In this document: one piece after another, positions 1 through 64,000 of the stretch | Layout of the letters: every line of letters starts with the position of its first letter | Numbering within the stretch: position 1 is the first letter of the stretch | NCBI GenBank assembly: GCA_029027985.1 | Contig: CP119076.1 | Span: 1,922,001-1,986,000, forward strand | Length of the DNA: 64,000 nucleotides | Direction of reading: 5' to 3' | DNA from: Klebsiella aerogenes | Lineage (GTDB): Bacteria > Pseudomonadota > Gammaproteobacteria > Enterobacterales > Enterobacteriaceae | Made by a program: the position numbers and the translations under genes | Notes under the pieces: generated by a model | The model's input: the letters and a program-made list of their open reading frames with translations, nothing else | The model's database searches: none | Told to the model about the DNA's origin: nothing

Positions 1-647
1 CGCATCTCTCGCTGGCGATGCCGGTACAGCATCTTATCGATACTTACAAAGCTTTTGGTTTTGGCGACCCGACCGGACTGGGACTGACTGGCGAAAGCTC
101 CGGCCTGATGCCGCATCGTCGCTACTGGGGCGAGCTGGATCGCGCAACTTTCGCTTTTGGCTATGGTCTGATGGTGACGCCGCTGCAACTGGCGCATGTC
201 TATGCGACCATCGGCGGTTACGGAATAGAGCGTCCGTTGTCGATAACCCGCATCGATCCGCCGGTTATTGGCTCGCGGGTGATGCCGGAGGCGATCGTTC
301 ATGAAGTTGAACATATGATGGAGAGCGTGGCCTTGCCAGGCGGTGGCGGCACCAAAGCAGCAGTACGTGATTATCGTATTGCGGTGAAAACCGGTACGGC
401 GAAGAAGATTGGCCCGGACGGCAAATATATCGACAAATATGTTGCTTATACCGCTGGCGTGGCACCAGCCAGCCATCCGAAGTATGCGCTGGCCGTCGTG
501 ATAAACGACCCCAGCAACGGTAAATACTACGGTGGGGCGGTATCGGCGCCGGTGTTCAGCCAGATTATGGGCGACGTACTGCGTCTGGAAAACGTGATGC
601 CCGATGGTATGCCGCAAGGATCTGAAAATCTTATCGTCATGCGGTAA
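1..647 (+). CDS. FtsI-like peptidoglycan transpeptidase (PBP3 paralogue), 3' part only
   Basis: This is the C-terminal part of a class B penicillin-binding protein, which cross-links septal peptidoglycan in the periplasm. The frame is open from the first base, so the gene starts upstream of the window. Visible are the FtsI-type block FGYGLMVTPLQLAHVYATIG and the catalytic-domain KTGTAKK motif (the conserved KTG triad), followed by DPSNGKYYGGAVSAPVF, all close to E. coli FtsI. The C-terminal tail is shorter and different from that of FtsI. The position next to rlmA and mntP is not the mra/dcw cluster where ftsI normally lies. It matches the location I recall for the Salmonella second PBP3 (PBP3SAL), so I call it a paralogue rather than ftsI. 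Only about 214 residues can be judged; the SxxK motif lies outside the window. Confidence 0.85.
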   Translation, partial: HLSLAMPVQHLIDTYKAFGFGDPTGLGLTGESSGLMPHRRYWGELDRATFAFGYGLMVTPLQLAHVYATIGGYGIERPLSITRIDPPVIGSRVMPEAIVHEVEHMMESVALPGGGGTKAAVRDYRIAVKTGTAKKIGPDGKYIDKYVAYTAGVAPASHPKYALAVVINDPSNGKYYGGAVSAPVFSQIMGDVLRLENVMPDGMPQGSENLIVMR

Positions 648-683
648 CCACGAGGAGACGGCTTCCGGCGTTGTAGCAGTGGT

Positions 684-721
684 CTGAAAGGGCGAATAGC
701 GCTACACTTTCGCCCTTTCAG
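684..721. repeat. Perfect 13-bp inverted repeat between the PBP gene and rlmA
   Basis: Arms CTGAAAGGGCGAA (684-696) and its exact complement (709-721) enclose a 12-base loop. No T-run follows on either strand, so it is not a classic intrinsic terminator. It could still fold in the transcript between the two genes. Confidence 0.45.
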
Positions 722-737
722 CGACACCGGAGTCATC

Positions 738-1532
738 ATGTCTTATACCTGCCCACTATGCCATGCGCCGCTTAGCCGCAGTGTAAATAGCTATATTTGC
801 CCACAGCGGCACCAGTTCGATCTGGCAAAGGAAGGGTATGTCAATCTACTGCCGGTGCAATTCAAGCGTTCACGCGATCCGGGCGATAGCGCGGAGATGA
901 TGCAGGCGCGTCGCGCCTTCCTCGATGCCGGGTATTATCAGCCGCTACGCGAGACGATTGGCGACTATTTGCAGACTTTCGCGCCGGGTGATTTGCTGGA
1001 TATCGGCTGCGGAGAGGGCTACTACACGCATGCTTTCGCTGCCGTCGCCACACGCAGCTTTGGCCTGGATGTGTCTAAGTCGGCGATCCGCGCGGCTGCC
1101 AAACGTTATCCGCAGGTTGAATTCTGCGTGGCTTCCAGCCAGCGTCTGCCGTTTGCCGATCAATCGCTGGATGCGGTGGTGCGCATTTATGCCCCCTGTA
1201 ATGCTGAAGAGCTGGCGCGCGTGGTCAGAGCTGGCGGCTGGGTGATTACCGCGACGCCGGGCCCGCGCCATCTGATGGAACTGAAAGGACTGATTTATGA
1301 TGAAGTCCGTCTGCATGAACAGAACCGGGAAGCGATGCCGGGCTTTACGCTGCGTCACGAGCAGCAGCTGGCTTATCCGATGGCGTTGACCGGCACGCAA
1401 GCGGAAGCATTACTGCAGATGACGCCATTTGCCTGGCGGGCGAAGCCGGAAGTGCGCGAGTCGTTGCGTCAGCAGGAAACGTTTAGCTGCCAGACCGATT
1501 TTATGATCCATTGCTGGCAGCGTGAGGCGTAA
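738..1532 (+). CDS. rlmA: 23S rRNA (guanine-745-N1)-methyltransferase RlmA
   Basis: It methylates N1 of G745 in domain II of 23S rRNA using S-adenosylmethionine. The 264-residue protein begins with the family zinc site, Cys5, Cys8, Cys21 and His25, which is the set used in E. coli RlmA. The class I methyltransferase fold follows, with motif [12 protein letters not shown] near residues 85-95. Length is close to the E. coli protein (269). The ATG lies 16 bases after the inverted repeat at 684-721, with GGAG upstream. It converges with mntP, the two stop codons being 3 bp apart. Confidence 0.95.
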
Positions 1533-1535
1533 GCG

Positions 1536-2102
1536 CTAACCGGCGAAATGGCCCCACAGAATCTGTGCGCCAATGCCGATTAACACGATACCGCCGAGGA
1601 TTTCGGCCCGTTTGCCGAGTAGCGGGCCGATATAGCGACCAAGCATAATTCCCAGCGTCGACATGGTAAAGGTGGCGCAACCGATCGCCAGCGCGGTGGC
1701 GATAATGTTGACCTGCAGGAAGGCGAGACCGACGCCGACCGCCATCGCATCAAGGCTGGTGGCGAAAGCGGTGGTCACCAGCAGCCAGAAACCGTGGCGA
1801 CGTGGCGCATCGCATTCATTGTCATCGCTGCCGCGCAAACCTTCAATCACCATACGCCCGCCGAGAAACACCAGCAGAACGAAGGCAATCCAGTGGTTCC
1901 ACTCCAGCACAAACTGGCTGGCCAGCATACCCAGCCCCCAACCGACCAGCGGCGTCAGGGTTTCAATCGCGCCAAAGATAAGACCGGTACGCAGCGCTTC
2001 TGAGAATTTAGGTTTATGCAGGGTGGCGCCTTTACCAATAGAAGCGGCAAACGCATCCATGGACATGCCAAAGGCAAGAAGGAGGGTGGCAGATAAATTC
2101 AT
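1536..2102 (-). CDS. mntP: Manganese efflux pump MntP
   Basis: Inner-membrane Mn2+ exporter of 188 residues with about six hydrophobic segments. The DUF204 signature occurs twice: near the N-terminus as [14 protein letters not shown] with Asp16, and again as [13 protein letters not shown], reflecting internal duplication. The ATG has AGGA seven bases upstream. It is expressed alone, leftward, from a long leader that carries a manganese riboswitch, with Fur and MntR-like sites further up, as expected for a gene that must switch on when Mn2+ is high. Confidence 0.96.
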
Positions 2103-2149
2103 GAGCGTGTCCTGACCGGGGAATATCCATATGACACATCGCTGCCCCC

Positions 2150-2320
2150 AGTAAACATACGCGGAGCATGAGCAAAACGTACAGCAGTGATGTATCTATG
2201 GTCTCGCCTGATTGAACGACTGCTTCAACCCGTATGTGCCACGTTTTGCAACGAGTATGTTGACACGTACATTTTCTGCCTGGCAGAAAATCGGCTACTC
2301 CCCAACGACGGGCGCAACCT
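2150..2320 (-). promoter_or_regulatory. yybP-ykoY manganese riboswitch in the mntP leader
   Basis: Read on the minus strand, the leader contains the family core: GGGGAGTAGCCGATTT at the 5' side, a hairpin built on TTTTCTGCC/GGCAGAAAA, then TGTACGTGTCAACATAC. The 3' element GGCGAGACCATAGATACATC follows before the mntP start. This is the layout of the E. coli mntP leader, where Mn2+ binding to the yybP-ykoY aptamer favours expression. Boundaries are approximate; roughly 50-170 bases lie between element and start codon. Confidence 0.9.
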
Positions 2321-2376
2321 TAACATATTTTGAGAAGATAAAACAATGACAGGGGAATAATATTATCGCAACCAAA

Positions 2377-2391
2377 TGATAACGATTTTCA
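2377..2391 (-). promoter_or_regulatory. Fur box upstream of the mntP leader
   Basis: TGATAACGATTTTCA matches the 7-1-7 Fur consensus TGATAATxATTATCA at all but two positions, and the flanks AAA/TTT extend the symmetry. Fur control of mntP alongside MntR is known in E. coli; its presence here is read from sequence only. Confidence 0.7.
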
Positions 2392-2446
2392 TTTGAATGG
2401 TTAAGTGAAAGATTGGTTAAATAATATAACGGAGCGTGGTTGGTTA

Positions 2447-2464
2447 ATATAGCCATGGCTATAT
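2447..2464. promoter_or_regulatory. MntR-type operator 1 (mntP upstream region)
   Basis: Perfect palindrome ATATAGCCATGGCTATAT. Its core ATAGC-N4-GCTAT has the same half-sites and spacing as the E. coli MntR box. In E. coli MntR activates mntP when Mn2+ is high. The distance to the second copy (centres 43 bp apart, four helical turns) suggests two dimers on one DNA face. Confidence 0.72.
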
Positions 2465-2488
2465 ATTCTGTCGCCGAGAAACGATGAG

Positions 2489-2508
2489 AATATAGCGCAG
2501 GCTATATT
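2489..2508. promoter_or_regulatory. MntR-type operator 2, just past the yobD stop
   Basis: AATATAGCGCAGGCTATATT has the same ATAGC-N4-GCTAT core as the site at 2447-2464. It sits 6 bp beyond the yobD stop codon, so it belongs to the mntP control region rather than to yobD. Confidence 0.72.
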
Positions 2509-2514
2509 GTTAAC

Positions 2515-2973
2515 TTATTGAGTTGAAACGAGTAATTTGTATATCCTTTCCAGATCGTCGATATTTCGTACGCGGATAAGCAGGCGTCGTTGCTCTAACT
2601 GCATGACCAGTACGCCGTCCTCGGATAAATTCATTTCTTTAATTCGCTGATATTCAATCCACACATTGGCGAAGAAAAAACCGCTTTTTTTGAACAAAAT
2701 TCGCGGCGTGCGGATCCAGAACAGATATAGCCCCATTAATGCCAGCGCAGATAATAACCAGGTGATGATGATCTCGCCGTGGTTGGCGATATTGTTGTAG
2801 ATAAGAATTGCCGTCAGACCGACAAAAATCATCCCGTCGACGCGCCCACGACGCAGCAGGGGGATCGACAGTAGGGTGGGGCCATTGCGGCGCGGCATGA
2901 TGAATTGGTCGTAGATAGCGAAGGCTACCAGGGCGACGATAAACAGGATGAGCACCAGCTCCGTGATTGTCAT
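2515..2973 (-). CDS. yobD: UPF0266 inner-membrane protein YobD
   Basis: A 152-residue protein of unknown function with three hydrophobic segments in its first 90 residues and a soluble C-terminal part rich in charged residues. It matches E. coli YobD in length and position between manZ and mntP. The ATG is preceded by GGAGG at good distance. It follows the manXYZ terminator at 3031-3062, so it is probably transcribed separately from manXYZ. Confidence 0.9.
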
Positions 2974-3030
2974 TGATCCTCCAGCCAGCGCGCCAGCGTT
3001 GACCTGATGTCAGGTACACGATTTTGCGCT

Positions 3031-3062
3031 AAAAAAAAGCCGGGAGCAAAGCTGCCCCCGGC
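3031..3062 (-). terminator. Intrinsic terminator after manXYZ
   Basis: On the minus strand GCCGGGGGCAGC pairs with GCTCCCGGC and is followed by eight T residues, 15 bp past the manZ stop. Confidence 0.9.
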
Positions 3063-3076
3063 GTACGACGTGATAA

Positions 3077-3928
3077 TTACTGACCCAGCAGGCCGACCGC
3101 GTAACCGGCGATACCGATGATGAAGAAGCCAACGATGATCCACAGCGGGTTAACTTTCTTACGCAGCAGCCACATACAGGCAAAGGTAAGCAGCAGCGGC
3201 ACCAGACCTGGCATCAACTGGTCAAGGATGGTCTGCACGGTGGTCACGTGAACCTGTCCGTCGGATCCGGTGATTTTGGAAACCACCATCGGAATGTTCA
3301 CGTGCGTCCATTTGTTAACCAACGCCCCCATGACAAACAGGCCGAGGATTGACGCCCCCTCAGTGAGTTTCTGCAGGAAGCCGCCGCCCATATCCTTAAC
3401 GATATCCACGCCTTTACGGTAGCCGTATGCCACGCCATAGTAGCGGGTTAGCAGACGAACGGCGTTGAACAGGATGAAGAACAGCAGTGGGCCCAGCAGG
3501 CTGCCGCTCATCGCGATACCGGCGCCAAGCGCAGCGAATACCGGACGCACTGTACCCCAGAAGATCGGGTCGCCAACGCCTGCCAACGGCCCCATCAGAC
3601 CAACTTTGATACCGTTGATCGCGCCATCGTCGATTTCCGCGCCGTTAGCACGCTGCTCTTCCATCGCCAGCGTAACGCCGAGTACCGGCGCCGCTACGTA
3701 TGGGTGAGTGTTGAAGAACTCAAGGTGACGTTTAATCGCCTGCTTACGCGCATCATTGTTCTCCGGATACAGACGACGAATCGCCGGAACCATAGAGAAG
3801 CAGAAGCCCAGCGCCTGCATACGTTCGAAGTTCCATGAACCCTGGAACAGGTTAGAACGAATGAACACGCCACGAATATCACTCTGAGTGAGTTTTTTCT
3901 CGGTGGTATTTTTAGTCATATCAACCAT
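3077..3928 (-). CDS. manZ: Mannose PTS permease component IID
   Basis: Membrane component EIID of the mannose-family phosphotransferase system. With ManY it imports mannose, glucose, glucosamine and related sugars while ManX phosphorylates them. It is 283 residues from the chosen ATG and has the conserved GVGDPIFWGTVRPVFAALG block and the C-terminal membrane helices. An in-frame GTG nine bases upstream would add three residues. I prefer the ATG at 3928 because AGGTGA lies at normal spacing before it. It is separated from manY by about 12 bases and is the last gene of the operon. Confidence 0.95.
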   Translation of the reverse strand: MVDMTKNTTEKKLTQSDIRGVFIRSNLFQGSWNFERMQALGFCFSMVPAIRRLYPENNDARKQAIKRHLEFFNTHPYVAAPVLGVTLAMEEQRANGAEIDDGAINGIKVGLMGPLAGVGDPIFWGTVRPVFAALGAGIAMSGSLLGPLLFFILFNAVRLLTRYYGVAYGYRKGVDIVKDMGGGFLQKLTEGASILGLFVMGALVNKWTHVNIPMVVSKITGSDGQVHVTTVQTILDQLMPGLVPLLLTFACMWLLRKKVNPLWIIVGFFIIGIAGYAVGLLGQ

Positions 3929-3940
3929 TTCGCTCACCTG

Positions 3941-4741
3941 TTAGTCCAGTTCGTTATCGAGATCGTTGTTACCAGCCGCCTGAGCCGGCGTGCCCGCTAC
4001 GCGGTTATATTTCGGGCTCAGCTGGATGTAAAGGATAGCCATTACAGTACCAATGACACCCAGAGCAACCAGGTTGAAGTTGGTGAATGCGGCGGTGACG
4101 AAACCGAGGTAGAAGAACGGCATCAGGTAGCCTGCGCGCATCATGTTGATGACCATCGCGTAACCGACGACGACGATCATGCCGCCTGCGATGTTCAGAC
4201 CGCCGGTAACGACTTCCGGAATCGCATTCAGCATGCCCTGAACTTCACTGGTGCCGACGGAGATCGCGACGATAACCGCTGGGATAGCAATACGCATCGC
4301 CTGCAGGAACAGAGAAGAGACGTGCAGCCAGGAAATGGCCGTCAGGTTACCGTTCTCTGCGGCTTTATCCGCCGCGTGCTGGAAGGCAACGGTGATGGTA
4401 CGGACGATAATCGTCAGCACCTGACCTGCCGCCGCCAGCGGAATGGCCAGAGCGATACCGGCGCCGATGCTTTGATGGCCGGCGATAACCAGAACGGTAG
4501 ATATAATGGAAGCCAGCGCAGCATCAGGGGCAACCGCCGCACCGATGTTCATCCAGCCCAGGGCGATCATTTCTAGCGTACCACCGATGATGATACCGGT
4601 TTTCATATCGCCGAGGACGGCGCCGATCAGCGTACAGGCGATCAGAGGACGGTGGAACTGAAATTCATCAAGTACCGACTCCATACCCGCAATACACGCG
4701 ACGATGAACACCAGCACAATTTGAAGAAGGGTAATCTCCAT
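3941..4741 (-). CDS. manY: Mannose PTS permease component IIC
   Basis: Polytopic EIIC subunit of 266 residues forming the sugar channel with ManZ. The protein is almost entirely hydrophobic and carries the family stretch GGTLEMIALGWMNIGAA in its first third. It follows manX by 55 bp. In E. coli this operon is translationally silenced by the small RNA SgrS; I did not identify the pairing site here. Confidence 0.95.
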   Translation of the reverse strand: MEITLLQIVLVFIVACIAGMESVLDEFQFHRPLIACTLIGAVLGDMKTGIIIGGTLEMIALGWMNIGAAVAPDAALASIISTVLVIAGHQSIGAGIALAIPLAAAGQVLTIIVRTITVAFQHAADKAAENGNLTAISWLHVSSLFLQAMRIAIPAVIVAISVGTSEVQGMLNAIPEVVTGGLNIAGGMIVVVGYAMVINMMRAGYLMPFFYLGFVTAAFTNFNLVALGVIGTVMAILYIQLSPKYNRVAGTPAQAAGNNDLDNELD

Positions 4742-4796
4742 TGTACTTCTCCTGTTGATTAAGTCTTAAAGTGAAAATTGGCTCGCGAGCGCCGGG

Positions 4797-5768
4797 TTAT
4801 TTACCCACCTTGGCGATCAAATCCATCATTTTCAGTCTCTGGTCAGTGGAAACTTTACGCGCTTCCAGCTCGATACCGCGGGCATTCAGTTTATTAAATG
4901 CTTCGATATCTTTCGCATCGACCGAAATAGCGTTATTCACCTGTGTTTTACCCTGACGGAAAGCCATACCGCCGATGTTAACGGTGGTAATTTTCACGCC
5001 GCCCTCAACAATACGTTCAACGTCTGTTGGGTTAGTAAACAGCAGCATGACGCGCTCGCCAGCGTATTTCGGGTTGTTGTAAACGCGAATCATCTTGGCG
5101 ACGTCAACAACGTGAGCGGTTACGCCCGGAGGAGCAACCTGCGTCAGCAGCGTTTTACGCACCGTGTCGGCGGCGACTTCATCGCTGACGACGATAATGC
5201 GGGTGACGTTGGTCTCCTTAGTCCAGCGGGTCGCGACCTGGCCGTGGATCAGTCGGTCATCGATACGCGCCAGGCCAATGACCATGTAATCCTTCGGACC
5301 CATCGGTTTAGCTGGTGCAGCCGCTTTCGGTGCAGCGGCCTGAACAGGCGCCGGAGCCGCTTTCTCTACCGGTTTGGCCTTCAGCGCTTTCACGCCTTCG
5401 CTACCGGTTTCCACCGCTAGCGCCACCAGTTCATCGAATGACGGATCGTCATCGCGAGCCATAAAGGTTTCGACCAGCATCGGAATGTTGACGCCAGCGA
5501 TCACTTCATAGTGCTCTTTATCTACAACAATGCGGCTTGCCGCGTTGAATGGACTGCCGCCCCACGTATCGACGAGGAACAGCACGCCTTTTGTGGTATC
5601 CAGTTTTGCCAGCTGTGCATTGTACTTTTCGATCAACGTTTCGGCGTTTTCACCGGGGACGAAATCGATCCAGCCAACGTTTTCCTGCTCGCCCAGCAGC
5701 ATTTCCGCTGTTTTCAGCAGTTGTTCTGCAGCCCAACCATGTGTGCCTATTACAATAGCAATCGTCAC
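4797..5768 (-). CDS. manX: Mannose PTS phosphotransferase components IIAB
   Basis: Cytoplasmic fusion of the EIIA and EIIB domains, 323 residues. The EIIA phosphohistidine is His10 in MTIAIVIGTHG and the EIIB phosphohistidine is His175 in DDRLIHGQV, both at the E. coli positions. An Ala/Pro/Lys-rich hinge spans about residues 130-157. The start codon is GTG with GGAGG six bases before it, as in E. coli. It heads manXYZ. Confidence 0.96.
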   Translation of the reverse strand: MTIAIVIGTHGWAAEQLLKTAEMLLGEQENVGWIDFVPGENAETLIEKYNAQLAKLDTTKGVLFLVDTWGGSPFNAASRIVVDKEHYEVIAGVNIPMLVETFMARDDDPSFDELVALAVETGSEGVKALKAKPVEKAAPAPVQAAAPKAAAPAKPMGPKDYMVIGLARIDDRLIHGQVATRWTKETNVTRIIVVSDEVAADTVRKTLLTQVAPPGVTAHVVDVAKMIRVYNNPKYAGERVMLLFTNPTDVERIVEGGVKITTVNIGGMAFRQGKTQVNNAISVDAKDIEAFNKLNARGIELEARKVSTDQRLKMMDLIAKVGK

Positions 5769-6214
5769 TTGCTACCTCCGTTATTATGGTGAATGCATCA
5801 TCTGGTTTGATACATCCTGAATCACTCTTGTGGACAAAATCGATTCAGTAAGGGTGTAAGATCTAAATTAATTACTACCGCGAATTATTTTAGATAGTGA
5901 AAAAATAATTAATGTGATGAACCTCCGTAAATCACGCTTCGATAAGCAATAATTTCGCAGCGCAAAAAATAGCCTTACCTATTGCAAAGACTGGTAAATT
6001 TTTTCCAATTTTGCTCTATATTTTGCTATGTTTACGTTCCGTTTAATTACTCAGGAGTATAGGGCATAGCCCGCTGTATGGACCGTCATCGACGTCTTTT
6101 CACCCTCTGGCGCTTGTTTGCCGTACCCACCTCACACGCTTTTTTACCAGCAACGATTGTTTCGCCGGTGCATGACATCGCGATGACTACAACTGCCGTT
6201 AACGGGAGCCGCTC
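5769..6214. promoter_or_regulatory. Divergent control region between manXYZ and yoaE
   Basis: This 446-bp gene-free stretch separates the two divergent units. It is AT-rich on the manX side. It contains an isolated TGTGA half-site of CRP type (5913-5917), one Mlc/NagC-like operator (listed separately) and several AT tracts. I could not fix either promoter with confidence and saw no small ORF worth keeping. Confidence 0.6.
5948..5971. promoter_or_regulatory. Candidate Mlc/NagC-family operator for manXYZ
   Basis: ATAATTTCGC-AGC-GCAAAAAATA is an imperfect palindrome with AT-rich outer arms and a GC inner core, the shape of Mlc and NagC sites. Both regulators repress manX in E. coli, so the position fits. 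Which of the two binds cannot be decided by eye. Confidence 0.5.
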
Positions 6215-7774
6215 ATGGAATTCTTAATGGATCCCTCTATTTGGGCTGGCCTGCTGACGCTGGTAGTCCTCGAAATCGTGTTGGGTATCGACAACCTGGT
6301 CTTTATCGCCATCCTTGCCGATAAACTGCCGCCAAAACAGCGAGATAAAGCGCGTTTGATCGGCCTGTCGCTGGCGCTGGTTATGCGTCTGGGGCTGTTG
6401 TCGGTTATCTCGTGGATGGTCACCTTAACCAAACCTTTGATAAGCATAGGCGATTTCTCGTTCTCCGGGCGCGATATGATCATGCTTCTCGGTGGTATTT
6501 TCTTACTGTTTAAGGCGACGACCGAACTGCACGAGCGGCTGGAAAACCGTCAGCATGATGCTGGTCACGGTAAGGGATATGCGAGCTTCTGGGTAGTGGT
6601 GCTGCAAATCGTGGTACTGGATGCCGTCTTCTCGCTCGATGCGGTGATTACCGCTGTCGGCATGGTGAACCATCTGCCGGTTATGATGGCGGCGGTGGTG
6701 ATTGCGATGATCCTGATGCTATTAGCCTCGAAGCCGTTAACCCGCTTCGTTAACCAGCATCCAACGGTAGTGGTACTCTGTCTGAGCTTCCTGCTGATGA
6801 TTGGTTTGAGTCTGGTGGCGGAAGGCTTTGGCTTCCATATTCCGAAAGGCTATCTGTACGCGGCGATCGGCTTCTCCATCACCATTGAATTCTTCAACCA
6901 GGTGGCGCGACGCAACTTTATTCGCCACCAGTCTACGCTGCCGTTGCGCGCGCGTACCGCTGATGCGATTTTGCGTCTGATGGGCGGCCGCAAGCAGGCG
7001 TCCGTTGCGCACGACGGCGATAGCCCGGCGGCGGTACCGGTGCCGGAAGGCGCATTTGCGGAAGAAGAACGCTACATGATTAACGGCGTGCTGACTCTGG
7101 CGCAGCGCTCGTTGCGCAGCATCATGACGCCGCGCGGCGAAATCAGCTGGGTTGATGCCGAGCAGAGTGAAGATGAAATTCGTCGTCAGTTGCTCTCGTC
7201 ACCGCATAGCTTGTTCCCGGTTTGCCGCGGCGAGCTGGATGAAATCATCGGTATCGTGCGAGCCAAGGAGATGCTGGTCGCGCTGGAGGCGGGAGAGAAT
7301 GTTGCCGCGTTGGCCTCGGCTTCCCCGGCGATTGTGGTGCCGGAGACGCTGGATCCGATTAACCTGCTGGGCGTGTTGCGTCGGGCGCGCGGCAGCTTTG
7401 TTATCGTCACCAATGAATTTGGCGTGGTACAGGGGTTGGTGACGCCGCTGGACGTGCTGGAAGCGATCGCCGGTGAGTTCCCGGACGCGGATGAGACGCC
7501 GGAGATTGTCCTCGATGGCGACGGCTGGCTGATAAAAGGCTCAACCGATCTACATGCACTGCAGCAGGCGCTGGGGCTGGACGATCCGGTCAATGAAGAT
7601 GACGATATCGCCACCGTTGCCGGTCTGGTTATCTCGGCTAACGGCCATATCCCGCGGGTTGGCGATGTCGTTGAACTGCCGCCGCTGCAGTTTACCATCG
7701 TTGACGCTAACGATTACCGCGTCGACCTGGTACGGGTGATTAAAACCCAGTACGATAACGACGAAGAAGAGTAA
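6215..7774 (+). CDS. yoaE: TerC-family membrane protein with CBS and CorC domains, YoaE
   Basis: 519 residues: an N-terminal TerC-type membrane domain (about residues 1-230, with acidic GIDNLVF and [11 protein letters not shown] motifs), two CBS domains (about 305-430) starting near ITPRGEI-like [11 protein letters not shown], and a C-terminal transporter-associated CorC/HlyC domain ending near residue 510. TerC proteins of the Alx/MntP neighbourhood are linked to metal-ion export during secretion. The precise substrate of YoaE is not established. The ATG has GGGAG upstream. It is transcribed alone and ends at an intrinsic terminator. Confidence 0.93.
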
Positions 7775-7781
7775 CCTGATA

Positions 7782-7809
7782 AACCCGCCGGTCGGCGGGT
7801 TATTTTTTA
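7782..7809 (+). terminator. Intrinsic terminator of yoaE
   Basis: AACCCGCC-GGTC-GGCGGGTT followed by ATTTTTTA. The distal arm overlaps the stop codon of the convergent yoaD; no T-run exists on the other strand. Confidence 0.9.
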
Positions 7810-9377
7810 TCCCTCTCCGCCGCCAGACGGCGCTTCTCTTCCGCCAGCCAGCGCGGAAAATCATCCACCGGCAGCGGGCGGGCGTAATAGTATCCCTGTA
7901 GTAAATCAACGCCGTGGCTGCGCATGTAGGCCTTCTGTTCCCGGGTTTCGACGCCTTCGGCAATGGTGACGATTTTAAGCCGATGCGCGAGGGCGATAAT
8001 AATGTCGGTTACCGTGGCGTTAACGCCGTCAATACCAATCGCGTCGGTATAAGACTTATCGATTTTCAGCACATCCGGGCGTAGCTTTTCCAGCCACGAT
8101 AGCGAGCTGTTGCCGGTGCCAAAATCATCAATGGCGAGCTGCACGCCTTTAAAATGCAGATGTTCGGCCATATGGTGATCGCCCTCGCGCAGGACATCGC
8201 GTTCGGTAAGTTCAACCACCAGTTGCTGAACTGGATTGACGCTGAACCAGTAGGTATGCAGGTCACGCAACAGTTCGCCGTTGCTGAAGTGACGGGCGGC
8301 GACGTTAATACCGATATGAAAATGGGCATCCTGTGGGAAATGATCGAGTCGGCGGGCGGTTTCGGCAATCACGTAACGGGTGAGGGGGACGATGAGATTG
8401 TAGCCCTCGGCAATCGGGATAAACACATCTGGTGAAATATTGCCGCGGCGCGGATTATTCCAGCGCAGCAATATTTCCACGCCGCAGCACTCCTGGCTGC
8501 GCAAATCCTGTAGCGGTTGGCACCACACTTCAAACTCGCGAGCGGTGATGCCGAGACTAATTTCGCGCGAGAATGTCATTCTGCCTGCCGTCGCCAGCCA
8601 GGCGATGCCGGTCATTAACAGGCTGAACATCAGGGCCAGCGGTAGCTCGCCGGGCAACTCATCCAGCGCCACCGCCGAGGCCCCCGGACCGCTGATGTTG
8701 ATGGTAAACGGGAACTGTCTGGAGCTTTGCCGATAAATGATTGGCGGGCCAGGCAACTTGTCGGTATCAACCACGTCGATATTGCCAGGAAAACTTTTGT
8801 TGCCGACCGCCAGGCTGATGTTACTAATCAGTGATGATTTTTCTTTGAGAATTAACTCGCCCAGCAGTTCGATATTAATGATTAATACCACGCCATCTGC
8901 GCCGCTCAGTGAAGAGGGATACCACTGCATTAGCACCGGCGTGCCTTTGAGCAATGAGTTGTCGATGGAGAAGGCCAATAGCGGATTCACCGCCGGTAGT
9001 GTTGGCTGGAGCTGATGAATGGCCACATGACGTGAGCCAAAAATACTCGAACAGTAGGCGATGTTTGACTGCACCAGGATGATGGAACGCACCGTTTGCA
9101 GCGAGGCCGCCGTTTTGCGTAGGTCGAGATGCACATCCTGACACGGCTTACCGACCATACTCAGTAGTGTTGCGTGCCTGGCGGCCAGTGGCCGCAGGAT
9201 ATTATCCATCGCGCGCACCCTATTATCGGCCACCGCCTGGATGCGCTGCTGATTTTGGCTACGCTGCGAAATAAATCGAATCGCCAGGGTAAGGGTTAGC
9301 GTTAAAAATGCGACAGCCAGGCACACCAGGATGCGCTTGCGGCGGTATGTCGAAATGACCTTCTGTGCATTTTGCAT
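7800..9377 (-). CDS. pdeD: CSS-domain EAL cyclic-di-GMP phosphodiesterase YoaD (PdeD type)
   Basis: Inner-membrane c-di-GMP phosphodiesterase. One membrane segment near residues 15-35 is followed by a periplasmic CSS redox-sensing domain, with the signature AYCSSIFG and a partner Cys in GKPCQD. A second membrane segment lies near 240-260, then the cytoplasmic EAL domain. The EAL active-site motifs are all present: GVEILLRWNN, ELTERD, DDFGTGNSS, LKIDKSY and AEGVET, so catalysis should be intact. I start at the ATG giving MQNAQKV, as in E. coli YoaD. A TTG 33 bases upstream is also in frame. The gene ends convergently with yoaE. Confidence 0.92.
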   Translation of the reverse strand: MQNAQKVISTYRRKRILVCLAVAFLTLTLTLAIRFISQRSQNQQRIQAVADNRVRAMDNILRPLAARHATLLSMVGKPCQDVHLDLRKTAASLQTVRSIILVQSNIAYCSSIFGSRHVAIHQLQPTLPAVNPLLAFSIDNSLLKGTPVLMQWYPSSLSGADGVVLIINIELLGELILKEKSSLISNISLAVGNKSFPGNIDVVDTDKLPGPPIIYRQSSRQFPFTINISGPGASAVALDELPGELPLALMFSLLMTGIAWLATAGRMTFSREISLGITAREFEVWCQPLQDLRSQECCGVEILLRWNNPRRGNISPDVFIPIAEGYNLIVPLTRYVIAETARRLDHFPQDAHFHIGINVAARHFSNGELLRDLHTYWFSVNPVQQLVVELTERDVLREGDHHMAEHLHFKGVQLAIDDFGTGNSSLSWLEKLRPDVLKIDKSYTDAIGIDGVNATVTDIIIALAHRLKIVTIAEGVETREQKAYMRSHGVDLLQGYYYARPLPVDDFPRWLAEEKRRLAAERDKK

Positions 9378-9462
9378 GCGCGACGCCCTGTCGGCTAAAT
9401 GTATGAACAAGAGTAACAGCCGGCTTAGAGCAAGTGTAGTGGGTTCGGATAAGTTGGTGGGA

Positions 9463-9497
9463 GAAAAAGAAAAATGCGCCCATCAAGAGCGCATTTT
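9463..9497 (-). terminator. Intrinsic terminator of sdaA
   Basis: On the minus strand AAATGCGC and GCGCATTT pair around a short loop and run into TTTCTTTTTC, 11 bp past the sdaA stop. Confidence 0.85.
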
Positions 9498-9507
9498 AAC
9501 GTGGGTT

Positions 9508-10872
9508 TTAGTCACACTGGACTTTGATTGCCAGTCCTCCGCGAGACGTTTCGCGGTACTTGGCGTTCATATCTTTACCCGTTTCGTACATGGTCTCGAT
9601 AACTTTATCGAGGGAGACGCGCGGCTCGCTGGTGCGGCGCATCGCCATCCGCGCGGCGTTAATCGCCTTCACTGACGCAATAGCGTTACGCTCGATACAC
9701 GGTACCTGAACCTGTCCGGCGACCGGGTCGCAGGTCAGACCGAGGTTGTGCTCCATGCCGATTTCCGCCGCCACGCATACCTGTTCCGGGCTGGCGCCGA
9801 GTAGCTCGGCCAGACCCGCCGCCGCCATCGAACAGGCCACGCCGACTTCGCCCTGGCAGCCGACTTCTGCGCCGGAAATAGACGCATTCATCTTGTATAG
9901 CGCGCCAATCGCGCCGGAAGCCATAAAGTAGCGAATATAGATATCCGGGCTAACGGACTCGATAAAGTGATCGTAGTAGGCGAGCACCGCCGGGACGATC
10001 CCGCACGCGCCATTGGTTGGCGCGGTAACAACGCGTCCGCCGGCGGCGTTCTCTTCATTGACCGCCAGGGCGAACATGTTCACCCAGTCGACAACGTTCA
10101 TCGGGTCGTTAGACAGCTTATCGCTGGCCACCAGCAAACGACGCAGCGCCGAGGCGCGACGCGGCACGCGCAGCGGACCTGGCAGTACGCCTTCGGTATT
10201 CATGCCGCGATCGATACACGCACGCATGGTTTGCCAGACGTTATCGAAATACGCTTCGATCTCTTTCTTGCTGTGCAGCGCCAGTTCGTTCTGCATGACC
10301 ATGCCGGAGAGCGACAGCCCGGTCTCCTTACAGTAACCCAACATTTCCTGCGCCGATTTAAACGGATACGGAACCTGTAGTTCGTTCGCGTCTTCTTTGC
10401 CGAAATGCTCTTCGTCGACGATAAAACCGCCGCCGATAGAATAGTAAGTCTTGCTGTAGATTTCTTTTTCGCCCGCCCAGGCATGGAGCGTCATGCCGTT
10501 TTCATGCAGCGGCAGGTTGTCGCTACGAAAACGCATGCCGTCATCCGCCGGGAAGTCGACTTCGTGCTGCCCGTTTGCCAGCAGCAGACGGCCGCGCGTT
10601 TCAACGTCGCGGATAAATGCCGGGATCGCGTCAATGTCGACTGTAGCAGGCAGATTGCCCGCCAGTCCCATGATAATAGCGATGTCCGTGTGGTGGCCTT
10701 TGCCGGTTAATGAAAGCGACCCGTAGACGTCAACCGCGACGCGCGTCACTTCATTAAGCAATCCCTTTTCGACCAGGTCATCGACGAACTGTTTACCGGC
10801 CTTCATCGGCCCTACAGTATGGGAAGATGAGGGACCAATCCCCACCTTGAACATGTCGAATATACTAATCAC
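9508..10872 (-). CDS. sdaA: L-serine dehydratase 1
   Basis: Iron-sulfur dependent enzyme converting L-serine to pyruvate and ammonia in the cytosol. The 454-residue protein starts with the beta-domain block [19 protein letters not shown]. The C-terminal alpha-domain cysteines that hold the [4Fe-4S] cluster are in [18 protein letters not shown] and TCDPVAG. The start codon is GTG with AGGAG eight bases before it, as in E. coli sdaA. It is a single-gene unit. A second serine deaminase of the same family, tdcG, lies at the right end of this window. Confidence 0.96.
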
Positions 10873-11035
10873 GATAACACTCCTGACAGGGTTACCGCGA
10901 TTGCGGTAACGATGTAATAACTGCGCATAGTGTAAGAGGGAACCGGGTTGTCAGCTTAACTATTCACATGAATTAAACTAATGGATAACCTTGGTTTTAC
11001 TAATAGTGAGAGCGCCTTCTCACTACCAATTATAG

Positions 11036-11614
11036 CTAAGGGCGGGTGCCGATTTGCAGCGCCAGCTCGCGAATAATACCGGCGGTCATTCCCCAGACAA
11101 AATAATGCTGGTACCACGATAACCAGACGCGATGAGAATTGCCGCGGCGGTGGATGTCCAGCGGGTGGTAGCGCCCCAGACGCAGCGCCTCTTCCAGCGG
11201 CATTTCAAATACCGCCGAGACTTCATCCTGGCTGGCGTGATAATGCAGATCCGGCGGGATAATGCCAACGACCGGGGTCACCTGAAAGCCGGTGACGCTG
11301 TCGACCGGCGGCAGCACGCCAATCACCTCAACGACCTCCGGCGGGATCGCCACTTCTTCCTGAGCTTCGCGCAGCGCGGCGGCAATTAATGTCGCGTCGG
11401 TGTTATCCACCGCCCCGCCGGGAAAGGCGACCTGGCCGGCGTGCTTGCGCAGCAGCGGCGAACGCTGGGTCAACAGCAGACCGGGCTGCGCTCGGCGCAC
11501 GATCGGCACCAGTACCGCCGCCTGACGTTGGTTCAGCGCCTGTGGCGAAGGCTGTGGGCGCAACAGTTGAAAACGGGAAAGAAAGTCGTCCAGTTCGAGG
11601 GCGTTAGCCGCCAT
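11036..11614 (-). CDS. nudL: Nudix hydrolase NudL (YeaB)
   Basis: A 192-residue Nudix-fold protein of the CoA-pyrophosphatase-like group. The box reads [23 protein letters not shown], keeping the REAxEEV helix residues that bind the metal; the NudL motif is followed by [20 protein letters not shown]. Cleavage of CoA or a nucleoside diphosphate derivative is the family expectation; the physiological substrate is not established. It lies three bases after the pabB stop, so the two form a pair. Confidence 0.92.
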
Positions 11615-11617
11615 GTT

Positions 11618-12973
11618 CTAGCTCTCCAGTTGGTGCAGGATACGGTTAACTTTATCAAAAGTTTCCTGATATTCCGCCGCTTCTTCGCTGTCCGCCACAA
11701 TACCGCCGCCGGCGGAGCAGTACAGCTGCCCCTGCCAGGCGGTCAGAGTGCGGATGGTAATGCTGGTATCCATATTGCCGCACAGGCTGAGATAGCCGAT
11801 GCTGCCGCACCAGGCGTTGCGCCGCTGTGGTTCCAGTTCGTCGATGATCTCCATGGCGCGAACTTTCGGCGCGCCAGTGATGGAGCCGCCGGGGAAGGCC
11901 GCGCGCAGCAGATCGCTGGCATCAAGCGTAGCAGGCAATCGGGCGGTGATAGTGCTCACCAGGTGATGCACCGCCGGGAACGGTTCGACCACGAATAGCT
12001 CGGGAACGCGAACGCTGCCCGGTTCGGCGACGCGACCGATGTCGTTACGCATCAGGTCGACAATCATCAGGTTCTCGGCGCGGTCTTTCGGCGAGTTTGC
12101 CAACTTTGCGGCCTGCAGTGCATCTTCCTGCGGGGAATCGAGCCGCGGCAGGGTACCTTTAATCGGGCGCGTCTGGATCTCGCCCTGATGCAGTTGGATA
12201 AAACGCTCCGGCGACAGGCTTAGAATCGCCCCTTCCTCCAGGCGGATAAAGGCGCTGAATGGGGCGCGGTTGGCGGCGTTAAGCTGACGGAACGCTTGCC
12301 ATTCATCACCACGATAGCTGGCCTGAAAACGCTGCGCCAGATTGACCTGGTAGCAGTCGCCACTGTGCAAATACGCCTGCACCTGACGGAATTTTTCGCC
12401 ATATTGCTGGCGGTTCATATTCGACCGCCAGGGCGAGGTGAGGGCGAAGGGGTCAACCTGCTGGCGCGTTTGCGCTTCCAGCCACTGCAGGCGCTGTTGC
12501 GGATCCTCGTAGCTGAGCAACGACACCTGCTGGCGCTGATGATCGACAATCAGCGCCCAGTCATAAATCCCGACCGCCATGTCCGGCAGTGCGATATCGG
12601 CCTGCGCCCGGCGGGGAAGCCGCTCAAAGCGGCGGCCAAGATCGTAGCCGAATAACCCCAGCGCGCCACCGAGAAACGGCAGGTCTTCATGCGCCTGTGG
12701 GGCGAACTGACAGCGATCCAGTTGCTGTTGCAGCAGAAGCAGCGGATCGTCCAGCGAAACGTCAGCGCTTTTGCCGTCGTTGACCCAGGTTTGCTCGCCG
12801 TGGGTGACCAGCGTGGCGCGCGGTGTCGCGACGATAATATCAAAACGGTTATGCGGGTGGTCGGCAAAGCCGGAGTGCAGCAGCATCGCCCACGGCGTCG
12901 CGCTTAATGGCGCGAAATAATGTTCGGCGGCATCCGGGCGCCAGGGCAGGGTAATAATAGCGGGGGACAACAT
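11618..12973 (-). CDS. pabB: Aminodeoxychorismate synthase component I
   Basis: With PabA it converts chorismate and glutamine to 4-amino-4-deoxychorismate for folate synthesis. 451 residues of the chorismate-binding family, with motifs IKGTLPR, SLSPERF, GSITGAPK and the C-terminal GGGIVADS. I start at the ATG at 12973 giving MLSPAIITLPW, which aligns with E. coli and has GAGG upstream. The frame is open 22 codons further but without conservation. Divergent from yoaH, 85 bp apart. Confidence 0.95.
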   Translation of the reverse strand: MLSPAIITLPWRPDAAEHYFAPLSATPWAMLLHSGFADHPHNRFDIIVATPRATLVTHGEQTWVNDGKSADVSLDDPLLLLQQQLDRCQFAPQAHEDLPFLGGALGLFGYDLGRRFERLPRRAQADIALPDMAVGIYDWALIVDHQRQQVSLLSYEDPQQRLQWLEAQTRQQVDPFALTSPWRSNMNRQQYGEKFRQVQAYLHSGDCYQVNLAQRFQASYRGDEWQAFRQLNAANRAPFSAFIRLEEGAILSLSPERFIQLHQGEIQTRPIKGTLPRLDSPQEDALQAAKLANSPKDRAENLMIVDLMRNDIGRVAEPGSVRVPELFVVEPFPAVHHLVSTITARLPATLDASDLLRAAFPGGSITGAPKVRAMEIIDELEPQRRNAWCGSIGYLSLCGNMDTSITIRTLTAWQGQLYCSAGGGIVADSEEAAEYQETFDKVNRILHQLES

Positions 12974-13058
12974 CAACCTCGATCCTAATGTACCGCCCAC
13001 TGGCGAATTTGCGGACGGCGTGAAATAATTACGCCCCACAATGTAGCAGGAGTGAGTG

Positions 13059-13244
13059 ATGTTTGCAGGTTTACCTTCGCTGAGCCATGAGCAACAGCAA
13101 AAAGCGGTCGAACGTATTCAGGAACTGATGGCGCAAGGCATGAGCAGCGGCCAGGCTATCGCCCTGGTGGCCGATGAACTGCGCGCCACGCATACCGGCG
13201 ACCGGATCGTAGCGCGCTTCGAAGATGAAGACGAAGACGAGTAA
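13059..13244 (+). CDS. yoaH: UPF0181 small protein YoaH
   Basis: 61-residue conserved cytoplasmic protein of unknown function, starting [20 protein letters not shown] and ending in an acidic tail EDEDEDE. AGGAGTGAG precedes the ATG; an in-frame GTG lies one codon upstream but is too close to the ribosome site. It sits between pabB (divergent) and yoaB (convergent, abutting stop codons). Confidence 0.93.
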
Positions 13245-13589
13245 TTACGCCGCGGCGATAATTTTGATCTCAACTTTATACTGTGGCTTCATCAGGGTCG
13301 CCTGTACGGTGCAGCGCACCGGCGCGTGACCGGCGACAACCCAGGCATCCCAGGCTTTGTTCATCGCCGCAAAATCGTCTTTGTTGGCGAGAAAAATGGT
13401 GGCATCAAGGATACGCGACTTGTTGCTGCCCTGTTTTTCCAGCACGGCGTCAATTTGCGCCAGAGTGTTGGCGGTTTGTTCAAACGCATCGGCGTCGAGG
13501 TTTTCCGGCACTCCGGTATAATAGATAGTCTGGTTGTGGATCACGACATCAGACCAGCGGGCTTCAGCATCAATACGCGTAATTGTCAT
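13245..13589 (-). CDS. yoaB: RidA/YjgF-family protein YoaB
   Basis: 114-residue member of the RidA superfamily. RidA itself hydrolyses reactive enamines and imines released by PLP dehydratases, but the substrate of YoaB-type members is unknown. The conserved block HAPVRCTVQATLMKPQYKVEI contains the Arg that binds carboxylate in RidA. It lies opposite yoaA, 131 bp away, and its stop codon abuts that of yoaH. Confidence 0.92.
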   Translation of the reverse strand: MTITRIDAEARWSDVVIHNQTIYYTGVPENLDADAFEQTANTLAQIDAVLEKQGSNKSRILDATIFLANKDDFAAMNKAWDAWVVAGHAPVRCTVQATLMKPQYKVEIKIIAAA

Positions 13590-13720
13590 TTATCTTTCCT
13601 CTTTGTTCTATCCATTCGGCTGCGGCAAGACTGCCATAATGTTCCGTCCGCGTCACTACCCGGACTGGCGAAACGCCGTTCTCCCTGACATAATCACTGT
13701 CCAAATAACCAGGGGGCAAT

Positions 13721-15631
13721 GTGATCGACGATTTTGCAGCAGACGGCCAACTGGCCATGGCGATACCGGGATTTAAACCGCGCGAACCGCAGCGCCAGAT
13801 GGCGATAGCGGTCAGCGAGGCGATCGAAGCCTCCCGGCCGCTGGTGGTGGAAGCCGGTACCGGAACCGGGAAGACCTATGCTTACCTGGCGCCAGCGCTG
13901 CGGGCTAATAAAAAGGTGATTATCTCCACCGGTTCGAAAGCGTTGCAGGATCAGCTGTATAGCCGCGATCTGCCGACTGTTGCCAAAGCCCTCAAATTCA
14001 CCGGTAAACTGGCGCTATTGAAAGGGCGCTCCAACTACCTGTGCCTCGAACGCCTTGAACAGCAGGCGCTGGCCGGTGGCGATTTGCCGGTGCAAACGCT
14101 GAGCGACGTCATTCTGTTACGCTCCTGGTCCAACCAAACGCTCGATGGCGATATCAGTACCTGCGCCAGCGTCGCCGAAGATTCACAGGCCTGGCCGCTG
14201 GTCACCAGTACCAACGATAACTGCCTTGGCAGCGATTGCCCGCTGTACAAAGATTGCTTTGTGGTGAAAGCGCGTAAAAAAGCGATGGATGCCGATGTGG
14301 TGGTGGTCAACCATCACCTGTTCCTTGCCGATATGGTGGTAAAAGAGAGCGGCTTTGCCGAGCTTATTCCTGAGGCGGAAGTGATGATCTTCGATGAAGC
14401 CCATCAATTGCCGGATATCGCCAGCCAGTACTTCGGCCAGTCGCTTTCCAGCCGCCAGCTTCTGGATTTGGCGAAAGACATCACGATTGCCTATCGCACG
14501 GAACTGAAGGATACCCAGCAGCTGCAAAAATGTGCTGACCGCCTGGCGCAAAGCGCGCAGGATTTTCGCCTGCAGCTGGGCGATCCTGGCTATCGCGGTA
14601 ACCTGCGCGAGCTGCTGGCAGATAGCCATATTCAACGCGCGCTGCTGCTGCTCGATGATGCCCTTGAGCTGTGTTACGACGTAGCCAAACTGTCGCTTGG
14701 CCGCTCTGCGCTGCTCGACGCCGCCTTTGAACGAGCGACAATCTACCGTGGTCGCTTAAAGCGGCTCAAAGAGATTAACCAGCCAGGGTATAGCTACTGG
14801 TATGAATGCACCTCACGCCACTTTACTCTCGCGTTAACGCCGTTAACCGTCGCCGAAAAGTTTAAAGAGGTGATGGCGCAAAAATCAGGGAGCTGGATCT
14901 TTACTTCGGCGACGCTGTCGGTCAACGACGATTTACACCACTTCACCGCCCGATTGGGCATTGATGAGGCGCAGACGCTGCTGCTGCCAAGCCCATTTGA
15001 TTACCAGCATCAGGCGTTGCTCTGCGTGCCGCGGAATTTACCGCTGCCGAACCAGCCCGGCGCCGCGCGTCACCTGGCGGCGATGCTCAAACCGTTGATC
15101 GAAGCTAACGACGGGCGCTGCTTTATGTTGTGTACCTCGCACGCCATGATGCGCGACCTGGCGGAACAGTTCCGCGCCACCATGACGCTACCGGTGCTAC
15201 TGCAGGGGGAGACCAGCAAAGGCCAATTACTGCAGCAGTTCGTCAGTGCAGGCAACGCGTTGTTGGTGGCGACCAGCAGCTTCTGGGAGGGTGTTGACGT
15301 ACGCGGCGACGCGCTGTCGTTGGTGATCATCGATAAACTGCCATTTACCTCGCCGGACGATCCGTTGTTGAAAGCGCGAATGGAAGACTGCCGCATGCGC
15401 GGCGGCGATCCGTTCGATGAAGTCCAGCTACCGGACGCGGTGATCACCCTGAAGCAGGGCGTTGGCCGCTTGATCCGCGATATCGACGATCGCGGCGTAC
15501 TGGTGATTTGCGATAACCGGCTGGTCATGCGTCCCTATGGCGCGGTGTTCCTCGCCAGCCTGCCGCCTGCGCCGCGAACCCGCGATATCCGCCGGGCGGT
15601 ACGATTCCTCGCCGTACCGCCAGCGAGGTAA
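13721..15631 (+). CDS. yoaA: ATP-dependent DNA helicase YoaA (XPD/DinG family)
   Basis: Iron-sulfur superfamily 2 helicase of 636 residues. In E. coli it acts with the Pol III chi subunit in tolerance of replication-fork damage. Walker A is EAGTGTGKTYAYLAP near residue 50 and the DEAH box is IFDEAHQLP near 220. Four cysteines between them (STCASV, DNCLGSDCPLYKDC) match the Fe-S site of the family. C-terminal motifs FTSATLS, SSFWEGVDVRG and GVGRLIRD complete the helicase core. The start is GTG with AGGGGG before it. tsaB follows after 146 bp. Confidence 0.94.
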   Translation: MIDDFAADGQLAMAIPGFKPREPQRQMAIAVSEAIEASRPLVVEAGTGTGKTYAYLAPALRANKKVIISTGSKALQDQLYSRDLPTVAKALKFTGKLALLKGRSNYLCLERLEQQALAGGDLPVQTLSDVILLRSWSNQTLDGDISTCASVAEDSQAWPLVTSTNDNCLGSDCPLYKDCFVVKARKKAMDADVVVVNHHLFLADMVVKESGFAELIPEAEVMIFDEAHQLPDIASQYFGQSLSSRQLLDLAKDITIAYRTELKDTQQLQKCADRLAQSAQDFRLQLGDPGYRGNLRELLADSHIQRALLLLDDALELCYDVAKLSLGRSALLDAAFERATIYRGRLKRLKEINQPGYSYWYECTSRHFTLALTPLTVAEKFKEVMAQKSGSWIFTSATLSVNDDLHHFTARLGIDEAQTLLLPSPFDYQHQALLCVPRNLPLPNQPGAARHLAAMLKPLIEANDGRCFMLCTSHAMMRDLAEQFRATMTLPVLLQGETSKGQLLQQFVSAGNALLVATSSFWEGVDVRGDALSLVIIDKLPFTSPDDPLLKARMEDCRMRGGDPFDEVQLPDAVITLKQGVGRLIRDIDDRGVLVICDNRLVMRPYGAVFLASLPPAPRTRDIRRAVRFLAVPPAR

Positions 15632-15777
15632 TCCGCGGCAAAATGTGGTAAGCTGCGCGCCATTTTGTCAATCTGCTATCCCCACTGGACTTCGGGCCGC
15701 ATAGCGACGGTTTATCCGTCTGCCTGTCAATATGCCGCCTGCGAGGCCTGGGTTATGTAACGAGAGCGTGACCACCC

Positions 15778-16473
15778 ATGCGAATTTTGGCTATCGATAC
15801 CGCCACGGAGGCGTGCTCCGCGGCGCTGTGGAATGATGGCACCCTTAGTGCTCATTTTGAAATCTGTCCCCGCGAACACACCCAACGCATCCTGCCATTG
15901 GTGCAGGAAGTCCTCAATGAAAGCGGCACGACGCTGAGCGAGCTGGACGCGCTGGCCTTTGGCCGCGGCCCGGGCAGCTTTACCGGCGTACGTATTGGTA
16001 TTGGCATCGCTCAGGGTCTGGCGCTGGGCGCTGAGCTGCCGATGATTGGTGTCTCTACGCTGGCGACCATGGCGCAGGGCGCGTGGCGTAAAACCGGTGC
16101 GACTCGCGTGCTGGCGGCCATCGACGCGCGTATGGGCGAAGTCTACTGGGCCGAGTACCAGCGCGACGAACAGGGTATCTGGCACGGTGAAGAAACGGAA
16201 GCCGTGCTTAAGCCGGAAGCGGTTGCCGAGCGTCTGGCGCAGCTTTCTGGCGCGTGGGCAACCGTCGGTACCGGCTGGCAGGCGTGGCCCGAGCTGGCGA
16301 AAGGGAGTGGGCTAACCCTGAGCAGCGGCGAGATTGAGCTACCGACGGCGGAAGACATGCTGCCACTGGCAACGCAGCTACTGGCGGCAGGGAAAACGGT
16401 GGCCGTTGAAAACGCGGAACCTGTTTATTTGCGAAACGAAGTGGCGTGGAAGAAACTTCCAGGCCGTGAGTGA
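15778..16473 (+). CDS. tsaB: tRNA threonylcarbamoyladenosine biosynthesis protein TsaB
   Basis: Essential partner of TsaD and TsaE in forming t6A37 on ANN-decoding tRNAs. 231 residues, same length as E. coli, with the ASKHA-fold start [18 protein letters not shown] and the conserved [16 protein letters not shown] segment. It lacks the metal-binding histidines of TsaD, as usual for TsaB. yeaY follows 38 bp downstream. Confidence 0.95.
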
Positions 16474-16511
16474 ATCTCAGTACAGAGAAGACTGAGAGAA
16501 GGAGTCGCATC

Positions 16512-17093
16512 ATGGCGAGTCAAAAACAGGGTGTCCGTTGGCTGTTAGCCGCGGCGGTTGCCGTTGCGCTAAGCGGCTGCGTGTCGGTGCCGGACGCTAT
16601 TAAAGGCACCAGCCCAACGCCGCAGCAAGATTTAGTGCGGGTAATGAACGCGCCGCAGCTGTATATCGGCCAGGAAGCGCGTTTTGGCGGCAAGGTCGTC
16701 AACGTGCAGAACCAACAAGGGAAAACCCGCTTAGAAATCGCCACCGTACCGTTGGATAGCGGGGCGCGCCCGGAATTGGGTGAACCGTCGCGCGGGCGCA
16801 TCTTCGCTGATGTGAATGGTTTCCTTGATCCGGTCGATTTCCGCGGTCAACTGGTGACGGTGGTCGGGCCGATTAGCGGCGTTGTCGACGGTAAAATCGG
16901 CGCCACATCATATAAATTCATGCTGATGAATGCCACCGGATATAAGCGCTGGAACGTGGTGCAGCAGGTGGTGATGCCGCCGCAGCCCATCGATCCGTGG
17001 ATGCTGGGGCCGCGTCCCTGGGGTTACGGATACGGCGGCTGGGGGTGGTATAATCCGGGCCCGGCTGAAGTAAGAAATGTCGTAACGGAATGA
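16512..17093 (+). CDS. yeaY: Slp-family outer-membrane lipoprotein YeaY
   Basis: 193-residue lipoprotein. The signal peptide has the hydrophobic stretch [14 protein letters not shown] and a lipobox LSGC with Cys23 as acylated residue. After it comes the Slp domain, with [19 protein letters not shown] and [14 protein letters not shown], and a Pro/Trp/Gly-rich tail. I start at the ATG at 16512, because AAGGAG lies right before it and the signal peptide then has normal length; the frame is open 14 codons further up. Function unknown; in E. coli it belongs to the envelope-stress set. Confidence 0.92.
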
Positions 17094-17117
17094 TTTTGTT
17101 GTTTTTATAATGGAATA

Positions 17118-17151
17118 GAAACAGCGGCTAGCCCGCTGTTTCGTGTTTTTT
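17118..17151 (+). terminator. Intrinsic terminator of tsaB-yeaY
   Basis: Perfect 10-bp stem GAAACAGCGG / CCGCTGTTTC with a 5-base loop, followed by GTGTTTTTTA. Confidence 0.88.
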
Positions 17152-17211
17152 AGTCTCATAAGAAAAATAAATAGTGACGCGCTTCGCAACCTGAAAAACG
17201 CCTAATTAATA

Positions 17212-17236
17212 AACTGGTACGCTGAGTTAATATAAT
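17212..17236 (+). promoter_or_regulatory. fadD core promoter with FadR-like operator
   Basis: AACTGGTACGCTGAGTT (17212-17228) matches 12 of 16 defined positions of the FadR consensus AACTGGTCnGACCAGTT. It ends two bases before a perfect -10 hexamer TATAAT (17231-17236). The -35 is weak. FadR bound here would cover the spacer and block polymerase, consistent with known repression of fadD by FadR. fadR itself lies 15.5 kb to the right. Confidence 0.65.
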
Positions 17237-17301
17237 GTTAACAGAATGTTTGTTGATCAGGGGCTGTGATGACGACGAATAACTATTTCAGAGGTGATGC
17301 A

Positions 17302-18987
17302 GTGAAAAAGGTTTGGCTAAACCGTTATCCCGCCGATGTTCCGGCGGAGATAAATCCTGACCGCTATCAATCCCTGGTTGAATTGTTTGAACACGCCACC
17401 ACGCGCTATGCCGATCAACCGGCATTCATCAACATGGGCGAGGTGATGACCTATCGTAAGCTGGAAGAGCGCAGCCGCGCTTTCGCCGCTTATCTCCAGC
17501 AGGGATTAGGGCTGCAGAAGGGCGACCGCGTCGCGCTGATGATGCCTAACCTACTACAATACCCGGTAGCGCTGTTTGGTGTTCTGCGCGCCGGGATGAT
17601 TGCCGTTAACGTGAATCCGCTGTATACCCCGCGCGAGTTGGAACACCAGCTCAATGACAGCGGCGCGGCGGCGATTGTGATCGTCTCCAACTTTGCGCAT
17701 ACCCTGGAAAAAGTGGTTGAGAAAACCCAGGTTAAGCACGTTATCCTGACGCGGATGGGCGATCAGCTCTCCACCGCCAAGGGAACGCTGGTCAACTTCG
17801 TGGTGAAGTACATCAAGCGACTGGTGCCAAAATACCACCTGCCGGACGCCATCTCGTTTCGTAGCGCCTTGCAGCAGGGCTATCGCATGCAGTATGTGAA
17901 GCCGGAAATCGTCGCTGAAGACCTGGCCTTCCTGCAGTACACCGGCGGCACCACCGGCGTGGCGAAAGGGGCGATGCTGACCCACCGCAACATGCTGGCG
18001 AATCTTGAGCAGGTTAACGCCACCTACGGCCCGCTGTTGCACCGCGGCAAAGAGCTGGTGGTGACCGCGCTGCCGTTGTACCACATCTTCGCGCTGACTA
18101 TGAACTGCCTGCTGTTTATCGAACTGGGCGGGCAGAATCTGCTGATTACCAACCCGCGCGATATTCCTGGGTTGGTGAAAGAGCTGGCGAAATATCCCTT
18201 CACCGCGATGACCGGGGTAAACACCCTGTTTAACGCGTTGTTGAATAACAAAGAGTTCCAGCAGCTTGATTTCTCGTCGTTGCACCTTTCCGCTGGCGGC
18301 GGCATGCCGGTGCAGCAGGTGGTGGCGGAGCGTTGGGTGAAACTGACCGGGCAGTATCTGCTGGAAGGCTACGGCCTGACCGAGTGCTCGCCGTTGGTAA
18401 GCGTCAATCCGCATGATATCGACTATCATAGCGGCAGCATTGGCCTGCCAGTACCCTCAACCGAAGCTAAGCTGGTGGATGACGATGATAACGAAGTCGC
18501 GCCGGGCGAACCGGGCGAACTGTGCATCAAAGGACCGCAGGTGATGCTGGGTTACTGGCAACGCCCGGATGCCACCGATGAAATCATCAAAGACGGCTGG
18601 CTGCATACCGGCGATATTGCGGTGATGGATGATGAAGGTTTCCTGCGCATTGTCGATCGCAAAAAAGATATGATTCTGGTTTCCGGTTTCAACGTCTACC
18701 CGAACGAAATCGAAGATGTGGTGATGCAGCACTCCGGCGTGCAGGAAGTGGCCGCCGTTGGCGTACCGTCCGGCAGCAGCGGAGAAGCGGTGAAGATCTT
18801 CGTGGTGAAGAAAGACGCCACATTAACCGAGGAGGCGTTGGTGACGTTTTGCCGTCGTCACCTTACGGGTTATAAGGTACCGAAGCTGGTGGAGTTCCGC
18901 GATGAGTTGCCGAAATCCAACGTCGGTAAAATTTTACGACGAGAACTTCGTGACGAAGCCCGTGCTAAAGTAGACAATAAAGCCTAA
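17302..18987 (+). CDS. fadD: Long-chain fatty acid-CoA ligase FadD
   Basis: Inner-membrane-associated acyl-CoA synthetase that activates imported long-chain fatty acids, coupling uptake by FadL to beta-oxidation. 561 residues, as in E. coli. The ATP/AMP signature [12 protein letters not shown] is near residue 213 and the FACS motif [26 protein letters not shown] near 431-456. The chosen start is the GTG at 17302 ([14 protein letters not shown]) with GAGGTGATG before it. The frame is open from an ATG 33 bases upstream but without conservation. Confidence 0.96.
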
Positions 18988-19006
18988 GCAACGAGTGAGT
19001 CGCCTG

Positions 19007-19030
19007 ACGCCGGCTAAGCCGGCGTTTTTT
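19007..19030 (+). terminator. fadD terminator, also the stem-loop plus U-run in front of rnd
   Basis: ACGCCGGC-TAA-GCCGGCGT followed by six T residues. It stands 19 bp past fadD and 27 bases before the TTG start of rnd. In E. coli a GC stem-loop with a U-run in the rnd leader was reported to be needed for rnd translation, so the same DNA may serve both genes. Confidence 0.85.
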
Positions 19031-19056
19031 ATGGGCGCAAGTTAAGAGAGTAAGAT

Positions 19057-20184
19057 TTGAACTATCAGATGATCACCACCGACGATGGCCTGCGCGCTAT
19101 CTGTGAAGCGGCAAGCGCGGCGCCCGCGGTTGCGCTGGATACCGAGTTTGTCCGTACCCGCACCTATTATCCGCAGCTCGGTTTGCTACAACTGTTCGAC
19201 GGCAAACAGGTTTCTCTGATCGATCCGTTGACCATCAACGACTGGGCGCCGATGCGCGAGCTGTTGCTCAACCAGGATGTGACCAAATATCTGCATGCTG
19301 GCAGCGAAGATTTAGAAGTCTTCCTGAACGCGTTTAACCTGATGCCGCAACCGCTGATCGACACCCAGATCCTGGCGGCCTTCTGTGGGCGTCCGATGTC
19401 ATGGGGCTTTGCCTCGATGGTTGAAGAGTATACCGGCGTCGCGTTGGATAAAAGCGAATCACGCACCGACTGGTTGGCGCGTCCGCTGACCGAACGTCAG
19501 TGCGAATACGCCGCTGCGGATGTCTGGTATCTGCTGCCGATCGCCAGCAAGTTGATGGCGGAAACTGACAGCGCGGGCTGGCTACCGGCGGCATTGAATG
19601 AGTGCCATCTGATGCAGCAGCGCCGCCAGGAAATCCTTGACCCGGCGGAAGCCTGGCGTGAAATCGGCAATGCCTGGCAGTTGCGTACGCGCCAGCTGGG
19701 CTGCCTACAGCTGCTGGCGGAGTGGCGTCTGCGCAAGGCGCGTGAACGTAACCTGGCGGTCAACTTCGTGGTACGCGAAGAGCATCTGTGGAGCGTGGCG
19801 CGTTATATGCCGGGCAGCCTTGGCGAGCTCGATAGCCTCGGTTTATCCGGTAGCGAAATTCGCTTCCATGGTAAAACGCTGATTAGCCTGGTTGAAAAGG
19901 CGCAGGCCCTGCCGGAGTCGGCGTTGCCCGAGCCGCTACAGAATCTGATCGATATGCCGGGCTACCGCAAAGCCTTTAAAGATATCAAGGCGCTGGTGCA
20001 GGACGTTAGCGTCGAGAAGGGCGTTAGCGCCGAACTGCTGGCTTCGCGCCGACAGATTAACCAGTTGCTGAACTGGCACTGGCAGCTGAAAACCAAAAAT
20101 GGCGATCCGGAGCTGGTGTCCGGCTGGCGCGGCGAATTGATGGCCGATCGTCTGAAAACGCTGTTGAACGACTATCCGCGTTAA
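19057..20184 (+). CDS. rnd: Ribonuclease D
   Basis: 3'-to-5' exoribonuclease that trims tRNA precursors and other structured RNAs. 375 residues: a DEDD nuclease domain with Asp28 and Glu30 in ALDTEF, a further Asp in GSEDLEVF and the YAAADVWYL motif near residue 150, followed by HRDC domains (MPGSLGELDSLGLSG, LLASRRQINQLL). The start codon is TTG, as in E. coli rnd, which keeps synthesis low. No promoter is obvious between the fadD terminator and the gene. Confidence 0.95.
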   Translation: MNYQMITTDDGLRAICEAASAAPAVALDTEFVRTRTYYPQLGLLQLFDGKQVSLIDPLTINDWAPMRELLLNQDVTKYLHAGSEDLEVFLNAFNLMPQPLIDTQILAAFCGRPMSWGFASMVEEYTGVALDKSESRTDWLARPLTERQCEYAAADVWYLLPIASKLMAETDSAGWLPAALNECHLMQQRRQEILDPAEAWREIGNAWQLRTRQLGCLQLLAEWRLRKARERNLAVNFVVREEHLWSVARYMPGSLGELDSLGLSGSEIRFHGKTLISLVEKAQALPESALPEPLQNLIDMPGYRKAFKDIKALVQDVSVEKGVSAELLASRRQINQLLNWHWQLKTKNGDPELVSGWRGELMADRLKTLLNDYPR

Positions 20185-20206
20185 TTCCTGGTGGAATTCA
20201 GTCAAT

Positions 20207-20242
20207 AAAAAACCGGCCACGCACTGCGCTGCCGGTTTTTTT
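20207..20242. terminator. Bidirectional terminator between rnd and minE
   Basis: AAAAAACCGGC and GCCGGTTTTTTT pair around a 13-base loop, giving a T-run on both strands. It serves rnd from the left and minCDE from the right. A second hairpin, TTAACGGTGC/GCGCCGTTAA, follows at 20241-20266. Confidence 0.85.
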
Positions 20243-20278
20243 AACGGTGCGGTTAAGCGCCGTTAAGGGACAATAGGG

Positions 20279-20548
20279 TCAGGATTTCGACTCTTCAGCT
20301 TCCGGTAGGGTCACGTTCAGCTCCAGAATCGAAATATCACCATCGCGTTGTTCCAACTGCACGCTGACCATCTCCGGGTCGATCTGTACGTATTTACAAA
20401 TCACATCCAGGATATCTTTGCGCAGCTGCGGCAGGTAATGCGGTTCCGCGTCGCCGCGGCGGCGCTCCGCGACGATGATTTGCAGGCGTTCTTTCGCAAT
20501 GTTAGCCGTGTTCTTTTTTCGCGAGAGAAAAAAGTCGAGTAATGCCAT
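20279..20548 (-). CDS. minE: Cell division topological specificity factor MinE
   Basis: 89-residue protein that stimulates MinD ATPase and drives pole-to-pole oscillation, freeing the mid-cell site. The N-terminal membrane-binding and MinD-contact segment [23 protein letters not shown] is present. The C-terminal half is the dimerisation domain. It follows minD by 3 bp, last in minCDE. Confidence 0.97.
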
Positions 20549-20551
20549 AAT

Positions 20552-21364
20552 TTATCCTCCGAACAGGCGTTTGAGGAAACCTTTCTTCTCTTCTTCAATG
20601 AAGCGGAAAGGACGTTCTTCTCCGAGCAGACGTTCCACGGTATCCGCATAGGCTTTACCGGCATCTGAGATGGTATCCAGAATCACCGGCTCGCCCTGGT
20701 TCGATGCACGCAGCACAGACTGATCTTCCGGAATCACGCCCACCAGATTGATGCGCAGAATTTCCAGCACGTCTTCCATGCTCAGCATGTCGCCTTTGTT
20801 CACGCGGCCAGGGTTGTAACGCGTCAGCAGCAGATGCTCTTTGATCGGCTCGTCGCCATTTTCCGCGCGGCGGGATTTGGACGCCAGAATGCCAAGGATA
20901 CGGTCGGAGTCGCGTACGGAGGAGACTTCCGGGTTAGTGGTGATGATGGCTTCGTCAGCGAAATACAGCGCCATCAGCGCACCGGTTTCGATGCCTGCCG
21001 GGGAGTCGCAGACGATAAAATCAAAATCCATCTTTTTCAGTTCTTCAAGAACTTTATCTACGCCTTCGCGGGTCAGGGCGTCTTTATCACGCGTCTGAGA
21101 AGCCGGAAGGATATAGAGATTTTCAGTGCGCTTATCTTTGATCAGCGCCTGATTGAGGGTGGCATCGCCCTGGATTACGTTGACGAAGTCGTAAACCACC
21201 CGACGTTCGCAACCCATAATCAGGTCGAGGTTACGCAAGCCAATATCGAAGTCGATAACGACAGTTTTCTTTCCCTTCTGGGCCAAACCAGTAGCGATGG
21301 CCGCGCTGGAGGTGGTCTTACCAACGCCCCCTTTACCCGAAGTCACAACAATAATGCGTGCCAT
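20552..21364 (-). CDS. minD: Septum-site determining ATPase MinD
   Basis: 270-residue ParA-like ATPase that recruits MinC to the membrane. The deviant Walker A GKGGVGKTT carries both lysines (Lys11 and Lys16), and switch motif CDSPAGIE is present. The C-terminal amphipathic membrane-targeting helix ends KKGFLKRLFGG. It is the middle gene of minCDE, 23 bp after minC. Confidence 0.97.
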   Translation of the reverse strand: MARIIVVTSGKGGVGKTTSSAAIATGLAQKGKKTVVIDFDIGLRNLDLIMGCERRVVYDFVNVIQGDATLNQALIKDKRTENLYILPASQTRDKDALTREGVDKVLEELKKMDFDFIVCDSPAGIETGALMALYFADEAIITTNPEVSSVRDSDRILGILASKSRRAENGDEPIKEHLLLTRYNPGRVNKGDMLSMEDVLEILRINLVGVIPEDQSVLRASNQGEPVILDTISDAGKAYADTVERLLGEERPFRFIEEEKKGFLKRLFGG

Positions 21365-21387
21365 AGAAATTCCTTGTTAAAAAGGGA

Positions 21388-22089
21388 TCAATTGAACGGT
21401 TGAATTGTCAAAGCGCCGTCGCCCAAACGCAGACGCGCCGCTTTGCCATAAAATTCAGCTGGGATGTTATCGCTCAGCCAATATTCCCCTGCGATGGACA
21501 CCAGTTCCGCCGAGAGGTTAGTACAAAATATTTGGGCATCTCTGTCGCCGCTTGCGCCCGCGAGTGCGCGTCCCCGCATCATGCCATACACATGGATGTT
21601 ACCATCGGCGATAAGTTCCGCCCCGGCGCTCACATGGTTTGTAACAATTAGATCACAGTGTGGCGCATAAATGCGCTGACCGGAACGTACCGGCAGGTCA
21701 ATCAAACGCGTTTTTGTGATCGGTGTGGCAACTGGCGGCGGTACAACGGGTTCCGGCGGCGGCGCCTGACGGGCGGTTTTCTCTTTTCCTTCCGTCAGTA
21801 GCGGGATCCCGGCGCGGTCAATTTCCGTTTTCAGACGGGAGATTTTACAACCGCTCACGCCCATGATGCGTAAACCGGTGGCGACGATGGCCTCATGCAT
21901 CGGGCGCCAGTCGACGCTTTCTTCGATGCTGCTGACATTGACCACGACCGGCGCGTGACGTAAAAAAGCGGGAGCCTGGGCGATTTTGTCTTCTAACGCC
22001 TGACGAATAACCTCGGGATTTGCATCGTGCATATGAACGACAGATAAAGTGAAGCTACTGCCCTTAAGTTCGATTGGCGTATTTGACAT
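21388..22089 (-). CDS. minC: Septum site inhibitor MinC
   Basis: Inhibits FtsZ ring assembly away from mid-cell. 233 residues: N-terminal FtsZ-antagonist domain (1-100), a Pro-rich linker (about 105-125) and the C-terminal beta-helix with [20 protein letters not shown] that dimerises and binds MinD. The start is the ATG giving [13 protein letters not shown] as in E. coli; the frame runs 32 codons upstream without conservation. ycgL is divergent, 126 bp away. Confidence 0.96.
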
Positions 22090-22215
22090 CCTGGCCTTAC
22101 TCAATTTGCTGTTTATCATCCGCCGAAGTGCGGTGATATTCCGAAGACTAAAAGGCATGTTATAGTCACTCATATATTGAGGCAAGTGACCACGGGTCTA
22201 ATTCCGAGTAAAACT

Positions 22216-22497
22216 ATGTTTTGTGTGATCTATCGAAGTACTAAACGTGAACAAACCTATTTATATGTCGAAAAAAAGGACGATTTCTCGCGCGTTCCGC
22301 CAGAGCTCATGTCCAGTTTCGGCACGCCGCAGATGACCATGCTGCTGCCGCTCGACGGGCGGAAGACGCTGGCTAACGCTGACCTCGATAAAGTAAAACA
22401 AGCGCTCACCGAGCAGGGCTATTATCTTCAGCTTCCTCCCCCTCCTGAGAATTTACTTAAGAAACACCTCGCGGAACAGGGGAATAAATCCGATTAA
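22216..22497 (+). CDS. ycgL: YcgL-domain protein
   Basis: 93-residue conserved gamma-proteobacterial protein of unknown function. It starts [24 protein letters not shown] and ends in [17 protein letters not shown], as in E. coli. I take the ATG at 22216; the frame extends 13 codons upstream but they are not conserved. It probably begins a ycgL-ycgM-ycgN unit, with ycgM 17 bp downstream. Confidence 0.93.
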
Positions 22498-22514
22498 CCC
22501 ATTGAGGGACACGA

Positions 22515-23174
22515 ATGTACCAACATCACAACTGGCAGGGTGAGTTACTGGACTTTCCAGTGAGCAAAGTGGTTTGCGTCGGCAGTAATTACGCAAAACA
22601 TATTAAGGAGATGGGCAGCGCGACGCCGGAAGAGCCGGTGCTGTTTATTAAACCTGAAACGGCGCTATGCGATATCCGCCAGCCGTTGGTGCTTCCTGAA
22701 GGATTAGGGTCGGTGCACCATGAGGTTGAACTGGCGGTACTGATTGGCAGCACCCTGCGCCAGGCGACCGAAGAGCATGTGCAGAAGGCGATTGCCGGCT
22801 ACGGCGTGGCGCTGGATCTGACGCTGCGTGATATTCAGGGCAAGATGAAAAAGGCGGGGCAACCGTGGGAGAAGGCGAAAGGCTTCGATAATGCCTGCCC
22901 GATTTCCGGCTTTATTCCTGCCGCCGAGTTTCACGGCGACCCGCAAAATACGCCGTTAAGCCTGAAGATTAATGGCGACGTCCGCCAGCAGGGGACGACC
23001 GCCGATATGATTCATAAAATCGTGCCGTTGATTGCCTACATGTCGCGCTTCTTCACTCTCAAAGCCGGCGATATTATCCTGACCGGAACGCCGGAAGGGG
23101 TTGGCCCGCTGAGTAGCGGCGATGAGCTGGAAGTCGGTTTCAATGGCCTGACGTTGTCTACCCGCGTGCTGTAA
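22515..23174 (+). CDS. ycgM: Fumarylacetoacetate-hydrolase family protein YcgM
   Basis: 219-residue member of the FAH superfamily (FAHD1-like), which hydrolyse or decarboxylate small acylpyruvates or oxaloacetate. The metal-binding acidic residues are visible in [12 protein letters not shown] and [12 protein letters not shown]. The FAH motif [15 protein letters not shown] is near the C-terminus. The exact substrate in enterics is uncertain. AGGGACACG precedes the ATG. Confidence 0.92.
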
Positions 23175-23266
23175 CGTCCGCTTGCCGCCTTTTGAGGCGG
23201 CAAAACTTGCATCGGCGTGCCAGACTGGTTATAAGGTGCAACCTGATTTTTGATGTGGACATCCCG

Positions 23267-23713
23267 ATGAGCGAATTACCTTTCTGGCAAAGTAAAACCC
23301 TTGATGAAATGACCGACGCCGAATGGGAGTCGTTGTGCGACGGCTGCGGGCAGTGCTGCCTGCACAAGCTGATGGATGAAGACACCGATGAAATTTACTT
23401 CACCAACGTTGCCTGTAAGCAGCTCAATATCAAAACCTGCCAGTGTCGTAACTATGAACGCCGCTTCGAATATGAACCAGACTGTATCAAGCTAACGCGT
23501 GACAACCTGCCGACCTTTGAGTGGCTACCGCACACCTGCGCCTATCGCCTGCTGGCGGAGGGCAAGCCGCTGCCGCACTGGCACCCGCTGATTACCGGTT
23601 CCAAAGCGGCCATGCACGGCGAGCGTATTTCGGTGCGCCATATTGCGGTGAAAGAATCTGAGGTAAGGGACTGGCAGGACCACATTTTAAATAAACCGGA
23701 ATGGGCTGATTGA
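23267..23713 (+). CDS. ycgN: UPF0260 cysteine-rich protein YcgN
   Basis: 148-residue protein of the CxxCxxCC family, a probable metal- or cluster-binding protein of unknown role. Eight cysteines are visible: CDGCGQCC around residues 25-32, then [17 protein letters not shown] and HTCAY. I start at the ATG giving [15 protein letters not shown], matching E. coli; 25 upstream codons are open but unlike any homologue. Last gene before the fimbrial insert. Confidence 0.92.
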
Positions 23714-23754
23714 GCCCCGTGCCATGAAATAAGAAAGTGCCATACGGCTATAAA

Positions 23755-23795
23755 GCGGCGGGCGCGTGGCGTGGTAATCGTTGTGCGCCCGCTGC
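23755..23795 (-). terminator. Probable terminator of the fimbrial operon
   Basis: On the minus strand GCAGCGGGCGC pairs with GCGCCCGCCGC (one mismatch) across a 19-base loop and is followed by TTTAT, 14 bp past the adhesin stop. The long loop and short T-run make it a moderate candidate. Confidence 0.5.
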
Positions 23796-23808
23796 TGTTT
23801 CAAGCGTT

Positions 23809-24855
23809 TTACTGATAGTTAATCTTAATAATAAGACTTTTGCTAAATGGTCCGTCCTCGATATCTTTCGTCGGATTTTTCGTTAATTCAGCGATATAGT
23901 CATGGGTAACCACGGTTGTTGACTCGCCCGGAACATAGGTCGCAAAGGCGGCGTACTGGTTATATTCCACATCGCGGTGGGTGGTAGTGTCCAATATACG
24001 CATCAGCAGTCCGTTCCCCATATCCAAATGCGTAGCGTCATAGAGCGTATCATCGGTATAAAAACTGGTTGTTACGTCAAACTGTTCCGTACAGCCTGCA
24101 GCCTGATCTTTAACGGTTGAAACGCTGAAGGGCTGTCTCGGTGGACTTGTTGCGACCAGAGTGGAGATTACCTGCCCAAAATCAACGTTCTGACTCTCGG
24201 GATCAATCCTTATATCCACGCTGCAATCGAGAAAGTGGATATTGTCGAGGCCATCAATATAGTACCGGAGGTTATGGGTCGATGATGTATCCACCTGACC
24301 CTGTCCATCAAACTGCAATACGTTGATTGGCCCGAAATCGTAGATTGTCTTGTCATCCGGTGGAAAAGCCTTGAGTTTGGCGTATAAACGAAAGCGGGCG
24401 GGGAAGGTGATGTTTTTTTGTAGCGTGGTGCCGTTACAGTCAGGAGCGTGGTACGCCTTGCTGCTATCACTGTATCTGTCCATACACGTATGAGTTGGAA
24501 TGCCCTCGCGTATCCCTTCGTGGTCGGCGCCATTGTAGGTAACCCCAAAGGTAAAATAGGGATTATTCAACACATCCGATCCATTAAGCTCGGGTAATTT
24601 AACCCAGGCATAAACCTCTTCTGTCGTCTCTATTATTCTCCAGCCCGAGGCATTTTGGCAATAAACGGTAATATTAATATCGGGACTTTCCCATATTTTC
24701 TTACCGATCTGGGCATCGTTTGGGATCGTAAAGGCGGGAAGCGTGGCCGTGACGCTGGTAAGGCCTCCCGCGTTGTTTTGATAACATTCAACCGCCCATG
24801 CAGGGGCGATGAAAAGAGCCAGCAGCAAACAGCAGAGCCGAAATAACGTATTCAT
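23809..24855 (-). CDS. Two-domain fimbrial tip adhesin
   Basis: 348 residues. The signal peptide MNTLFRLCCLLLALFIAPAWA is followed by a receptor-binding domain of about 200 residues with several cysteines. A pilin-type domain begins near LDCSVDIRIDPESQNVDFGQV and ends in the beta-strand SLIIKINYQ that accepts donor-strand exchange. Last gene of the subunit-usher-chaperone-adhesin operon, 3 bp after the chaperone, as expected for a tip adhesin. The ligand cannot be read from the sequence, and I do not recognise a named system. Confidence 0.8.
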   Translation of the reverse strand: MNTLFRLCCLLLALFIAPAWAVECYQNNAGGLTSVTATLPAFTIPNDAQIGKKIWESPDINITVYCQNASGWRIIETTEEVYAWVKLPELNGSDVLNNPYFTFGVTYNGADHEGIREGIPTHTCMDRYSDSSKAYHAPDCNGTTLQKNITFPARFRLYAKLKAFPPDDKTIYDFGPINVLQFDGQGQVDTSSTHNLRYYIDGLDNIHFLDCSVDIRIDPESQNVDFGQVISTLVATSPPRQPFSVSTVKDQAAGCTEQFDVTTSFYTDDTLYDATHLDMGNGLLMRILDTTTHRDVEYNQYAAFATYVPGESTTVVTHDYIAELTKNPTKDIEDGPFSKSLIIKINYQ

Positions 24856-24858
24856 TAC

Positions 24859-25593
24859 TTAGACCTTTTTCACTGATTCGTTGTGACAGACAAGCTGTAC
24901 GGAATTGCAACTCACTTTAAACATATTTAATCCACCGTAATCACCGATTAGCCCGATCTGAAAATTAGCCGGTAAATTTTTAATCGTCTGTGAGGTTTCG
25001 CTAAACGGTTCCACCATCATGCCCTCTGTATTGGGCAGCAGCGTTTTTCCGTTGGTGCCGATATAGCCAACGGTAATAAAATAAGCTGATTTATTTTTTA
25101 TGGTCAGCCCAGTTGCGGAGCGGCTAATATCGAATTGACCAATCAGATTAAGCTGACCTTCGGCAACTTGAATAGCCTTTGGTCGCCAGAACACCTTAAG
25201 GCGACTCTGCATAGCAATCTGCATGGTGTTTTTCTTTTCCGAGCGAGGAGGAACTTCGCGAATATTATAGTAAAACAGCGTTTCACGGTCAGCTGGCAAC
25301 TGCGCCAGCGTGGGTTGCGGCATGAGTCGAATCTGCGCTTGCTCTCCTCCCTCCAGGCGCAATAGTGGCGGGATAGCGGTAATATAGTTGCGCGACTTTT
25401 TCCCCGCTTTATCTTCAATCCACGACTGGGCGAGATAGGGAACGGTGGGGCTTTGGTTAGTCAGACGTACGGAGACACTTTTATCCGATTGATTAAATAT
25501 AATGCGTGTTCTGTCGGGAGATACAGCGGCGTTGGCGACAAAGCAGGCGCTAAGTAAACACAATAATCCTTTATTGAGTAGCATAACTTTCAT
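24859..25593 (-). CDS. PapD-like periplasmic fimbrial chaperone
   Basis: 244 residues with signal peptide MKVMLLNKGLLCLLSACFVANA. The first Ig domain has TRIIFNQSDKSVSVRLTNQS and the family signature LFYYNIREVPP, which carries the G1 donor strand nearby. A second Ig-like domain follows. It folds pilin subunits by donor-strand complementation and hands them to the usher. I prefer the ATG at 25593, 10 bases after CAGG, over the ATG nine bases upstream that abuts the same ribosome site. It follows the usher stop by about 15 bp. Confidence 0.92.
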   Translation of the reverse strand: MKVMLLNKGLLCLLSACFVANAAVSPDRTRIIFNQSDKSVSVRLTNQSPTVPYLAQSWIEDKAGKKSRNYITAIPPLLRLEGGEQAQIRLMPQPTLAQLPADRETLFYYNIREVPPRSEKKNTMQIAMQSRLKVFWRPKAIQVAEGQLNLIGQFDISRSATGLTIKNKSAYFITVGYIGTNGKTLLPNTEGMMVEPFSETSQTIKNLPANFQIGLIGDYGGLNMFKVSCNSVQLVCHNESVKKV

Positions 25594-25608
25594 TATTATC
25601 ATCCTGAA

Positions 25609-28137
25609 TTAATGTTGATATTTGCACGGTATAATCACCGCCTGTCCGTCAAGATTGCTGTGGTTCGGCGGCGTAATTTCACACGTTTTATTATTCCATT
25701 GCAGCGTAAGAGTGCTGTTTTCATGGACGCCGCTGAGATATACAAACCCGTCATCGGCGACGAGCCCCATGTCGCGCCCGGTGTCTTTATCGGTAATGCT
25801 GACGCCCAAAGGTGGATATTGGCCGTCAGGAAGGCGAATAACGCCAACAATCTGATAGCCTTTTATCGCCTTCAACGGCATATAGCCAATAGCGCCTTCG
25901 GTTAGCGTGGTGCGAATGATCGAGTTGTTGACATCGACACCTTCAGGCAGGTTGTTACTGTTGACGGCTACCGTGGCCGTGGTGTAATTACCGACAGAAG
26001 GCACGACGGAAATGCCAAATATATTTGTCACGCTACGGTTGTTATTCACTTCAATGCCGGAAACACCATCGGCATCAACCATCACGCGGGATGTATTGCC
26101 TGGGCTATAGTCGTGGAGTGCTGCGCCGTATCGCGTGGCGGTGAGCGAGCCGCTCCAGCCTGCGCCAAACGATCGATAGTTGCTTGGTTGCACGGATCCG
26201 TTAACGTTGAAACGCCCGTAGGGTGAGTAGTGTTGGTAATAGCTGCGGACCGCAGATTTTGCGGTGGTTAATTCATGATCGGTACCGGTGACGGAGAGGT
26301 TCCAGTTGTTGTTTCTGTCGGAACCGTCGTAGTAGGTGGCGGTTTGCGTGGCTGCGTCATCACCATAGCGCTGCAGGCTATAGGTAACATTGCGACTGTG
26401 TTCCAAAGGAAGCGTGAAGGAGAAATAGAACTGATTCTCGTCATAATCGTCAGCGCGTACGCGACCTATGGATAACGAAGCGGAAATATCCTTGAAGTCG
26501 CCAATATCAAAGCTGTGGCTGATGGAAAGTGAGTAGTTGGTATTTGCCGTGCTGTCCCAATATGTGTTGCGCGTGATGTTGAAATAGGTGTTCAGCTTCA
26601 TCTGATCGATAAACTGGTTAAAAGAGAGAACATAACTCTCCTTTTCATTCTCATAGTTGTTGTCTCCATCGCGTGAATTGATAAATTCGTTCATGGTGAC
26701 GTAGTCTTTGTCAGAAAAACGGTAGCCTGCGAAGGTGATCTGACTATTGGTTTCTTCAAAGCGTTTGGAATAATTGGCTCGATAGCTGAAGCCGCGCTGC
26801 TGATTCCCGTCCTGATTGTGCAGATTAGCCTTGGCTCCGGTAACATCAAAAGATAGCGAGCCGAATTGATTCAGGTTAAAACCCACGCCGCCGGTTAGCG
26901 CTTGATAGTCATCAGCGGTCAGAATAGCGCCGCCATACAATGAAACATCGTTCAACCATCCCCAGGAGACTTCCCCGGTCCAAAACGTTGGGTTATTGAT
27001 ATCGTTATGCGTGCTGGAAGTCGGTTTCCCGACTGAGGTTTTGTACCGGGCGAGCCCTTTCCGTGTGAGGAAGGGAAGTGAAGCTGAGCCCACCTGGAAC
27101 GAACTTTTCCGCCCGTCTTCCTCTTCTACCGTCACATCTAACTGCCCCTGTAGTGCTGAACCCAGATCGCTAATGGTGAATGGCCCAGGAGGAACGGTAG
27201 TTTGATAGAGCGTGCGCCCATTTTGCGCCACGGTGACCTTAGCATTGGTTTGGGCGATGCCGCTTATCTGTGGCGCATAGCCGCGTAAATCCGGCGGCAG
27301 CATCTGATCGTCGCTTTCCAGCGAGGCGCCCGTGAAGTGGAATGTATCGTAGAGATCGGAACGCAGGTCATACTGCCCCGTGGTAAATTTTGCTGCCAGA
27401 GAGGGCATCGGCCGGAACAGGTAGGTCTGCGGCAGGCTGCGAGTGACACCCGTCGATTCATTTTTGATAAAGGACTGGCTGTACTGATAATCACTGCGTA
27501 ATCGCCATGCCCCGAGGTTAAAACCGAGCGTACCGTAACTGCTGAAACTTTGTGTGCTATCGCCGTGATTCGGGTTGTACGTGCTGGTATACAGGTTGTA
27601 ATCGAGCAGTAAACCCGCAATGCCATTATCCCAATACTCCGGCGGCGTCCAGTTTTTAGCATGATACTTTAACCATGCCTGCGGTACGGTCAGCATCAGG
27701 ACCATCGACGATCTGTTGAGCTGAGCCTTCAGTTCTGGTTTATGGCTAAGATCAACACATCCATTTTCTCCAGTGGGAGGCAGTGAATGAATAAACTCAT
27801 CGGCAAAGCCAAATTCTGTTAGGCGCGCCGGGCTGAAACAGGGAAAGGAGCCATTTTCGTTATTTGATTCCATCCATTCAAGGTTATAGGTTGGCGGCAA
27901 GATATTGTTATTAATCTGTACGCGAACTTGATAAGTCCCGGCGGGGATATATCCTTTTTTTTCAAATTGCGATAAATCAATATTCTGGCGATCCTCTGCA
28001 TCGATCATATCGGTGTTAAACTCAACGGCTAAGGTCACCGGAGATAATACAGCGGAAATACAGACGGAAAGTAAAACCCGTTTAACGAAAAGAGATGAAT
28101 TCAGGGATGTAAAACAAGAAAACGTTAAAGTCCACAT
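25609..28137 (-). CDS. Outer-membrane fimbrial usher
   Basis: 842-residue FimD/PapC-family usher forming the 24-stranded outer-membrane pore through which the pilus is assembled. The N-terminal periplasmic domain begins after the signal peptide with VEFNTDMIDAEDRQNIDLSQF. Usher hallmarks include TGASLESDDQMLPPDLRGYAPQISG and FTISDLGSALQGQLDVTVEEEDG. The C-terminal domains end with a Cys pair (CEITPP, IPCKYQH). AGGGA lies eight bases before the chosen ATG; frames from 28146 and 28155 also exist. It follows the subunit gene after a stem-loop. Confidence 0.93.
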   Translation of the reverse strand: MWTLTFSCFTSLNSSLFVKRVLLSVCISAVLSPVTLAVEFNTDMIDAEDRQNIDLSQFEKKGYIPAGTYQVRVQINNNILPPTYNLEWMESNNENGSFPCFSPARLTEFGFADEFIHSLPPTGENGCVDLSHKPELKAQLNRSSMVLMLTVPQAWLKYHAKNWTPPEYWDNGIAGLLLDYNLYTSTYNPNHGDSTQSFSSYGTLGFNLGAWRLRSDYQYSQSFIKNESTGVTRSLPQTYLFRPMPSLAAKFTTGQYDLRSDLYDTFHFTGASLESDDQMLPPDLRGYAPQISGIAQTNAKVTVAQNGRTLYQTTVPPGPFTISDLGSALQGQLDVTVEEEDGRKSSFQVGSASLPFLTRKGLARYKTSVGKPTSSTHNDINNPTFWTGEVSWGWLNDVSLYGGAILTADDYQALTGGVGFNLNQFGSLSFDVTGAKANLHNQDGNQQRGFSYRANYSKRFEETNSQITFAGYRFSDKDYVTMNEFINSRDGDNNYENEKESYVLSFNQFIDQMKLNTYFNITRNTYWDSTANTNYSLSISHSFDIGDFKDISASLSIGRVRADDYDENQFYFSFTLPLEHSRNVTYSLQRYGDDAATQTATYYDGSDRNNNWNLSVTGTDHELTTAKSAVRSYYQHYSPYGRFNVNGSVQPSNYRSFGAGWSGSLTATRYGAALHDYSPGNTSRVMVDADGVSGIEVNNNRSVTNIFGISVVPSVGNYTTATVAVNSNNLPEGVDVNNSIIRTTLTEGAIGYMPLKAIKGYQIVGVIRLPDGQYPPLGVSITDKDTGRDMGLVADDGFVYLSGVHENSTLTLQWNNKTCEITPPNHSNLDGQAVIIPCKYQH

Positions 28138-28170
28138 AAAAAACATCCCTGTCAATAAACGATACCATAA

Positions 28171-28195
28171 AAGCCGATGGTTTTCCCATCGGCTT
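28171..28195 (-). terminator. Intercistronic stem-loop between fimbrial subunit and usher (attenuator candidate)
   Basis: Perfect 10-bp stem AAGCCGATGG/CCATCGGCTT with a 5-base loop; on the minus strand it runs into a short TTTTA. It lies between the major subunit and the assembly genes, where partial termination or 3' protection typically raises the subunit-to-usher ratio. Confidence 0.6.
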
Positions 28196-28218
28196 GAGTT
28201 TGTAATAACCGTGTTCTG

Positions 28219-28794
28219 TTACTGATAAGTCAGAACGTAAGTGGCTTGAGCTGCAACATCGCCTTCACTCGCCGTGTGGGTCGGGGATTCCATACGAGCA
28301 TGGAAATCAAGATTCTGAGTTGGGCTATTTACGTCGGTAAAATTAACCGCTAAAGGCTGGCCCAGCGTGATCTTGTTATAGTTAGCGTCAAGAATACGTA
28401 CGCCAACATTCTTGGCACCACCGTAGTTATTTTCTTTGGTATTGTTGATAAGGCTGGTATCGGTGGCATCAACATTGGTGGCGCTAAAGGTGACGTCGAC
28501 TTTACTGGTCGTTACGGGGTTACCAGTACCGTCATCTTTTACCAAAGTACAGTCGATCAAATGGATAGAGAAGTCAGCTGCGGTAGCGTCGCTGCTGCCA
28601 TTCAACACGCTGTCGGCTACCTGACCTAACCAAACGTCGATATTGCTGCTTTCCGGTGCCACAGAACATGGCGCGGTGATCACAGTACCCGTGAAATTAA
28701 CGGTACCGTGACCCTGGTCGTCAGCGCTGGCATTGAATGCTGCGCCTGAGAATAAGGAGGCCGTTACCACTGCAAATAATGTTTTTTTAAACAT
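28219..28794 (-). CDS. Major fimbrial subunit (FimA-like pilin)
   Basis: 191 residues: signal peptide MFKKTLFAVVTASLFSGAAFNASA, then a classic chaperone-usher pilin. The first Cys sits in VITAPCSVAPES and the second in HLIDCTLVKDD, the conserved disulfide. The C-terminus ends ATYVLTYQ with the penultimate Tyr recognised by the chaperone. First gene of the leftward operon. An AT-rich region upstream must hold the promoter. Similar in layout to type 1-like pilins, not identifiable with a named fimbria. Confidence 0.92.
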   Translation of the reverse strand: MFKKTLFAVVTASLFSGAAFNASADDQGHGTVNFTGTVITAPCSVAPESSNIDVWLGQVADSVLNGSSDATAADFSIHLIDCTLVKDDGTGNPVTTSKVDVTFSATNVDATDTSLINNTKENNYGGAKNVGVRILDANYNKITLGQPLAVNFTDVNSPTQNLDFHARMESPTHTASEGDVAAQATYVLTYQ

Positions 28795-29265
28795 GGAATA
28801 TAATCCTTTACAATATTGATATGAAAAAACATGTGTAGCATTAATAATATTAATTAACTACAGCGGCGAAACATTAACACATTTCATGAGTAGTGTTCAT
28901 TAGAATTACTTAATGCATCAAGTTACCAAACTTAATGATGTTTAAAATGTTTCGTAATTTTATGTTTTTAATTTGAGTGATGTGCCGTATGTATGAATTA
29001 TGGCGATAGTGATGAATGAATTCTTAAAATTGATAATTGGCGATTAATTTCCTGTCAGTTTTATTTAAAATCGGGCATAATAGGTAATTATACCTTATAT
29101 AAAACAAATAAAATTATTGTGACACTCTTTGATTGTGCGTAATAAAAAATTAGCTGAATTTAAGGGAGGGATAATTATCGATGACGGCAGATAAGCGCAT
29201 TGGTAACTGGGAAGGGGAGCAAAAATAGACCAGCTGCGGAGCTGCCGCAGCGGGTAGAAGGGCAA
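28795..29265. other. AT-rich spacer upstream of the fimbrial operon
   Basis: This 470-bp stretch is far richer in A and T than the backbone and holds no credible gene. It should contain the fimbrial promoter. I saw no recombinase gene and no long inverted repeat, so a fim-type invertible switch is not supported. At 29232-29248 a CTGCGG/CCGCAG hairpin, followed on the minus strand by TATTTTTG, could be the old terminator of the dsbB-like remnant. Confidence 0.6.
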
Positions 29266-29370
29266 TTAACGGCTGAACAGGTCGCGTCTTTTTGGTTTAA
29301 ATGGTTGGGCAATCAGTACCAGCAGACTAATGACCAGGTAAGCGGCAAAAATACCCGCCAGCCATTGCGG
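29266..29370 (-). pseudogene. Second, diverged copy of the dsbB 3' end
   Basis: These 105 bp align without gaps to the last 105 bp of dsbB (30375-30479), with about 13 mismatches by my count. On the minus strand the frame is intact for 34 codons, reading [19 protein letters not shown] then [15 protein letters not shown] and a stop, against [12 protein letters not shown] in dsbB. Homology stops abruptly at 29371, so there is no full gene. It looks like the stump of another dsbB allele brought in or left behind when foreign DNA entered this site. Confidence 0.85.
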
Positions 29371-29451
29371 ATGTCGATCTTTACTGATCACAGCAAATGC
29401 TAATCAGAACCGTGCATGCCTGTGTGCATTTGCGCGGTTCCCCTGCCTCTT

Positions 29452-29553
29452 TCAATACCCGAGCATTCTTAATGCCAGCCAGATAATTCCTGCCCACAAT
29501 AAAGTACATGGAAAAATAACAACACTAAGAGAACGCCAGCCGTTTCTACTCAT
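29452..29553 (-). CDS. Possible 33-residue single-pass membrane protein
   Basis: ATG-initiated frame reading MSRNGWRSLSVVIFP then CTLLWAGIIWLALRMLGY and a stop, with GGGG six bases upstream. The basic N-terminus followed by about 20 hydrophobic residues and an Arg near the end is the pattern of small inner-membrane proteins. I recognise no homologue. Being so short, it could be chance; the ribosome site and topology are the only support. Confidence 0.4.
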   Translation of the reverse strand: MSRNGWRSLSVVIFPCTLLWAGIIWLALRMLGY

Positions 29554-29735
29554 CAGAACCCCACATTTACGTCATCATTACCAGGCGCGTTTGGCAATTC
29601 ATCATCGGCGCGGGAGTGGAGAACTTTAGATAAATTTGCTCAGAGAGTATGGAAAAATCAACCCGGCGCGGTGGCCGGGTGGTGCGGAGTTGACGAGCGG
29701 CCAGATCTCTCCGGCGCAATGGCTGCTTCAGGCGA

Positions 29736-29810
29736 TCAGATGGGTAGAAAACGCATCATTAAGTACGCCACGACAATGCAGACTAGCGTCATATACCAGA
29801 CTATGCTCAC
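29736..29810 (-). CDS. Possible 24-residue hydrophobic peptide
   Basis: GTG-initiated frame reading MSIVWYMTLVCIVVAYLMMR then FLPI and a stop, with GGGA about eight bases before the start. Almost the whole peptide could span the membrane. No homologue recognised; weaker than the 33-residue candidate 180 bp away because of the GTG start and length. Confidence 0.25.
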   Translation of the reverse strand: MSIVWYMTLVCIVVAYLMMRFLPI

Positions 29811-29909
29811 GGTGTTTATCCCATTACCGGCTCAACGTAGACGAGCCTTTACGGGCGAGGACTTTAATCATCCTGGCAGGGATTTTCAACCGTGCAGGCG
29901 GTGAGGACT

Positions 29910-30254
29910 TTAGCCTTTCTTCGCGTGGAACAGGCCATCTTCGCCGTGCGCATCGTCTTCAACCCAGAAGTTGATGTTGAACTGGGCGTCATCGCTCAGT
30001 TCGATACGATGCCAGTACTGCGGCGGGCTGGTGGCGAACTGCCCGGCGTTAATCACCACTTTGACTTCTGGCTCTGTGGCCTGCTCATCATGAAAACCAT
30101 AGTACGTTACCGTGCCTTCCATGACGCACAGTTGGCCGAAAACGTTGGCTGCGGTGTTGTGATGGGTCAGTAGCGCTGGTGGGACATTTTCTTTGGTAAA
30201 GAATGGGGTGGAGCGTTTGACTTTCCAGTTAGCAGGAATACGCAGGTGAGACAT
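29910..30254 (-). CDS. DUF1971 (YeaR-like) cupin protein
   Basis: 114-residue small cupin of the DUF1971 family, related to E. coli YeaR and the N-terminal part of TehB-type proteins. Visible are SLPxF-like RSTPFFTKENVPPALLTHH, a VMEGTVTYYGF strand and the PPQYWHRIEL motif with a probable metal-ligand His. YeaR is nitrate-induced and of uncertain function, so none is assigned. AAGGAGCACATC precedes the ATG at 30254. It stands alone between the dsbB remnant and intact dsbB, reading leftward. Confidence 0.85.
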   Translation of the reverse strand: MSHLRIPANWKVKRSTPFFTKENVPPALLTHHNTAANVFGQLCVMEGTVTYYGFHDEQATEPEVKVVINAGQFATSPPQYWHRIELSDDAQFNINFWVEDDAHGEDGLFHAKKG

Positions 30255-30330
30255 GATGTGCTCCTTAGTGGATGCGAATAAGTTGCATTTAATATGCAAC
30301 TTTAAGGCGGCATCGTCAACTCACCGGCAT

Positions 30331-30354
30331 AAAAAAACGCCCCCGAAGGAGCGT
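30331..30354 (-). terminator. Intrinsic terminator of dsbB
   Basis: On the minus strand ACGCTCC-TTCG-GGGGCGT followed by seven T residues, 21 bp past the dsbB stop; UUCG is a stable tetraloop. Confidence 0.9.
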
Positions 30355-30374
30355 TGGCATTCTGGCAAGATAGC

Positions 30375-30905
30375 TTAACGACCGAACAGATCGCGTTTCT
30401 TCGCTTTGAACGGCTGGGCGATCAGCACCAGCAGACCAATGACCAGGTAAGCGGCAAAAATACCCACCAGCCATTGCGGCATTTCAAGCGTCAGGAATTC
30501 CCACTGACGAGCCGCGCAGTCGCCGGTTGCCACGAACACCTGCGGCAACCATTTATCCAGCGGCAGCCACGTCGGGAAACGGGCGGCGAAATCACAGGTC
30601 TGGAACGGGGAAGGGTGCAACTGGATCATGGTATGTTCCCATGCCAGCTGTAAACCTCGCAGGGCGCTGTACAGCCAGATTAGCAGCGCGACATAGCGCA
30701 ACGGGGTTTTCGGCGCGATAGCGCCCACCAGACCCGCGCCCATAATACCGAACAGGGCGCAGCGTTCGTAAATGCATAATACGCAGGGTTGCAGCAGCAT
30801 GACGTGCTGGAACCACAGCGCAACTAATTCAAGTATAAAAGCGGTTAACGCCATCAGGAGCCAGGCGCCGCGTCCCCTTGAGCACTGGTTTAAGAATTGC
30901 AACAT
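30375..30905 (-). CDS. dsbB: Disulfide bond formation protein DsbB
   Basis: Inner-membrane quinone reductase that reoxidises DsbA. 176 residues, four membrane helices. Catalytic pair Cys41-Cys44 is in [11 protein letters not shown]; the periplasmic pair is in QTCDFAARF (about 104) and TGDCAARQW (about 130). I start at the ATG giving [15 protein letters not shown], two codons inside the open frame, as in E. coli. The 3' end is duplicated 1.1 kb away at 29266-29370. Confidence 0.96.
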
Positions 30906-31037
30906 TATCATTTCCCTGGAACATGCTAAATCATGGCAGTGTAAACGAAAACCGAAGCGACGCCAGCAGCTAGTCGGAAAATATTACGTAAATGAATATT
31001 CACAGCCCGGGACGCACCCGGGCCATGGAACGGATGA

Positions 31038-32588
31038 CTATGACAACGACGGCGTAACCAGCCAGCCGTGGCTGAGCATCCATTGGGTCGCCGGCATCAA
31101 CAGAGACTCGACGCACAGCAGGCCGACCAGCGTCAGCACGATAGTATACGGCAGCGCCATCCACACCATTCTCCCGTAGGAGAGACGAATGAGCGGCGCC
31201 AGCGCGGAGGTCAACAGGAACAGGAACGCTGCTTGCCCGTTGGGGGTGGCGACGGAAGGCAGGTTGGTACCGGTGTTGATGGCCACCGCCAGCATTTCAA
31301 ACTGCTGCAGACTGATAGCGCCATGCTCCAGCGCGGTTTTCGCCTCGTTGATGTACACCGTGCCGACGAAGACGTTATCGGAAATAGACGAAAGCAGACC
31401 GTTGAACAGATAGAACAGCGACAGCTGAGCGTGCGGCGACGCCTGCAGGACGAACTCGATTATCGGCGCGAAAAGGTGTTGATCGATGATCACCGCCACG
31501 ATAGCGAAAAAGACCGTCAGCAGGGCGGTAAACGGCAGCGCCTCGGTGAAGGCTTTGCCGATTGCGTGCTCGTCGGTCACGCCGGAGAACGTGGTGGCCA
31601 GCACGATGACGGAGAGGCCAATCAGGCCGACTTCCGCCAGATGCAGGGCGAGGGCGGCAATCAACCAGACGCCGATAATGCCCTGGGCGATAAGACGCAG
31701 CCGATCCTGACGGCTGCGGCTCCGGCGGCTACGGTCATCGAAATCCTGCAGCACGTTACGCACCGCCTCCGGCAGCGGTTCGCCGTAACCGAACAGGCGG
31801 AATTTCTCCAGCAGCAGGCAGGTGATGAGTCCGCATATCAGCACCGGCAGCGTCACCGGCGACATGCGGATGAAGAATTCACCGAAGTGCCAGCCCGCGG
31901 CTTTGGCAATAATCAGGTTTTGCGGTTCGCCAACCATCGTCATTACACCGCCGAGGGCGGTACCGACCCCCGCGTGCATCATCAGGCTGCGCAAGAAGCT
32001 GCGGAACTGTTCGAGGACATCGCGATAGTGCTGGTCGATATGGCTGTCATCGAGCATGTCGTTATCATCAGGCCGCGCGGAGGCGACACGATGGTAGATG
32101 CCGTAGAAACCAACCGCCACGCTAATGACCACCGCCACGACGGTCAATGCGTCAAGGAAGGCGGAGAGGAAAGCGGCGGCCAGGCAGAAGGCCAGCGACA
32201 ACAGCATCTTGCTGCGGATCCCCAGCAGCAGGCGGGTAAAAATAAACAGCAACAGCTGCTTCATAAAGTAGATCCCGGCCACCATAAACATCAGCAGCAG
32301 CAGGACTTCGAGGTTATTGGCGATCTCTTCGCGCACATGTTCGGGGCTGGTCATACCGATCAGCACCGCTTCAATCGCCAGCAAACCACCCGGCAGCAGG
32401 GGATAGCACTTCAGCGCCATCGCCAGCGTAAAGATAAACTCCACCACCAGCAGCCAACCGGCGACAAAGGGATGAAGATAAAACGCCAGCGGGTTAACGA
32501 CTAAGAAAACAAGCAGGATGAGCTTGTACCAGTCTGGCGACTGGCCGAGAAAGTTGCGCCACAGGGCGCGGCCATAAGACATTTCCAC
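31038..32588 (-). CDS. nhaB: Na+/H+ antiporter NhaB
   Basis: Electrogenic sodium/proton antiporter of the inner membrane, 516 residues with about a dozen hydrophobic segments. Conserved stretches include [35 protein letters not shown] and [21 protein letters not shown] start at the GTG giving [20 protein letters not shown], which aligns with E. coli NhaB; eight upstream codons are open but not conserved. It is divergent from fadR and 132 bp upstream of dsbB in the same direction. Confidence 0.95.
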
Positions 32589-32823
32589 GACAGAGGTCCT
32601 TCCGTCAAACAACGTGATTTTATGCGTAAGGCTGGCAAGATTACCAGTTGAGCAAAATGGGAAGCAACTTTCTTCGCGGTGCGGTGCAGGTAATAGAATG
32701 CGCTAAGCAAAAGCTGAAAATGAAACGGCGATCCCCTTTTAATTACTTGTAGACGCTATCTGGCGTATGGCTGCTCTGGTATGATGAGTGCAATTTGCAA
32801 CGCTGTGTAATGGAAATCTTACT

Positions 32824-33543
32824 ATGGTCATTAAGGCGCAAAGCCCTGCGGGTTTCGCGGAAGAGTACATCATTGAAAGTATCTGGAATAACCGTTTCCC
32901 GCCTGGATCAATTCTCCCTGCTGAACGTGAACTTTCTGAACTGATTGGTGTAACCCGTACCACTCTGCGCGAAGTGTTGCAACGTCTGGCACGCGACGGT
33001 TGGTTAACCATCCAGCATGGTAAACCGACAAAGGTCAACAACTTCTGGGAAACTTCCGGGCTGAATATCCTTGAGACACTGGCGCGTCTCGACCACGATA
33101 GCGTACCGCAGCTCATTGATAATTTGCTCTCGGTTCGTACCAATATTTCGACGATCTTTATTCGCACTGCCTTCCGTCAGCATCCGGACAAAGCGCTGGA
33201 AGTACTGGCAAGAGCGCGTGAAGTTGAAGATCACGCCGATGCCTTCGCCGATCTGGATTACAACATCTTCCGCGGTCTGGCATTTGCCTCCGGCAACCCG
33301 ATCTACGGTCTGATCCTCAACGGCATGAAGGGGCTGTATACCCGTATCGGTCGTCACTACTTTGCCAATCCGGAAGCGCGTAGCCTGGCGCTGGGTTTCT
33401 ACCACCAGTTGGCGAAAGTGTGCGAAGAGAATCAGCACGATAAAGTGTATGAAATCGTTCGCGCCTATGGTCACAACAGTGGCGAGATCTGGCATCGGAT
33501 GCAGAAAACGCTGCCGGGCGATTTAGCGATGAATATACGCTAA
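32824..33543 (+). CDS. fadR: Fatty acid metabolism regulator FadR
   Basis: GntR-family repressor of beta-oxidation genes and activator of fabA/fabB, released by long-chain acyl-CoA. 239 residues: N-terminal winged helix with [27 protein letters not shown], then the FadR-type acyl-CoA domain with [25 protein letters not shown] candidate target, the fadD operator at 17212, lies in this window. It starts at the ATG matching [11 protein letters not shown]; 12 upstream codons are open. Confidence 0.97.
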
Positions 33544-33561
33544 GCGTGGCTCGATAAATCA

Positions 33562-33588
33562 AAAACGCCCGGATAATCCGGGCGTTTT
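33562..33588. terminator. Bidirectional terminator between fadR and ycgB
   Basis: Perfect 12-bp stem AAAACGCCCGGA / TCCGGGCGTTTT with a 3-base loop, giving T-runs on both strands between the convergent genes. Confidence 0.9.
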
Positions 33589-33609
33589 GCTTTCTGGCAT
33601 CAATCAACG

Positions 33610-35142
33610 CTACAAGGCGTTCTGTCGCGGCGGTGTGCGCTCCAGCAACTCAACGCTGCCATCAGCGTTTTGCTGTTCGAGAATAACGTCAAAGCCCCAC
33701 AGGCGGTGGACGTGTTTGAGCACCTCACGGCGGCTCTTATCCAGCGGCACGCGGTTATGCGGCACGTAGCGCAGCGTCAGCGAACGATCGCCACGTAAAT
33801 CAACATTCCACACCTGGATATTCGGCTCAAGGTTGCTGAGGTTGTACTGCGCCGACAGTTTCGAGCGGATTTCCCGGTAACCTTCCTCATTATGGATGGC
33901 GGAAATCTCCAGGTAGTTATTGTGGTCGTCGTCGAGTACGGTGAATAAACGGAAATCGCGCATGACCTTCGGCGACAGGAACTGGCTGATAAAGCTCTCG
34001 TCTTTAAAGTCGCGCATGGCGAAATGCAGCGTCTCCAGCCAGTCGGAGCCAGCGATGTCCGGGAACCAGTAACGATCCTCTTCGGTCGGCGATTGACAGA
34101 TGCGTTTAATATCCTGGTACATGGCAAAACCCAGCGCATAGGGGTTAATACCGCTGTACCACGGACTATTGTAGGGCGGCTGGAACACCACGTTGGTGTG
34201 GCTGTGCAGAAACTCCAGCATAAAGCGCTCGGTCACTTTGCCTTCGTCATACAGATGATTGAGGATGGTGTAGTGCCAGAATGTCGCCCAGCCCTCGTTC
34301 ATTACCTGAGTCTGCTTCTGCGGATAAAAATACTGGCTGACCTTGCGCACGATACGCAGGATCTCGCGCTGCCAGGATTCGAGCAGCGGCGCGTTTTTCT
34401 CCATAAAGTACAGCAGATTCTCCTGCGGCTCAGAAGGGTAGCGGCGGGTCGCCTCAATCGCTTTTTCTTCTTCTCGCTTCGGCAGGGTACGCCACAGCAT
34501 GTTCACCTGGCTTTGCAGATACTCTTCGCGGCTTTTCTGCCGCGCTTTCTCCTCTTGCAGCGAGATTTTCTGCGGACGCTTATAGCGGTCGACACCGTAG
34601 TTCATCAGCGCGTGGCAGGAGTCCAACAGCTTTTCGACTTCATCGACGCCGTAGCGCTCTTCGCACTCGGTGATGTATTTACGCGCGAAGATCAGGTAGT
34701 CGATAATGGAACTGGCATCAGTCCAGCTGCGGAACAGATAGTTGTTTTTAAAGAAGGAGTTGTGTCCATAGCAGGCGTGCGCCATCACCAGCGCCTGCAT
34801 GGTAATGGTGTTCTCCTCCATTAAATAGGCGATACAGGGGTTGGAGTTAATCACGATTTCATAGGCCAGCCCCTGTTGGCCGTGCTTATAGGCCTGCTCA
34901 GTTTCGATAAATTTTTTACCGAACGACCAGTGCGGGTAGTTAATGGGCATCCCGACACTGGAATACGCGTCCATCATCTGTTCGGAGGTGATCACCTCGA
35001 TTTGGTGCGGGTAGGTGTCGAGACGGTATAGCTTCGCCACCCGATCGACCTCGGCCAGATAGGTTTCCAGCAGTTCAAAAGTCCAGTCGGGTCCATCGCT
35101 TAAACGGGTGGTGTCCCTGTTCATGGAATCAATCGTAGCCAT
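33610..35142 (-). CDS. ycgB: SpoVR-family protein YcgB
   Basis: 510-residue cytoplasmic protein of the SpoVR family, widely conserved and linked to stationary phase in E. coli, with no biochemical activity assigned. Typical blocks are MAHACYGHNSFFKNNYLFR, QTQVMNEGWATFWHYTILNHL and NPYALGFAMYQDIKRI; the HxxxGH-like and ExxAxxxH residues look metal-binding. I start at MATIDSMNRDTTRL; the frame is open 21 codons upstream. Convergent with fadR. Confidence 0.93.
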   Translation of the reverse strand: MATIDSMNRDTTRLSDGPDWTFELLETYLAEVDRVAKLYRLDTYPHQIEVITSEQMMDAYSSVGMPINYPHWSFGKKFIETEQAYKHGQQGLAYEIVINSNPCIAYLMEENTITMQALVMAHACYGHNSFFKNNYLFRSWTDASSIIDYLIFARKYITECEERYGVDEVEKLLDSCHALMNYGVDRYKRPQKISLQEEKARQKSREEYLQSQVNMLWRTLPKREEEKAIEATRRYPSEPQENLLYFMEKNAPLLESWQREILRIVRKVSQYFYPQKQTQVMNEGWATFWHYTILNHLYDEGKVTERFMLEFLHSHTNVVFQPPYNSPWYSGINPYALGFAMYQDIKRICQSPTEEDRYWFPDIAGSDWLETLHFAMRDFKDESFISQFLSPKVMRDFRLFTVLDDDHNNYLEISAIHNEEGYREIRSKLSAQYNLSNLEPNIQVWNVDLRGDRSLTLRYVPHNRVPLDKSRREVLKHVHRLWGFDVILEQQNADGSVELLERTPPRQNAL

Positions 35143-35360
35143 TAGCGCGCCCTCGTTGTTGGTGGTTCTCTCTGTGCGGAGAACCTCTAAACAAGCATAG
35201 AACACGCCATTACAAACTGCGTCTGCGGGTAATTTCTTTTCTTCGCGATTTCACAATCCTAAAGGCCTTAATTTAACATTGTTGCAGCATTTTATGCTGA
35301 GTAAAAATAAAGCGTAGCACGAGATAGTAAATCTCTGGGGTCAGCGCTGGTGCGGTTTGA

Positions 35361-35403
35361 TGTGAGATAAGTCACCATAAATAAAGCGTATGTTGAATAA
35401 TAT
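35361..35403 (+). promoter_or_regulatory. dadA promoter with class II CRP site
   Basis: TGTGAGATAAGTCACC (35361-35376) matches the CRP consensus TGTGA-N6-TCACA except for the last base. A -10 hexamer TAATAT lies at 35398-35403. If transcription starts near 35410, CRP is centred at -41.5, the class II position. This fits known CRP activation of dadAX. The rest of the 321-bp ycgB-dadA gap shows AT-rich sequence only; Lrp sites are expected but not recognisable by eye. Confidence 0.75.
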
Positions 35404-35463
35404 TTTCATCTGGGTTATCAATTTGTAATCAGATGATTGTTCTTTAACTATTACGGAGTGGCT

Positions 35464-36762
35464 ATGCGAGTCGTCATACTGGGAAGTGGGGTGGTTGGGG
35501 TAGCGAGTGCCTGGTATTTGAGTCAGGCGGGGCATGAGGTGACGGTCATTGACCGCCAGCCAGGGCCCGCTGAAGAAACCAGTGCCGCCAATGCCGGACA
35601 GATCTCCCCTGGCTACGCTGCGCCGTGGGCGGCGCCGGGCGTGCCGCTGAAGGCGATCAAATGGATGTTCCAGCGCCATGCGCCGCTGGCCATCGGTCTT
35701 GATGGCACGCAATTCCAGCTGAAGTGGATGTGGCAAATGCTACGTAACTGCGATACCCGCCACTACATGGAGAACAAAGGCCGGATGGTGCGTCTGGCGG
35801 AATACAGCCGTGATTGTCTGAAGGCGCTGCGTGAAACCACCGGCATTCAGTATGAAGGCCGTCAGGGCGGTACCCTGCAGCTCTTCCGTACCGAAAAACA
35901 GTATGAAAACGCCACCCGCGACATCGCTGTGCTGGAAGATGCCGGCGTACCGTATCAGCTACTGGAAGCCAACCGCCTGCTGGAAGTGGAACCGGCGCTG
36001 GCGGAAGTCAGCCATAAATTGACCGGCGGTCTGCGCTTGCCCAATGATGAAACCGGCGACTGCCAGCTGTTCACCACCCGCCTGGCGGCGATGGCTGAGG
36101 CGGCGGGTGTGACTTTCCGCTTTAATACGTCTGTTGATGCGCTGCTGTATGAAGGCGAGCAGATCGCTGGCGTGAAATGCGGCGACGAGATTATCAAGGG
36201 CGACGCCTATGTGATGGCGTTTGGCTCATACTCGACGGCGATGCTAAAAGGGCTGGTGGATATCCCGGTTTATCCGCTGAAGGGCTACTCGTTAACGATT
36301 CCGATTGCCGAAGAGAGCGGCGCACCGGTGTCGACGATCCTTGATGAGACCTACAAAATCGCCATTACCCGCTTTGACCAGCGTATTCGCGTCGGCGGTA
36401 TGGCGGAAATCGTCGGCTTTAATAAAGAACTGCTGCAACCGCGCCGCGAGACGCTGGAAATGGTCGTGCGCGATCTGTTCCCGCGCGGCGGCTACGTCGA
36501 GCAGGCCACCTTCTGGACCGGCCTGCGGCCGATGACGCCGGATGGTACGCCGGTGGTTGGCCGTACGCCCTACAAAAACCTGTGGTTGAACACCGGACAC
36601 GGTACGTTGGGCTGGACCATGGCCTGCGGTTCCGGCCAGCTGTTGAGCGACCTGATCTCCGGGCGTACGCCGGCGATCCCGTATGACGATCTGGCGGTGG
36701 CGCGCTACAGCCCTGGCTTTACTCCGGCTCGCGCCCAGCATCTGCACGGCGTGCATAACTAA
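35464..36762 (+). CDS. dadA: D-amino acid dehydrogenase small subunit DadA
   Basis: Membrane-associated flavoenzyme that oxidises D-alanine and other D-amino acids to 2-oxo acids, feeding electrons to the quinone pool. 432 residues, as in E. coli. The FAD-binding Rossmann motif [17 protein letters not shown] is at the N-terminus and the DAO-family C-terminal motif [14 protein letters not shown] near residue 380. It is followed nine bases later by dadX, so the operon converts L-alanine through D-alanine to pyruvate. Confidence 0.96.
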
Positions 36763-36771
36763 GGAGTCCTC

Positions 36772-37842
36772 ATGTCTCGTCCGGTAAAAGCCAGCATTGA
36801 TTTGTCGGCTTTACGACAAAATTTACAGATTGTCCGTCGCGCGGCCCCTGGCTCGCGCGTTTGGGCGGTGGTGAAGGCCAATGCTTACGGTCACGGTCTG
36901 GCACGGATGTGGCAGGCCTTGAGCGCCGCAGATGGCTACGCGCTGCTCAACCTCGAAGAGGCGATTCTGCTGCGGGAGAATGGCTGGAAAGGGCCGATTC
37001 TGCTGTTGGAGGGCTTCTTCCACGCCGATGAACTGGCGTTGCTCGATAAGTATCGCCTGACCACCAGCGTGCACAGCAACTGGCAAATTAAAGCGTTGCA
37101 GCAGGCTAAACTGCACGCGCCGCTGGATATTTATCTGAAGGTGAATAGCGGCATGAACCGGTTGGGCTTCATGCCTGAGCGGGTGCATACCGTCTGGCAA
37201 CAGCTGCGATCGCTTGCCAACGTCGGAGAAATGACGTTGATGTCGCACTTTGCGCAAGCGGAGGATCCGCAGGGTATCGTCGAGCCGATGCGCCGCATCG
37301 AGCAGGCGGCGGAAGGGCTTGATTGCCCGCGTTCGCTGTCAAACTCAGCGGCTACGCTGTGGCATCCGGAAGCGCATTTTGACTGGGTTCGTCCGGGGAT
37401 TGTGCTCTACGGCGCGTCGCCGTCGGGGCAATGGCAGGATATCGCCAATAGCGGCCTGAAACCTACGATGACGCTCAGCAGTGAAGTGATTGCCGTACAG
37501 ACGCTGAAAAACGGCGAGCGGGTGGGCTATGGCGGGCTGTATCAGGCCTCCGGCGAGCAGCGTATCGGCATTGTCGCCTGCGGCTATGCCGACGGTTATC
37601 CGCGCGTTGCGCCAAGCGGCACGCCGGTACTGGTCGATGGCGTACGGACCACGACGGTCGGGCGTATTTCGATGGATATGCTGGCGGTGGATCTGACGCC
37701 TTGTCCGCAGGCCGGTATTGGCGCGCCGGTTGAGTTGTGGGGGCAGGACATTAAGATTGACGATGTCGCTGCGGCTAGCGGCACCGTCGGTTATGAATTA
37801 ATGTGCGCGCTGGCGCCGCGCGTCCCGGTCGTGACGGTGTAA
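36772..37842 (+). CDS. dadX: Catabolic alanine racemase DadX
   Basis: PLP enzyme interconverting L- and D-alanine for catabolism through DadA. 356 residues. The PLP lysine is Lys35 in [12 protein letters not shown]; the catalytic Tyr is in [11 protein letters not shown] near residue 255. AAGGAG lies just before the ATG, nine bases after the dadA stop. Convergent with cvrA, whose stop is 16 bp away. Confidence 0.96.
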
Positions 37843-37858
37843 CTTAATGTGAGGCGGA

Positions 37859-39592
37859 TCACTCCGCCTCTTCTTCCGCGACGCGTACCCCAACCTTCAG
37901 TACGTGATCGTTTTCTTTTTCTGCGACCGTCCATATCATTCCGGCAAATTCCACCTGGTCACCGACAACCGGCACTGCGCCCAGCAGTTGCTGAATCACA
38001 TCGCCCAGCGATTGCTGGTGTTCGCGGAACTCCTCGCCGCCGTCGAGGCCGTAGATTTGCGCGACGTCGGCGAATTTGGCTTCAGCATCGAGGATGAAGT
38101 CGCCAAAGAAGCGCTGATCGAGCGATACCGGCGGCGACTGGCTGAACATTTTACCCAGCGCTGGCAGGTCGCGCTCACGGCCGATAACGCAGAGAATATC
38201 GCCATCCATCAGCCGCGTGCTACCGGTCGGATGAAGCAGAACATTGTCGCGGAACAGCGCCGCAATGCGCGTCTCCGGCGGCATATGCAGGTCGCGCAGC
38301 GCCGCGCCGACGCACCATTTATCATCGCCCAACTGATAAACAAACTGTTCCCACGGGTTTTCCGGGTGGATATCTAGCCCGACGCGTGAGATAGGCCAGC
38401 CAACTGGCGGAACCACGACTTTGGCCTTTTTCGCCGCCCACGACAGTGAGGTTCCCTGTAACACCAGCGAAATAAGCACCACGAAGAAGGCGACGTTAAA
38501 GAACAGGCGTGCGTTTTCAAGCCCGGCCATCATCGGGAAGACGGCGAGAATAATCGGCACCGCGCCGCGCAGGCCGACCCAACTGATAAATACCCGCTCG
38601 CGCAGGTTAAAGCCGCGGAACGGCAGCAGGCCAGCGAATACCGACAGCGGACGAGCGATGAAAATCATCCACATCGATAGCAGCAGCGCCGGAATGGCGA
38701 TCGGCAACAGGTCGGACGGCGTCACCAGCAGACCGAGCACGAGGAACATGGCAATTTGCGCCAGCCACGCCAGGCCGTCAAAGTTTTGCAGGATGCCGTG
38801 ACGGTTGCGAATCGGCCGGTTGCCTAACAGAAAACCGCAGAGATAGACCGCCAGAATGCCGCTCCCGTTCAGTGAGGTCGTGACGGCAAAAATCATAATC
38901 CCGCCGCTTAACGCCAGCAGCGGATAGAGCCCGGTCGGTAGGACGATGCGGTTGATCATTTGCAGCAGCAGATAGCCGCCGCCAAGGCCAATGGCGATCC
39001 CCAGACCAAACTGCTCAATGATATGCACCACGAACATCCAGCTCAGGCCGGTCTCGTGCTGTTGGATCATCTCGATAAGGGTGATCGTCAAAAATACCGC
39101 CATCGGATCGTTACTACCGGATTCGATTTCAAGGGTGGAGCCAACGCGCTCGTTCAGGCCCTTGCCGCCGAGCAGCGAAAACACCGCCGCGGCGTCGGTG
39201 GAGCCGACAATCGCGCCAATCAGTAGCCCTTCAATCAAATCGAGCTTGAAGATCCACGCCGCCATCATCCCGGTAAGCGCCGAGGTAATCAGTACGCCGA
39301 CCGTTGCCAGCGACAGCGCGGGCCATAGCGCGACGCGAAACGAACTGGCCTGGGTGCGCATCCCGCCGTCCAGCAGGATCACCGCCAGCGCGAGGTTGCT
39401 CACCATATAGGCAAAGGGGTAGTTATCGAATGGAATGCCGCCGATACCATCGACGCCTGCCAGCATGCCGATGGCGAGGAAAATAACCAGAATCGGGATG
39501 CCGAGACGTGAGGAAAAGGAACTCAATAAAATACTGCAGGTTACTAAAACAGAACCCAGGATAAACAGACTAATGACCGCAGCGGCGTCCAA
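37859..39592 (-). CDS. cvrA: CPA1-type K+(Na+)/H+ antiporter CvrA (NhaP2)
   Basis: 577-residue antiporter with about 12 membrane helices (residues 1-395), including [12 protein letters not shown] and [10 protein letters not shown] that carry the ion-binding Asp pair of the CPA family. A cytoplasmic TrkA_C domain and a CorC-type domain follow. It is tied to potassium homeostasis at low osmolarity. The start codon is TTG with AAGGAG about ten bases before; there is no nearby ATG that fits the alignment. Confidence 0.94.
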
Positions 39593-39682
39593 TGTTCACG
39601 TACTCCTTGTCAGCGTGAAGGGATGAAAATTACACCATTTTAACAATCCGCGAGGTATCCGGAAACTCGCGGGGAGGATTTT

Positions 39683-40597
39683 TTATTCCGCCAGCACCGG
39701 ATGGCCGCTGAGGGTTAATGTCGTGGCGGAAGCGTTGTTCACCAGCCGAGCGCGCGCGCCGAGCGGTAGGGTTACGGTGCGCTGCTCGTGGCCAAACTCA
39801 AGGCCGGTGATCAGCGGAATCGCGAGCTGGTCGCGCAGCCAGGTGTAAACCGAGGGCAGATCGTAGCCGTCGTCATAGTCGTTGGGTTGTGCGCCGGTAA
39901 AACTACCGAGCACGATGGCCCGTTGGCGGGCGAGAATGCCGCTATTCAGCAATTGCAGCAGCATACGCTCGACGCGGAATGGGTGTTCGTTGATATCCTC
40001 GAGCACCAGAATACCGTCGCTAATCTGCGGCAGCCATGGGGTGCCGATAAGCGAGACGATCATCGCCAGATTCCCTCCCCACAGCGTTCCTTCGGTGTGG
40101 CAATTTGGGCCTTCGCCTTGCCATTCGAGGGTAAACTCGGGCTCGCGTAGCGCCTGCCAGAAGTGGCGTTCGGTAAAGTCATTTAACGTTTCGGCGCCGA
40201 AGTTGCCCGCCAACATCGGCCCGCTGAAGCTGATGGTGTTCGCTTGAGCCAATAGCCCCATCTGGATCGCGGTGAAATCGCTGTGACCGCAGATAAGCAG
40301 CGGGTCCTGCTGCTGGCGCGTGGCAAGCCGTTGCCAGTCAATGTGCGGCAGCAGACGGGTGGCGCCATAGCCGCCGCGAACCGCCAGCACGATGCGATTT
40401 TTTCCCTCAAGGGCGGCAAGTTGGTTAATATCGGCCAGTCGTTCGCTTTCACTACCGGCGAAACGCTGCTGTCGACGGGGGATCGCCTGTTGGTTCAGCA
40501 CCTGATGACCGGCCTCCTGCAGACGGGTCACGCCGCGGGCCGCCGCCTGTTGATTGATGCAGTAACCGGAAGGGGCGACCAGATAAAACTGAGACAT
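39683..40597 (-). CDS. ldcA: Murein tetrapeptide carboxypeptidase LdcA
   Basis: Cytoplasmic L,D-carboxypeptidase removing the terminal D-alanine from recycled tetrapeptide. 304 residues of family S66. The nucleophile is Ser106 in LICGHSDFTAI, with VRGGYGATRLLP before it; Glu and His of the triad are expected in VLEDINEHPF and LEFGHEQRT. Divergent from emtA, with which it shares murein turnover. Confidence 0.95.
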   Translation of the reverse strand: MSQFYLVAPSGYCINQQAAARGVTRLQEAGHQVLNQQAIPRRQQRFAGSESERLADINQLAALEGKNRIVLAVRGGYGATRLLPHIDWQRLATRQQQDPLLICGHSDFTAIQMGLLAQANTISFSGPMLAGNFGAETLNDFTERHFWQALREPEFTLEWQGEGPNCHTEGTLWGGNLAMIVSLIGTPWLPQISDGILVLEDINEHPFRVERMLLQLLNSGILARQRAIVLGSFTGAQPNDYDDGYDLPSVYTWLRDQLAIPLITGLEFGHEQRTVTLPLGARARLVNNASATTLTLSGHPVLAE

Positions 40598-40758
40598 GGC
40601 AATTCCTTGCTAAGAATGAAAGGGTTATCATGCCGCCTGGAGGGCCTAATGTCATCTCCGGTGGCAAACTTCAGCCTGTATCCGTCATCATTCAACTCGC
40701 CGCTGGGCTGGCGCGGTTCGCTCAGTGGAAATGATTCAGGTTCCATAAGGATAGATGT

Positions 40759-41370
40759 GTGAAATTGAGATGGTTTGTTGTTTTATTTGTACTGTTGGCC
40801 GGTTGTAGCTCAAAGCATGATTACACTAACCCGCCGTGGAACGCCGAGGTGCCGGTGAAACGGGCGATGCAGTGGATGCCGATCAGCGAAAAAGCCGGTG
40901 CCGCGTGGGGCGTGGATCCACAACTGGTGACGGCGATCATCGCGATTGAGTCCGGCGGCAACCCGACGGTGGTCAGCAAATCCGGCGCAGTGGGGCTGAT
41001 GCAGCTGAAGCCATCGACTTCCGGGCGCGATGTTTATCAGCGGATGGGCTGGCGAGGCGAGCCTTCGGTCAGTGAACTGAAAAACCCCGAGCGCAATATT
41101 TCGATGGGCGCGGCCTACCTGAGTATTCTGGAAAATGGCCCGCTGGCGGGGATTAAAGACCCACAGGTGATGCGCTATGCGGTGGTGGTGTCGTATGCCA
41201 ACGGCGCGGGCGCGCTGCTGCGCACCTTCTCGTCGAATCGCCAGGACGCCATTGATGAGATTAACGATCTCGACGCCGATGAGTTCTTCGAACATGTGGC
41301 GAAAAAACATCCGGCTCCACAGGCGCCGCGCTATATCTGGAAGCTGCAGAAAGCGCTGGACGCGATGTAA
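40759..41370 (+). CDS. emtA: Endo-type membrane-bound lytic transglycosylase A
   Basis: Outer-membrane lipoprotein cleaving the glycan strands of murein internally, forming 1,6-anhydromuropeptides. 203 residues. Lipobox LLAGC with Cys16; catalytic Glu64 in [13 protein letters not shown] motifs [18 protein letters not shown] and [12 protein letters not shown] follow. The start codon is GTG with AAGGA upstream, giving [16 protein letters not shown]. In E. coli emtA is followed by ycgR, ymgE and treA; here a metal-uptake insert replaces ycgR and ymgE. Confidence 0.95.
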
Positions 41371-41419
41371 CGTCGGTCTGCCTCTTGCCTCCGGGGTTTT
41401 CCCGGAGGCAATACCCCGA

Positions 41420-43540
41420 TTAGAAATCGTAGCCTACGGTCGCCGTGACGCTACGTTCCGCTCCCCAGTAGCAGTTGCCGGTGCCGTAGCAGCCGGAAAT
41501 ATACTCGCGATCGCCGAGGTTATTGGCGTTTACCTGCACGTAAGCGCCTTTCATCGCTGGCGACCAGGCGCCAAGGTCAGCGCGCGCCATCGCATCCACT
41601 AGCGTGACCGACGGCAGACGCTCGGTATTGGCGTCATCCGCCCACTGCTTACCGATATAGCGCACGCCAGCGCCGATGCTAATCCCCGCAGGCAATTGGT
41701 AATGCGCCCACAACGAGGCCATCTGGTCCGGCGTCAACTGCGGTGTATTGTTATCGGTGCCGTCTTTGGTGTCCTGAAAGCGCAGGCGGTTCCAGGTATA
41801 GGAGGCAATCGTGCTCAGCTGCGGCGTAATCTGGTTATGCGCCTCCAGTTCTACGCCCTGCGAATGGACTTTCCCGGCCGGAATATAGGTTGCGGTGGCG
41901 ATGTTCGGATCGCGGGTGGCGACATCCTTCTGCGTCAGATCGTAGATAGCGATGCTGTACAGGTCGCTGCTGCCTGGCGGCTGGAATTTCAAACCCGCCT
42001 CCACCTGTTCGGCCGTCGTGGGTTTTAAGGGCTTGCCGTCGGCGCCCGGCAGCATCGCCGGGGTAATCGCCTGACTGTAGCTTAAGTAGGGCGAGAGCCC
42101 ATTGTCGAGGGCGTACAGCAGTGAGGCGCGGCCGCTAATGTGATCGTCGGAGCGGCGATTTGACGTGCCCCAGGTATCGCTAACCTGCTGTGAAACGATC
42201 CGGTCATAGCGCCCGGAAACATCAACATGCCAGCGATTCCAGACCATTTCATCCTGCAGATACAGCCCGGTCTGATAATAACGGCGGTTATTGTTGTCGC
42301 TCCAGGTCACGGTATGCCCGGTTTGCCGGGTGTAGCCGGTGAACGGGTTGAGCGGTGCCGCGCTGCCCGCGCCGGTCCAGAGATCATTGCGGAAGCGGTG
42401 ATATTCGGCGCCGAGGATCAGCGTATGCGCCAGCTCGCCGGTATTGAAGTCGGCGCGCAGGCGGTTATCGGTTGACCAGGCGTCCAGCGACCCGCGTGAG
42501 CCGCTGTAGCCGCGGGAGAGCATATCGCTGTCGCCGACCCAACCGACCTGATAGACCTGATCCAGTGAGACGTTGGTGTGGGTATAGCTACCGGCGGAAT
42601 AAGCCGACCAGACGTCGCTGAACTGGTGATTAAATTCATAGCTGTAGATCTGCTCGCGGCGCTGGTAGCCATCGCCCGGATCGCCTTCGTTGGTGCCGGG
42701 AGAGAGCTTACGACCATTGTGCGCGTAGCGGGTGCCGTCCAGCGGCAGAGAGCCGTGGTAGCCGCCGGAGGGGTCTTTTTGCAAATAGGCGCGCAGCAGC
42801 AGTGAGGTATCGCTATCCGGCTGCCATAACACGGAAGGCGAGATCGCGTAGCGTTCTTCGCGGGTATGGTCATACTGCGTGTCGCTGCTGCGGGTCATGC
42901 CGATCAGCCGCCAGGCCCACTGATCATTGATGGCATCGGTATAATCGAAGGCCGCGCCCTTGGTGTTTTGCGTGCCACCGGTTAGGCGGAAGTGGCCCTG
43001 CTGGGTGAACTGCGGGCGTTTGGAGGTCAGGTTGACTACGCCGCCCGGCACGCTCTGGCCGTAGAGCGCGGAAGAGGGGCCGCGAATAACATCGACGCGT
43101 TCGATAAACCACGGATCGATTTGCAGAACGTTATGGCTGCCGCCATCACTCATCAGGCGCATGCCGTCGAGGAACAGGTTATCGACATCGCCGCCGTGGT
43201 AGCCGCGCAGGGAAATCGTATCGAAGCGCGTCGCGCCGCCGCCAAAGCTGGAGTAAACCCCCGGCGTGTACTGTAGCGCCTGGCTGACGGTGTTGGCCCC
43301 CTGATCGGCGATCTGCTGGCGGGTGATGACCGAAACCGACTGCGCGGTGGTGATCAGCGGCTGGTCGGTTTTGCTGGCCCCGGTAGAGGTTTTCGCGTTG
43401 TAACCCTGAGTCTGCGCGCTGGCGGAGTCGTCAGGCTGCGCGGTCACCACCAGAGTTTCTTCCGCTTGCGCGGCGAGAGGAAAGGCGGCGGCGAACGCGC
43501 ACACCAGCGCTGAGCGCTTAAAGTAAACGGATGAGATCAT
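41420..43540 (-). CDS. TonB-dependent siderophore receptor, FoxA/FhuA type
   Basis: 706-residue outer-membrane receptor. After the signal peptide (ending FPLAAQAEE) a TonB-box-like EETLVVTA is followed by the plug domain, with RFDTISLRGY, VIRGPSSALYGQSVPGGVVNL and a 22-strand barrel. The end CYGTGNCYWGAERSVTATVGYDF, with its Cys pair and terminal Phe, is characteristic of hydroxamate receptors such as FhuA and FoxA, so ferrioxamine or ferrichrome is the likely ligand, unproven. The ATG at 43540 has AGGA upstream. A Fur box lies 77 bp before it, implying iron repression. Confidence 0.87.
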   Translation of the reverse strand: MISSVYFKRSALVCAFAAAFPLAAQAEETLVVTAQPDDSASAQTQGYNAKTSTGASKTDQPLITTAQSVSVITRQQIADQGANTVSQALQYTPGVYSSFGGGATRFDTISLRGYHGGDVDNLFLDGMRLMSDGGSHNVLQIDPWFIERVDVIRGPSSALYGQSVPGGVVNLTSKRPQFTQQGHFRLTGGTQNTKGAAFDYTDAINDQWAWRLIGMTRSSDTQYDHTREERYAISPSVLWQPDSDTSLLLRAYLQKDPSGGYHGSLPLDGTRYAHNGRKLSPGTNEGDPGDGYQRREQIYSYEFNHQFSDVWSAYSAGSYTHTNVSLDQVYQVGWVGDSDMLSRGYSGSRGSLDAWSTDNRLRADFNTGELAHTLILGAEYHRFRNDLWTGAGSAAPLNPFTGYTRQTGHTVTWSDNNNRRYYQTGLYLQDEMVWNRWHVDVSGRYDRIVSQQVSDTWGTSNRRSDDHISGRASLLYALDNGLSPYLSYSQAITPAMLPGADGKPLKPTTAEQVEAGLKFQPPGSSDLYSIAIYDLTQKDVATRDPNIATATYIPAGKVHSQGVELEAHNQITPQLSTIASYTWNRLRFQDTKDGTDNNTPQLTPDQMASLWAHYQLPAGISIGAGVRYIGKQWADDANTERLPSVTLVDAMARADLGAWSPAMKGAYVQVNANNLGDREYISGCYGTGNCYWGAERSVTATVGYDF

Positions 43541-43616
43541 GCCATAATCCTGAATAGCGCGGTTTGGCACTCCTGTGCGCCGCCGCGGAAAACAAACGAA
43601 ACACTTTTTCGTTAAA

Positions 43617-43635
43617 AATAATGCGAATTATTATC
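43617..43635 (-). promoter_or_regulatory. Fur box upstream of the siderophore receptor
   Basis: AATAATGCGAATTATTATC matches 15 of 19 positions of GATAATGATAATCATTATC, centred about 86 bp before the receptor start codon. Confidence 0.8.
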
Positions 43636-43713
43636 GTTTGCTTTTGCATGATCAAGCGAATGCCGTATAAATTCAGCGAACACGGTGAAAAAATTAACGG
43701 CAGCCGCACGAAC

Positions 43714-43768
43714 GGTAGACCGGATAAGGCGCAGCCGCCATCCGGCGCAAAAGCGGCTCCTTATCCGC
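43714..43768. repeat. REP/BIME-like palindromic element
   Basis: A REP-type unit (GGTAGACCGGATAAGGCGCA, continuing to ATCCGGC at 43745) is of the GCCGGATGGCGGC family common in enterics. It is followed by a partial inverted copy, GCGGCTCCTTATCCG (43753-43767). The arms CGGATAAGG/CCTTATCCG and AGCCGC/GCGGCT pair. It lies in the gap between the MOSC gene and the receptor gene. Confidence 0.75.
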
Positions 43769-43811
43769 GGATATTGCCCGTTGGCGCTGCGCTTGCGTGG
43801 GCCCACTAATG

Positions 43812-43920
43812 TGTGGTGCCGGGTGATACTGTTCGGTTTATCACTTGTGGAGAGGCGCAGTTCGGTGCGGCACCCGAACTGCGTGGCAGAGAAACTGGCC
43901 GGTTCTCTCTGCACGTAAGG
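43812..43920. repeat. Cluster of hairpins downstream of the MOSC gene
   Basis: Three inverted repeats follow each other: GTGATA/TATCAC (about 43827-43848), CGCAGTTCGG/CCGAACTGCG (43856-43865 and 43874-43883, perfect) and an imperfect GCAGAGAAAC/GTTCTCTCTGC pair (43906-43932 region). None is followed by a long T-run on the minus strand. They could be the 3' end structure of the seven-gene operon or part of a repeat family; function unknown. Confidence 0.4.
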
Positions 43921-43945
43921 AATAGTACAAGCCTCGGCCTTGAAC

Positions 43946-44590
43946 TCAGCGTTGGCTTTCCAGTCGTAACATGGCCAACGCCCGCCATGGCGCGGCAAGA
44001 AACGGCATCGCCGACAGCGCCCATAGCTCTTCATCACTCCCCCGGTGGTTAAACACTATTCGTTGTACTCGGCTGAGCGGCCAGCCTTCAGCAGGGCGAT
44101 CGATAAGAATAAACGTATCATCGCAGCCAGTTTCCCCTGGCGTGACAACACGATAGAACCAGCCGTTGCGTGACTGCTGATGCATGATGTCCGGCGCATT
44201 AGGATCTTGTAATCGTTCGGCCATCGTCTGGCAGGCGACTCGGCCCCAGGAGACCTGAATTTCCGCGCTGCCGAGGCGAAAAACGTCGCCCGGACAGACG
44301 TCGTTTTCCGTCATCCCGCGGGTGGAAAAGTTCTCGCCGAACAGCCCGGTGTATAGCGCCTGGCCGCTCAGCGCCGGGTAGCGTTCGCGCCAGAAATCGT
44401 AATGCTCCAGCGCATAATGCATCAGCGCGCAGTCCGGATCCGGGAAGTGCTCCTGAATACCGTTTTCCGCTTCCAGGCCGTGGGTTTCGAGACGTACGCG
44501 GCCGTGAAGTGTCGTTTTGCGTTGCGTACCATCGGCCTGACGTCGGTTACCTAAAATGGCCTTCAGCCTGACTGAAAGATTTGCGTTCAT
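43946..44590 (-). CDS. MOSC-domain protein (YiiM-like)
   Basis: 214 residues. The MOSC fold is related to the C-terminal domain of molybdenum cofactor sulfurase and to E. coli YiiM, which reduces N-hydroxylated base analogues with a molybdenum cofactor. Conserved features are HYALEHYDFWRERYP, FGENFSTRGMTENDVCPGD, and a Cys in WGRVACQTM at the place of the cofactor-ligand Cys of YiiM. GGAG lies six bases before the ATG. It is last in the ModE-boxed operon, 33 bp after the TonB receptor. Its presence there supports a molybdenum theme. Confidence 0.83.
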   Translation of the reverse strand: MNANLSVRLKAILGNRRQADGTQRKTTLHGRVRLETHGLEAENGIQEHFPDPDCALMHYALEHYDFWRERYPALSGQALYTGLFGENFSTRGMTENDVCPGDVFRLGSAEIQVSWGRVACQTMAERLQDPNAPDIMHQQSRNGWFYRVVTPGETGCDDTFILIDRPAEGWPLSRVQRIVFNHRGSDEELWALSAMPFLAAPWRALAMLRLESQR

Positions 44591-44623
44591 CGTTGACTCC
44601 CTGATTCCGCCGTGGAACCGTAT

Positions 44624-46594
44624 TTAAAATTGATATTCGACGCCGGCCCAAAAATTACGTCCCTCTTCTACAAATCCTTCGCTGTAGTAATAGCGGGTAT
44701 CGAACAGGTTATTGACCGAGGCATTGACGCTGAAACCGCGGCCAATCGCGTAATCGGCCCGCAGATGAGTAATGGCAAAACCCGGCGCGCGCTGGGAACC
44801 ATCGCTATTGCTGTAGCTGGATGAGCGGGCCTCTTCCGACAGCGTCAGGCGTAGTGGTTCTATCGGCTTAAGGGTCAGCCAGGCGGTTAAGGTCTGATTC
44901 GGCAGGTCGGTGACTTTCCCCGCTTCCTGGCGTTTTGCATCGGCGTGTATCAGGCCATAGCTCAGCCCAACATCCAGTAGCGTGAGCGGCGATCCTTTAA
45001 TCCCTATATCAATCCCGCTGTAATCGACGCGCCCACTGTTTTGATTCTGCACGGTATCATCATCAATATTGATCGCCAGAATCGCATCGCTGACCCGGTT
45101 GTACCAGCCGCTAACCTCGTAGCTCCAGCTGTCGTTAATATGGCCATTCCAGGTGAGATCCACGCCGCGGGCGCGTTCCGGTTTCAGCTGCGGGTTGACC
45201 AGCGCGACCTGATCTTTTGCCGGTTTTGAGGTGGTGTAGCGCTCTTTGAGCGTCGGGAAACGGGTACGATCATACCAGGACAAGGCAAGGGTGTCCTGGC
45301 TGGCAAAGTGATAACGAGCCATGGTTTCCCAGTTAAAGGCGCTTTGCCGGTTGTCGGCATAATGGGTCACGCTGCCGTCGTTTTCGTGCTTTTTGCCTTC
45401 AAGACTATTTCGCCAGTCGTAGCTGATGCCGGCGACGATATCGAGATCGTCGGCGGCGGCCCATTGATATTCGCTGGCGACCGACCAGGTGCGATCCTGA
45501 TAGCGATCGTAGGGACCATTTACCGCGCTTTTTTCGCGATGAACATCATCTTTCCAGTTTACCGCCAGCGAAAGCTGGTCGCTGTCGCGAACATCCGCCG
45601 AGAGCTGTAGACCTGCGCCGGTGCTGTAGTCATCGTAATGACTGTAGTTACCTTTTTTGTTGTTGAGGTCGGTAAGGGTGTTGTACATCAACAGCGTATT
45701 TTTAAAGGTATCGTGGTACAGGCGGCTTTTCAGGGTAAAAGCGTCGCCAAGATGAGTTGTTCCCTGATAGTAGTAGCTTTCCTTGTCATATTCCGGCCAC
45801 TGCCAGTAACGTGATTTTTGGCTGCTGGTGCCAGCATACGGCGGATTCTGCTTTTCGCCGTCCTGCTTAATGTAAGTGAAAGCATATTCGTCATTAGCGC
45901 GCGGCGTGAAGCCCAGTTTAATGATGCCGCGCTTATCGTCGCTGGCGGAGTTGGCCATTTTGCCATCTTCACCGGCGATCGAATTGTTGACGCCATGCGG
46001 CAGACCGAGAAAATCCTGCTTGAGGCGGCTACCGCTGAGCTGGATATAGCCAAGATCGTTACTGGCGCCAAGCGACGCGTGGGTATCGAAGGCGTTATCT
46101 TTACTGCGACTCCACCCCTGGCGATAGCCGACGCTGGCCTCCAGCGGTTTGCTCGGCCGCGGGGTGGTAATGTTAATCGCGCCGCCCATCTGGTTGGGGC
46201 CTTGTAGTAAAGAGGAATAGCCTTTGGAGACTTCGACCGACGCAATATCGGAGGTGAGAAAACGGCCGAGGTCGAGATTGCCATCGTAGGGGACGTAAAT
46301 CGGCACGCCGTCAAAAAAGACCGGTACCTGGCGGCCGTCAAAACCGCGTACTTTCACCTGGAGTTCGTTGCGGCTGCCGGCTTTTTGCATGATCACGCCG
46401 GGAACCACCGATAGCGCGTGGGCGACGTCGTTTTTATCCAGAGACTGCATCATCTCCTGGCCGAGAATATTGGTGGCTGCCGCCGGTACCGGACTTGACC
46501 AGACGGTCATTGACTCTTCGGCCGCCGCTGACCAGGCGGACTGATTGATTGCTAAACCCAGAGCGGTATAAATAACGCTGTTCCTGATTTTCAT
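44624..46594 (-). CDS. TonB-dependent outer-membrane receptor of the molybdenum-type operon
   Basis: 656-residue receptor. Signal peptide MKIRNSVIYTALGLAINQ to AWSA; TonB-box-like ESMTVWSSP; plug domain with VPGVIMQKAGSRNELQVKVRGFDGRQ and VEVSKGYSSLLQGPNQMGGAINI; then the barrel, ending GRNFWAGVEYQF with terminal Phe. It is unlike the FoxA-type receptor nearby and lacks its Cys pair. No Fur box precedes it; it is co-transcribed with ABC transporter, methyltransferase and modD genes under a ModE-like site. I infer that it imports a chelated molybdenum or tungsten species; the ligand is unknown. Confidence 0.85.
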   Translation of the reverse strand: MKIRNSVIYTALGLAINQSAWSAAAEESMTVWSSPVPAAATNILGQEMMQSLDKNDVAHALSVVPGVIMQKAGSRNELQVKVRGFDGRQVPVFFDGVPIYVPYDGNLDLGRFLTSDIASVEVSKGYSSLLQGPNQMGGAINITTPRPSKPLEASVGYRQGWSRSKDNAFDTHASLGASNDLGYIQLSGSRLKQDFLGLPHGVNNSIAGEDGKMANSASDDKRGIIKLGFTPRANDEYAFTYIKQDGEKQNPPYAGTSSQKSRYWQWPEYDKESYYYQGTTHLGDAFTLKSRLYHDTFKNTLLMYNTLTDLNNKKGNYSHYDDYSTGAGLQLSADVRDSDQLSLAVNWKDDVHREKSAVNGPYDRYQDRTWSVASEYQWAAADDLDIVAGISYDWRNSLEGKKHENDGSVTHYADNRQSAFNWETMARYHFASQDTLALSWYDRTRFPTLKERYTTSKPAKDQVALVNPQLKPERARGVDLTWNGHINDSWSYEVSGWYNRVSDAILAINIDDDTVQNQNSGRVDYSGIDIGIKGSPLTLLDVGLSYGLIHADAKRQEAGKVTDLPNQTLTAWLTLKPIEPLRLTLSEEARSSSYSNSDGSQRAPGFAITHLRADYAIGRGFSVNASVNNLFDTRYYYSEGFVEEGRNFWAGVEYQF

Positions 46595-46619
46595 TTTTAT
46601 TATTCCTGTTTTTGTTTTT

Positions 46620-47474
46620 TTATTGCGAGCTATCCATCTGCAGGCTGACCTGAATATCGGCCGGCGGCGCGTACCATGGCGCGGAAGTGATAAATAGTTC
46701 GATGCCACAATCGAGATAATGAGGAAGGGTGCTTAAAGTAATGCCGCCAGCGATCGCCAGCGTACAGCGCGGGGCGAGGCACTGCGCCCGTAGCGCGATA
46801 TCGCGGGCCTGCTGTGGGGTAAATTTATCCAGTTGCAAAATATCCGGAGCCGCCTCCAGTGCGGCCAGCGCTTCCTCAACGTTGTCTGCTTCAACGGCGA
46901 CCTTTTTTTCCGGCGCGCGGCGTCGTAGCTGTTTGATCGCCGCAGGCCAGTCGTTGTCGGGAGTCAGAAAATGGCGGTGGTTGGCGAAGAGCAGCAGCGT
47001 TTCCGCACACCCGGCACGATGGATAATTCCGCCGGCGGCGATAATCGCCTGAGTGCCTAACAGCCGCGTGCCGGGGATCGCTTTACGGGTACAGGCTATA
47101 TGCCCATTGGGCAGTCGCTGATGCAATACCGCCAGCATCTGCGCCACATAGGATGAGACGCCGCAGCTCCATTCGAGTACGTTTTGCACCGCTTTCCATC
47201 CCTGGTGCAGCGCTTCAGCGCGGCCGTTAGCGCACAGCAAGATATCGCCCGGGCCGGCCTGTGCGCCATCAAACGCTTGCTGTGAAACCGTCAAACCGAG
47301 GCTTTGCAGCATCTGCACCGCCGGGGCGATCCCGCTGACGCAGCCACCTTGTCGAAGGCGCCAGGTCATCACCCCGGCTTTTTCGCCTATAGCCAGCGCG
47401 CGCGTCGTTAAATCACCGCCACTGATATCCTCCATCAACCAGCTATCGGTGAGCGCCTGGGGGAAATAGATCAT
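46620..47474 (-). CDS. modD: ModD protein (NadC-like phosphoribosyltransferase fold)
   Basis: 284-residue protein of the ModD family, a paralogue of quinolinate phosphoribosyltransferase NadC found with molybdate transport genes in other bacteria; its reaction is not established. Visible: N-terminal DSWLMEDISGGDLTTRAL, the family motif CTRKAIPGTRLLGTQAI, IIHRAGCAETLLLFANHRH, and VAVEADNVEEALAAL. Its ATG overlaps the stop of the methyltransferase gene (ATGA), so translation is coupled. The TonB receptor follows after 25 bp. Confidence 0.85.
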   Translation of the reverse strand: MIYFPQALTDSWLMEDISGGDLTTRALAIGEKAGVMTWRLRQGGCVSGIAPAVQMLQSLGLTVSQQAFDGAQAGPGDILLCANGRAEALHQGWKAVQNVLEWSCGVSSYVAQMLAVLHQRLPNGHIACTRKAIPGTRLLGTQAIIAAGGIIHRAGCAETLLLFANHRHFLTPDNDWPAAIKQLRRRAPEKKVAVEADNVEEALAALEAAPDILQLDKFTPQQARDIALRAQCLAPRCTLAIAGGITLSTLPHYLDCGIELFITSAPWYAPPADIQVSLQMDSSQ

Positions 47475-48274
47475 GAGGCGGCCCCGCATTGCCAGGAAAT
47501 CAGCGCCCAGTCGCGGGTGGGCGGGGCGATGCGCTGCGGATCCTGCTGGCGATACCAGTGCTGAAGGCGGGCGCGTTCGTCATCATCAAGTACGCCAAGC
47601 GTCCACTTCACGTTCTCTTCGAAGCGTGCGAAAGTGCTGTTGTCCTGCTGGCAGTTCGGGCCGCGAATAAAATCGACCTGTGCGTGAATACCCATCTGAT
47701 ACAGTACGTTCAGCGCATAGATGTAGTTTGGAAGTTCGACCACCTCGCGGCCCAGCGCGCGCTGGATGGCCGGCGACATAAACCACGGGCTTACCAGATG
47801 GGTGGTGTAGACGCGAAGTCTGGCCTGACGGTTGAGCTTCTCCATCGCCGATTGCATATCGATAACCAGCGTAGAACGTGAAGCGACGGCGATATCGCAG
47901 CGCGGCAGGTCATCCCACGACTCCTCCCACGCCCGGCGGTGCCAGCGGACGTTGTCGATGTTACGCGCGGCGGCGCGGCGCTGGGCCACCGCCAGCATCC
48001 CCTCGCTGTAATCGACGCCGTGCACCTGAGTGAGCTTATCGGCCAGCGCCAGCGCAACGGTACCGGGTCCACAGCCCATATCAAACAGGCTTTCGGCGTC
48101 GGTTAAATCGATTTTCTCCAGCAGTTGCAGTAAATAGCTATCGCTGGGGCGGGCGCAGTCCGTGGCCATTTTTTCCGCGCGGGCATCCCAGTGCGCGGGG
48201 GATTTCTCGGTTCGCCCGGCGAGCTTCAGCTGCTGGCGGTAGAGTTCGGCAAAATCGATATCATCAATGAGCAT
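47471..48274 (-). CDS. Class I SAM-dependent methyltransferase
   Basis: 267 residues. Motif I is SLFDMGCGPGTVALALA near residues 60-76 and motif II VHGVDYSEGMLAVAQRR; the rest is the usual Rossmann methyltransferase fold with an extended C-terminal part that I cannot assign. Start ATG two bases after the ATPase stop; stop overlaps modD. Because it is locked between transport genes, it may methylate a small chelator or modify a pathway intermediate. That is inference; it could also be a regulatory or detoxifying enzyme. Confidence 0.8.
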   Translation of the reverse strand: MLIDDIDFAELYRQQLKLAGRTEKSPAHWDARAEKMATDCARPSDSYLLQLLEKIDLTDAESLFDMGCGPGTVALALADKLTQVHGVDYSEGMLAVAQRRAAARNIDNVRWHRRAWEESWDDLPRCDIAVASRSTLVIDMQSAMEKLNRQARLRVYTTHLVSPWFMSPAIQRALGREVVELPNYIYALNVLYQMGIHAQVDFIRGPNCQQDNSTFARFEENVKWTLGVLDDDERARLQHWYRQQDPQRIAPPTRDWALISWQCGAAS

Positions 48275-48276
48275 AA

Positions 48277-49041
48277 TTATCCTTCAACGTAAGAGTGACC
48301 AAGGTGGCGGTGGATCTGCGCCGGCGTGACGCCATAGAGCTCGGCAAGGGCGCTGACGCTGAGCTGTTCCTGCGGCGAGCCGCTGCTAACTTGTCCGTTC
48401 GCTTCGACGCGGATGACCCGATCGGCAATCGCCAACGCGTGCAGAGGATGATGGGTCGACATCAGCAATGTGACGCCGCGCTGGCGTAGCTGACGTAAGG
48501 CATCGAGCAGGCGGATTTGGTGACCGAAATCGAGGCTGGAAGCAGGTTCATCGAGTAACAGCAACCGCGGCTGCTGAACCAGCGCGCGGGCGATTAATGT
48601 CAGTTGGCGTTCGCCGCCGCTGAGGGTTGACCAGCTACGTTCGGCGAGATGAGCAATTCCAAATGATGAAAGCTGGGCCAGCGCTATCTCACGATCGCGC
48701 GGCGCGGGTTGGGTAAAGGTATTCAAATGCGGGCTGCGGCCCATCAGCACCATATCGATGACGCTAAAAGCGAAAGCGCCATCGTGGGCCTGTGGAACCC
48801 AGGCGATCGCGTTGGCGCGTTCGCGCGATGACATCCTCCCGATAGCGGTACCGTCGAGGGTTATCTCGCCGCCGTGTAGCTTAAGCAGGCCAAGTATACT
48901 GCGCATTAGCGTCGTTTTTCCGCTACCGTTTGCCCCCAACAGGCAGCAAATTGTCCCGGCGGATAAGGTAAAAGAGACATTGTTCAGAACCGTGCGTTGG
49001 GCGTAGCCGACGCAGGCCTGACGAACGGCAAGTAACGTCAT
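48277..49041 (-). CDS. FecE/MolC-like ABC transporter ATPase
   Basis: 254-residue ATPase of the iron-chelate/B12/molybdate (FecE, BtuD, MolC) group. Walker A GANGSGKTT, Q-loop WVPQAH, signature LSGGERQ, Walker B LLLLDEPASSLD, and H-loop STHH are all intact. The start ATG overlaps the permease stop (ATGA). It powers import from the periplasm through the permease encoded just upstream in the transcript. Confidence 0.9.
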   Translation of the reverse strand: MTLLAVRQACVGYAQRTVLNNVSFTLSAGTICCLLGANGSGKTTLMRSILGLLKLHGGEITLDGTAIGRMSSRERANAIAWVPQAHDGAFAFSVIDMVLMGRSPHLNTFTQPAPRDREIALAQLSSFGIAHLAERSWSTLSGGERQLTLIARALVQQPRLLLLDEPASSLDFGHQIRLLDALRQLRQRGVTLLMSTHHPLHALAIADRVIRVEANGQVSSGSPQEQLSVSALAELYGVTPAQIHRHLGHSYVEG

Positions 49042-50021
49042 AGCGGACTCCGTCGTAATAGCAGAGCGAGGAAGAATGGCGCGCCGATAAATGAGGTCAG
49101 AATGCCGAGCGGGATTTCCGTCGCGCTGATGCCACGGGCGAGTGTATCGGTGAGCATAAGTAGTATTGCTCCCAGCGTCATGGCGACCGGTAGCAGCCGC
49201 TGATGGTTGCTGCCAGTAAGCAGCCTGCCGATGTGTGGGACAATCAGCCCAACCCAGCCGATGATGCCGGCAATCGCCACCGCGCTGGCGGTGGCCAGCG
49301 TGGCGCACAGCACGATAACCAGCCGCAGGCGCGCGACGTTTAATCCCAGCGCGCGGGCTTCGTCATCGGAAAGCGTCAGGACGTTGAGTCGCCAGCGCAA
49401 CAGCCATAGCGGCAAGCAGCCGATAACCATCAGCGGGGCGGCAAAAACCAGATCGCCGGTGGTGATGTCAGCAAGCCCGCCCAGCAACCAGAAGGTGATA
49501 GTTGGCAATTGGGTATAAGGATCGGCGATGATTTTAATCAGCGATATCCCCGCGCCGCATAGCGTCCCTAATGCGATTCCGACCAGTACCAGGGTCAGTA
49601 CGGGCTCGTGGCGGGTGGCGGCGCGCGCGATAACCATCACGCCGCCGACCACCGCCAGACCGCCGAAGAACGCGCAAAGCTGGATAAACCACGCGCTGCC
49701 TCCACTCCAGATGGCGAAGCAGGCGCCGAGACCTGCACCGGCGGCGACGCCGAGGATATCGGGTGAAACCAGCGGGTTACGAAATATACCCTGGTAGGCG
49801 GTCCCGGCGGCGGAGAGCGACGCGCCGATCAGCAATGCGGCAACAATTCTTGGCAGGCGAATTTGCCAGAAGACGATGCTGTCGCGCGTGTTGGCGTTGG
49901 AAGAGAACAGCAGATCGTAAAGGCGCGCGGGCGTCAGATCCCAGGGACCGGTCAGCAGCGCGATGCTCAGGGTGAACAAAAGGGCCGCGAATAACGTGAA
50001 GCTCAGGCTAAGATTTTTCAT
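49038..50021 (-). CDS. FecCD/MolB-like ABC transporter permease
   Basis: 327 residues with about ten membrane helices, FecCD family. Hallmarks are GRNPLVSPDILGVAAGAGLGA-like FRNPLVSPDILGVAAGAG, LWLLGGLADIT, VAIAGIIGWVGLIVPHIGR and EIPLGILTSFIGAPFF. The same family includes siderophore, B12 and the H. influenzae MolB molybdate permeases. Its ATG overlaps the stop of the binding-protein gene and its stop overlaps the ATPase start, so the three genes are translationally coupled. Confidence 0.9.
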   Translation of the reverse strand: MKNLSLSFTLFAALLFTLSIALLTGPWDLTPARLYDLLFSSNANTRDSIVFWQIRLPRIVAALLIGASLSAAGTAYQGIFRNPLVSPDILGVAAGAGLGACFAIWSGGSAWFIQLCAFFGGLAVVGGVMVIARAATRHEPVLTLVLVGIALGTLCGAGISLIKIIADPYTQLPTITFWLLGGLADITTGDLVFAAPLMVIGCLPLWLLRWRLNVLTLSDDEARALGLNVARLRLVIVLCATLATASAVAIAGIIGWVGLIVPHIGRLLTGSNHQRLLPVAMTLGAILLMLTDTLARGISATEIPLGILTSFIGAPFFLALLLRRSPL

Positions 50022-51046
50022 GCTGGACTCATAAGCTCCGCGTAGCGTTGAGAGGAGAGCGGCGTATGCCAGAACAGCGCGCTATAGCGAGTAAGGTCGG
50101 CTTGCAGTGTGGTTTGAATTTGTGGATCCAGCCAGCCGTGCAGGCGGCGCAGACCAGCCAGGCGGTTAATCCCGGGCGGGGCATCCAGCCAGCCGAAGGG
50201 TAAACCATCAAGCAGCAAGACTTTCCCTTTCGCCACGGCGTCGACGGCTCGCCATCGCGGATCCTGAGTAATATGCCGCCAGGTCGTCGCCTCCTGGGTC
50301 AAAATAATATCCGGCTGCCACTGCAGCAGATTTTCCAGCGACACCTGACTTAACCCCGTGCGCCCGGCGGCGCGAGCGACGTTGGTCAGCCCCAGGAGTT
50401 CCGCCGCTTCGGTATGTAATGATCCGGCGAGCCCGGTTTCCAGCCCCTTCGCGCCGCGGGCGGCGTAGAAACTATTTGCGGCGCCAGCCGAATGGGAAAA
50501 GGCGAGGGCGTCGTTAATAAAACGCTGCGCCAGCGCCGCTTGCGCCTGAGTTCGCGTCGGCCGATCGACAATTTCGCCAATGGTTAATAGCTGCTGCGCC
50601 GACGTTGCCAGCGTACCTCTGATTAACACCCAGGGAATGCCGCTGCGCGCGCCGACCCGCCTGGCCTGTGATATCCAGCTTTCATCCGCGTTGCCGCAAT
50701 CGACGATCAGATCGGGCGCAAGCGCAACTAGTGTCTCCAGCGATAGGGTGCTGGCGCGCCCGGCGAGACGTCCGAGTTTGCGTAGATGGGCAATCTCTTG
50801 CGCCAGCGGAGGATGCGGCAGGCGGGAAAAATCAAAAGAGGAGAAACCTAATAGCTTTTCCGGCGCGGCGGCGAGTAGCAGCATATCGGCCGGCGCGCCG
50901 GCGCTAACGATACGCTGAATAGTCGCGGGCGCGGGGATGCTCCCGAGAGTAAATGCTGGGGACGCTGTGCTTGCCCAGCCTTTGATGCTCGGTAAGCACA
51001 GCGTCAGGCTCAGCGCCTGCAGAAAGGTACGGCGGGAACATGGCAT
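50018..51046 (-). CDS. Tat-exported periplasmic binding protein (MolA/FecB-like)
   Basis: 342-residue cluster-A-III substrate-binding protein of the siderophore/B12/molybdate type. It begins MPCSRRTFLQALSLTLCLPS: the SRRTFLQ twin-arginine motif suggests export by Tat. The binding-protein fold has PEKLLGFSSFD, LVALAPDLIVDCG, LQWQPDIILTQE and a long helix backbone. An in-frame TTG three codons upstream is possible; the ATG at 51046 has GGA at better spacing. First gene of the seven-gene operon, with the ModE-like site 33 bp before it. Confidence 0.87.
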   Translation of the reverse strand: MPCSRRTFLQALSLTLCLPSIKGWASTASPAFTLGSIPAPATIQRIVSAGAPADMLLLAAAPEKLLGFSSFDFSRLPHPPLAQEIAHLRKLGRLAGRASTLSLETLVALAPDLIVDCGNADESWISQARRVGARSGIPWVLIRGTLATSAQQLLTIGEIVDRPTRTQAQAALAQRFINDALAFSHSAGAANSFYAARGAKGLETGLAGSLHTEAAELLGLTNVARAAGRTGLSQVSLENLLQWQPDIILTQEATTWRHITQDPRWRAVDAVAKGKVLLLDGLPFGWLDAPPGINRLAGLRRLHGWLDPQIQTTLQADLTRYSALFWHTPLSSQRYAELMSPA

Positions 51047-51078
51047 ATGTTTCAATCCGGAAACAAAGAGATTAAAAA

Positions 51079-51106
51079 ATCGCTATATATTTACATATAT
51101 AACGCA
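51079..51106. promoter_or_regulatory. ModE-type operator before the metal-uptake operon
   Basis: Half-site ATCGCTATATA (51079-51089), a 6-base spacer, then TATATAACGCA (51096-51106). The ModE consensus as I know it is ATCGnTATATA-N6-TATATAnCGAT. The left half matches fully, the right half at nine of 11 positions, and spacing is exact. ModE-molybdate represses modABC from such sites. The element is 33 bp before the start of the binding-protein gene, where it would overlap or abut the promoter. Confidence 0.8.
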
Positions 51107-51194
51107 ATCACTATTGCGTGAGATCAAAAATCGCCGGGTTTGCCAGAGGATTACCCCGTAAGGATGACGCAGAGTCGATAACGTCGTGAAGGAA

Positions 51195-51214
51195 CCCGGC
51201 GCAGGGACGCCGGG
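51195..51214 (-). terminator. Possible treA terminator
   Basis: CCCGGCG / CGCCGGG with a 6-base loop, 11 bp past the treA stop; on the minus strand TTCCTTC follows, so the T-run is poor. Confidence 0.5.
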
Positions 51215-51224
51215 CGAGATGAAG

Positions 51225-52946
51225 TTACTGAGCGGCCGGCGCGGCGGCCGGTTTATTGGCGTCAGCGCTGGCTGACGGATCGTTGGCGGCCGGACGCGTC
51301 GCCGGTAGCGCATCGCACGGTTTTTCCTGCGGGCAGACCAGGTCGAGCATTTTCAGCGTCACGCCATTGGTCCAGCCGAAACCGTCCTGGAGTGGGTATT
51401 CGCCACCGCCGCCGCCGGTGCCCGTTGAACTGACGTCATATTTCTCTACCAGTTTCTGCTTGCTGTCGTAGGTATGTTGTACGTTGCTGAGGAAGCGCCA
51501 GGTCACGTCCATCGCCACTTTTTTCTGGCCGTAGTTCTGCAAGCCTTCCACCGCCACCCATTGCAGCGGCGCCCAGCCGTTTGGCGCATCCCACTGTTGG
51601 CCGCTATTGACCGTAGTAGTGGTTAAACCGCCCGGTTTCAGCAGACGACTTTCCGCCGCCGCGGCAACCTTCGCCGCGCGTTCGCTGGATGCCGCTTTGA
51701 CATACAACGGGAACAGCGCCGCAGCGGTCAACTGATTACGGACTTTATGGCTTTTCAGATCGTAATCGGCATACCAGCCCTCTTTATCGTTCCACAGGTA
51801 TTTCTCCAGCGCTTTCTGGCGGGCGTTAGCCAACGCATCATATTGCCCGGCTTTGGTGTTATCGCCGGCGGCTTTACTGGCGAGAGCGAGGGTTTTCTCC
51901 ATGTGGAACATCAGCGCATTGAGGTCGACAGGGACGATGCTGGTGGTACGAATGGTGCCTAACTGCTGCGGATTATCCATCCAGCGGGAGCTGAAATCCC
52001 AGCCGGACGCCGCGGCAGAGCGCAAGTCGCGGTAGATGTCAGTCGCCGGGCGATTCGGGTTGTTTTTGGCGGTGGTCACGTCGTCGAGCCAGGATTCCGG
52101 GCGCGGCGTGTCGTTATCATCCCAATAGCGGTTGAGCAGTGCGCCATCTTCCATGCGTACCACCCGTTTGTTGGCCTTCCCGGGCGCCAGCGCGTCGGCG
52201 CCTTCCATCCAATAGCGGTACTCTTTTTCCATCTGTGGTAGCCAGGTTTTCAACGCCCGATCGCCATCGTGGCTGGCTAACAGTTCAACCATAAATGAGA
52301 AGAACGGCGGCTGCGAGCGGCTCAGGTAGTAACTGCGGTTACCGTTTGGAATATGGCCCCAGTTGTCTATCTCGGAGGCGAAGTTAGTCACCATGTCTTT
52401 CACTTTATCCCAGTGCCCGCTCTCGGCGAGACCCAGCATGGTGAAATAGCTGTCCCAATAATAGACTTCGCGGAAGCGTCCGCCGGGTACTACATAAGGT
52501 TTCGGCAGCGGCAGCAGCGAATCCCATTTTTCCACCTCGACGGTGCTGCGGGTCAGTACTGGCCACAGGCCGTCAATATGCTGGCGGAGGGTTTGCCCTT
52601 TCGGCGGCACGTATTGATCGTTGTCGCGCGGGAGGGTGAAGTTGATCTCGACGAAATGGCGCAGGTCGAAACTGGCCTGGCTTTTCTGCATTCGATAGTC
52701 GGCCAGGATCATCAGCGGATCGCTGTTCGGTACCGCGTCGGCAAAGGTTTTTTGGTCAGGGAACAGTTTCGCGCTTTGTACATCATTAAATAGCGGGCCC
52801 AATAGCACATCAGGCGATGGCGGTAGGGCGGGGGTATTCTCGTCGGCCTGAACGGCAAAGGTCGTCAGGCTTAACAGTGCGCCTCCCAACGCCAGTTGAA
52901 TAAGCCAGGATAGGGTTTCCGGGCGACGTGGAACCGATCTCGTCAT
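51225..52946 (-). CDS. treA: Periplasmic trehalase
   Basis: Hydrolyses trehalose to two glucoses in the periplasm under osmotic stress. 573 residues with signal peptide ending [11 protein letters not shown]37 signatures [15 protein letters not shown] and [10 protein letters not shown] are present; the catalytic Asp is in [11 protein letters not shown] and the catalytic Glu in [12 protein letters not shown]. The C-terminal tail is Ala/Pro-rich and not conserved. I start at [14 protein letters not shown], with GGAG eight bases before; 34 upstream codons are open but lack homology. Left neighbour is the metal-uptake operon, right neighbour the decayed sugar operon. Confidence 0.95.
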
Positions 52947-53456
52947 CGATAATTCTCCATTTTGTATGTTACTGACTTCGCGCCACTGCGAACGGCCATC
53001 AGAAAACCTTAGCCGAATATCTGTTACCGCGCGTGTCGTAGTTAACATTTTGGCCGAAAACAGATTATTTACCTGGCGCCGCGGCGAGCGACAGGATGCC
53101 GTTATGCCAACTTAGCCTGACGAGAATGATGTAAATATAATGAATCGCCTTGCGAATATTAATAAAAAATATAATTAGGGAGTAAGAGTGATAAATGGCT
53201 AACGGTATCGATCTTATTATGTGCGATAAAAGAACAGGTTCTCACCCTCAATGATTAAAATGAATCAGTAATCCGCTGGTAAATTGTGATCGGCAAAACA
53301 AAACCTATTTCACCCTTTCATTTGAACACTCTCGCGATCACATAAATTAAAAAACATAAATAATTAATAAAAAAACATAATGGCGACAGGAGGCGCTAAA
53401 AGGGAAGAATGCAGGCCAGAAAGAAACCGGTTACATTTGACCTGAAGGAGTAATGT
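52947..53456. other. Gene-free region between treA and the decayed sugar operon
   Basis: A 510-bp gap between divergent genes. From about 53100 it becomes strongly AT-rich with A- and T-runs. It should hold the treA promoter on the left and the promoter of the ruined operon on the right. I found one operator-like palindrome (53422-53435) and one TGTGA half-site (53285-53289), but no gene. Confidence 0.6.
53422..53435. promoter_or_regulatory. LacI/GalR-type operator candidate
   Basis: AGAAACCGGTTACA centred on the ACCGGT palindrome is of the type bound by LacI-family sugar repressors. It stands 22 bp before the symporter start codon, so it would have controlled the operon; no LacI-type gene remains nearby. 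Confidence 0.45.
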
Positions 53457-54814
53457 ATGTCTGCTGGCGATAAAATTTCGATAAAAGAGAAAGTCGGTTA
53501 TAGCCTGGGGGATGCGGCCAGTCATATTGTGTTTGACTCATCCGTTGCCATCCTTGCTTATTTTTATACCGATATTTATGGCCTGCCGCCGGCGGTGATG
53601 GGTACTATGTTTCTGCTGGTACGCCTGCTGGATGCGATTACCGATCCGATCATGGGGGCGATTGCCGATGCCACCTCCACCCGTTGGGGACACTTTCGTC
53701 CGTGGCTGCTGGCGATTTGCGTTCCGTTTGCCGTTAGCTGCGTGCTGGTTTATTCCATCCCCTCGTTCTCCGATTCAGGCAAAATTGTCTATGCGGTAGC
53801 GGCATATATATTTATGACGCTAATGTACACCGCGATTAATATACCTTACTGCTCATTGGGGGCGGCACTCACCTCCGACCCGCGTGAAAGCCTCTCGCTG
53901 CAATCCTGGCGCTTCGCTATCACTCCCATCGGCGGCGCGCTGGGCACGGCGTTTATTTTACCACTGGCTGATTTTCTCTATCCCGGCGATCGCGCGACCG
54001 GTATCCAGGTGTCGATGGCGTTGTTTGGCGTCATTGGTTGTCTGATGTTTATCGTCTGCTTCGCCACCACTAAAGAGCGCGTGCAGCCGATTAAAGAGGA
54101 AAATCTCAATATTACCCGCGATGTTAAAATCCTTTTTCGCAACGAGCAGTGGCTCATCCTCTCGGTCTATAACTTTATGATGTTGGTGGCGGTGGTGATC
54201 CGCGGCGGTTCGGTGGTCTATTACGTGAATAGTGTGCTGAATAAAGGCGCGGAGGTGATTACGCTATTTATGCTGGGTGGGATGTTTGCCTCCATGCTTG
54301 GTTCGGTACTGGCCAAACCATTCGGCACCCGTTTTTGCAAAGTGAAACTGTCGTTCTGGATTAACCTGCTGACCGCTGCGCTTGGCGTCCTTTGCTTTAT
54401 TGTCCCGGTGCAATACTGGACGCTGGTGCTGACGGTACACATCCTGATTTCTATTATTCAGGGCGGTAATGGCGCGCTGCAGTGGTCAATGATTACCGAT
54501 ACCAATAATATGGTGAGTGGAAAACCCAACGGCGTATTACCGGCATGAACGTCGCGGCCAATATCTTCGTGATAAAACTGGGTGTCGCCGTCGGTGGGGC
54601 GGTGTTGGGCTGGGTGCTGGCATACTTCCATTATGCCGCCAACAGCGCGGCGCAGCCCGCATCAGCGGTACATGGCGTGGTGCTGCTGTTCACCCTGGTC
54701 CCGGCGTTGTTCTACGTCCTGACAGCGCTCTCGATTAAATTCTATGGCTTAACCGAAAACAAAATGAACGGCATCGTAACTGATTTAAAAAACGGAACCT
54801 TCGCACAGTCTTAA
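53457..54814 (+). pseudogene. GPH-family sugar:cation symporter broken by one missing base
   Basis: A glycoside-pentoside-hexuronide symporter (YicJ/MelB/XylP family), starting MSAGDKISIKEKVGYSLGDAASHIVF with ribosome site AAGGAG. It reads normally for about 350 residues to MITDTNN, then shifts frame. Inserting one T near 54510 (aataat-atgg to aataattatgg) restores the expected NNYGEWKTQRRITGMNV and the frame continues through VAANIFVIKLGVAVGGAVLG to the natural C-terminus at 54814, about 452 residues in all. The gene is otherwise intact, so the lesion is recent or a sequencing error. Confidence 0.88.
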
Positions 54815-54829
54815 TTCATTCGGCAACGT

Positions 54830-54870
54830 CCGGGAGACAATAGGGGGTATTTTCCCCGTATTGTCCCGGG
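54830..54870 (+). repeat. Long intercistronic stem-loop
   Basis: CCGGGA-ACAATA-GGGG pairs with CCCC-TATTGT-CCCGG through minor bulges. No T-run follows. It lies between symporter and porin remnants, where such structures usually stabilise or attenuate the upstream message. Confidence 0.5.
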
Positions 54871-54917
54871 CATGCCTTTGCCAAAAATAAATAATAATTC
54901 ATTGAGGGATGCAATAA

Positions 54918-55172
54918 ATGAAACTGAAATATGTGGCGTTAGCCATTAGCGTCGCCATGTCCTCTGGTCTGATGGCAGCGGAAAATAATAAAGCTGTCGA
55001 TATTAATCAACGTCTGGCGCAACTGGAGCAGCGTTTAATGCAGGCGGAACAACGCGCCAGTGCGGCGGAAGCGCAAATCCAGACGCTGCAACAGCAGCAG
55101 GTGGCGGCGGTGAAAAGCGCGCCATCGGTACAGGTGGGCGCAGCAGCAGCGGCGGCGGTATCGCTACCCTGA
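54918..55172 (+). pseudogene. Truncated carbohydrate porin (LamB/ScrY-like), N-terminus only
   Basis: 84 codons survive: a signal peptide MKLKYVALAISVAMSSGLMA, then a coiled-coil stretch VDINQRLAQLEQRLMQAEQ continuing to QIQTLQQQQ, as found at the N-terminus of sucrose/oligosaccharide porins. The barrel is missing. The frame runs into a GCAGCAGCAGCGGCGGCGG tract and stops at 55170-55172, where sequence of a different gene (GH3) takes over. This is a deletion junction. Confidence 0.85.
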
Positions 55173-55693
55173 AGCATCTGGCCTGTAATAACCAGGAGTT
55201 TGCCCGTGCCAGAGTTGATGCTGTTGTTTCTGAGCGCGCGCTACGCGAGATCTACCTTAAAGGTTTTGAATATGCGGTAAAAGCGGGCAGCGCTTGTGCG
55301 GTGATGACCGCCTATAACCCGGTTAACGGTTTCCATGCGGCCTCCAACTACGACCTCACCACCACACTGCTGCGTGAGGAGTGGGGATTTGACGGGATCG
55401 TGATGACCGATTGGTGGGCGACGATGAACGATCCGGTGCGCGGCGGCGAAGCGTCGCGTCACAATACGGCAGCGATGGTCCGCGCCCAGAACGACCTTTA
55501 TATGGTGATCGGCAATAATGGCGCGGAGGTGAATGCCGGCGAGGATAACACCCTGGCGGCGCTGGCGAGCGGCACATTGACGATTAACGCTCATAGCGTT
55601 GTCGATCCGCGGCGAGCATTACCTACAGATTGTGAGGCTCGTCGCAGGTTGGCAGGATACTGGAACTGGAACATAGCCGGGTTGTTTTACTGA
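55154..55693 (+). pseudogene. Internal fragment of a GH3 beta-glucosidase
   Basis: In a different frame from the porin, GGIATLKHLACNNQEFARAR, SERALREIYLKGFEYAVK, VMTAYNPVNGFHAASNYDL and REEWGFDGIVMTDWWA are unmistakable GH3 sequence; the catalytic nucleophile Asp is in MTDWWA. The first part and the whole C-terminal half are missing. Homology ends near 55590 after NTLAALASGTLT, and a nonhomologous tail runs to a stop at 55691. With the porin and symporter it marks a former oligosaccharide-use operon. Confidence 0.85.
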
Positions 55694-55695
55694 TT

Positions 55696-55711
55696 TGTGA
55701 TGATTAGCACA
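55696..55711. promoter_or_regulatory. CRP-like site at the far end of the tdc upstream region
   Basis: TGTGA-TGATTA-GCACA within the perfect 8-bp inverted repeat GATTTGTG/CACAAATC; one mismatch from the CRP consensus. About 540 bp before tdcA, just after the GH3 remnant. Confidence 0.5.
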
Positions 55712-55753
55712 AATCACTATTTGCCAGCCGTTGGGTTGGATGAAAAGTCGAGA

Positions 55754-55767
55754 TTGATTTTTATCAA
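55754..55767. promoter_or_regulatory. Perfect FNR box, far upstream of tdcA
   Basis: TTGAT-TTTT-ATCAA is an exact match to the FNR consensus TTGAT-N4-ATCAA. It lies roughly 490 bp before the inferred tdcA start of transcription and 57 bp from the CRP-like palindrome. tdc expression is anaerobic and FNR-influenced in E. coli, but this distance is unusual. Confidence 0.55.
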
Positions 55768-56196
55768 GGAATTACCTGCTATAAAATGACCTAAAAACGT
55801 GGTTAATATGATGTTATAAATGCAATGTATTTGTTTGTTTTTATTTTCATTGATATTAATGAAATATATCTTTACATACAAATAAGGTGAGAAATTGTGA
55901 CCCCATAGCGGAATGACACGAAATAAACACAGTTTTGTCATTTTATTTGATTTTTTATATCTGCGTTTTAATCAGTGATTTGCATACAATTTCCTCGTTC
56001 TTTGCTTGAATATTGTACTTTTTATTCATGGCGAATAGAGCGAAAAATAACCTTTTTTATCCCCATAACTATTTTTTATCCCCTCATATTTTCTTGACAA
56101 AAATCATGCTTAATTTCTCGTTTTTTTATTTATCCTGATGATAAATATGGTTTTATTTTATTCCACGGATGAGGTTAATTATAGGCGACGGGGCTT

Positions 56197-56240
56197 TGTG
56201 AGTGGTCTCACACAACCGCGCGATCATCATTTGATACACT
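56197..56240 (+). promoter_or_regulatory. tdcA promoter with consensus CRP site
   Basis: TGTGA-GTGGTC-TCACA (56197-56212) is a perfect CRP consensus and nearly identical to the E. coli tdc site. A -10-like TACACT is at 56235-56240; with a start near 56247 CRP is centred about -42. This explains the known cAMP-CRP dependence of tdc. Confidence 0.85.
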
Positions 56241-56278
56241 TCCCGGCGTCAAGAAAGTCATTAACGTGGATTACCAAT

Positions 56279-57217
56279 ATGAATACTATTCCGCTCCCTA
56301 AAACCCAGCACCTGGTTGTATTCCAGGAGGTTATCAGAAGTGGTTCGATTGGTTCGGCAGCAAAAGAGTTAGGCTTAACACAACCTGCCGTCAGTAAAAC
56401 GATTAATGATATTGAAGACTATTTCGGCACTGAATTGATGGTGCGTAAAAATACCGGCGTCACCTTAACTGATGCCGGGCAGGTGCTGCTGACATGGTCG
56501 GAATCGATTACCCGTGAAATGAAGAATATGGTTAACGAAATGAACAGCATGACTTGTAGCACTGTCGTTGATGTCTCTTTCGGTTTTCCGTCGCTGATCG
56601 GCTTCACCTTTATGTCGGATATGATCCACAAATTCAAAAAGATCTTCCCAAAAGCGCAGGTCTCGATGTACGAAGCGCAGCTCTCGTCGTTCTTGCCGGC
56701 GATTCGCGATGGCCGTCTCGACTTCGCCATCGGCACCCTTAGCGACGAAATGAAACTGCACGATCTGCACGTTGAGCCGCTATTTGAATCCGAGTTTGTG
56801 CTGGTGGCCAGTAAATCACGAACGCGCACCGGCACCGCCACGCTGGCGTCGTTACAAAACGAACAGTGGGTGTTGCCGCAAACCAATATGGGTTACTACA
56901 GCGAACTCCTCGCAACGCTTCAACGCAGTGGCATCAACAATGAAAACATCGTTAAAACAGACTCCGTTGTCACTATTTATAATCTTGTTCTCAATGCTGA
57001 TTTCCTGACGGTTATTCCTTGTGATATGACCGCGCCTTTTGGTTCCAACCAGTTTATTACCATCCCGGTCGCCGATGCTTTACCGGTGGCGCATTATGCG
57101 GCGGTATGGTCGAAGAATTATCGTATTAAAAGCGCCGCCTCGGCGTTAGTCGAATTAGCGAAAGAATATTCAGCCCATAGCGGTTGTAGGCGACGACAAT
57201 TAATTACTGTTGATTAA
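56279..57217 (+). CDS. tdcA: LysR-family transcriptional activator TdcA
   Basis: Activates the tdc operon. 312 residues: N-terminal winged helix with HLVVFQEVIRSGSIGSAAKE and LGLTQPAVSKTINDIEDYFG, then a periplasmic-binding-protein-like effector domain. I start at MNTIPLPKTQ as in E. coli; the frame is open 47 codons upstream but that part overlaps the promoter and CRP site. First gene of the operon, 98 bp before tdcB. Confidence 0.95.
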   Translation: MNTIPLPKTQHLVVFQEVIRSGSIGSAAKELGLTQPAVSKTINDIEDYFGTELMVRKNTGVTLTDAGQVLLTWSESITREMKNMVNEMNSMTCSTVVDVSFGFPSLIGFTFMSDMIHKFKKIFPKAQVSMYEAQLSSFLPAIRDGRLDFAIGTLSDEMKLHDLHVEPLFESEFVLVASKSRTRTGTATLASLQNEQWVLPQTNMGYYSELLATLQRSGINNENIVKTDSVVTIYNLVLNADFLTVIPCDMTAPFGSNQFITIPVADALPVAHYAAVWSKNYRIKSAASALVELAKEYSAHSGCRRRQLITVD

Positions 57218-57315
57218 TGCCGTCTTTTTATTTTAGTTAAACATCAAGCCGCGAACTGTTTATCAGTTGCTGGCCCGTGGATTCTATTTGTTCAATTCCA
57301 GGTTAAGAGGTTCTA

Positions 57316-58305
57316 ATGCATATTACATACGATCTCCCGGTTGCTATTGAAGATATCCTCGAAGCGAAAAAAAGATTAGCCGGTAAAATATATAAAACGG
57401 GGATGCCGCGCTCTAACTATTTTAGCGAACGTTGCAAAGGTGAAATATTCCTCAAGTTTGAAAATATGCAGCGTACCGGTTCATTTAAAATTCGCGGGGC
57501 TTTTAACAAGCTCAGTTCGCTGACCGACGCCGAAAAACGCAAGGGGGTGGTGGCCTGTTCCGCCGGCAACCATGCGCAGGGCGTGTCGCTTTCCTGCGCC
57601 ATGCTCGGCATTGACGGTAAAGTAGTAATGCCGAAAGGGGCACCAAAATCGAAAGTGGCGGCGACCTGCGATTACTCGGCGGAAGTGGTGCTGCACGGCG
57701 ATAACTTCAATGACACCATTGCCAAAGTGAGTGAAATTGTCGAAATGGAAGGGCGGATATTTATTCCTCCGTACGACGATCCGAAAGTGATTGCCGGTCA
57801 GGGCACGATTGGCCTCGAAATTATGGAAGATTTATATGATGTCGATAACGTCATTGTGCCCATCGGCGGCGGTGGTTTAATTGCCGGGGTTGCGGTGGCG
57901 ATTAAATCTATCAATCCGACCATCCGTATTATTGGCGTACAGTCAGAAAATGTTCACGGTATGGCTGCCTCTTATTATGCCGGAGAAATAACGAATCACC
58001 GTACCAGCGCCACGCTGGCTGATGGTTGCGATGTTTCTCGCCCGGGGAATATCACCTATCAAATCGTCCGGGAATTAGTCGATGATATTGTCCTGGTCAG
58101 CGAAGATGAAATTCGCAATAGCATGGTTGCGCTTATTCAGCGTAATAAAGTTATCACCGAAGGAGCCGGGGCTTTAGCCTGCGCCGCATTATTAAGCGGC
58201 AAGCTGGATAGCTATATCCAGAACCGTAAAACCGTCAGCATTATTTCTGGCGGCAATATCGACCTGTCTCGTGTATCGCAAATTACTGGTTTAGTTGACG
58301 CTTAA
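57316..58305 (+). CDS. tdcB: Catabolic threonine dehydratase TdcB
   Basis: PLP enzyme deaminating L-threonine to 2-oxobutyrate (and serine to pyruvate) anaerobically. 329 residues. PLP lysine is Lys58 in [10 protein letters not shown]; the phosphate-binding loop is [11 protein letters not shown]. It lacks the C-terminal ACT-like regulatory domain of biosynthetic IlvA, as expected for the AMP-activated catabolic enzyme. Confidence 0.97.
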
Positions 58306-58323
58306 TCTTTTTGATGAGGATAG

Positions 58324-59658
<1,335 letters not shown>

Positions 59659-59686
59659 TTAAGCTCAGGACGAGCGGAGTGATGAC

Positions 59687-60895
59687 ATGAATGAATATCC
59701 GGTAGTACTGGTCATTAACTGCGGCTCGTCTTCAATTAAATTTTCAGTCCTTGATGCCGCCAGCTGTGATGTATTAATGGCTGGCATTGCAGATGGCATT
59801 AATTCTGAAAATGCGTTCCTGTCAGTTAATGGCGGTGAGCCAGCCAGGCTGGCTCACCGCAGCTACGAAGGCGCATTGAAGGCGATTGCATTTGAATTAG
59901 AAAAACGCGATTTAATCGATAGCGTGGCGTTAATTGGCCACCGTATCGCACACGGCGGCAGCATATTTACCGAATCGGTGATGATTACTGATGACGTCAT
60001 CAATAATATTCGCCAGGTGTCGCCGCTGGCGCCGCTGCATAATTACGCCAACCTCAGCGGAATCGAATCGGCGCAGCAATTGTTCCCTGGCGTACAACAG
60101 GTGGCGGTATTCGATACCAGCTTCCACCAGACGCTGGCGCCGGAAGCGTTTCTCTACGGCCTGCCGTGGGACTATTACCAACAATGGGGCGTGCGCCGCT
60201 ATGGTTTCCATGGCACTTCGCACCGTTATGTAGCCCAGCGCGCGCTGGCGCTGCTTGAGTTACCTGAGCAGGACAGCGGGCTGGTGATTGCCCACCTTGG
60301 CAACGGCGCGTCGATTTGCGCGGTACACAACGGGCGAAGCGTTGACACGTCCATGGGCATGACGCCGCTGGAAGGGTTGATGATGGGGACCCGGAGCGGC
60401 GATGTCGATTTTGGCGCGATGGCGTGGATTGCCAGCGAAACTAACCAGACGCTCAGCGACCTCGAACGGGTGGTGAATAAAGAGTCCGGCCTGTTGGGCA
60501 TTTCCGGGCTGTCATCCGATCTGCGGGTGCTGGAAAAAGCCTGGCATGATGGGCATGAGCGCGCGCAACTGGCGATTAAAACTTTTGTGCATCGTATTGC
60601 CCGCCATATTGCTGGCCATGCGGCTTCGTTGCCGCGTCTTGACGGTATTATTTTTACCGGCGGTATTGGTGAGAACTCGGTACTTATTCGCCAGTTGGTT
60701 ATCGAACATTTGGCGGTATTCGGCGTCAGCCTGAATGATGAGCTAAATAAACAACCGAACTCCACCGGCGAGCGCATTATTTCCGCCCGCGAAGCAAAAG
60801 TCGTGTGCGCGGTGATCCCCACCAATGAAGAGAAGATGATTGCGCTCGACGCGATTCATTTAGGCAGAATTAATGCCGCCGTAGAATTTGTTTAA
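59687..60895 (+). CDS. tdcD: Propionate/acetate kinase TdcD
   Basis: Cytosolic kinase making ATP from propionyl phosphate, the last step of anaerobic threonine degradation. 402 residues of the acetokinase family: [13 protein letters not shown] at the N-terminus, the signature [21 protein letters not shown] (split around residue 215) and [11 protein letters not shown] near the C-terminus. 28 bp after tdcC. Confidence 0.96.
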
Positions 60896-60928
60896 TTGAG
60901 TTGTTGTCCTGTAGAGAGATTATTTTTC

Positions 60929-63223
60929 ATGAAGGTAAATATCGATACCAGCGATATGCTGTACGCCGAAGCATGGCACGGATTTAACGGTACGGACTGG
61001 AAAGAAGAAATTAATGTCCGTGATTTTATTCAGCGCAACTATACGCCATACACCGGGGATGAATCTTTCCTCGCTGAGGCGACGCCTGCGACTACCGCGT
61101 TGTGGGAAAAAGTGATGGCCGGGATCCGCGTGGAGAATGCCACCCACGCGCCAGTCGATTTTGATAGCAATATTGCCACCACCATTACCGCTCACGATGC
61201 TGGCTATATTGAGCAGACGCTGGAAAAAATCGTCGGCCTGCAAACGGATCAACCGCTCAAGCGCGCGCTGCATCCGTTCGGCGGCATCAATATGATTAAA
61301 AGCTCGTTTGATGCCTACGGCCGCGAAATGGATAGCGAGTTTGAATATCTGTTTAGCGAATTGCGTAAAACCCACAACCAGGGCGTCTTCGATGCCTATT
61401 CGCCGGATATGCTGCGCTGCCGTAAATCCGGCGTGCTGACCGGCCTGCCGGACGGTTACGGCCGCGGACGCATCATCGGCGATTATCGCCGCGTGGCGCT
61501 GTACGGCATTGGTTATCTGGTGCGCGAGCGCGAACTGCAGTTTGCCGATCTACAAGCAACGCTGGAACGCGGGCAGGATCTGGAAGCCACTATTCGCCTG
61601 CGTGAAGAGCTGGCGGAGCACCGCCGCGCGCTGCTGCAAATGCAGGAAATGGCGGCGAAATACGGTTGTGATATCTCCCGCCCGGCGCGTACCGCCCAGG
61701 AAGCGGTGCAGTGGGTTTACTTCGCCTATCTGGCGGCGGTGAAATCGCAAAACGGCGGCGCGATGTCGCTGGGACGCACCGCTTCGTTCCTTGATATCTA
61801 TATTGAACGTGACTTCCAGGCAGGGATCCTCGATGAACAGCAGGCACAAGAGCTGATCGACCATTTCATTATGAAGATCCGCATGGTGCGTTTCCTGCGT
61901 ACGCCGGAATTCGACACGCTGTTCTCCGGCGATCCTATCTGGGCCACCGAGGTGATCGGTGGGATGGGGCTGGATGGCCGCACGCTGGTGACGAAAAACT
62001 CGTTCCGCTACCTGCATACGCTGCACACCATGGGTCCGGCGCCGGAACCGAACCTCACCGTGCTGTGGTCGGAAGCGCTACCGATCGCCTTTAAGAAATA
62101 CGCCGCTCAAGTGTCGATCATCACCTCCTCGCTGCAGTATGAAAACGACGACCTGATGCGCGCCGATTTCAATAGTGATGATTACGCTATTGCCTGCTGC
62201 GTCAGCCCGATGGTTATCGGCAAGCAGATGCAGTTCTTCGGCGCCCGCGCCAACCTCGCAAAAACGCTGCTGTATGCAATCAATGGCGGGGTGGATGAGA
62301 AACTTAAAATCCAGGTTGGGCCGAAAACCGCACCGCTAATGGACGCGGTGTTGGATTACGACAAAGTGATGGCGAGTCTCGATCACTTCATGGACTGGCT
62401 GGCGGTGCAATACATCAGTGCGTTGAATATCATTCACTACATGCACGATAAGTACAGCTATGAAGCCTCGCTGATGGCGCTGCACGATCGCGATGTGTAT
62501 CGCACGATGGCCTGCGGCATTGCCGGGCTGTCGGTGGCGGCGGATTCTCTGTCGGCCATCAAGCACGCGAAGGTGAAGCCGATTCGCGACGACAGCGGCC
62601 TGGCGATCGACTTTGAGATCGACGGCGACTATCCGCAGTATGGTAACAACGACCAGCGCGTTGACAGCATCGCCTGCGACCTGGTTGAACGCTTTATGAA
62701 GAAAATTAAGGTGTTGCCGACCTACCGCAACGCAGTGCCGACGCAGTCGATTCTGACTATCACCTCCAACGTGGTGTACGGTCAGAAAACCGGTAACACC
62801 CCGGACGGCCGTCGCGCCGGTACGCCGTTTGCGCCGGGAGCGAACCCAATGCACGGTCGCGATCGTAAAGGGGCGGTCGCCTCGCTAACTTCTGTGGCGA
62901 AACTGCCGTTCACCTACGCGAAGGACGGGATCTCCTATACCTTCTCGATCGTGCCGGCGGCGTTAGGGAAAGAGGAGGGTGTCCGACAAACCAACCTCGT
63001 CGGTCTGCTCGATGGCTACTTCCATCATGAAGAGCGGATTGAAGGCGGCCAGCATCTCAACGTCAACGTGATGAACCGCGAAATGCTGCTGGATGCTATC
63101 GCCCATCCGGAAAACTATCCGAACCTGACCATCCGCGTTTCGGGTTATGCGGTGCGCTTCAACGCGCTGACCCATGAACAACAGCAGGATGTCATTTCGC
63201 GGACCTTCACTCAGGCGCTGTAA
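60929..63223 (+). CDS. tdcE: 2-ketobutyrate formate-lyase / pyruvate formate-lyase 4 TdcE
   Basis: Glycyl-radical enzyme cleaving 2-oxobutyrate with CoA to propionyl-CoA and formate. 764 residues. The thiol pair is in [12 protein letters not shown] (about Cys418-Cys419) and the radical glycine in [12 protein letters not shown] near the C-terminus (about residue 734). I start at [16 protein letters not shown] as in E. coli; 11 upstream codons are open. Oxygen-sensitive and needs an activase encoded elsewhere. It is followed by a terminator-like stem-loop rather than tdcF. Confidence 0.96.
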
Positions 63224-63228
63224 CGCAA

Positions 63229-63259
63229 CAGGGCGACGCAAATGGTCGCCCTGCTTTTT
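63229..63259 (+). terminator. Terminator-like hairpin between tdcE and tdcG
   Basis: Perfect 9-bp stem CAGGGCGAC/GTCGCCCTG with a 7-base loop, followed by CTTTTT. It stands inside what is one operon in other enterics, six bases past the tdcE stop. Confidence 0.8.
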
Positions 63260-63310
63260 ATCATCGATGTGACATTTGGTCTTCACTGCACGGTAAACCG
63301 AGGTGTGGAT

Positions 63311-64000
63311 ATGATTAGCGCTTTCGATATTTTCAAAATTGGTATTGGTCCTTCAAGCTCCCATACGGTGGGCCCCATGAATGCGGGGAAATGTTTTATT
63401 GCCGAACTGGTCGCCAGCGGCAACTTACCGCAGACCACGCGTATTGTCGTCGATCTCTATGGCTCGCTGTCGCTGACAGGCAAAGGCCATGCGACCGATG
63501 TCGCTATCATGATGGGATTGGCGGGTAATAGCCCGCAGGATGTTGATATTGACGCTATTCCGGCATTTATTCAGCAGGTGACAGAGTGCGGCCGCCTGCC
63601 GGTGGCGATGGATAGCCAGCGGGTTGATTTCCCGCTGCCGGAGAGCATTATTTTTCACGATAACGCGCTGGCGCGCCATGAGAATGGCATGCGCATCAGT
63701 GCCTGGAATGACCAGCAGCCGCTGTTAAGCAAAACCTATTACTCGATTGGCGGCGGTTTTATCGTTGAGGAAGCGCGCTTTGGCCAGACTCACGATATCG
63801 CGACGCCGGTACCTTTTGATTTCCGCTCCGCCCATGAACTACTCCAGCTGTGCGGGCACCATGGCCTTTCCATTTCCGGCCTGATGATGCAAAACGAGCT
63901 GGCGCTGCGTGATAAAGGGCAAGTCGATGCTGGTTTTGCCGCCATTTATGCGGTGATGCGCAACGGTATTGAACGTGGAATGAACACCGAAGGCGTGTTG
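63311..64000 (+). CDS. tdcG: L-serine dehydratase TdcG, 5' part
   Basis: Iron-sulfur serine deaminase of the SdaA/SdaB/TdcG family. 230 residues are visible, starting [29 protein letters not shown]; the frame is open at the window end, before the cluster cysteines. It is clearly similar to, but distinct from, SdaA at 9508-10872. Position after tdcE identifies it as tdcG. tdcF, normally between them in E. coli, is absent. Confidence 0.92.
   Translation, partial: MISAFDIFKIGIGPSSSHTVGPMNAGKCFIAELVASGNLPQTTRIVVDLYGSLSLTGKGHATDVAIMMGLAGNSPQDVDIDAIPAFIQQVTECGRLPVAMDSQRVDFPLPESIIFHDNALARHENGMRISAWNDQQPLLSKTYYSIGGGFIVEEARFGQTHDIATPVPFDFRSAHELLQLCGHHGLSISGLMMQNELALRDKGQVDAGFAAIYAVMRNGIERGMNTEGVL

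Follow-up and report, generated by a model that had tools for sequence, protein, structure and literature searches.

Which substrate is imported by a seven-gene operon that combines an outer-membrane receptor and an ABC importer with a ModE-type site? All coordinates refer to the window, the whole stretch of 64,000 nt that was analyzed from a 5.0-Mb genome, in which the operon runs from 51046 to 43946 on the minus strand. Seven gene families reading in one direction had been predicted, and each of the seven was matched by a profile on the minus strand. The genes and the elements upstream of them are as follows.

51122..51127, minus strand: -35-like hexamer TTGATC, which precedes the palindrome by 17 nt (a TTGA hexamer is common at 17-18 nt)
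51081..51104, no strand assigned: ModE-type palindrome CGCTATATA-N6-TATATAACG, from a pattern search; 28.2 bits with a matrix built from the sites of four other genes
50018..51046, minus strand: periplasmic binding protein, Peripla_BP_2 type (PF01497), with a twin-arginine-like signal (SRRTFLQ)
49038..50021, minus strand: FecCD-type permease (PF01032, 297.1 bits)
48277..49041, minus strand: ABC ATPase (PF00005, 106.3 bits)
47471..48274, minus strand: putative class I SAM-dependent methyltransferase, by family assignment (PF13649)
46620..47474, minus strand: ModD, a paralogue of quinolinate phosphoribosyltransferase (TIGR01334, 389.7 bits, cut-off 178.85)
44624..46594, minus strand: TonB-dependent outer-membrane receptor (PF07715, plug, and PF00593, barrel, above cut-off) with a TonB-box-like ESMTVWSS (by eye)
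43946..44590, minus strand: MOSC-domain protein of YiiM type (PF03473 and PF03475, YiiM_3-alpha), an optional member

The four ATGA-type or near-zero junctions of the original prediction correspond to three 4-nt overlaps of the ATGA type (binding protein/permease, permease/ATPase and methyltransferase/ModD) and one 2-nt gap (ATPase/methyltransferase). The receptor gene is preceded by 25 nt and the MOSC gene by 33 nt. The latter had been counted as the seventh operon gene; it is present here, but is an optional end gene, which 9 of 25 related loci were found to carry. For the binding protein, the open-reading-frame list gives a TTG start at 51055, and the ATG at 51046 begins the twin-arginine-like signal MPCSRRTFLQ (by eye). 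The RR pair of this signal recurs in 22 of the 25 rows of relatives' binding proteins, two Shewanella rows carry KKR, and one row with a truncated start was not judged. The Rfam search at gathering scores identified sroD only.

The ModE-like operator expected before the first gene was found as the palindrome listed above, 34 nt from the ATG. The strict pattern CGNTATNTA-N6-TANATANCG occurs at five places in the genome and at none in the reversed control, and the other four places precede moaA, dmsA, narU and a DUF2623 gene. The operon's palindrome has one mismatch to CGTTATATA-N6-TATATAACG. With up to three mismatches to the latter, 7 places were found in the genome versus 5 in the control, and weak ModE-like sites alone are thus not significant. 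The dmsA, moaA, modA and narU genes of this genome carry ModE sites, on which the site matrix was trained, and a modE gene is present (486.8 bits, cut-off 369). In 26 of 46 sites, a TTGA hexamer precedes the palindrome by 17-18 nt (ties resolved towards 17 nt, counted without a shuffle control), and an alignment of 18 rows shows the TTGA in 16, one of them with a gap. The -10 element would fall in or near the left half of the palindrome, and the position of the hexamer suggests that ModE represses the operon. The operon's promoter was absent from the list returned by a general promoter scan.

The ModE motif was searched for at related loci, as originally proposed. Of 48 loci, 43 have a matrix site ahead of the gene for the binding protein, the receptor or the methyltransferase, and one site lies elsewhere in 830,655 bases. 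This count left out L078 and L079, whose contigs are as long as those of L020 and L027, the short loci L001-L004, L030-L032, L038-L045 and L051-L066, as well as L080-L082; L084-L088 were scanned apart from it. Of the five loci that lack a site, L018 is a contig end, in L010 the binding-protein gene has lost its 5' part, and L035, L047 and L050 are distant relatives. A second matrix site stands directly before the receptor gene in 7 of the 48 loci, and also in Proteus. Among further loci scanned separately a ModE site was present in one of three, and in both L084 and L085 (further E. coli), while two further alphaproteobacterial receptors showed none. A tree was built from 36 selected receptors. 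Its rows from enterics, Shewanella and P. aeruginosa group into a single clade of 25 (100/100), of which 24 have the site and the 25th is a contig cut inside the operon; 5 of the 11 deep rows have no site. Many enteric loci share descent, and their sites are therefore not independent. The dN/dS values of 0.05-0.20 were counted in favour of a ModE-repressed importer.

Two neighbourhoods provide independent links to molybdenum: the ModE-family gene of locus L046 and the P. aeruginosa plasmid receptor. In L046, the ModE-family gene (ModE_repress 99.8 bits, cut-off 98.5; Mop 116.8 bits, cut-off 55; E. coli-type equivalog 161.8 against a cut-off of 369) is divergent from a related receptor, with a perfect palindrome between them. 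The P. aeruginosa receptor has its own perfect palindrome, is adjoined by moaA and nar genes, and its gene is overlapped by an Oxidored_molyb gene whose protein has a signal-peptide-like N-terminus (by eye). In L048, a 128-aa ModE-domain gene precedes the receptor (94.2 bits, slightly under 98.5), and DUF2478 genes are present in L046 and L047.

The operon was compared with known molybdenum systems. MolABC of Haemophilus influenzae, in which MolA is HI1472, imports molybdate or tungstate, and resembles the operon in its FecCD-type permease, Peripla_BP_2-type binding protein and ATPase. MolABC has been described as a lower-affinity molybdate system (PMC7759655). Membership in MolABC (HI1470-1472) was ruled out: the MolA orthologue is another gene of this genome (E 1.7e-141), with a ModE-like site of three mismatches, and the operon's binding protein is distant, with a profile E of 6.9e-14 against HI1472 and 29% over 218 residues against the MolA encoded in this genome. 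The methyltransferase and ModD genes are single-copy, both in the operon and neither beside MolABC. ModABC shares the ModE palindrome over the promoter and thus the molybdate logic, but has other binding-protein and permease families and no outer-membrane receptor. Membership in ModABC was ruled out as well, since the binding protein matches Peripla_BP_2 only and no ModA family, and modA is located elsewhere in the genome. In a proposed Fe-Mo cluster of Acidithiobacillus ferrooxidans, outer-membrane receptors stand beside a molybdate-binding protein gene (PMC2631029). That cluster differs by its ModA-like binding protein, Fur box and link to nitrogenase, and the word ModE is absent from the main text of the paper (PMC2631029). 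A nitrogenase-specific role in the present genome was ruled out by a PF00148 search of it, which gave no match.

Two of 274 class genomes have the methyltransferase at E 1e-30, each of them inside such an operon. The methyltransferase gave a partial mad2 match in PADLOC, generic methyltransferases in PHROGs and three weak matches among solved-structure profiles, two of them precorrin methyltransferases. ModD is present in 16 of 17 receptor genomes; in other places it neighbours anfHDK and Mop or follows modAB-like genes. It was rejected as NadC quinolinate phosphoribosyltransferase, since it scores 132.5 bits against a cut-off of 198.4 and replaces R105 by K94 and K172 by F163, invariantly in 12 ModD rows, while the TRK, HR, E and D positions of NadC are kept; R105 and K172 we take to be the quinolinate-binding residues in NadC numbering. 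The methyltransferase-ModD pair also occurs apart from such operons in three family genomes, out of seven ModD-only genomes examined, with no homologue of this importer in the 14-16 kb inspected. The methyltransferase is missing from 5 of 11 receptor genomes tested (G777, G451, G224, G454 and G424). Thus, the pair need not process the receptor's ligand, and the view that it serves this ligand only is weakened.

We consider it likely, based on sequence comparison, that the operon encodes a ModE-repressed importer, powered by TonB, that takes up molybdenum in complexed form and is made when molybdenum is scarce. At low cytoplasmic molybdate, ModE repression would be lifted and the importer made. 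The receptor would take the complex across the outer membrane, and the Tat-exported binding protein, permease and ATPase would carry it across the inner membrane. In the cytoplasm, the methyltransferase and ModD may free molybdenum from its ligand or serve the molybdenum economy generally. The sequences show the gene content, the palindrome, its position with respect to a promoter-like hexamer, and its conservation. From these we infer that ModE binds and represses, that the cargo is molybdenum in a complex, that the binding protein is exported by Tat, and what the enzymes do. Import across both membranes, as predicted, follows from the families present. The cargo would be complexed, since porins are taken to let bare molybdate through. 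The MOSC protein fits no clear place in this importer. Of the predicted molybdenum or tungsten link, the molybdenum part is supported by the comparative ModE-site evidence and tungsten is less likely.

An ordinary importer of a ferric siderophore, haem or cobalamin with an incidental ModE site would account for the gene families, which are those of siderophore uptake, for the RefSeq label of the E. coli binding protein (iron ABC transporter protein), and for CirA as the nearest solved receptor; CirA and BtuB are the closest solved relatives, both of them distant. CirA, FhuABCD and BtuB-BtuFCD likewise pair a TonB-dependent receptor with a FecCD-type ABC importer, and FhuD has a Tat signal, as predicted for the binding protein here. 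Here, however, the receptor scores below the cut-offs for the vitamin B12 receptor BtuB (TIGR01779, 69.9 vs 599.7 bits) and the TonB-dependent siderophore receptor (TIGR01783, 122.3 vs 223.5 bits), and the operon's scores with the NCBIfam B12, haem and siderophore models are all under cut-off. The best Fur-like site before the operon in the window matches 9 of 19 positions, under the shuffle mean of 10.6; at eight other loci, matches of 10-13 of 19 did not exceed their own shuffles. Fur control was thus ruled out by nine upstream regions; a neighbouring FoxA-like gene has a Fur-like site of 15/19, scored without shuffling. With ModD and ModE-family neighbours, and ModE sites that also precede receptors standing apart from importer genes (L067, L073), this alternative is very improbable. 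We give equally little credence to a tungsten-specific importer, although ModE answers tungstate too, and ModE and MolABC may not tell the two metals apart: a search of the genome gave no AFOR_C (PF01314), and its ModE sites lie at molybdate, cofactor and molybdoenzyme genes (modA, moaA, dmsA and narU).

Somewhat less improbable, but still unlikely, is that the cargo is molybdenum cofactor or a pterin-dithiolene, salvaged in the manner of BtuB-BtuFCD, with MOSC as carrier and metal freed through S-methylation by the methyltransferase, for which urothione formation offers a parallel. MOSC and Oxidored_molyb belong to cofactor-binding families and are encoded last in the gene set, and the receptor is distantly BtuB-like. 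The patchy occurrence of MOSC, the instability of free cofactor in air, and a profile search that recognised no cofactor-processing or nucleotidase gene in the operon speak against it. We give a similarly low probability to a complete metallophore cycle, in which the methyltransferase and ModD make a molybdenum ligand that exits the cell and returns via the receptor. Both enzymes lie behind the ModE site, and the pair also occurs as a separate unit, which in L093 is directly preceded by a ModE site. The operon has no exporter or other biosynthetic gene, however, and the stand-alone pairs and methyltransferase-less receptor genomes described above argue against such a cycle.

The importer of complexed molybdenum probably supplements ModABC, as a ModA gene was identified in 11 of 11 genomes tested. 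A more specific proposal, which we hold only tentatively, is that it is the first dedicated TonB-dependent system for molybdenum acquisition, in which a receptor and a FecCD importer, both under ModE, would take up molybdenum bound to a possibly pirated molybdophore, and in which the methyltransferase and ModD would inactivate the ligand by alkylating or phosphoribosylating its donor groups, thereby releasing the metal. Among the matches listed in open-licence literature, no TonB receptor under ModE was recognised ('ModE' also matches 'mode'), and an earlier regulon-database prediction may exist. For Salmonella, diffusion through porins has been given as the way in which molybdate passes the outer membrane (PMC8264917). 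The operon is present in 2094 of 5426 complete E. coli genomes (about 39%), among E. coli also in EcN (taken to be Nissle 1917), but not in K-12 MG1655; if the proposal is true, the system would have been missed because K-12 lacks it. For the ModD family, these results add a genomic setting and an enzyme that recurs as its partner. Active uptake across the outer membrane would imply that molybdenum, as is the case for iron, can be so scarce or so tightly bound in gut or soil that it is competed for, and would make the use of molybdophores by enterics testable.

The operon comprises seven minus-strand genes, which by family profiles encode, in order, a Peripla_BP_2-type binding protein, a FecCD permease, an ABC ATPase, a class I SAM methyltransferase, ModD (a quinolinate phosphoribosyltransferase paralogue), a TonB-dependent receptor and a MOSC protein. 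The arrangement in the original prediction, with seven one-directional genes and four tight junctions, was borne out by three ATGA overlaps and one 2-nt gap. Upstream, the operon is flanked by a trehalase (TreA) gene and, downstream, by a gene for a FoxA-like siderophore receptor. The binding protein starts with a twin-arginine-like signal, and an RR pair was present in 22 of 25 N-termini of its relatives, among which the truncated L010 row was not judged; both Shewanella proteins have KKR. The features in the window are:

51046-43946, minus strand: seven-gene operon
51081-51104: ModE palindrome, 34 nt before the first ATG
41420-43570: FoxA-like siderophore receptor gene adjoining the operon, with a Fur-like site (15/19) in its upstream region, 43466-43650
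18946-19031: sroD RNA (Rfam, 94 bits)

The strict ModE pattern, two palindrome halves split by N6, was observed at five places in the genome as compared to none in the reversed control. These sites precede moaA, dmsA, narU, a DUF2623 gene and the operon, and the modA site is two mismatches from the ModE consensus. With up to three mismatches, 7 places were found versus 5 in the control, and weak ModE sites should therefore be read with caution. DUF2623 (YghW-type) small-protein genes lie behind strict palindromes in two genera (L001:1501-1827 and L101:1183-1524, the latter gene recognised by eye).

Related loci were scored with a matrix trained only on the modA, moaA, dmsA and narU sites, the operon's own site being excluded. 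The best score per locus in 144 Markov shuffles was 9.5 bits at the median, 15.9 at the 95% level and 23.9 at most; sites of at least 15.9 bits were counted within 400 nt upstream of a binding-protein, receptor or methyltransferase gene. Such a site (16.9–28.2 bits) was present in 43 of 48 loci, window included, with one matrix site elsewhere in 830,655 bases. The siteless loci were L010, with a binding-protein gene lacking its 5' part, L018, whose contig starts within the permease gene, and the distant relatives L035, L047 and L050. Three further loci were a Proteus locus with two sites and two sphingomonad receptors without any nearby. Seven of the 48 loci have a second site, before the receptor gene, in addition to that of the binding protein. 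Since common descent accounts for the identity of many enteric sites, the independent weight of this conservation lies in P. aeruginosa, Shewanella, a Proteus-like group (L068-L072, L086) and the importer-free receptors of L067 and L073. In genome G580 (L073, L083), one copy of the operon has decayed, with no match to the ATPase and a remnant of the receptor, and retains its ModE site. Some 159 kb from it lies a stand-alone receptor gene that also has a ModE site; L083 entered the 48 loci as a receptor remnant only.

The related-locus search yielded 25 loci in Klebsiella, Raoultella, Enterobacter, Citrobacter, Yokenella, Escherichia, Serratia, Shewanella, Erwinia, Pantoea and Symbiopectobacterium. 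Every locus had the permease, ATPase and methyltransferase; the binding protein was found in 24 (the L018 locus is truncated), ModD in 22 and the MOSC protein in 9. The distribution of the receptor in the family is patchy (17/246 genomes, 14/154 genera), and it was absent from three other genomes of the window's genus among the genomes listed. In E. coli, the operon was found at 80% or higher query coverage in 2094 of 5426 complete genomes. It sits between treA and ymgE in strain A16; K-12 MG1655 has about 620 bp with ycgY at this place, and its 10-kb stretch contained no ModE site even at up to five mismatches. The dN/dS values were 0.08–0.20 between two E. coli and 0.05–0.15 between the window and Klebsiella indica. 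One E. coli O157:H7 record annotates its methyltransferase gene, which has an internal stop, as a pseudogene (L084:3227-4039), and in an Escherichia albertii record the receptor frame ends after 421 codons, the match continuing beyond (L019:8001-9968).

Independent links to molybdenum came from the surroundings of some receptors. In G165 (L046), a ModE-family gene is divergent from a receptor operon, with a perfect palindrome in between. Its product combines an HTH with a Mop domain (ModE_repress 99.8 bits, cut-off 98.5; Mop 116.8, cut-off 55) and scored 161.8 bits versus the 369 cut-off of the E. coli-type equivalog. The receptor of G451 (L048) is preceded by a 128-aa ModE-domain gene (94.2 bits, just under 98.5). 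The L046 and L047 clusters include genes of DUF2478, a family associated with molybdate operons. A receptor encoded on a P. aeruginosa plasmid is 46.6% identical, and a perfect palindrome lies 14 nt upstream of its start. Its gene overlaps that of a single-domain Oxidored_molyb protein (L034:10956-11504, 182 aa, signal-peptide-like start by eye), which adjoins moaA and, one gene further, narI, narJ, narH and the nitrate reductase alpha gene. A tree of 36 receptors grouped the enteric, Shewanella and P. aeruginosa sequences into a single clade of 25 (100/100), 24 with a site; the other 11 rows, which include long branches of unsure placement, were mixed (6 with, 5 without). The distant receptors L067:6211-7909 and L035:5066-9899 adjoin genes for other-type solute-binding proteins (by NCBIfam and annotation, respectively), with two ModE sites between the two genes in L067.

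The genome also contains modA with modE adjoining (L031) and a MolABC set (L080, contig C1:2118000-2137000, at 6160-9722) with a ModE-like site at three mismatches. HI1472 of H. influenzae is clearly orthologous to the MolABC binding protein (E 1.7e-141), and a ModA-like gene adjoins the set (256.3 bits, under the cut-off of 288). In the vicinity is a gene for a TonB siderophore receptor. G789 encodes a MolA relative (63%) whose upstream region contains the strict pattern without mismatch. Thus, FecCD systems preceded by ModE sites recur; the operon differs from the others in having its own outer-membrane receptor.

Of 274 class genomes, two had the methyltransferase at E 1e-30, each within such an operon. 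Among 11 receptor genomes tested it was present in six (absent from G777, G451, G224, G454 and G424) and the binding protein in seven, and ModD occurred in 16 of 17 receptor genomes versus 27 of 246 overall. Seven of the 11 genomes with ModD and without the receptor were examined. In three of them, a methyltransferase-ModD pair stands with no importer homologue in the 14–16 kb covered (L090:6542-8268, L092:6915-8609, L093:6623-8383), directly preceded in L093 by a ModE site (2 mismatches). In another, ModD adjoins the Fe-only nitrogenase genes anfHDK and the gene of a Mop protein, and the stretch (L091:3085-9357) contains two ModE sites. A further genome combines ModD with modA-like and modB-like genes, an ABC ATPase gene and a site at 2 mismatches; in one, ModD is accompanied by a weak site (3 mismatches) and by ABC genes identified solely by eye; and one, with a divergent ModD, showed no molybdenum-type context. 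Because pairs and ModD occur in molybdenum contexts apart from the importer, the pair appears to serve molybdenum physiology without always requiring the receptor. In ModD, the TRK, HR, E and D positions that align with the active site of the phosphoribosyltransferase are conserved. In 12 of 12 rows it has K in place of R105 and F in place of K172, residues that bind quinolinate, and quinolinate is therefore probably not its substrate.

A TTGA(T/C)N hexamer precedes the palindrome in 26 of 46 sites, by 17 nt in 23 and 18 nt in three (ties broken towards 17 nt; no shuffle control). In the upstream alignment TTGA was in register in 16 of 18 rows, with a 7-nt gap in one row. A -10 element would then fall in or near the left half-site. 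None of nine upstream regions scored for a Fur-like site exceeded its own shuffles (window 9/19, shuffle mean 10.6), as compared to the unshuffled 15/19 of the FoxA-like neighbour.

None of the matches listed in the literature searches described a ModE-controlled TonB molybdenum importer. The nearest printed idea among them is the Fe-Mo cluster proposed for Acidithiobacillus (PMC2631029). Two other papers link catechol siderophores to tungsten tolerance in Azotobacter (PMC6448029) and propose 8-hydroxyquinoline-2-carboxylate as a molybdophore (PMC7356571).

The site in 43 of 48 loci and the ModE-family, nar and moaA neighbours are consistent with the predicted ModE-controlled import of a metal across two membranes, and the operon is quite likely a ModE-controlled, TonB-type molybdenum importer. 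ModE blocks the promoter at modA, and ModE bound at the palindrome would block that of the operon likewise. Since ModE over the promoter should block it, the operon should, by analogy, be made under molybdate scarcity.
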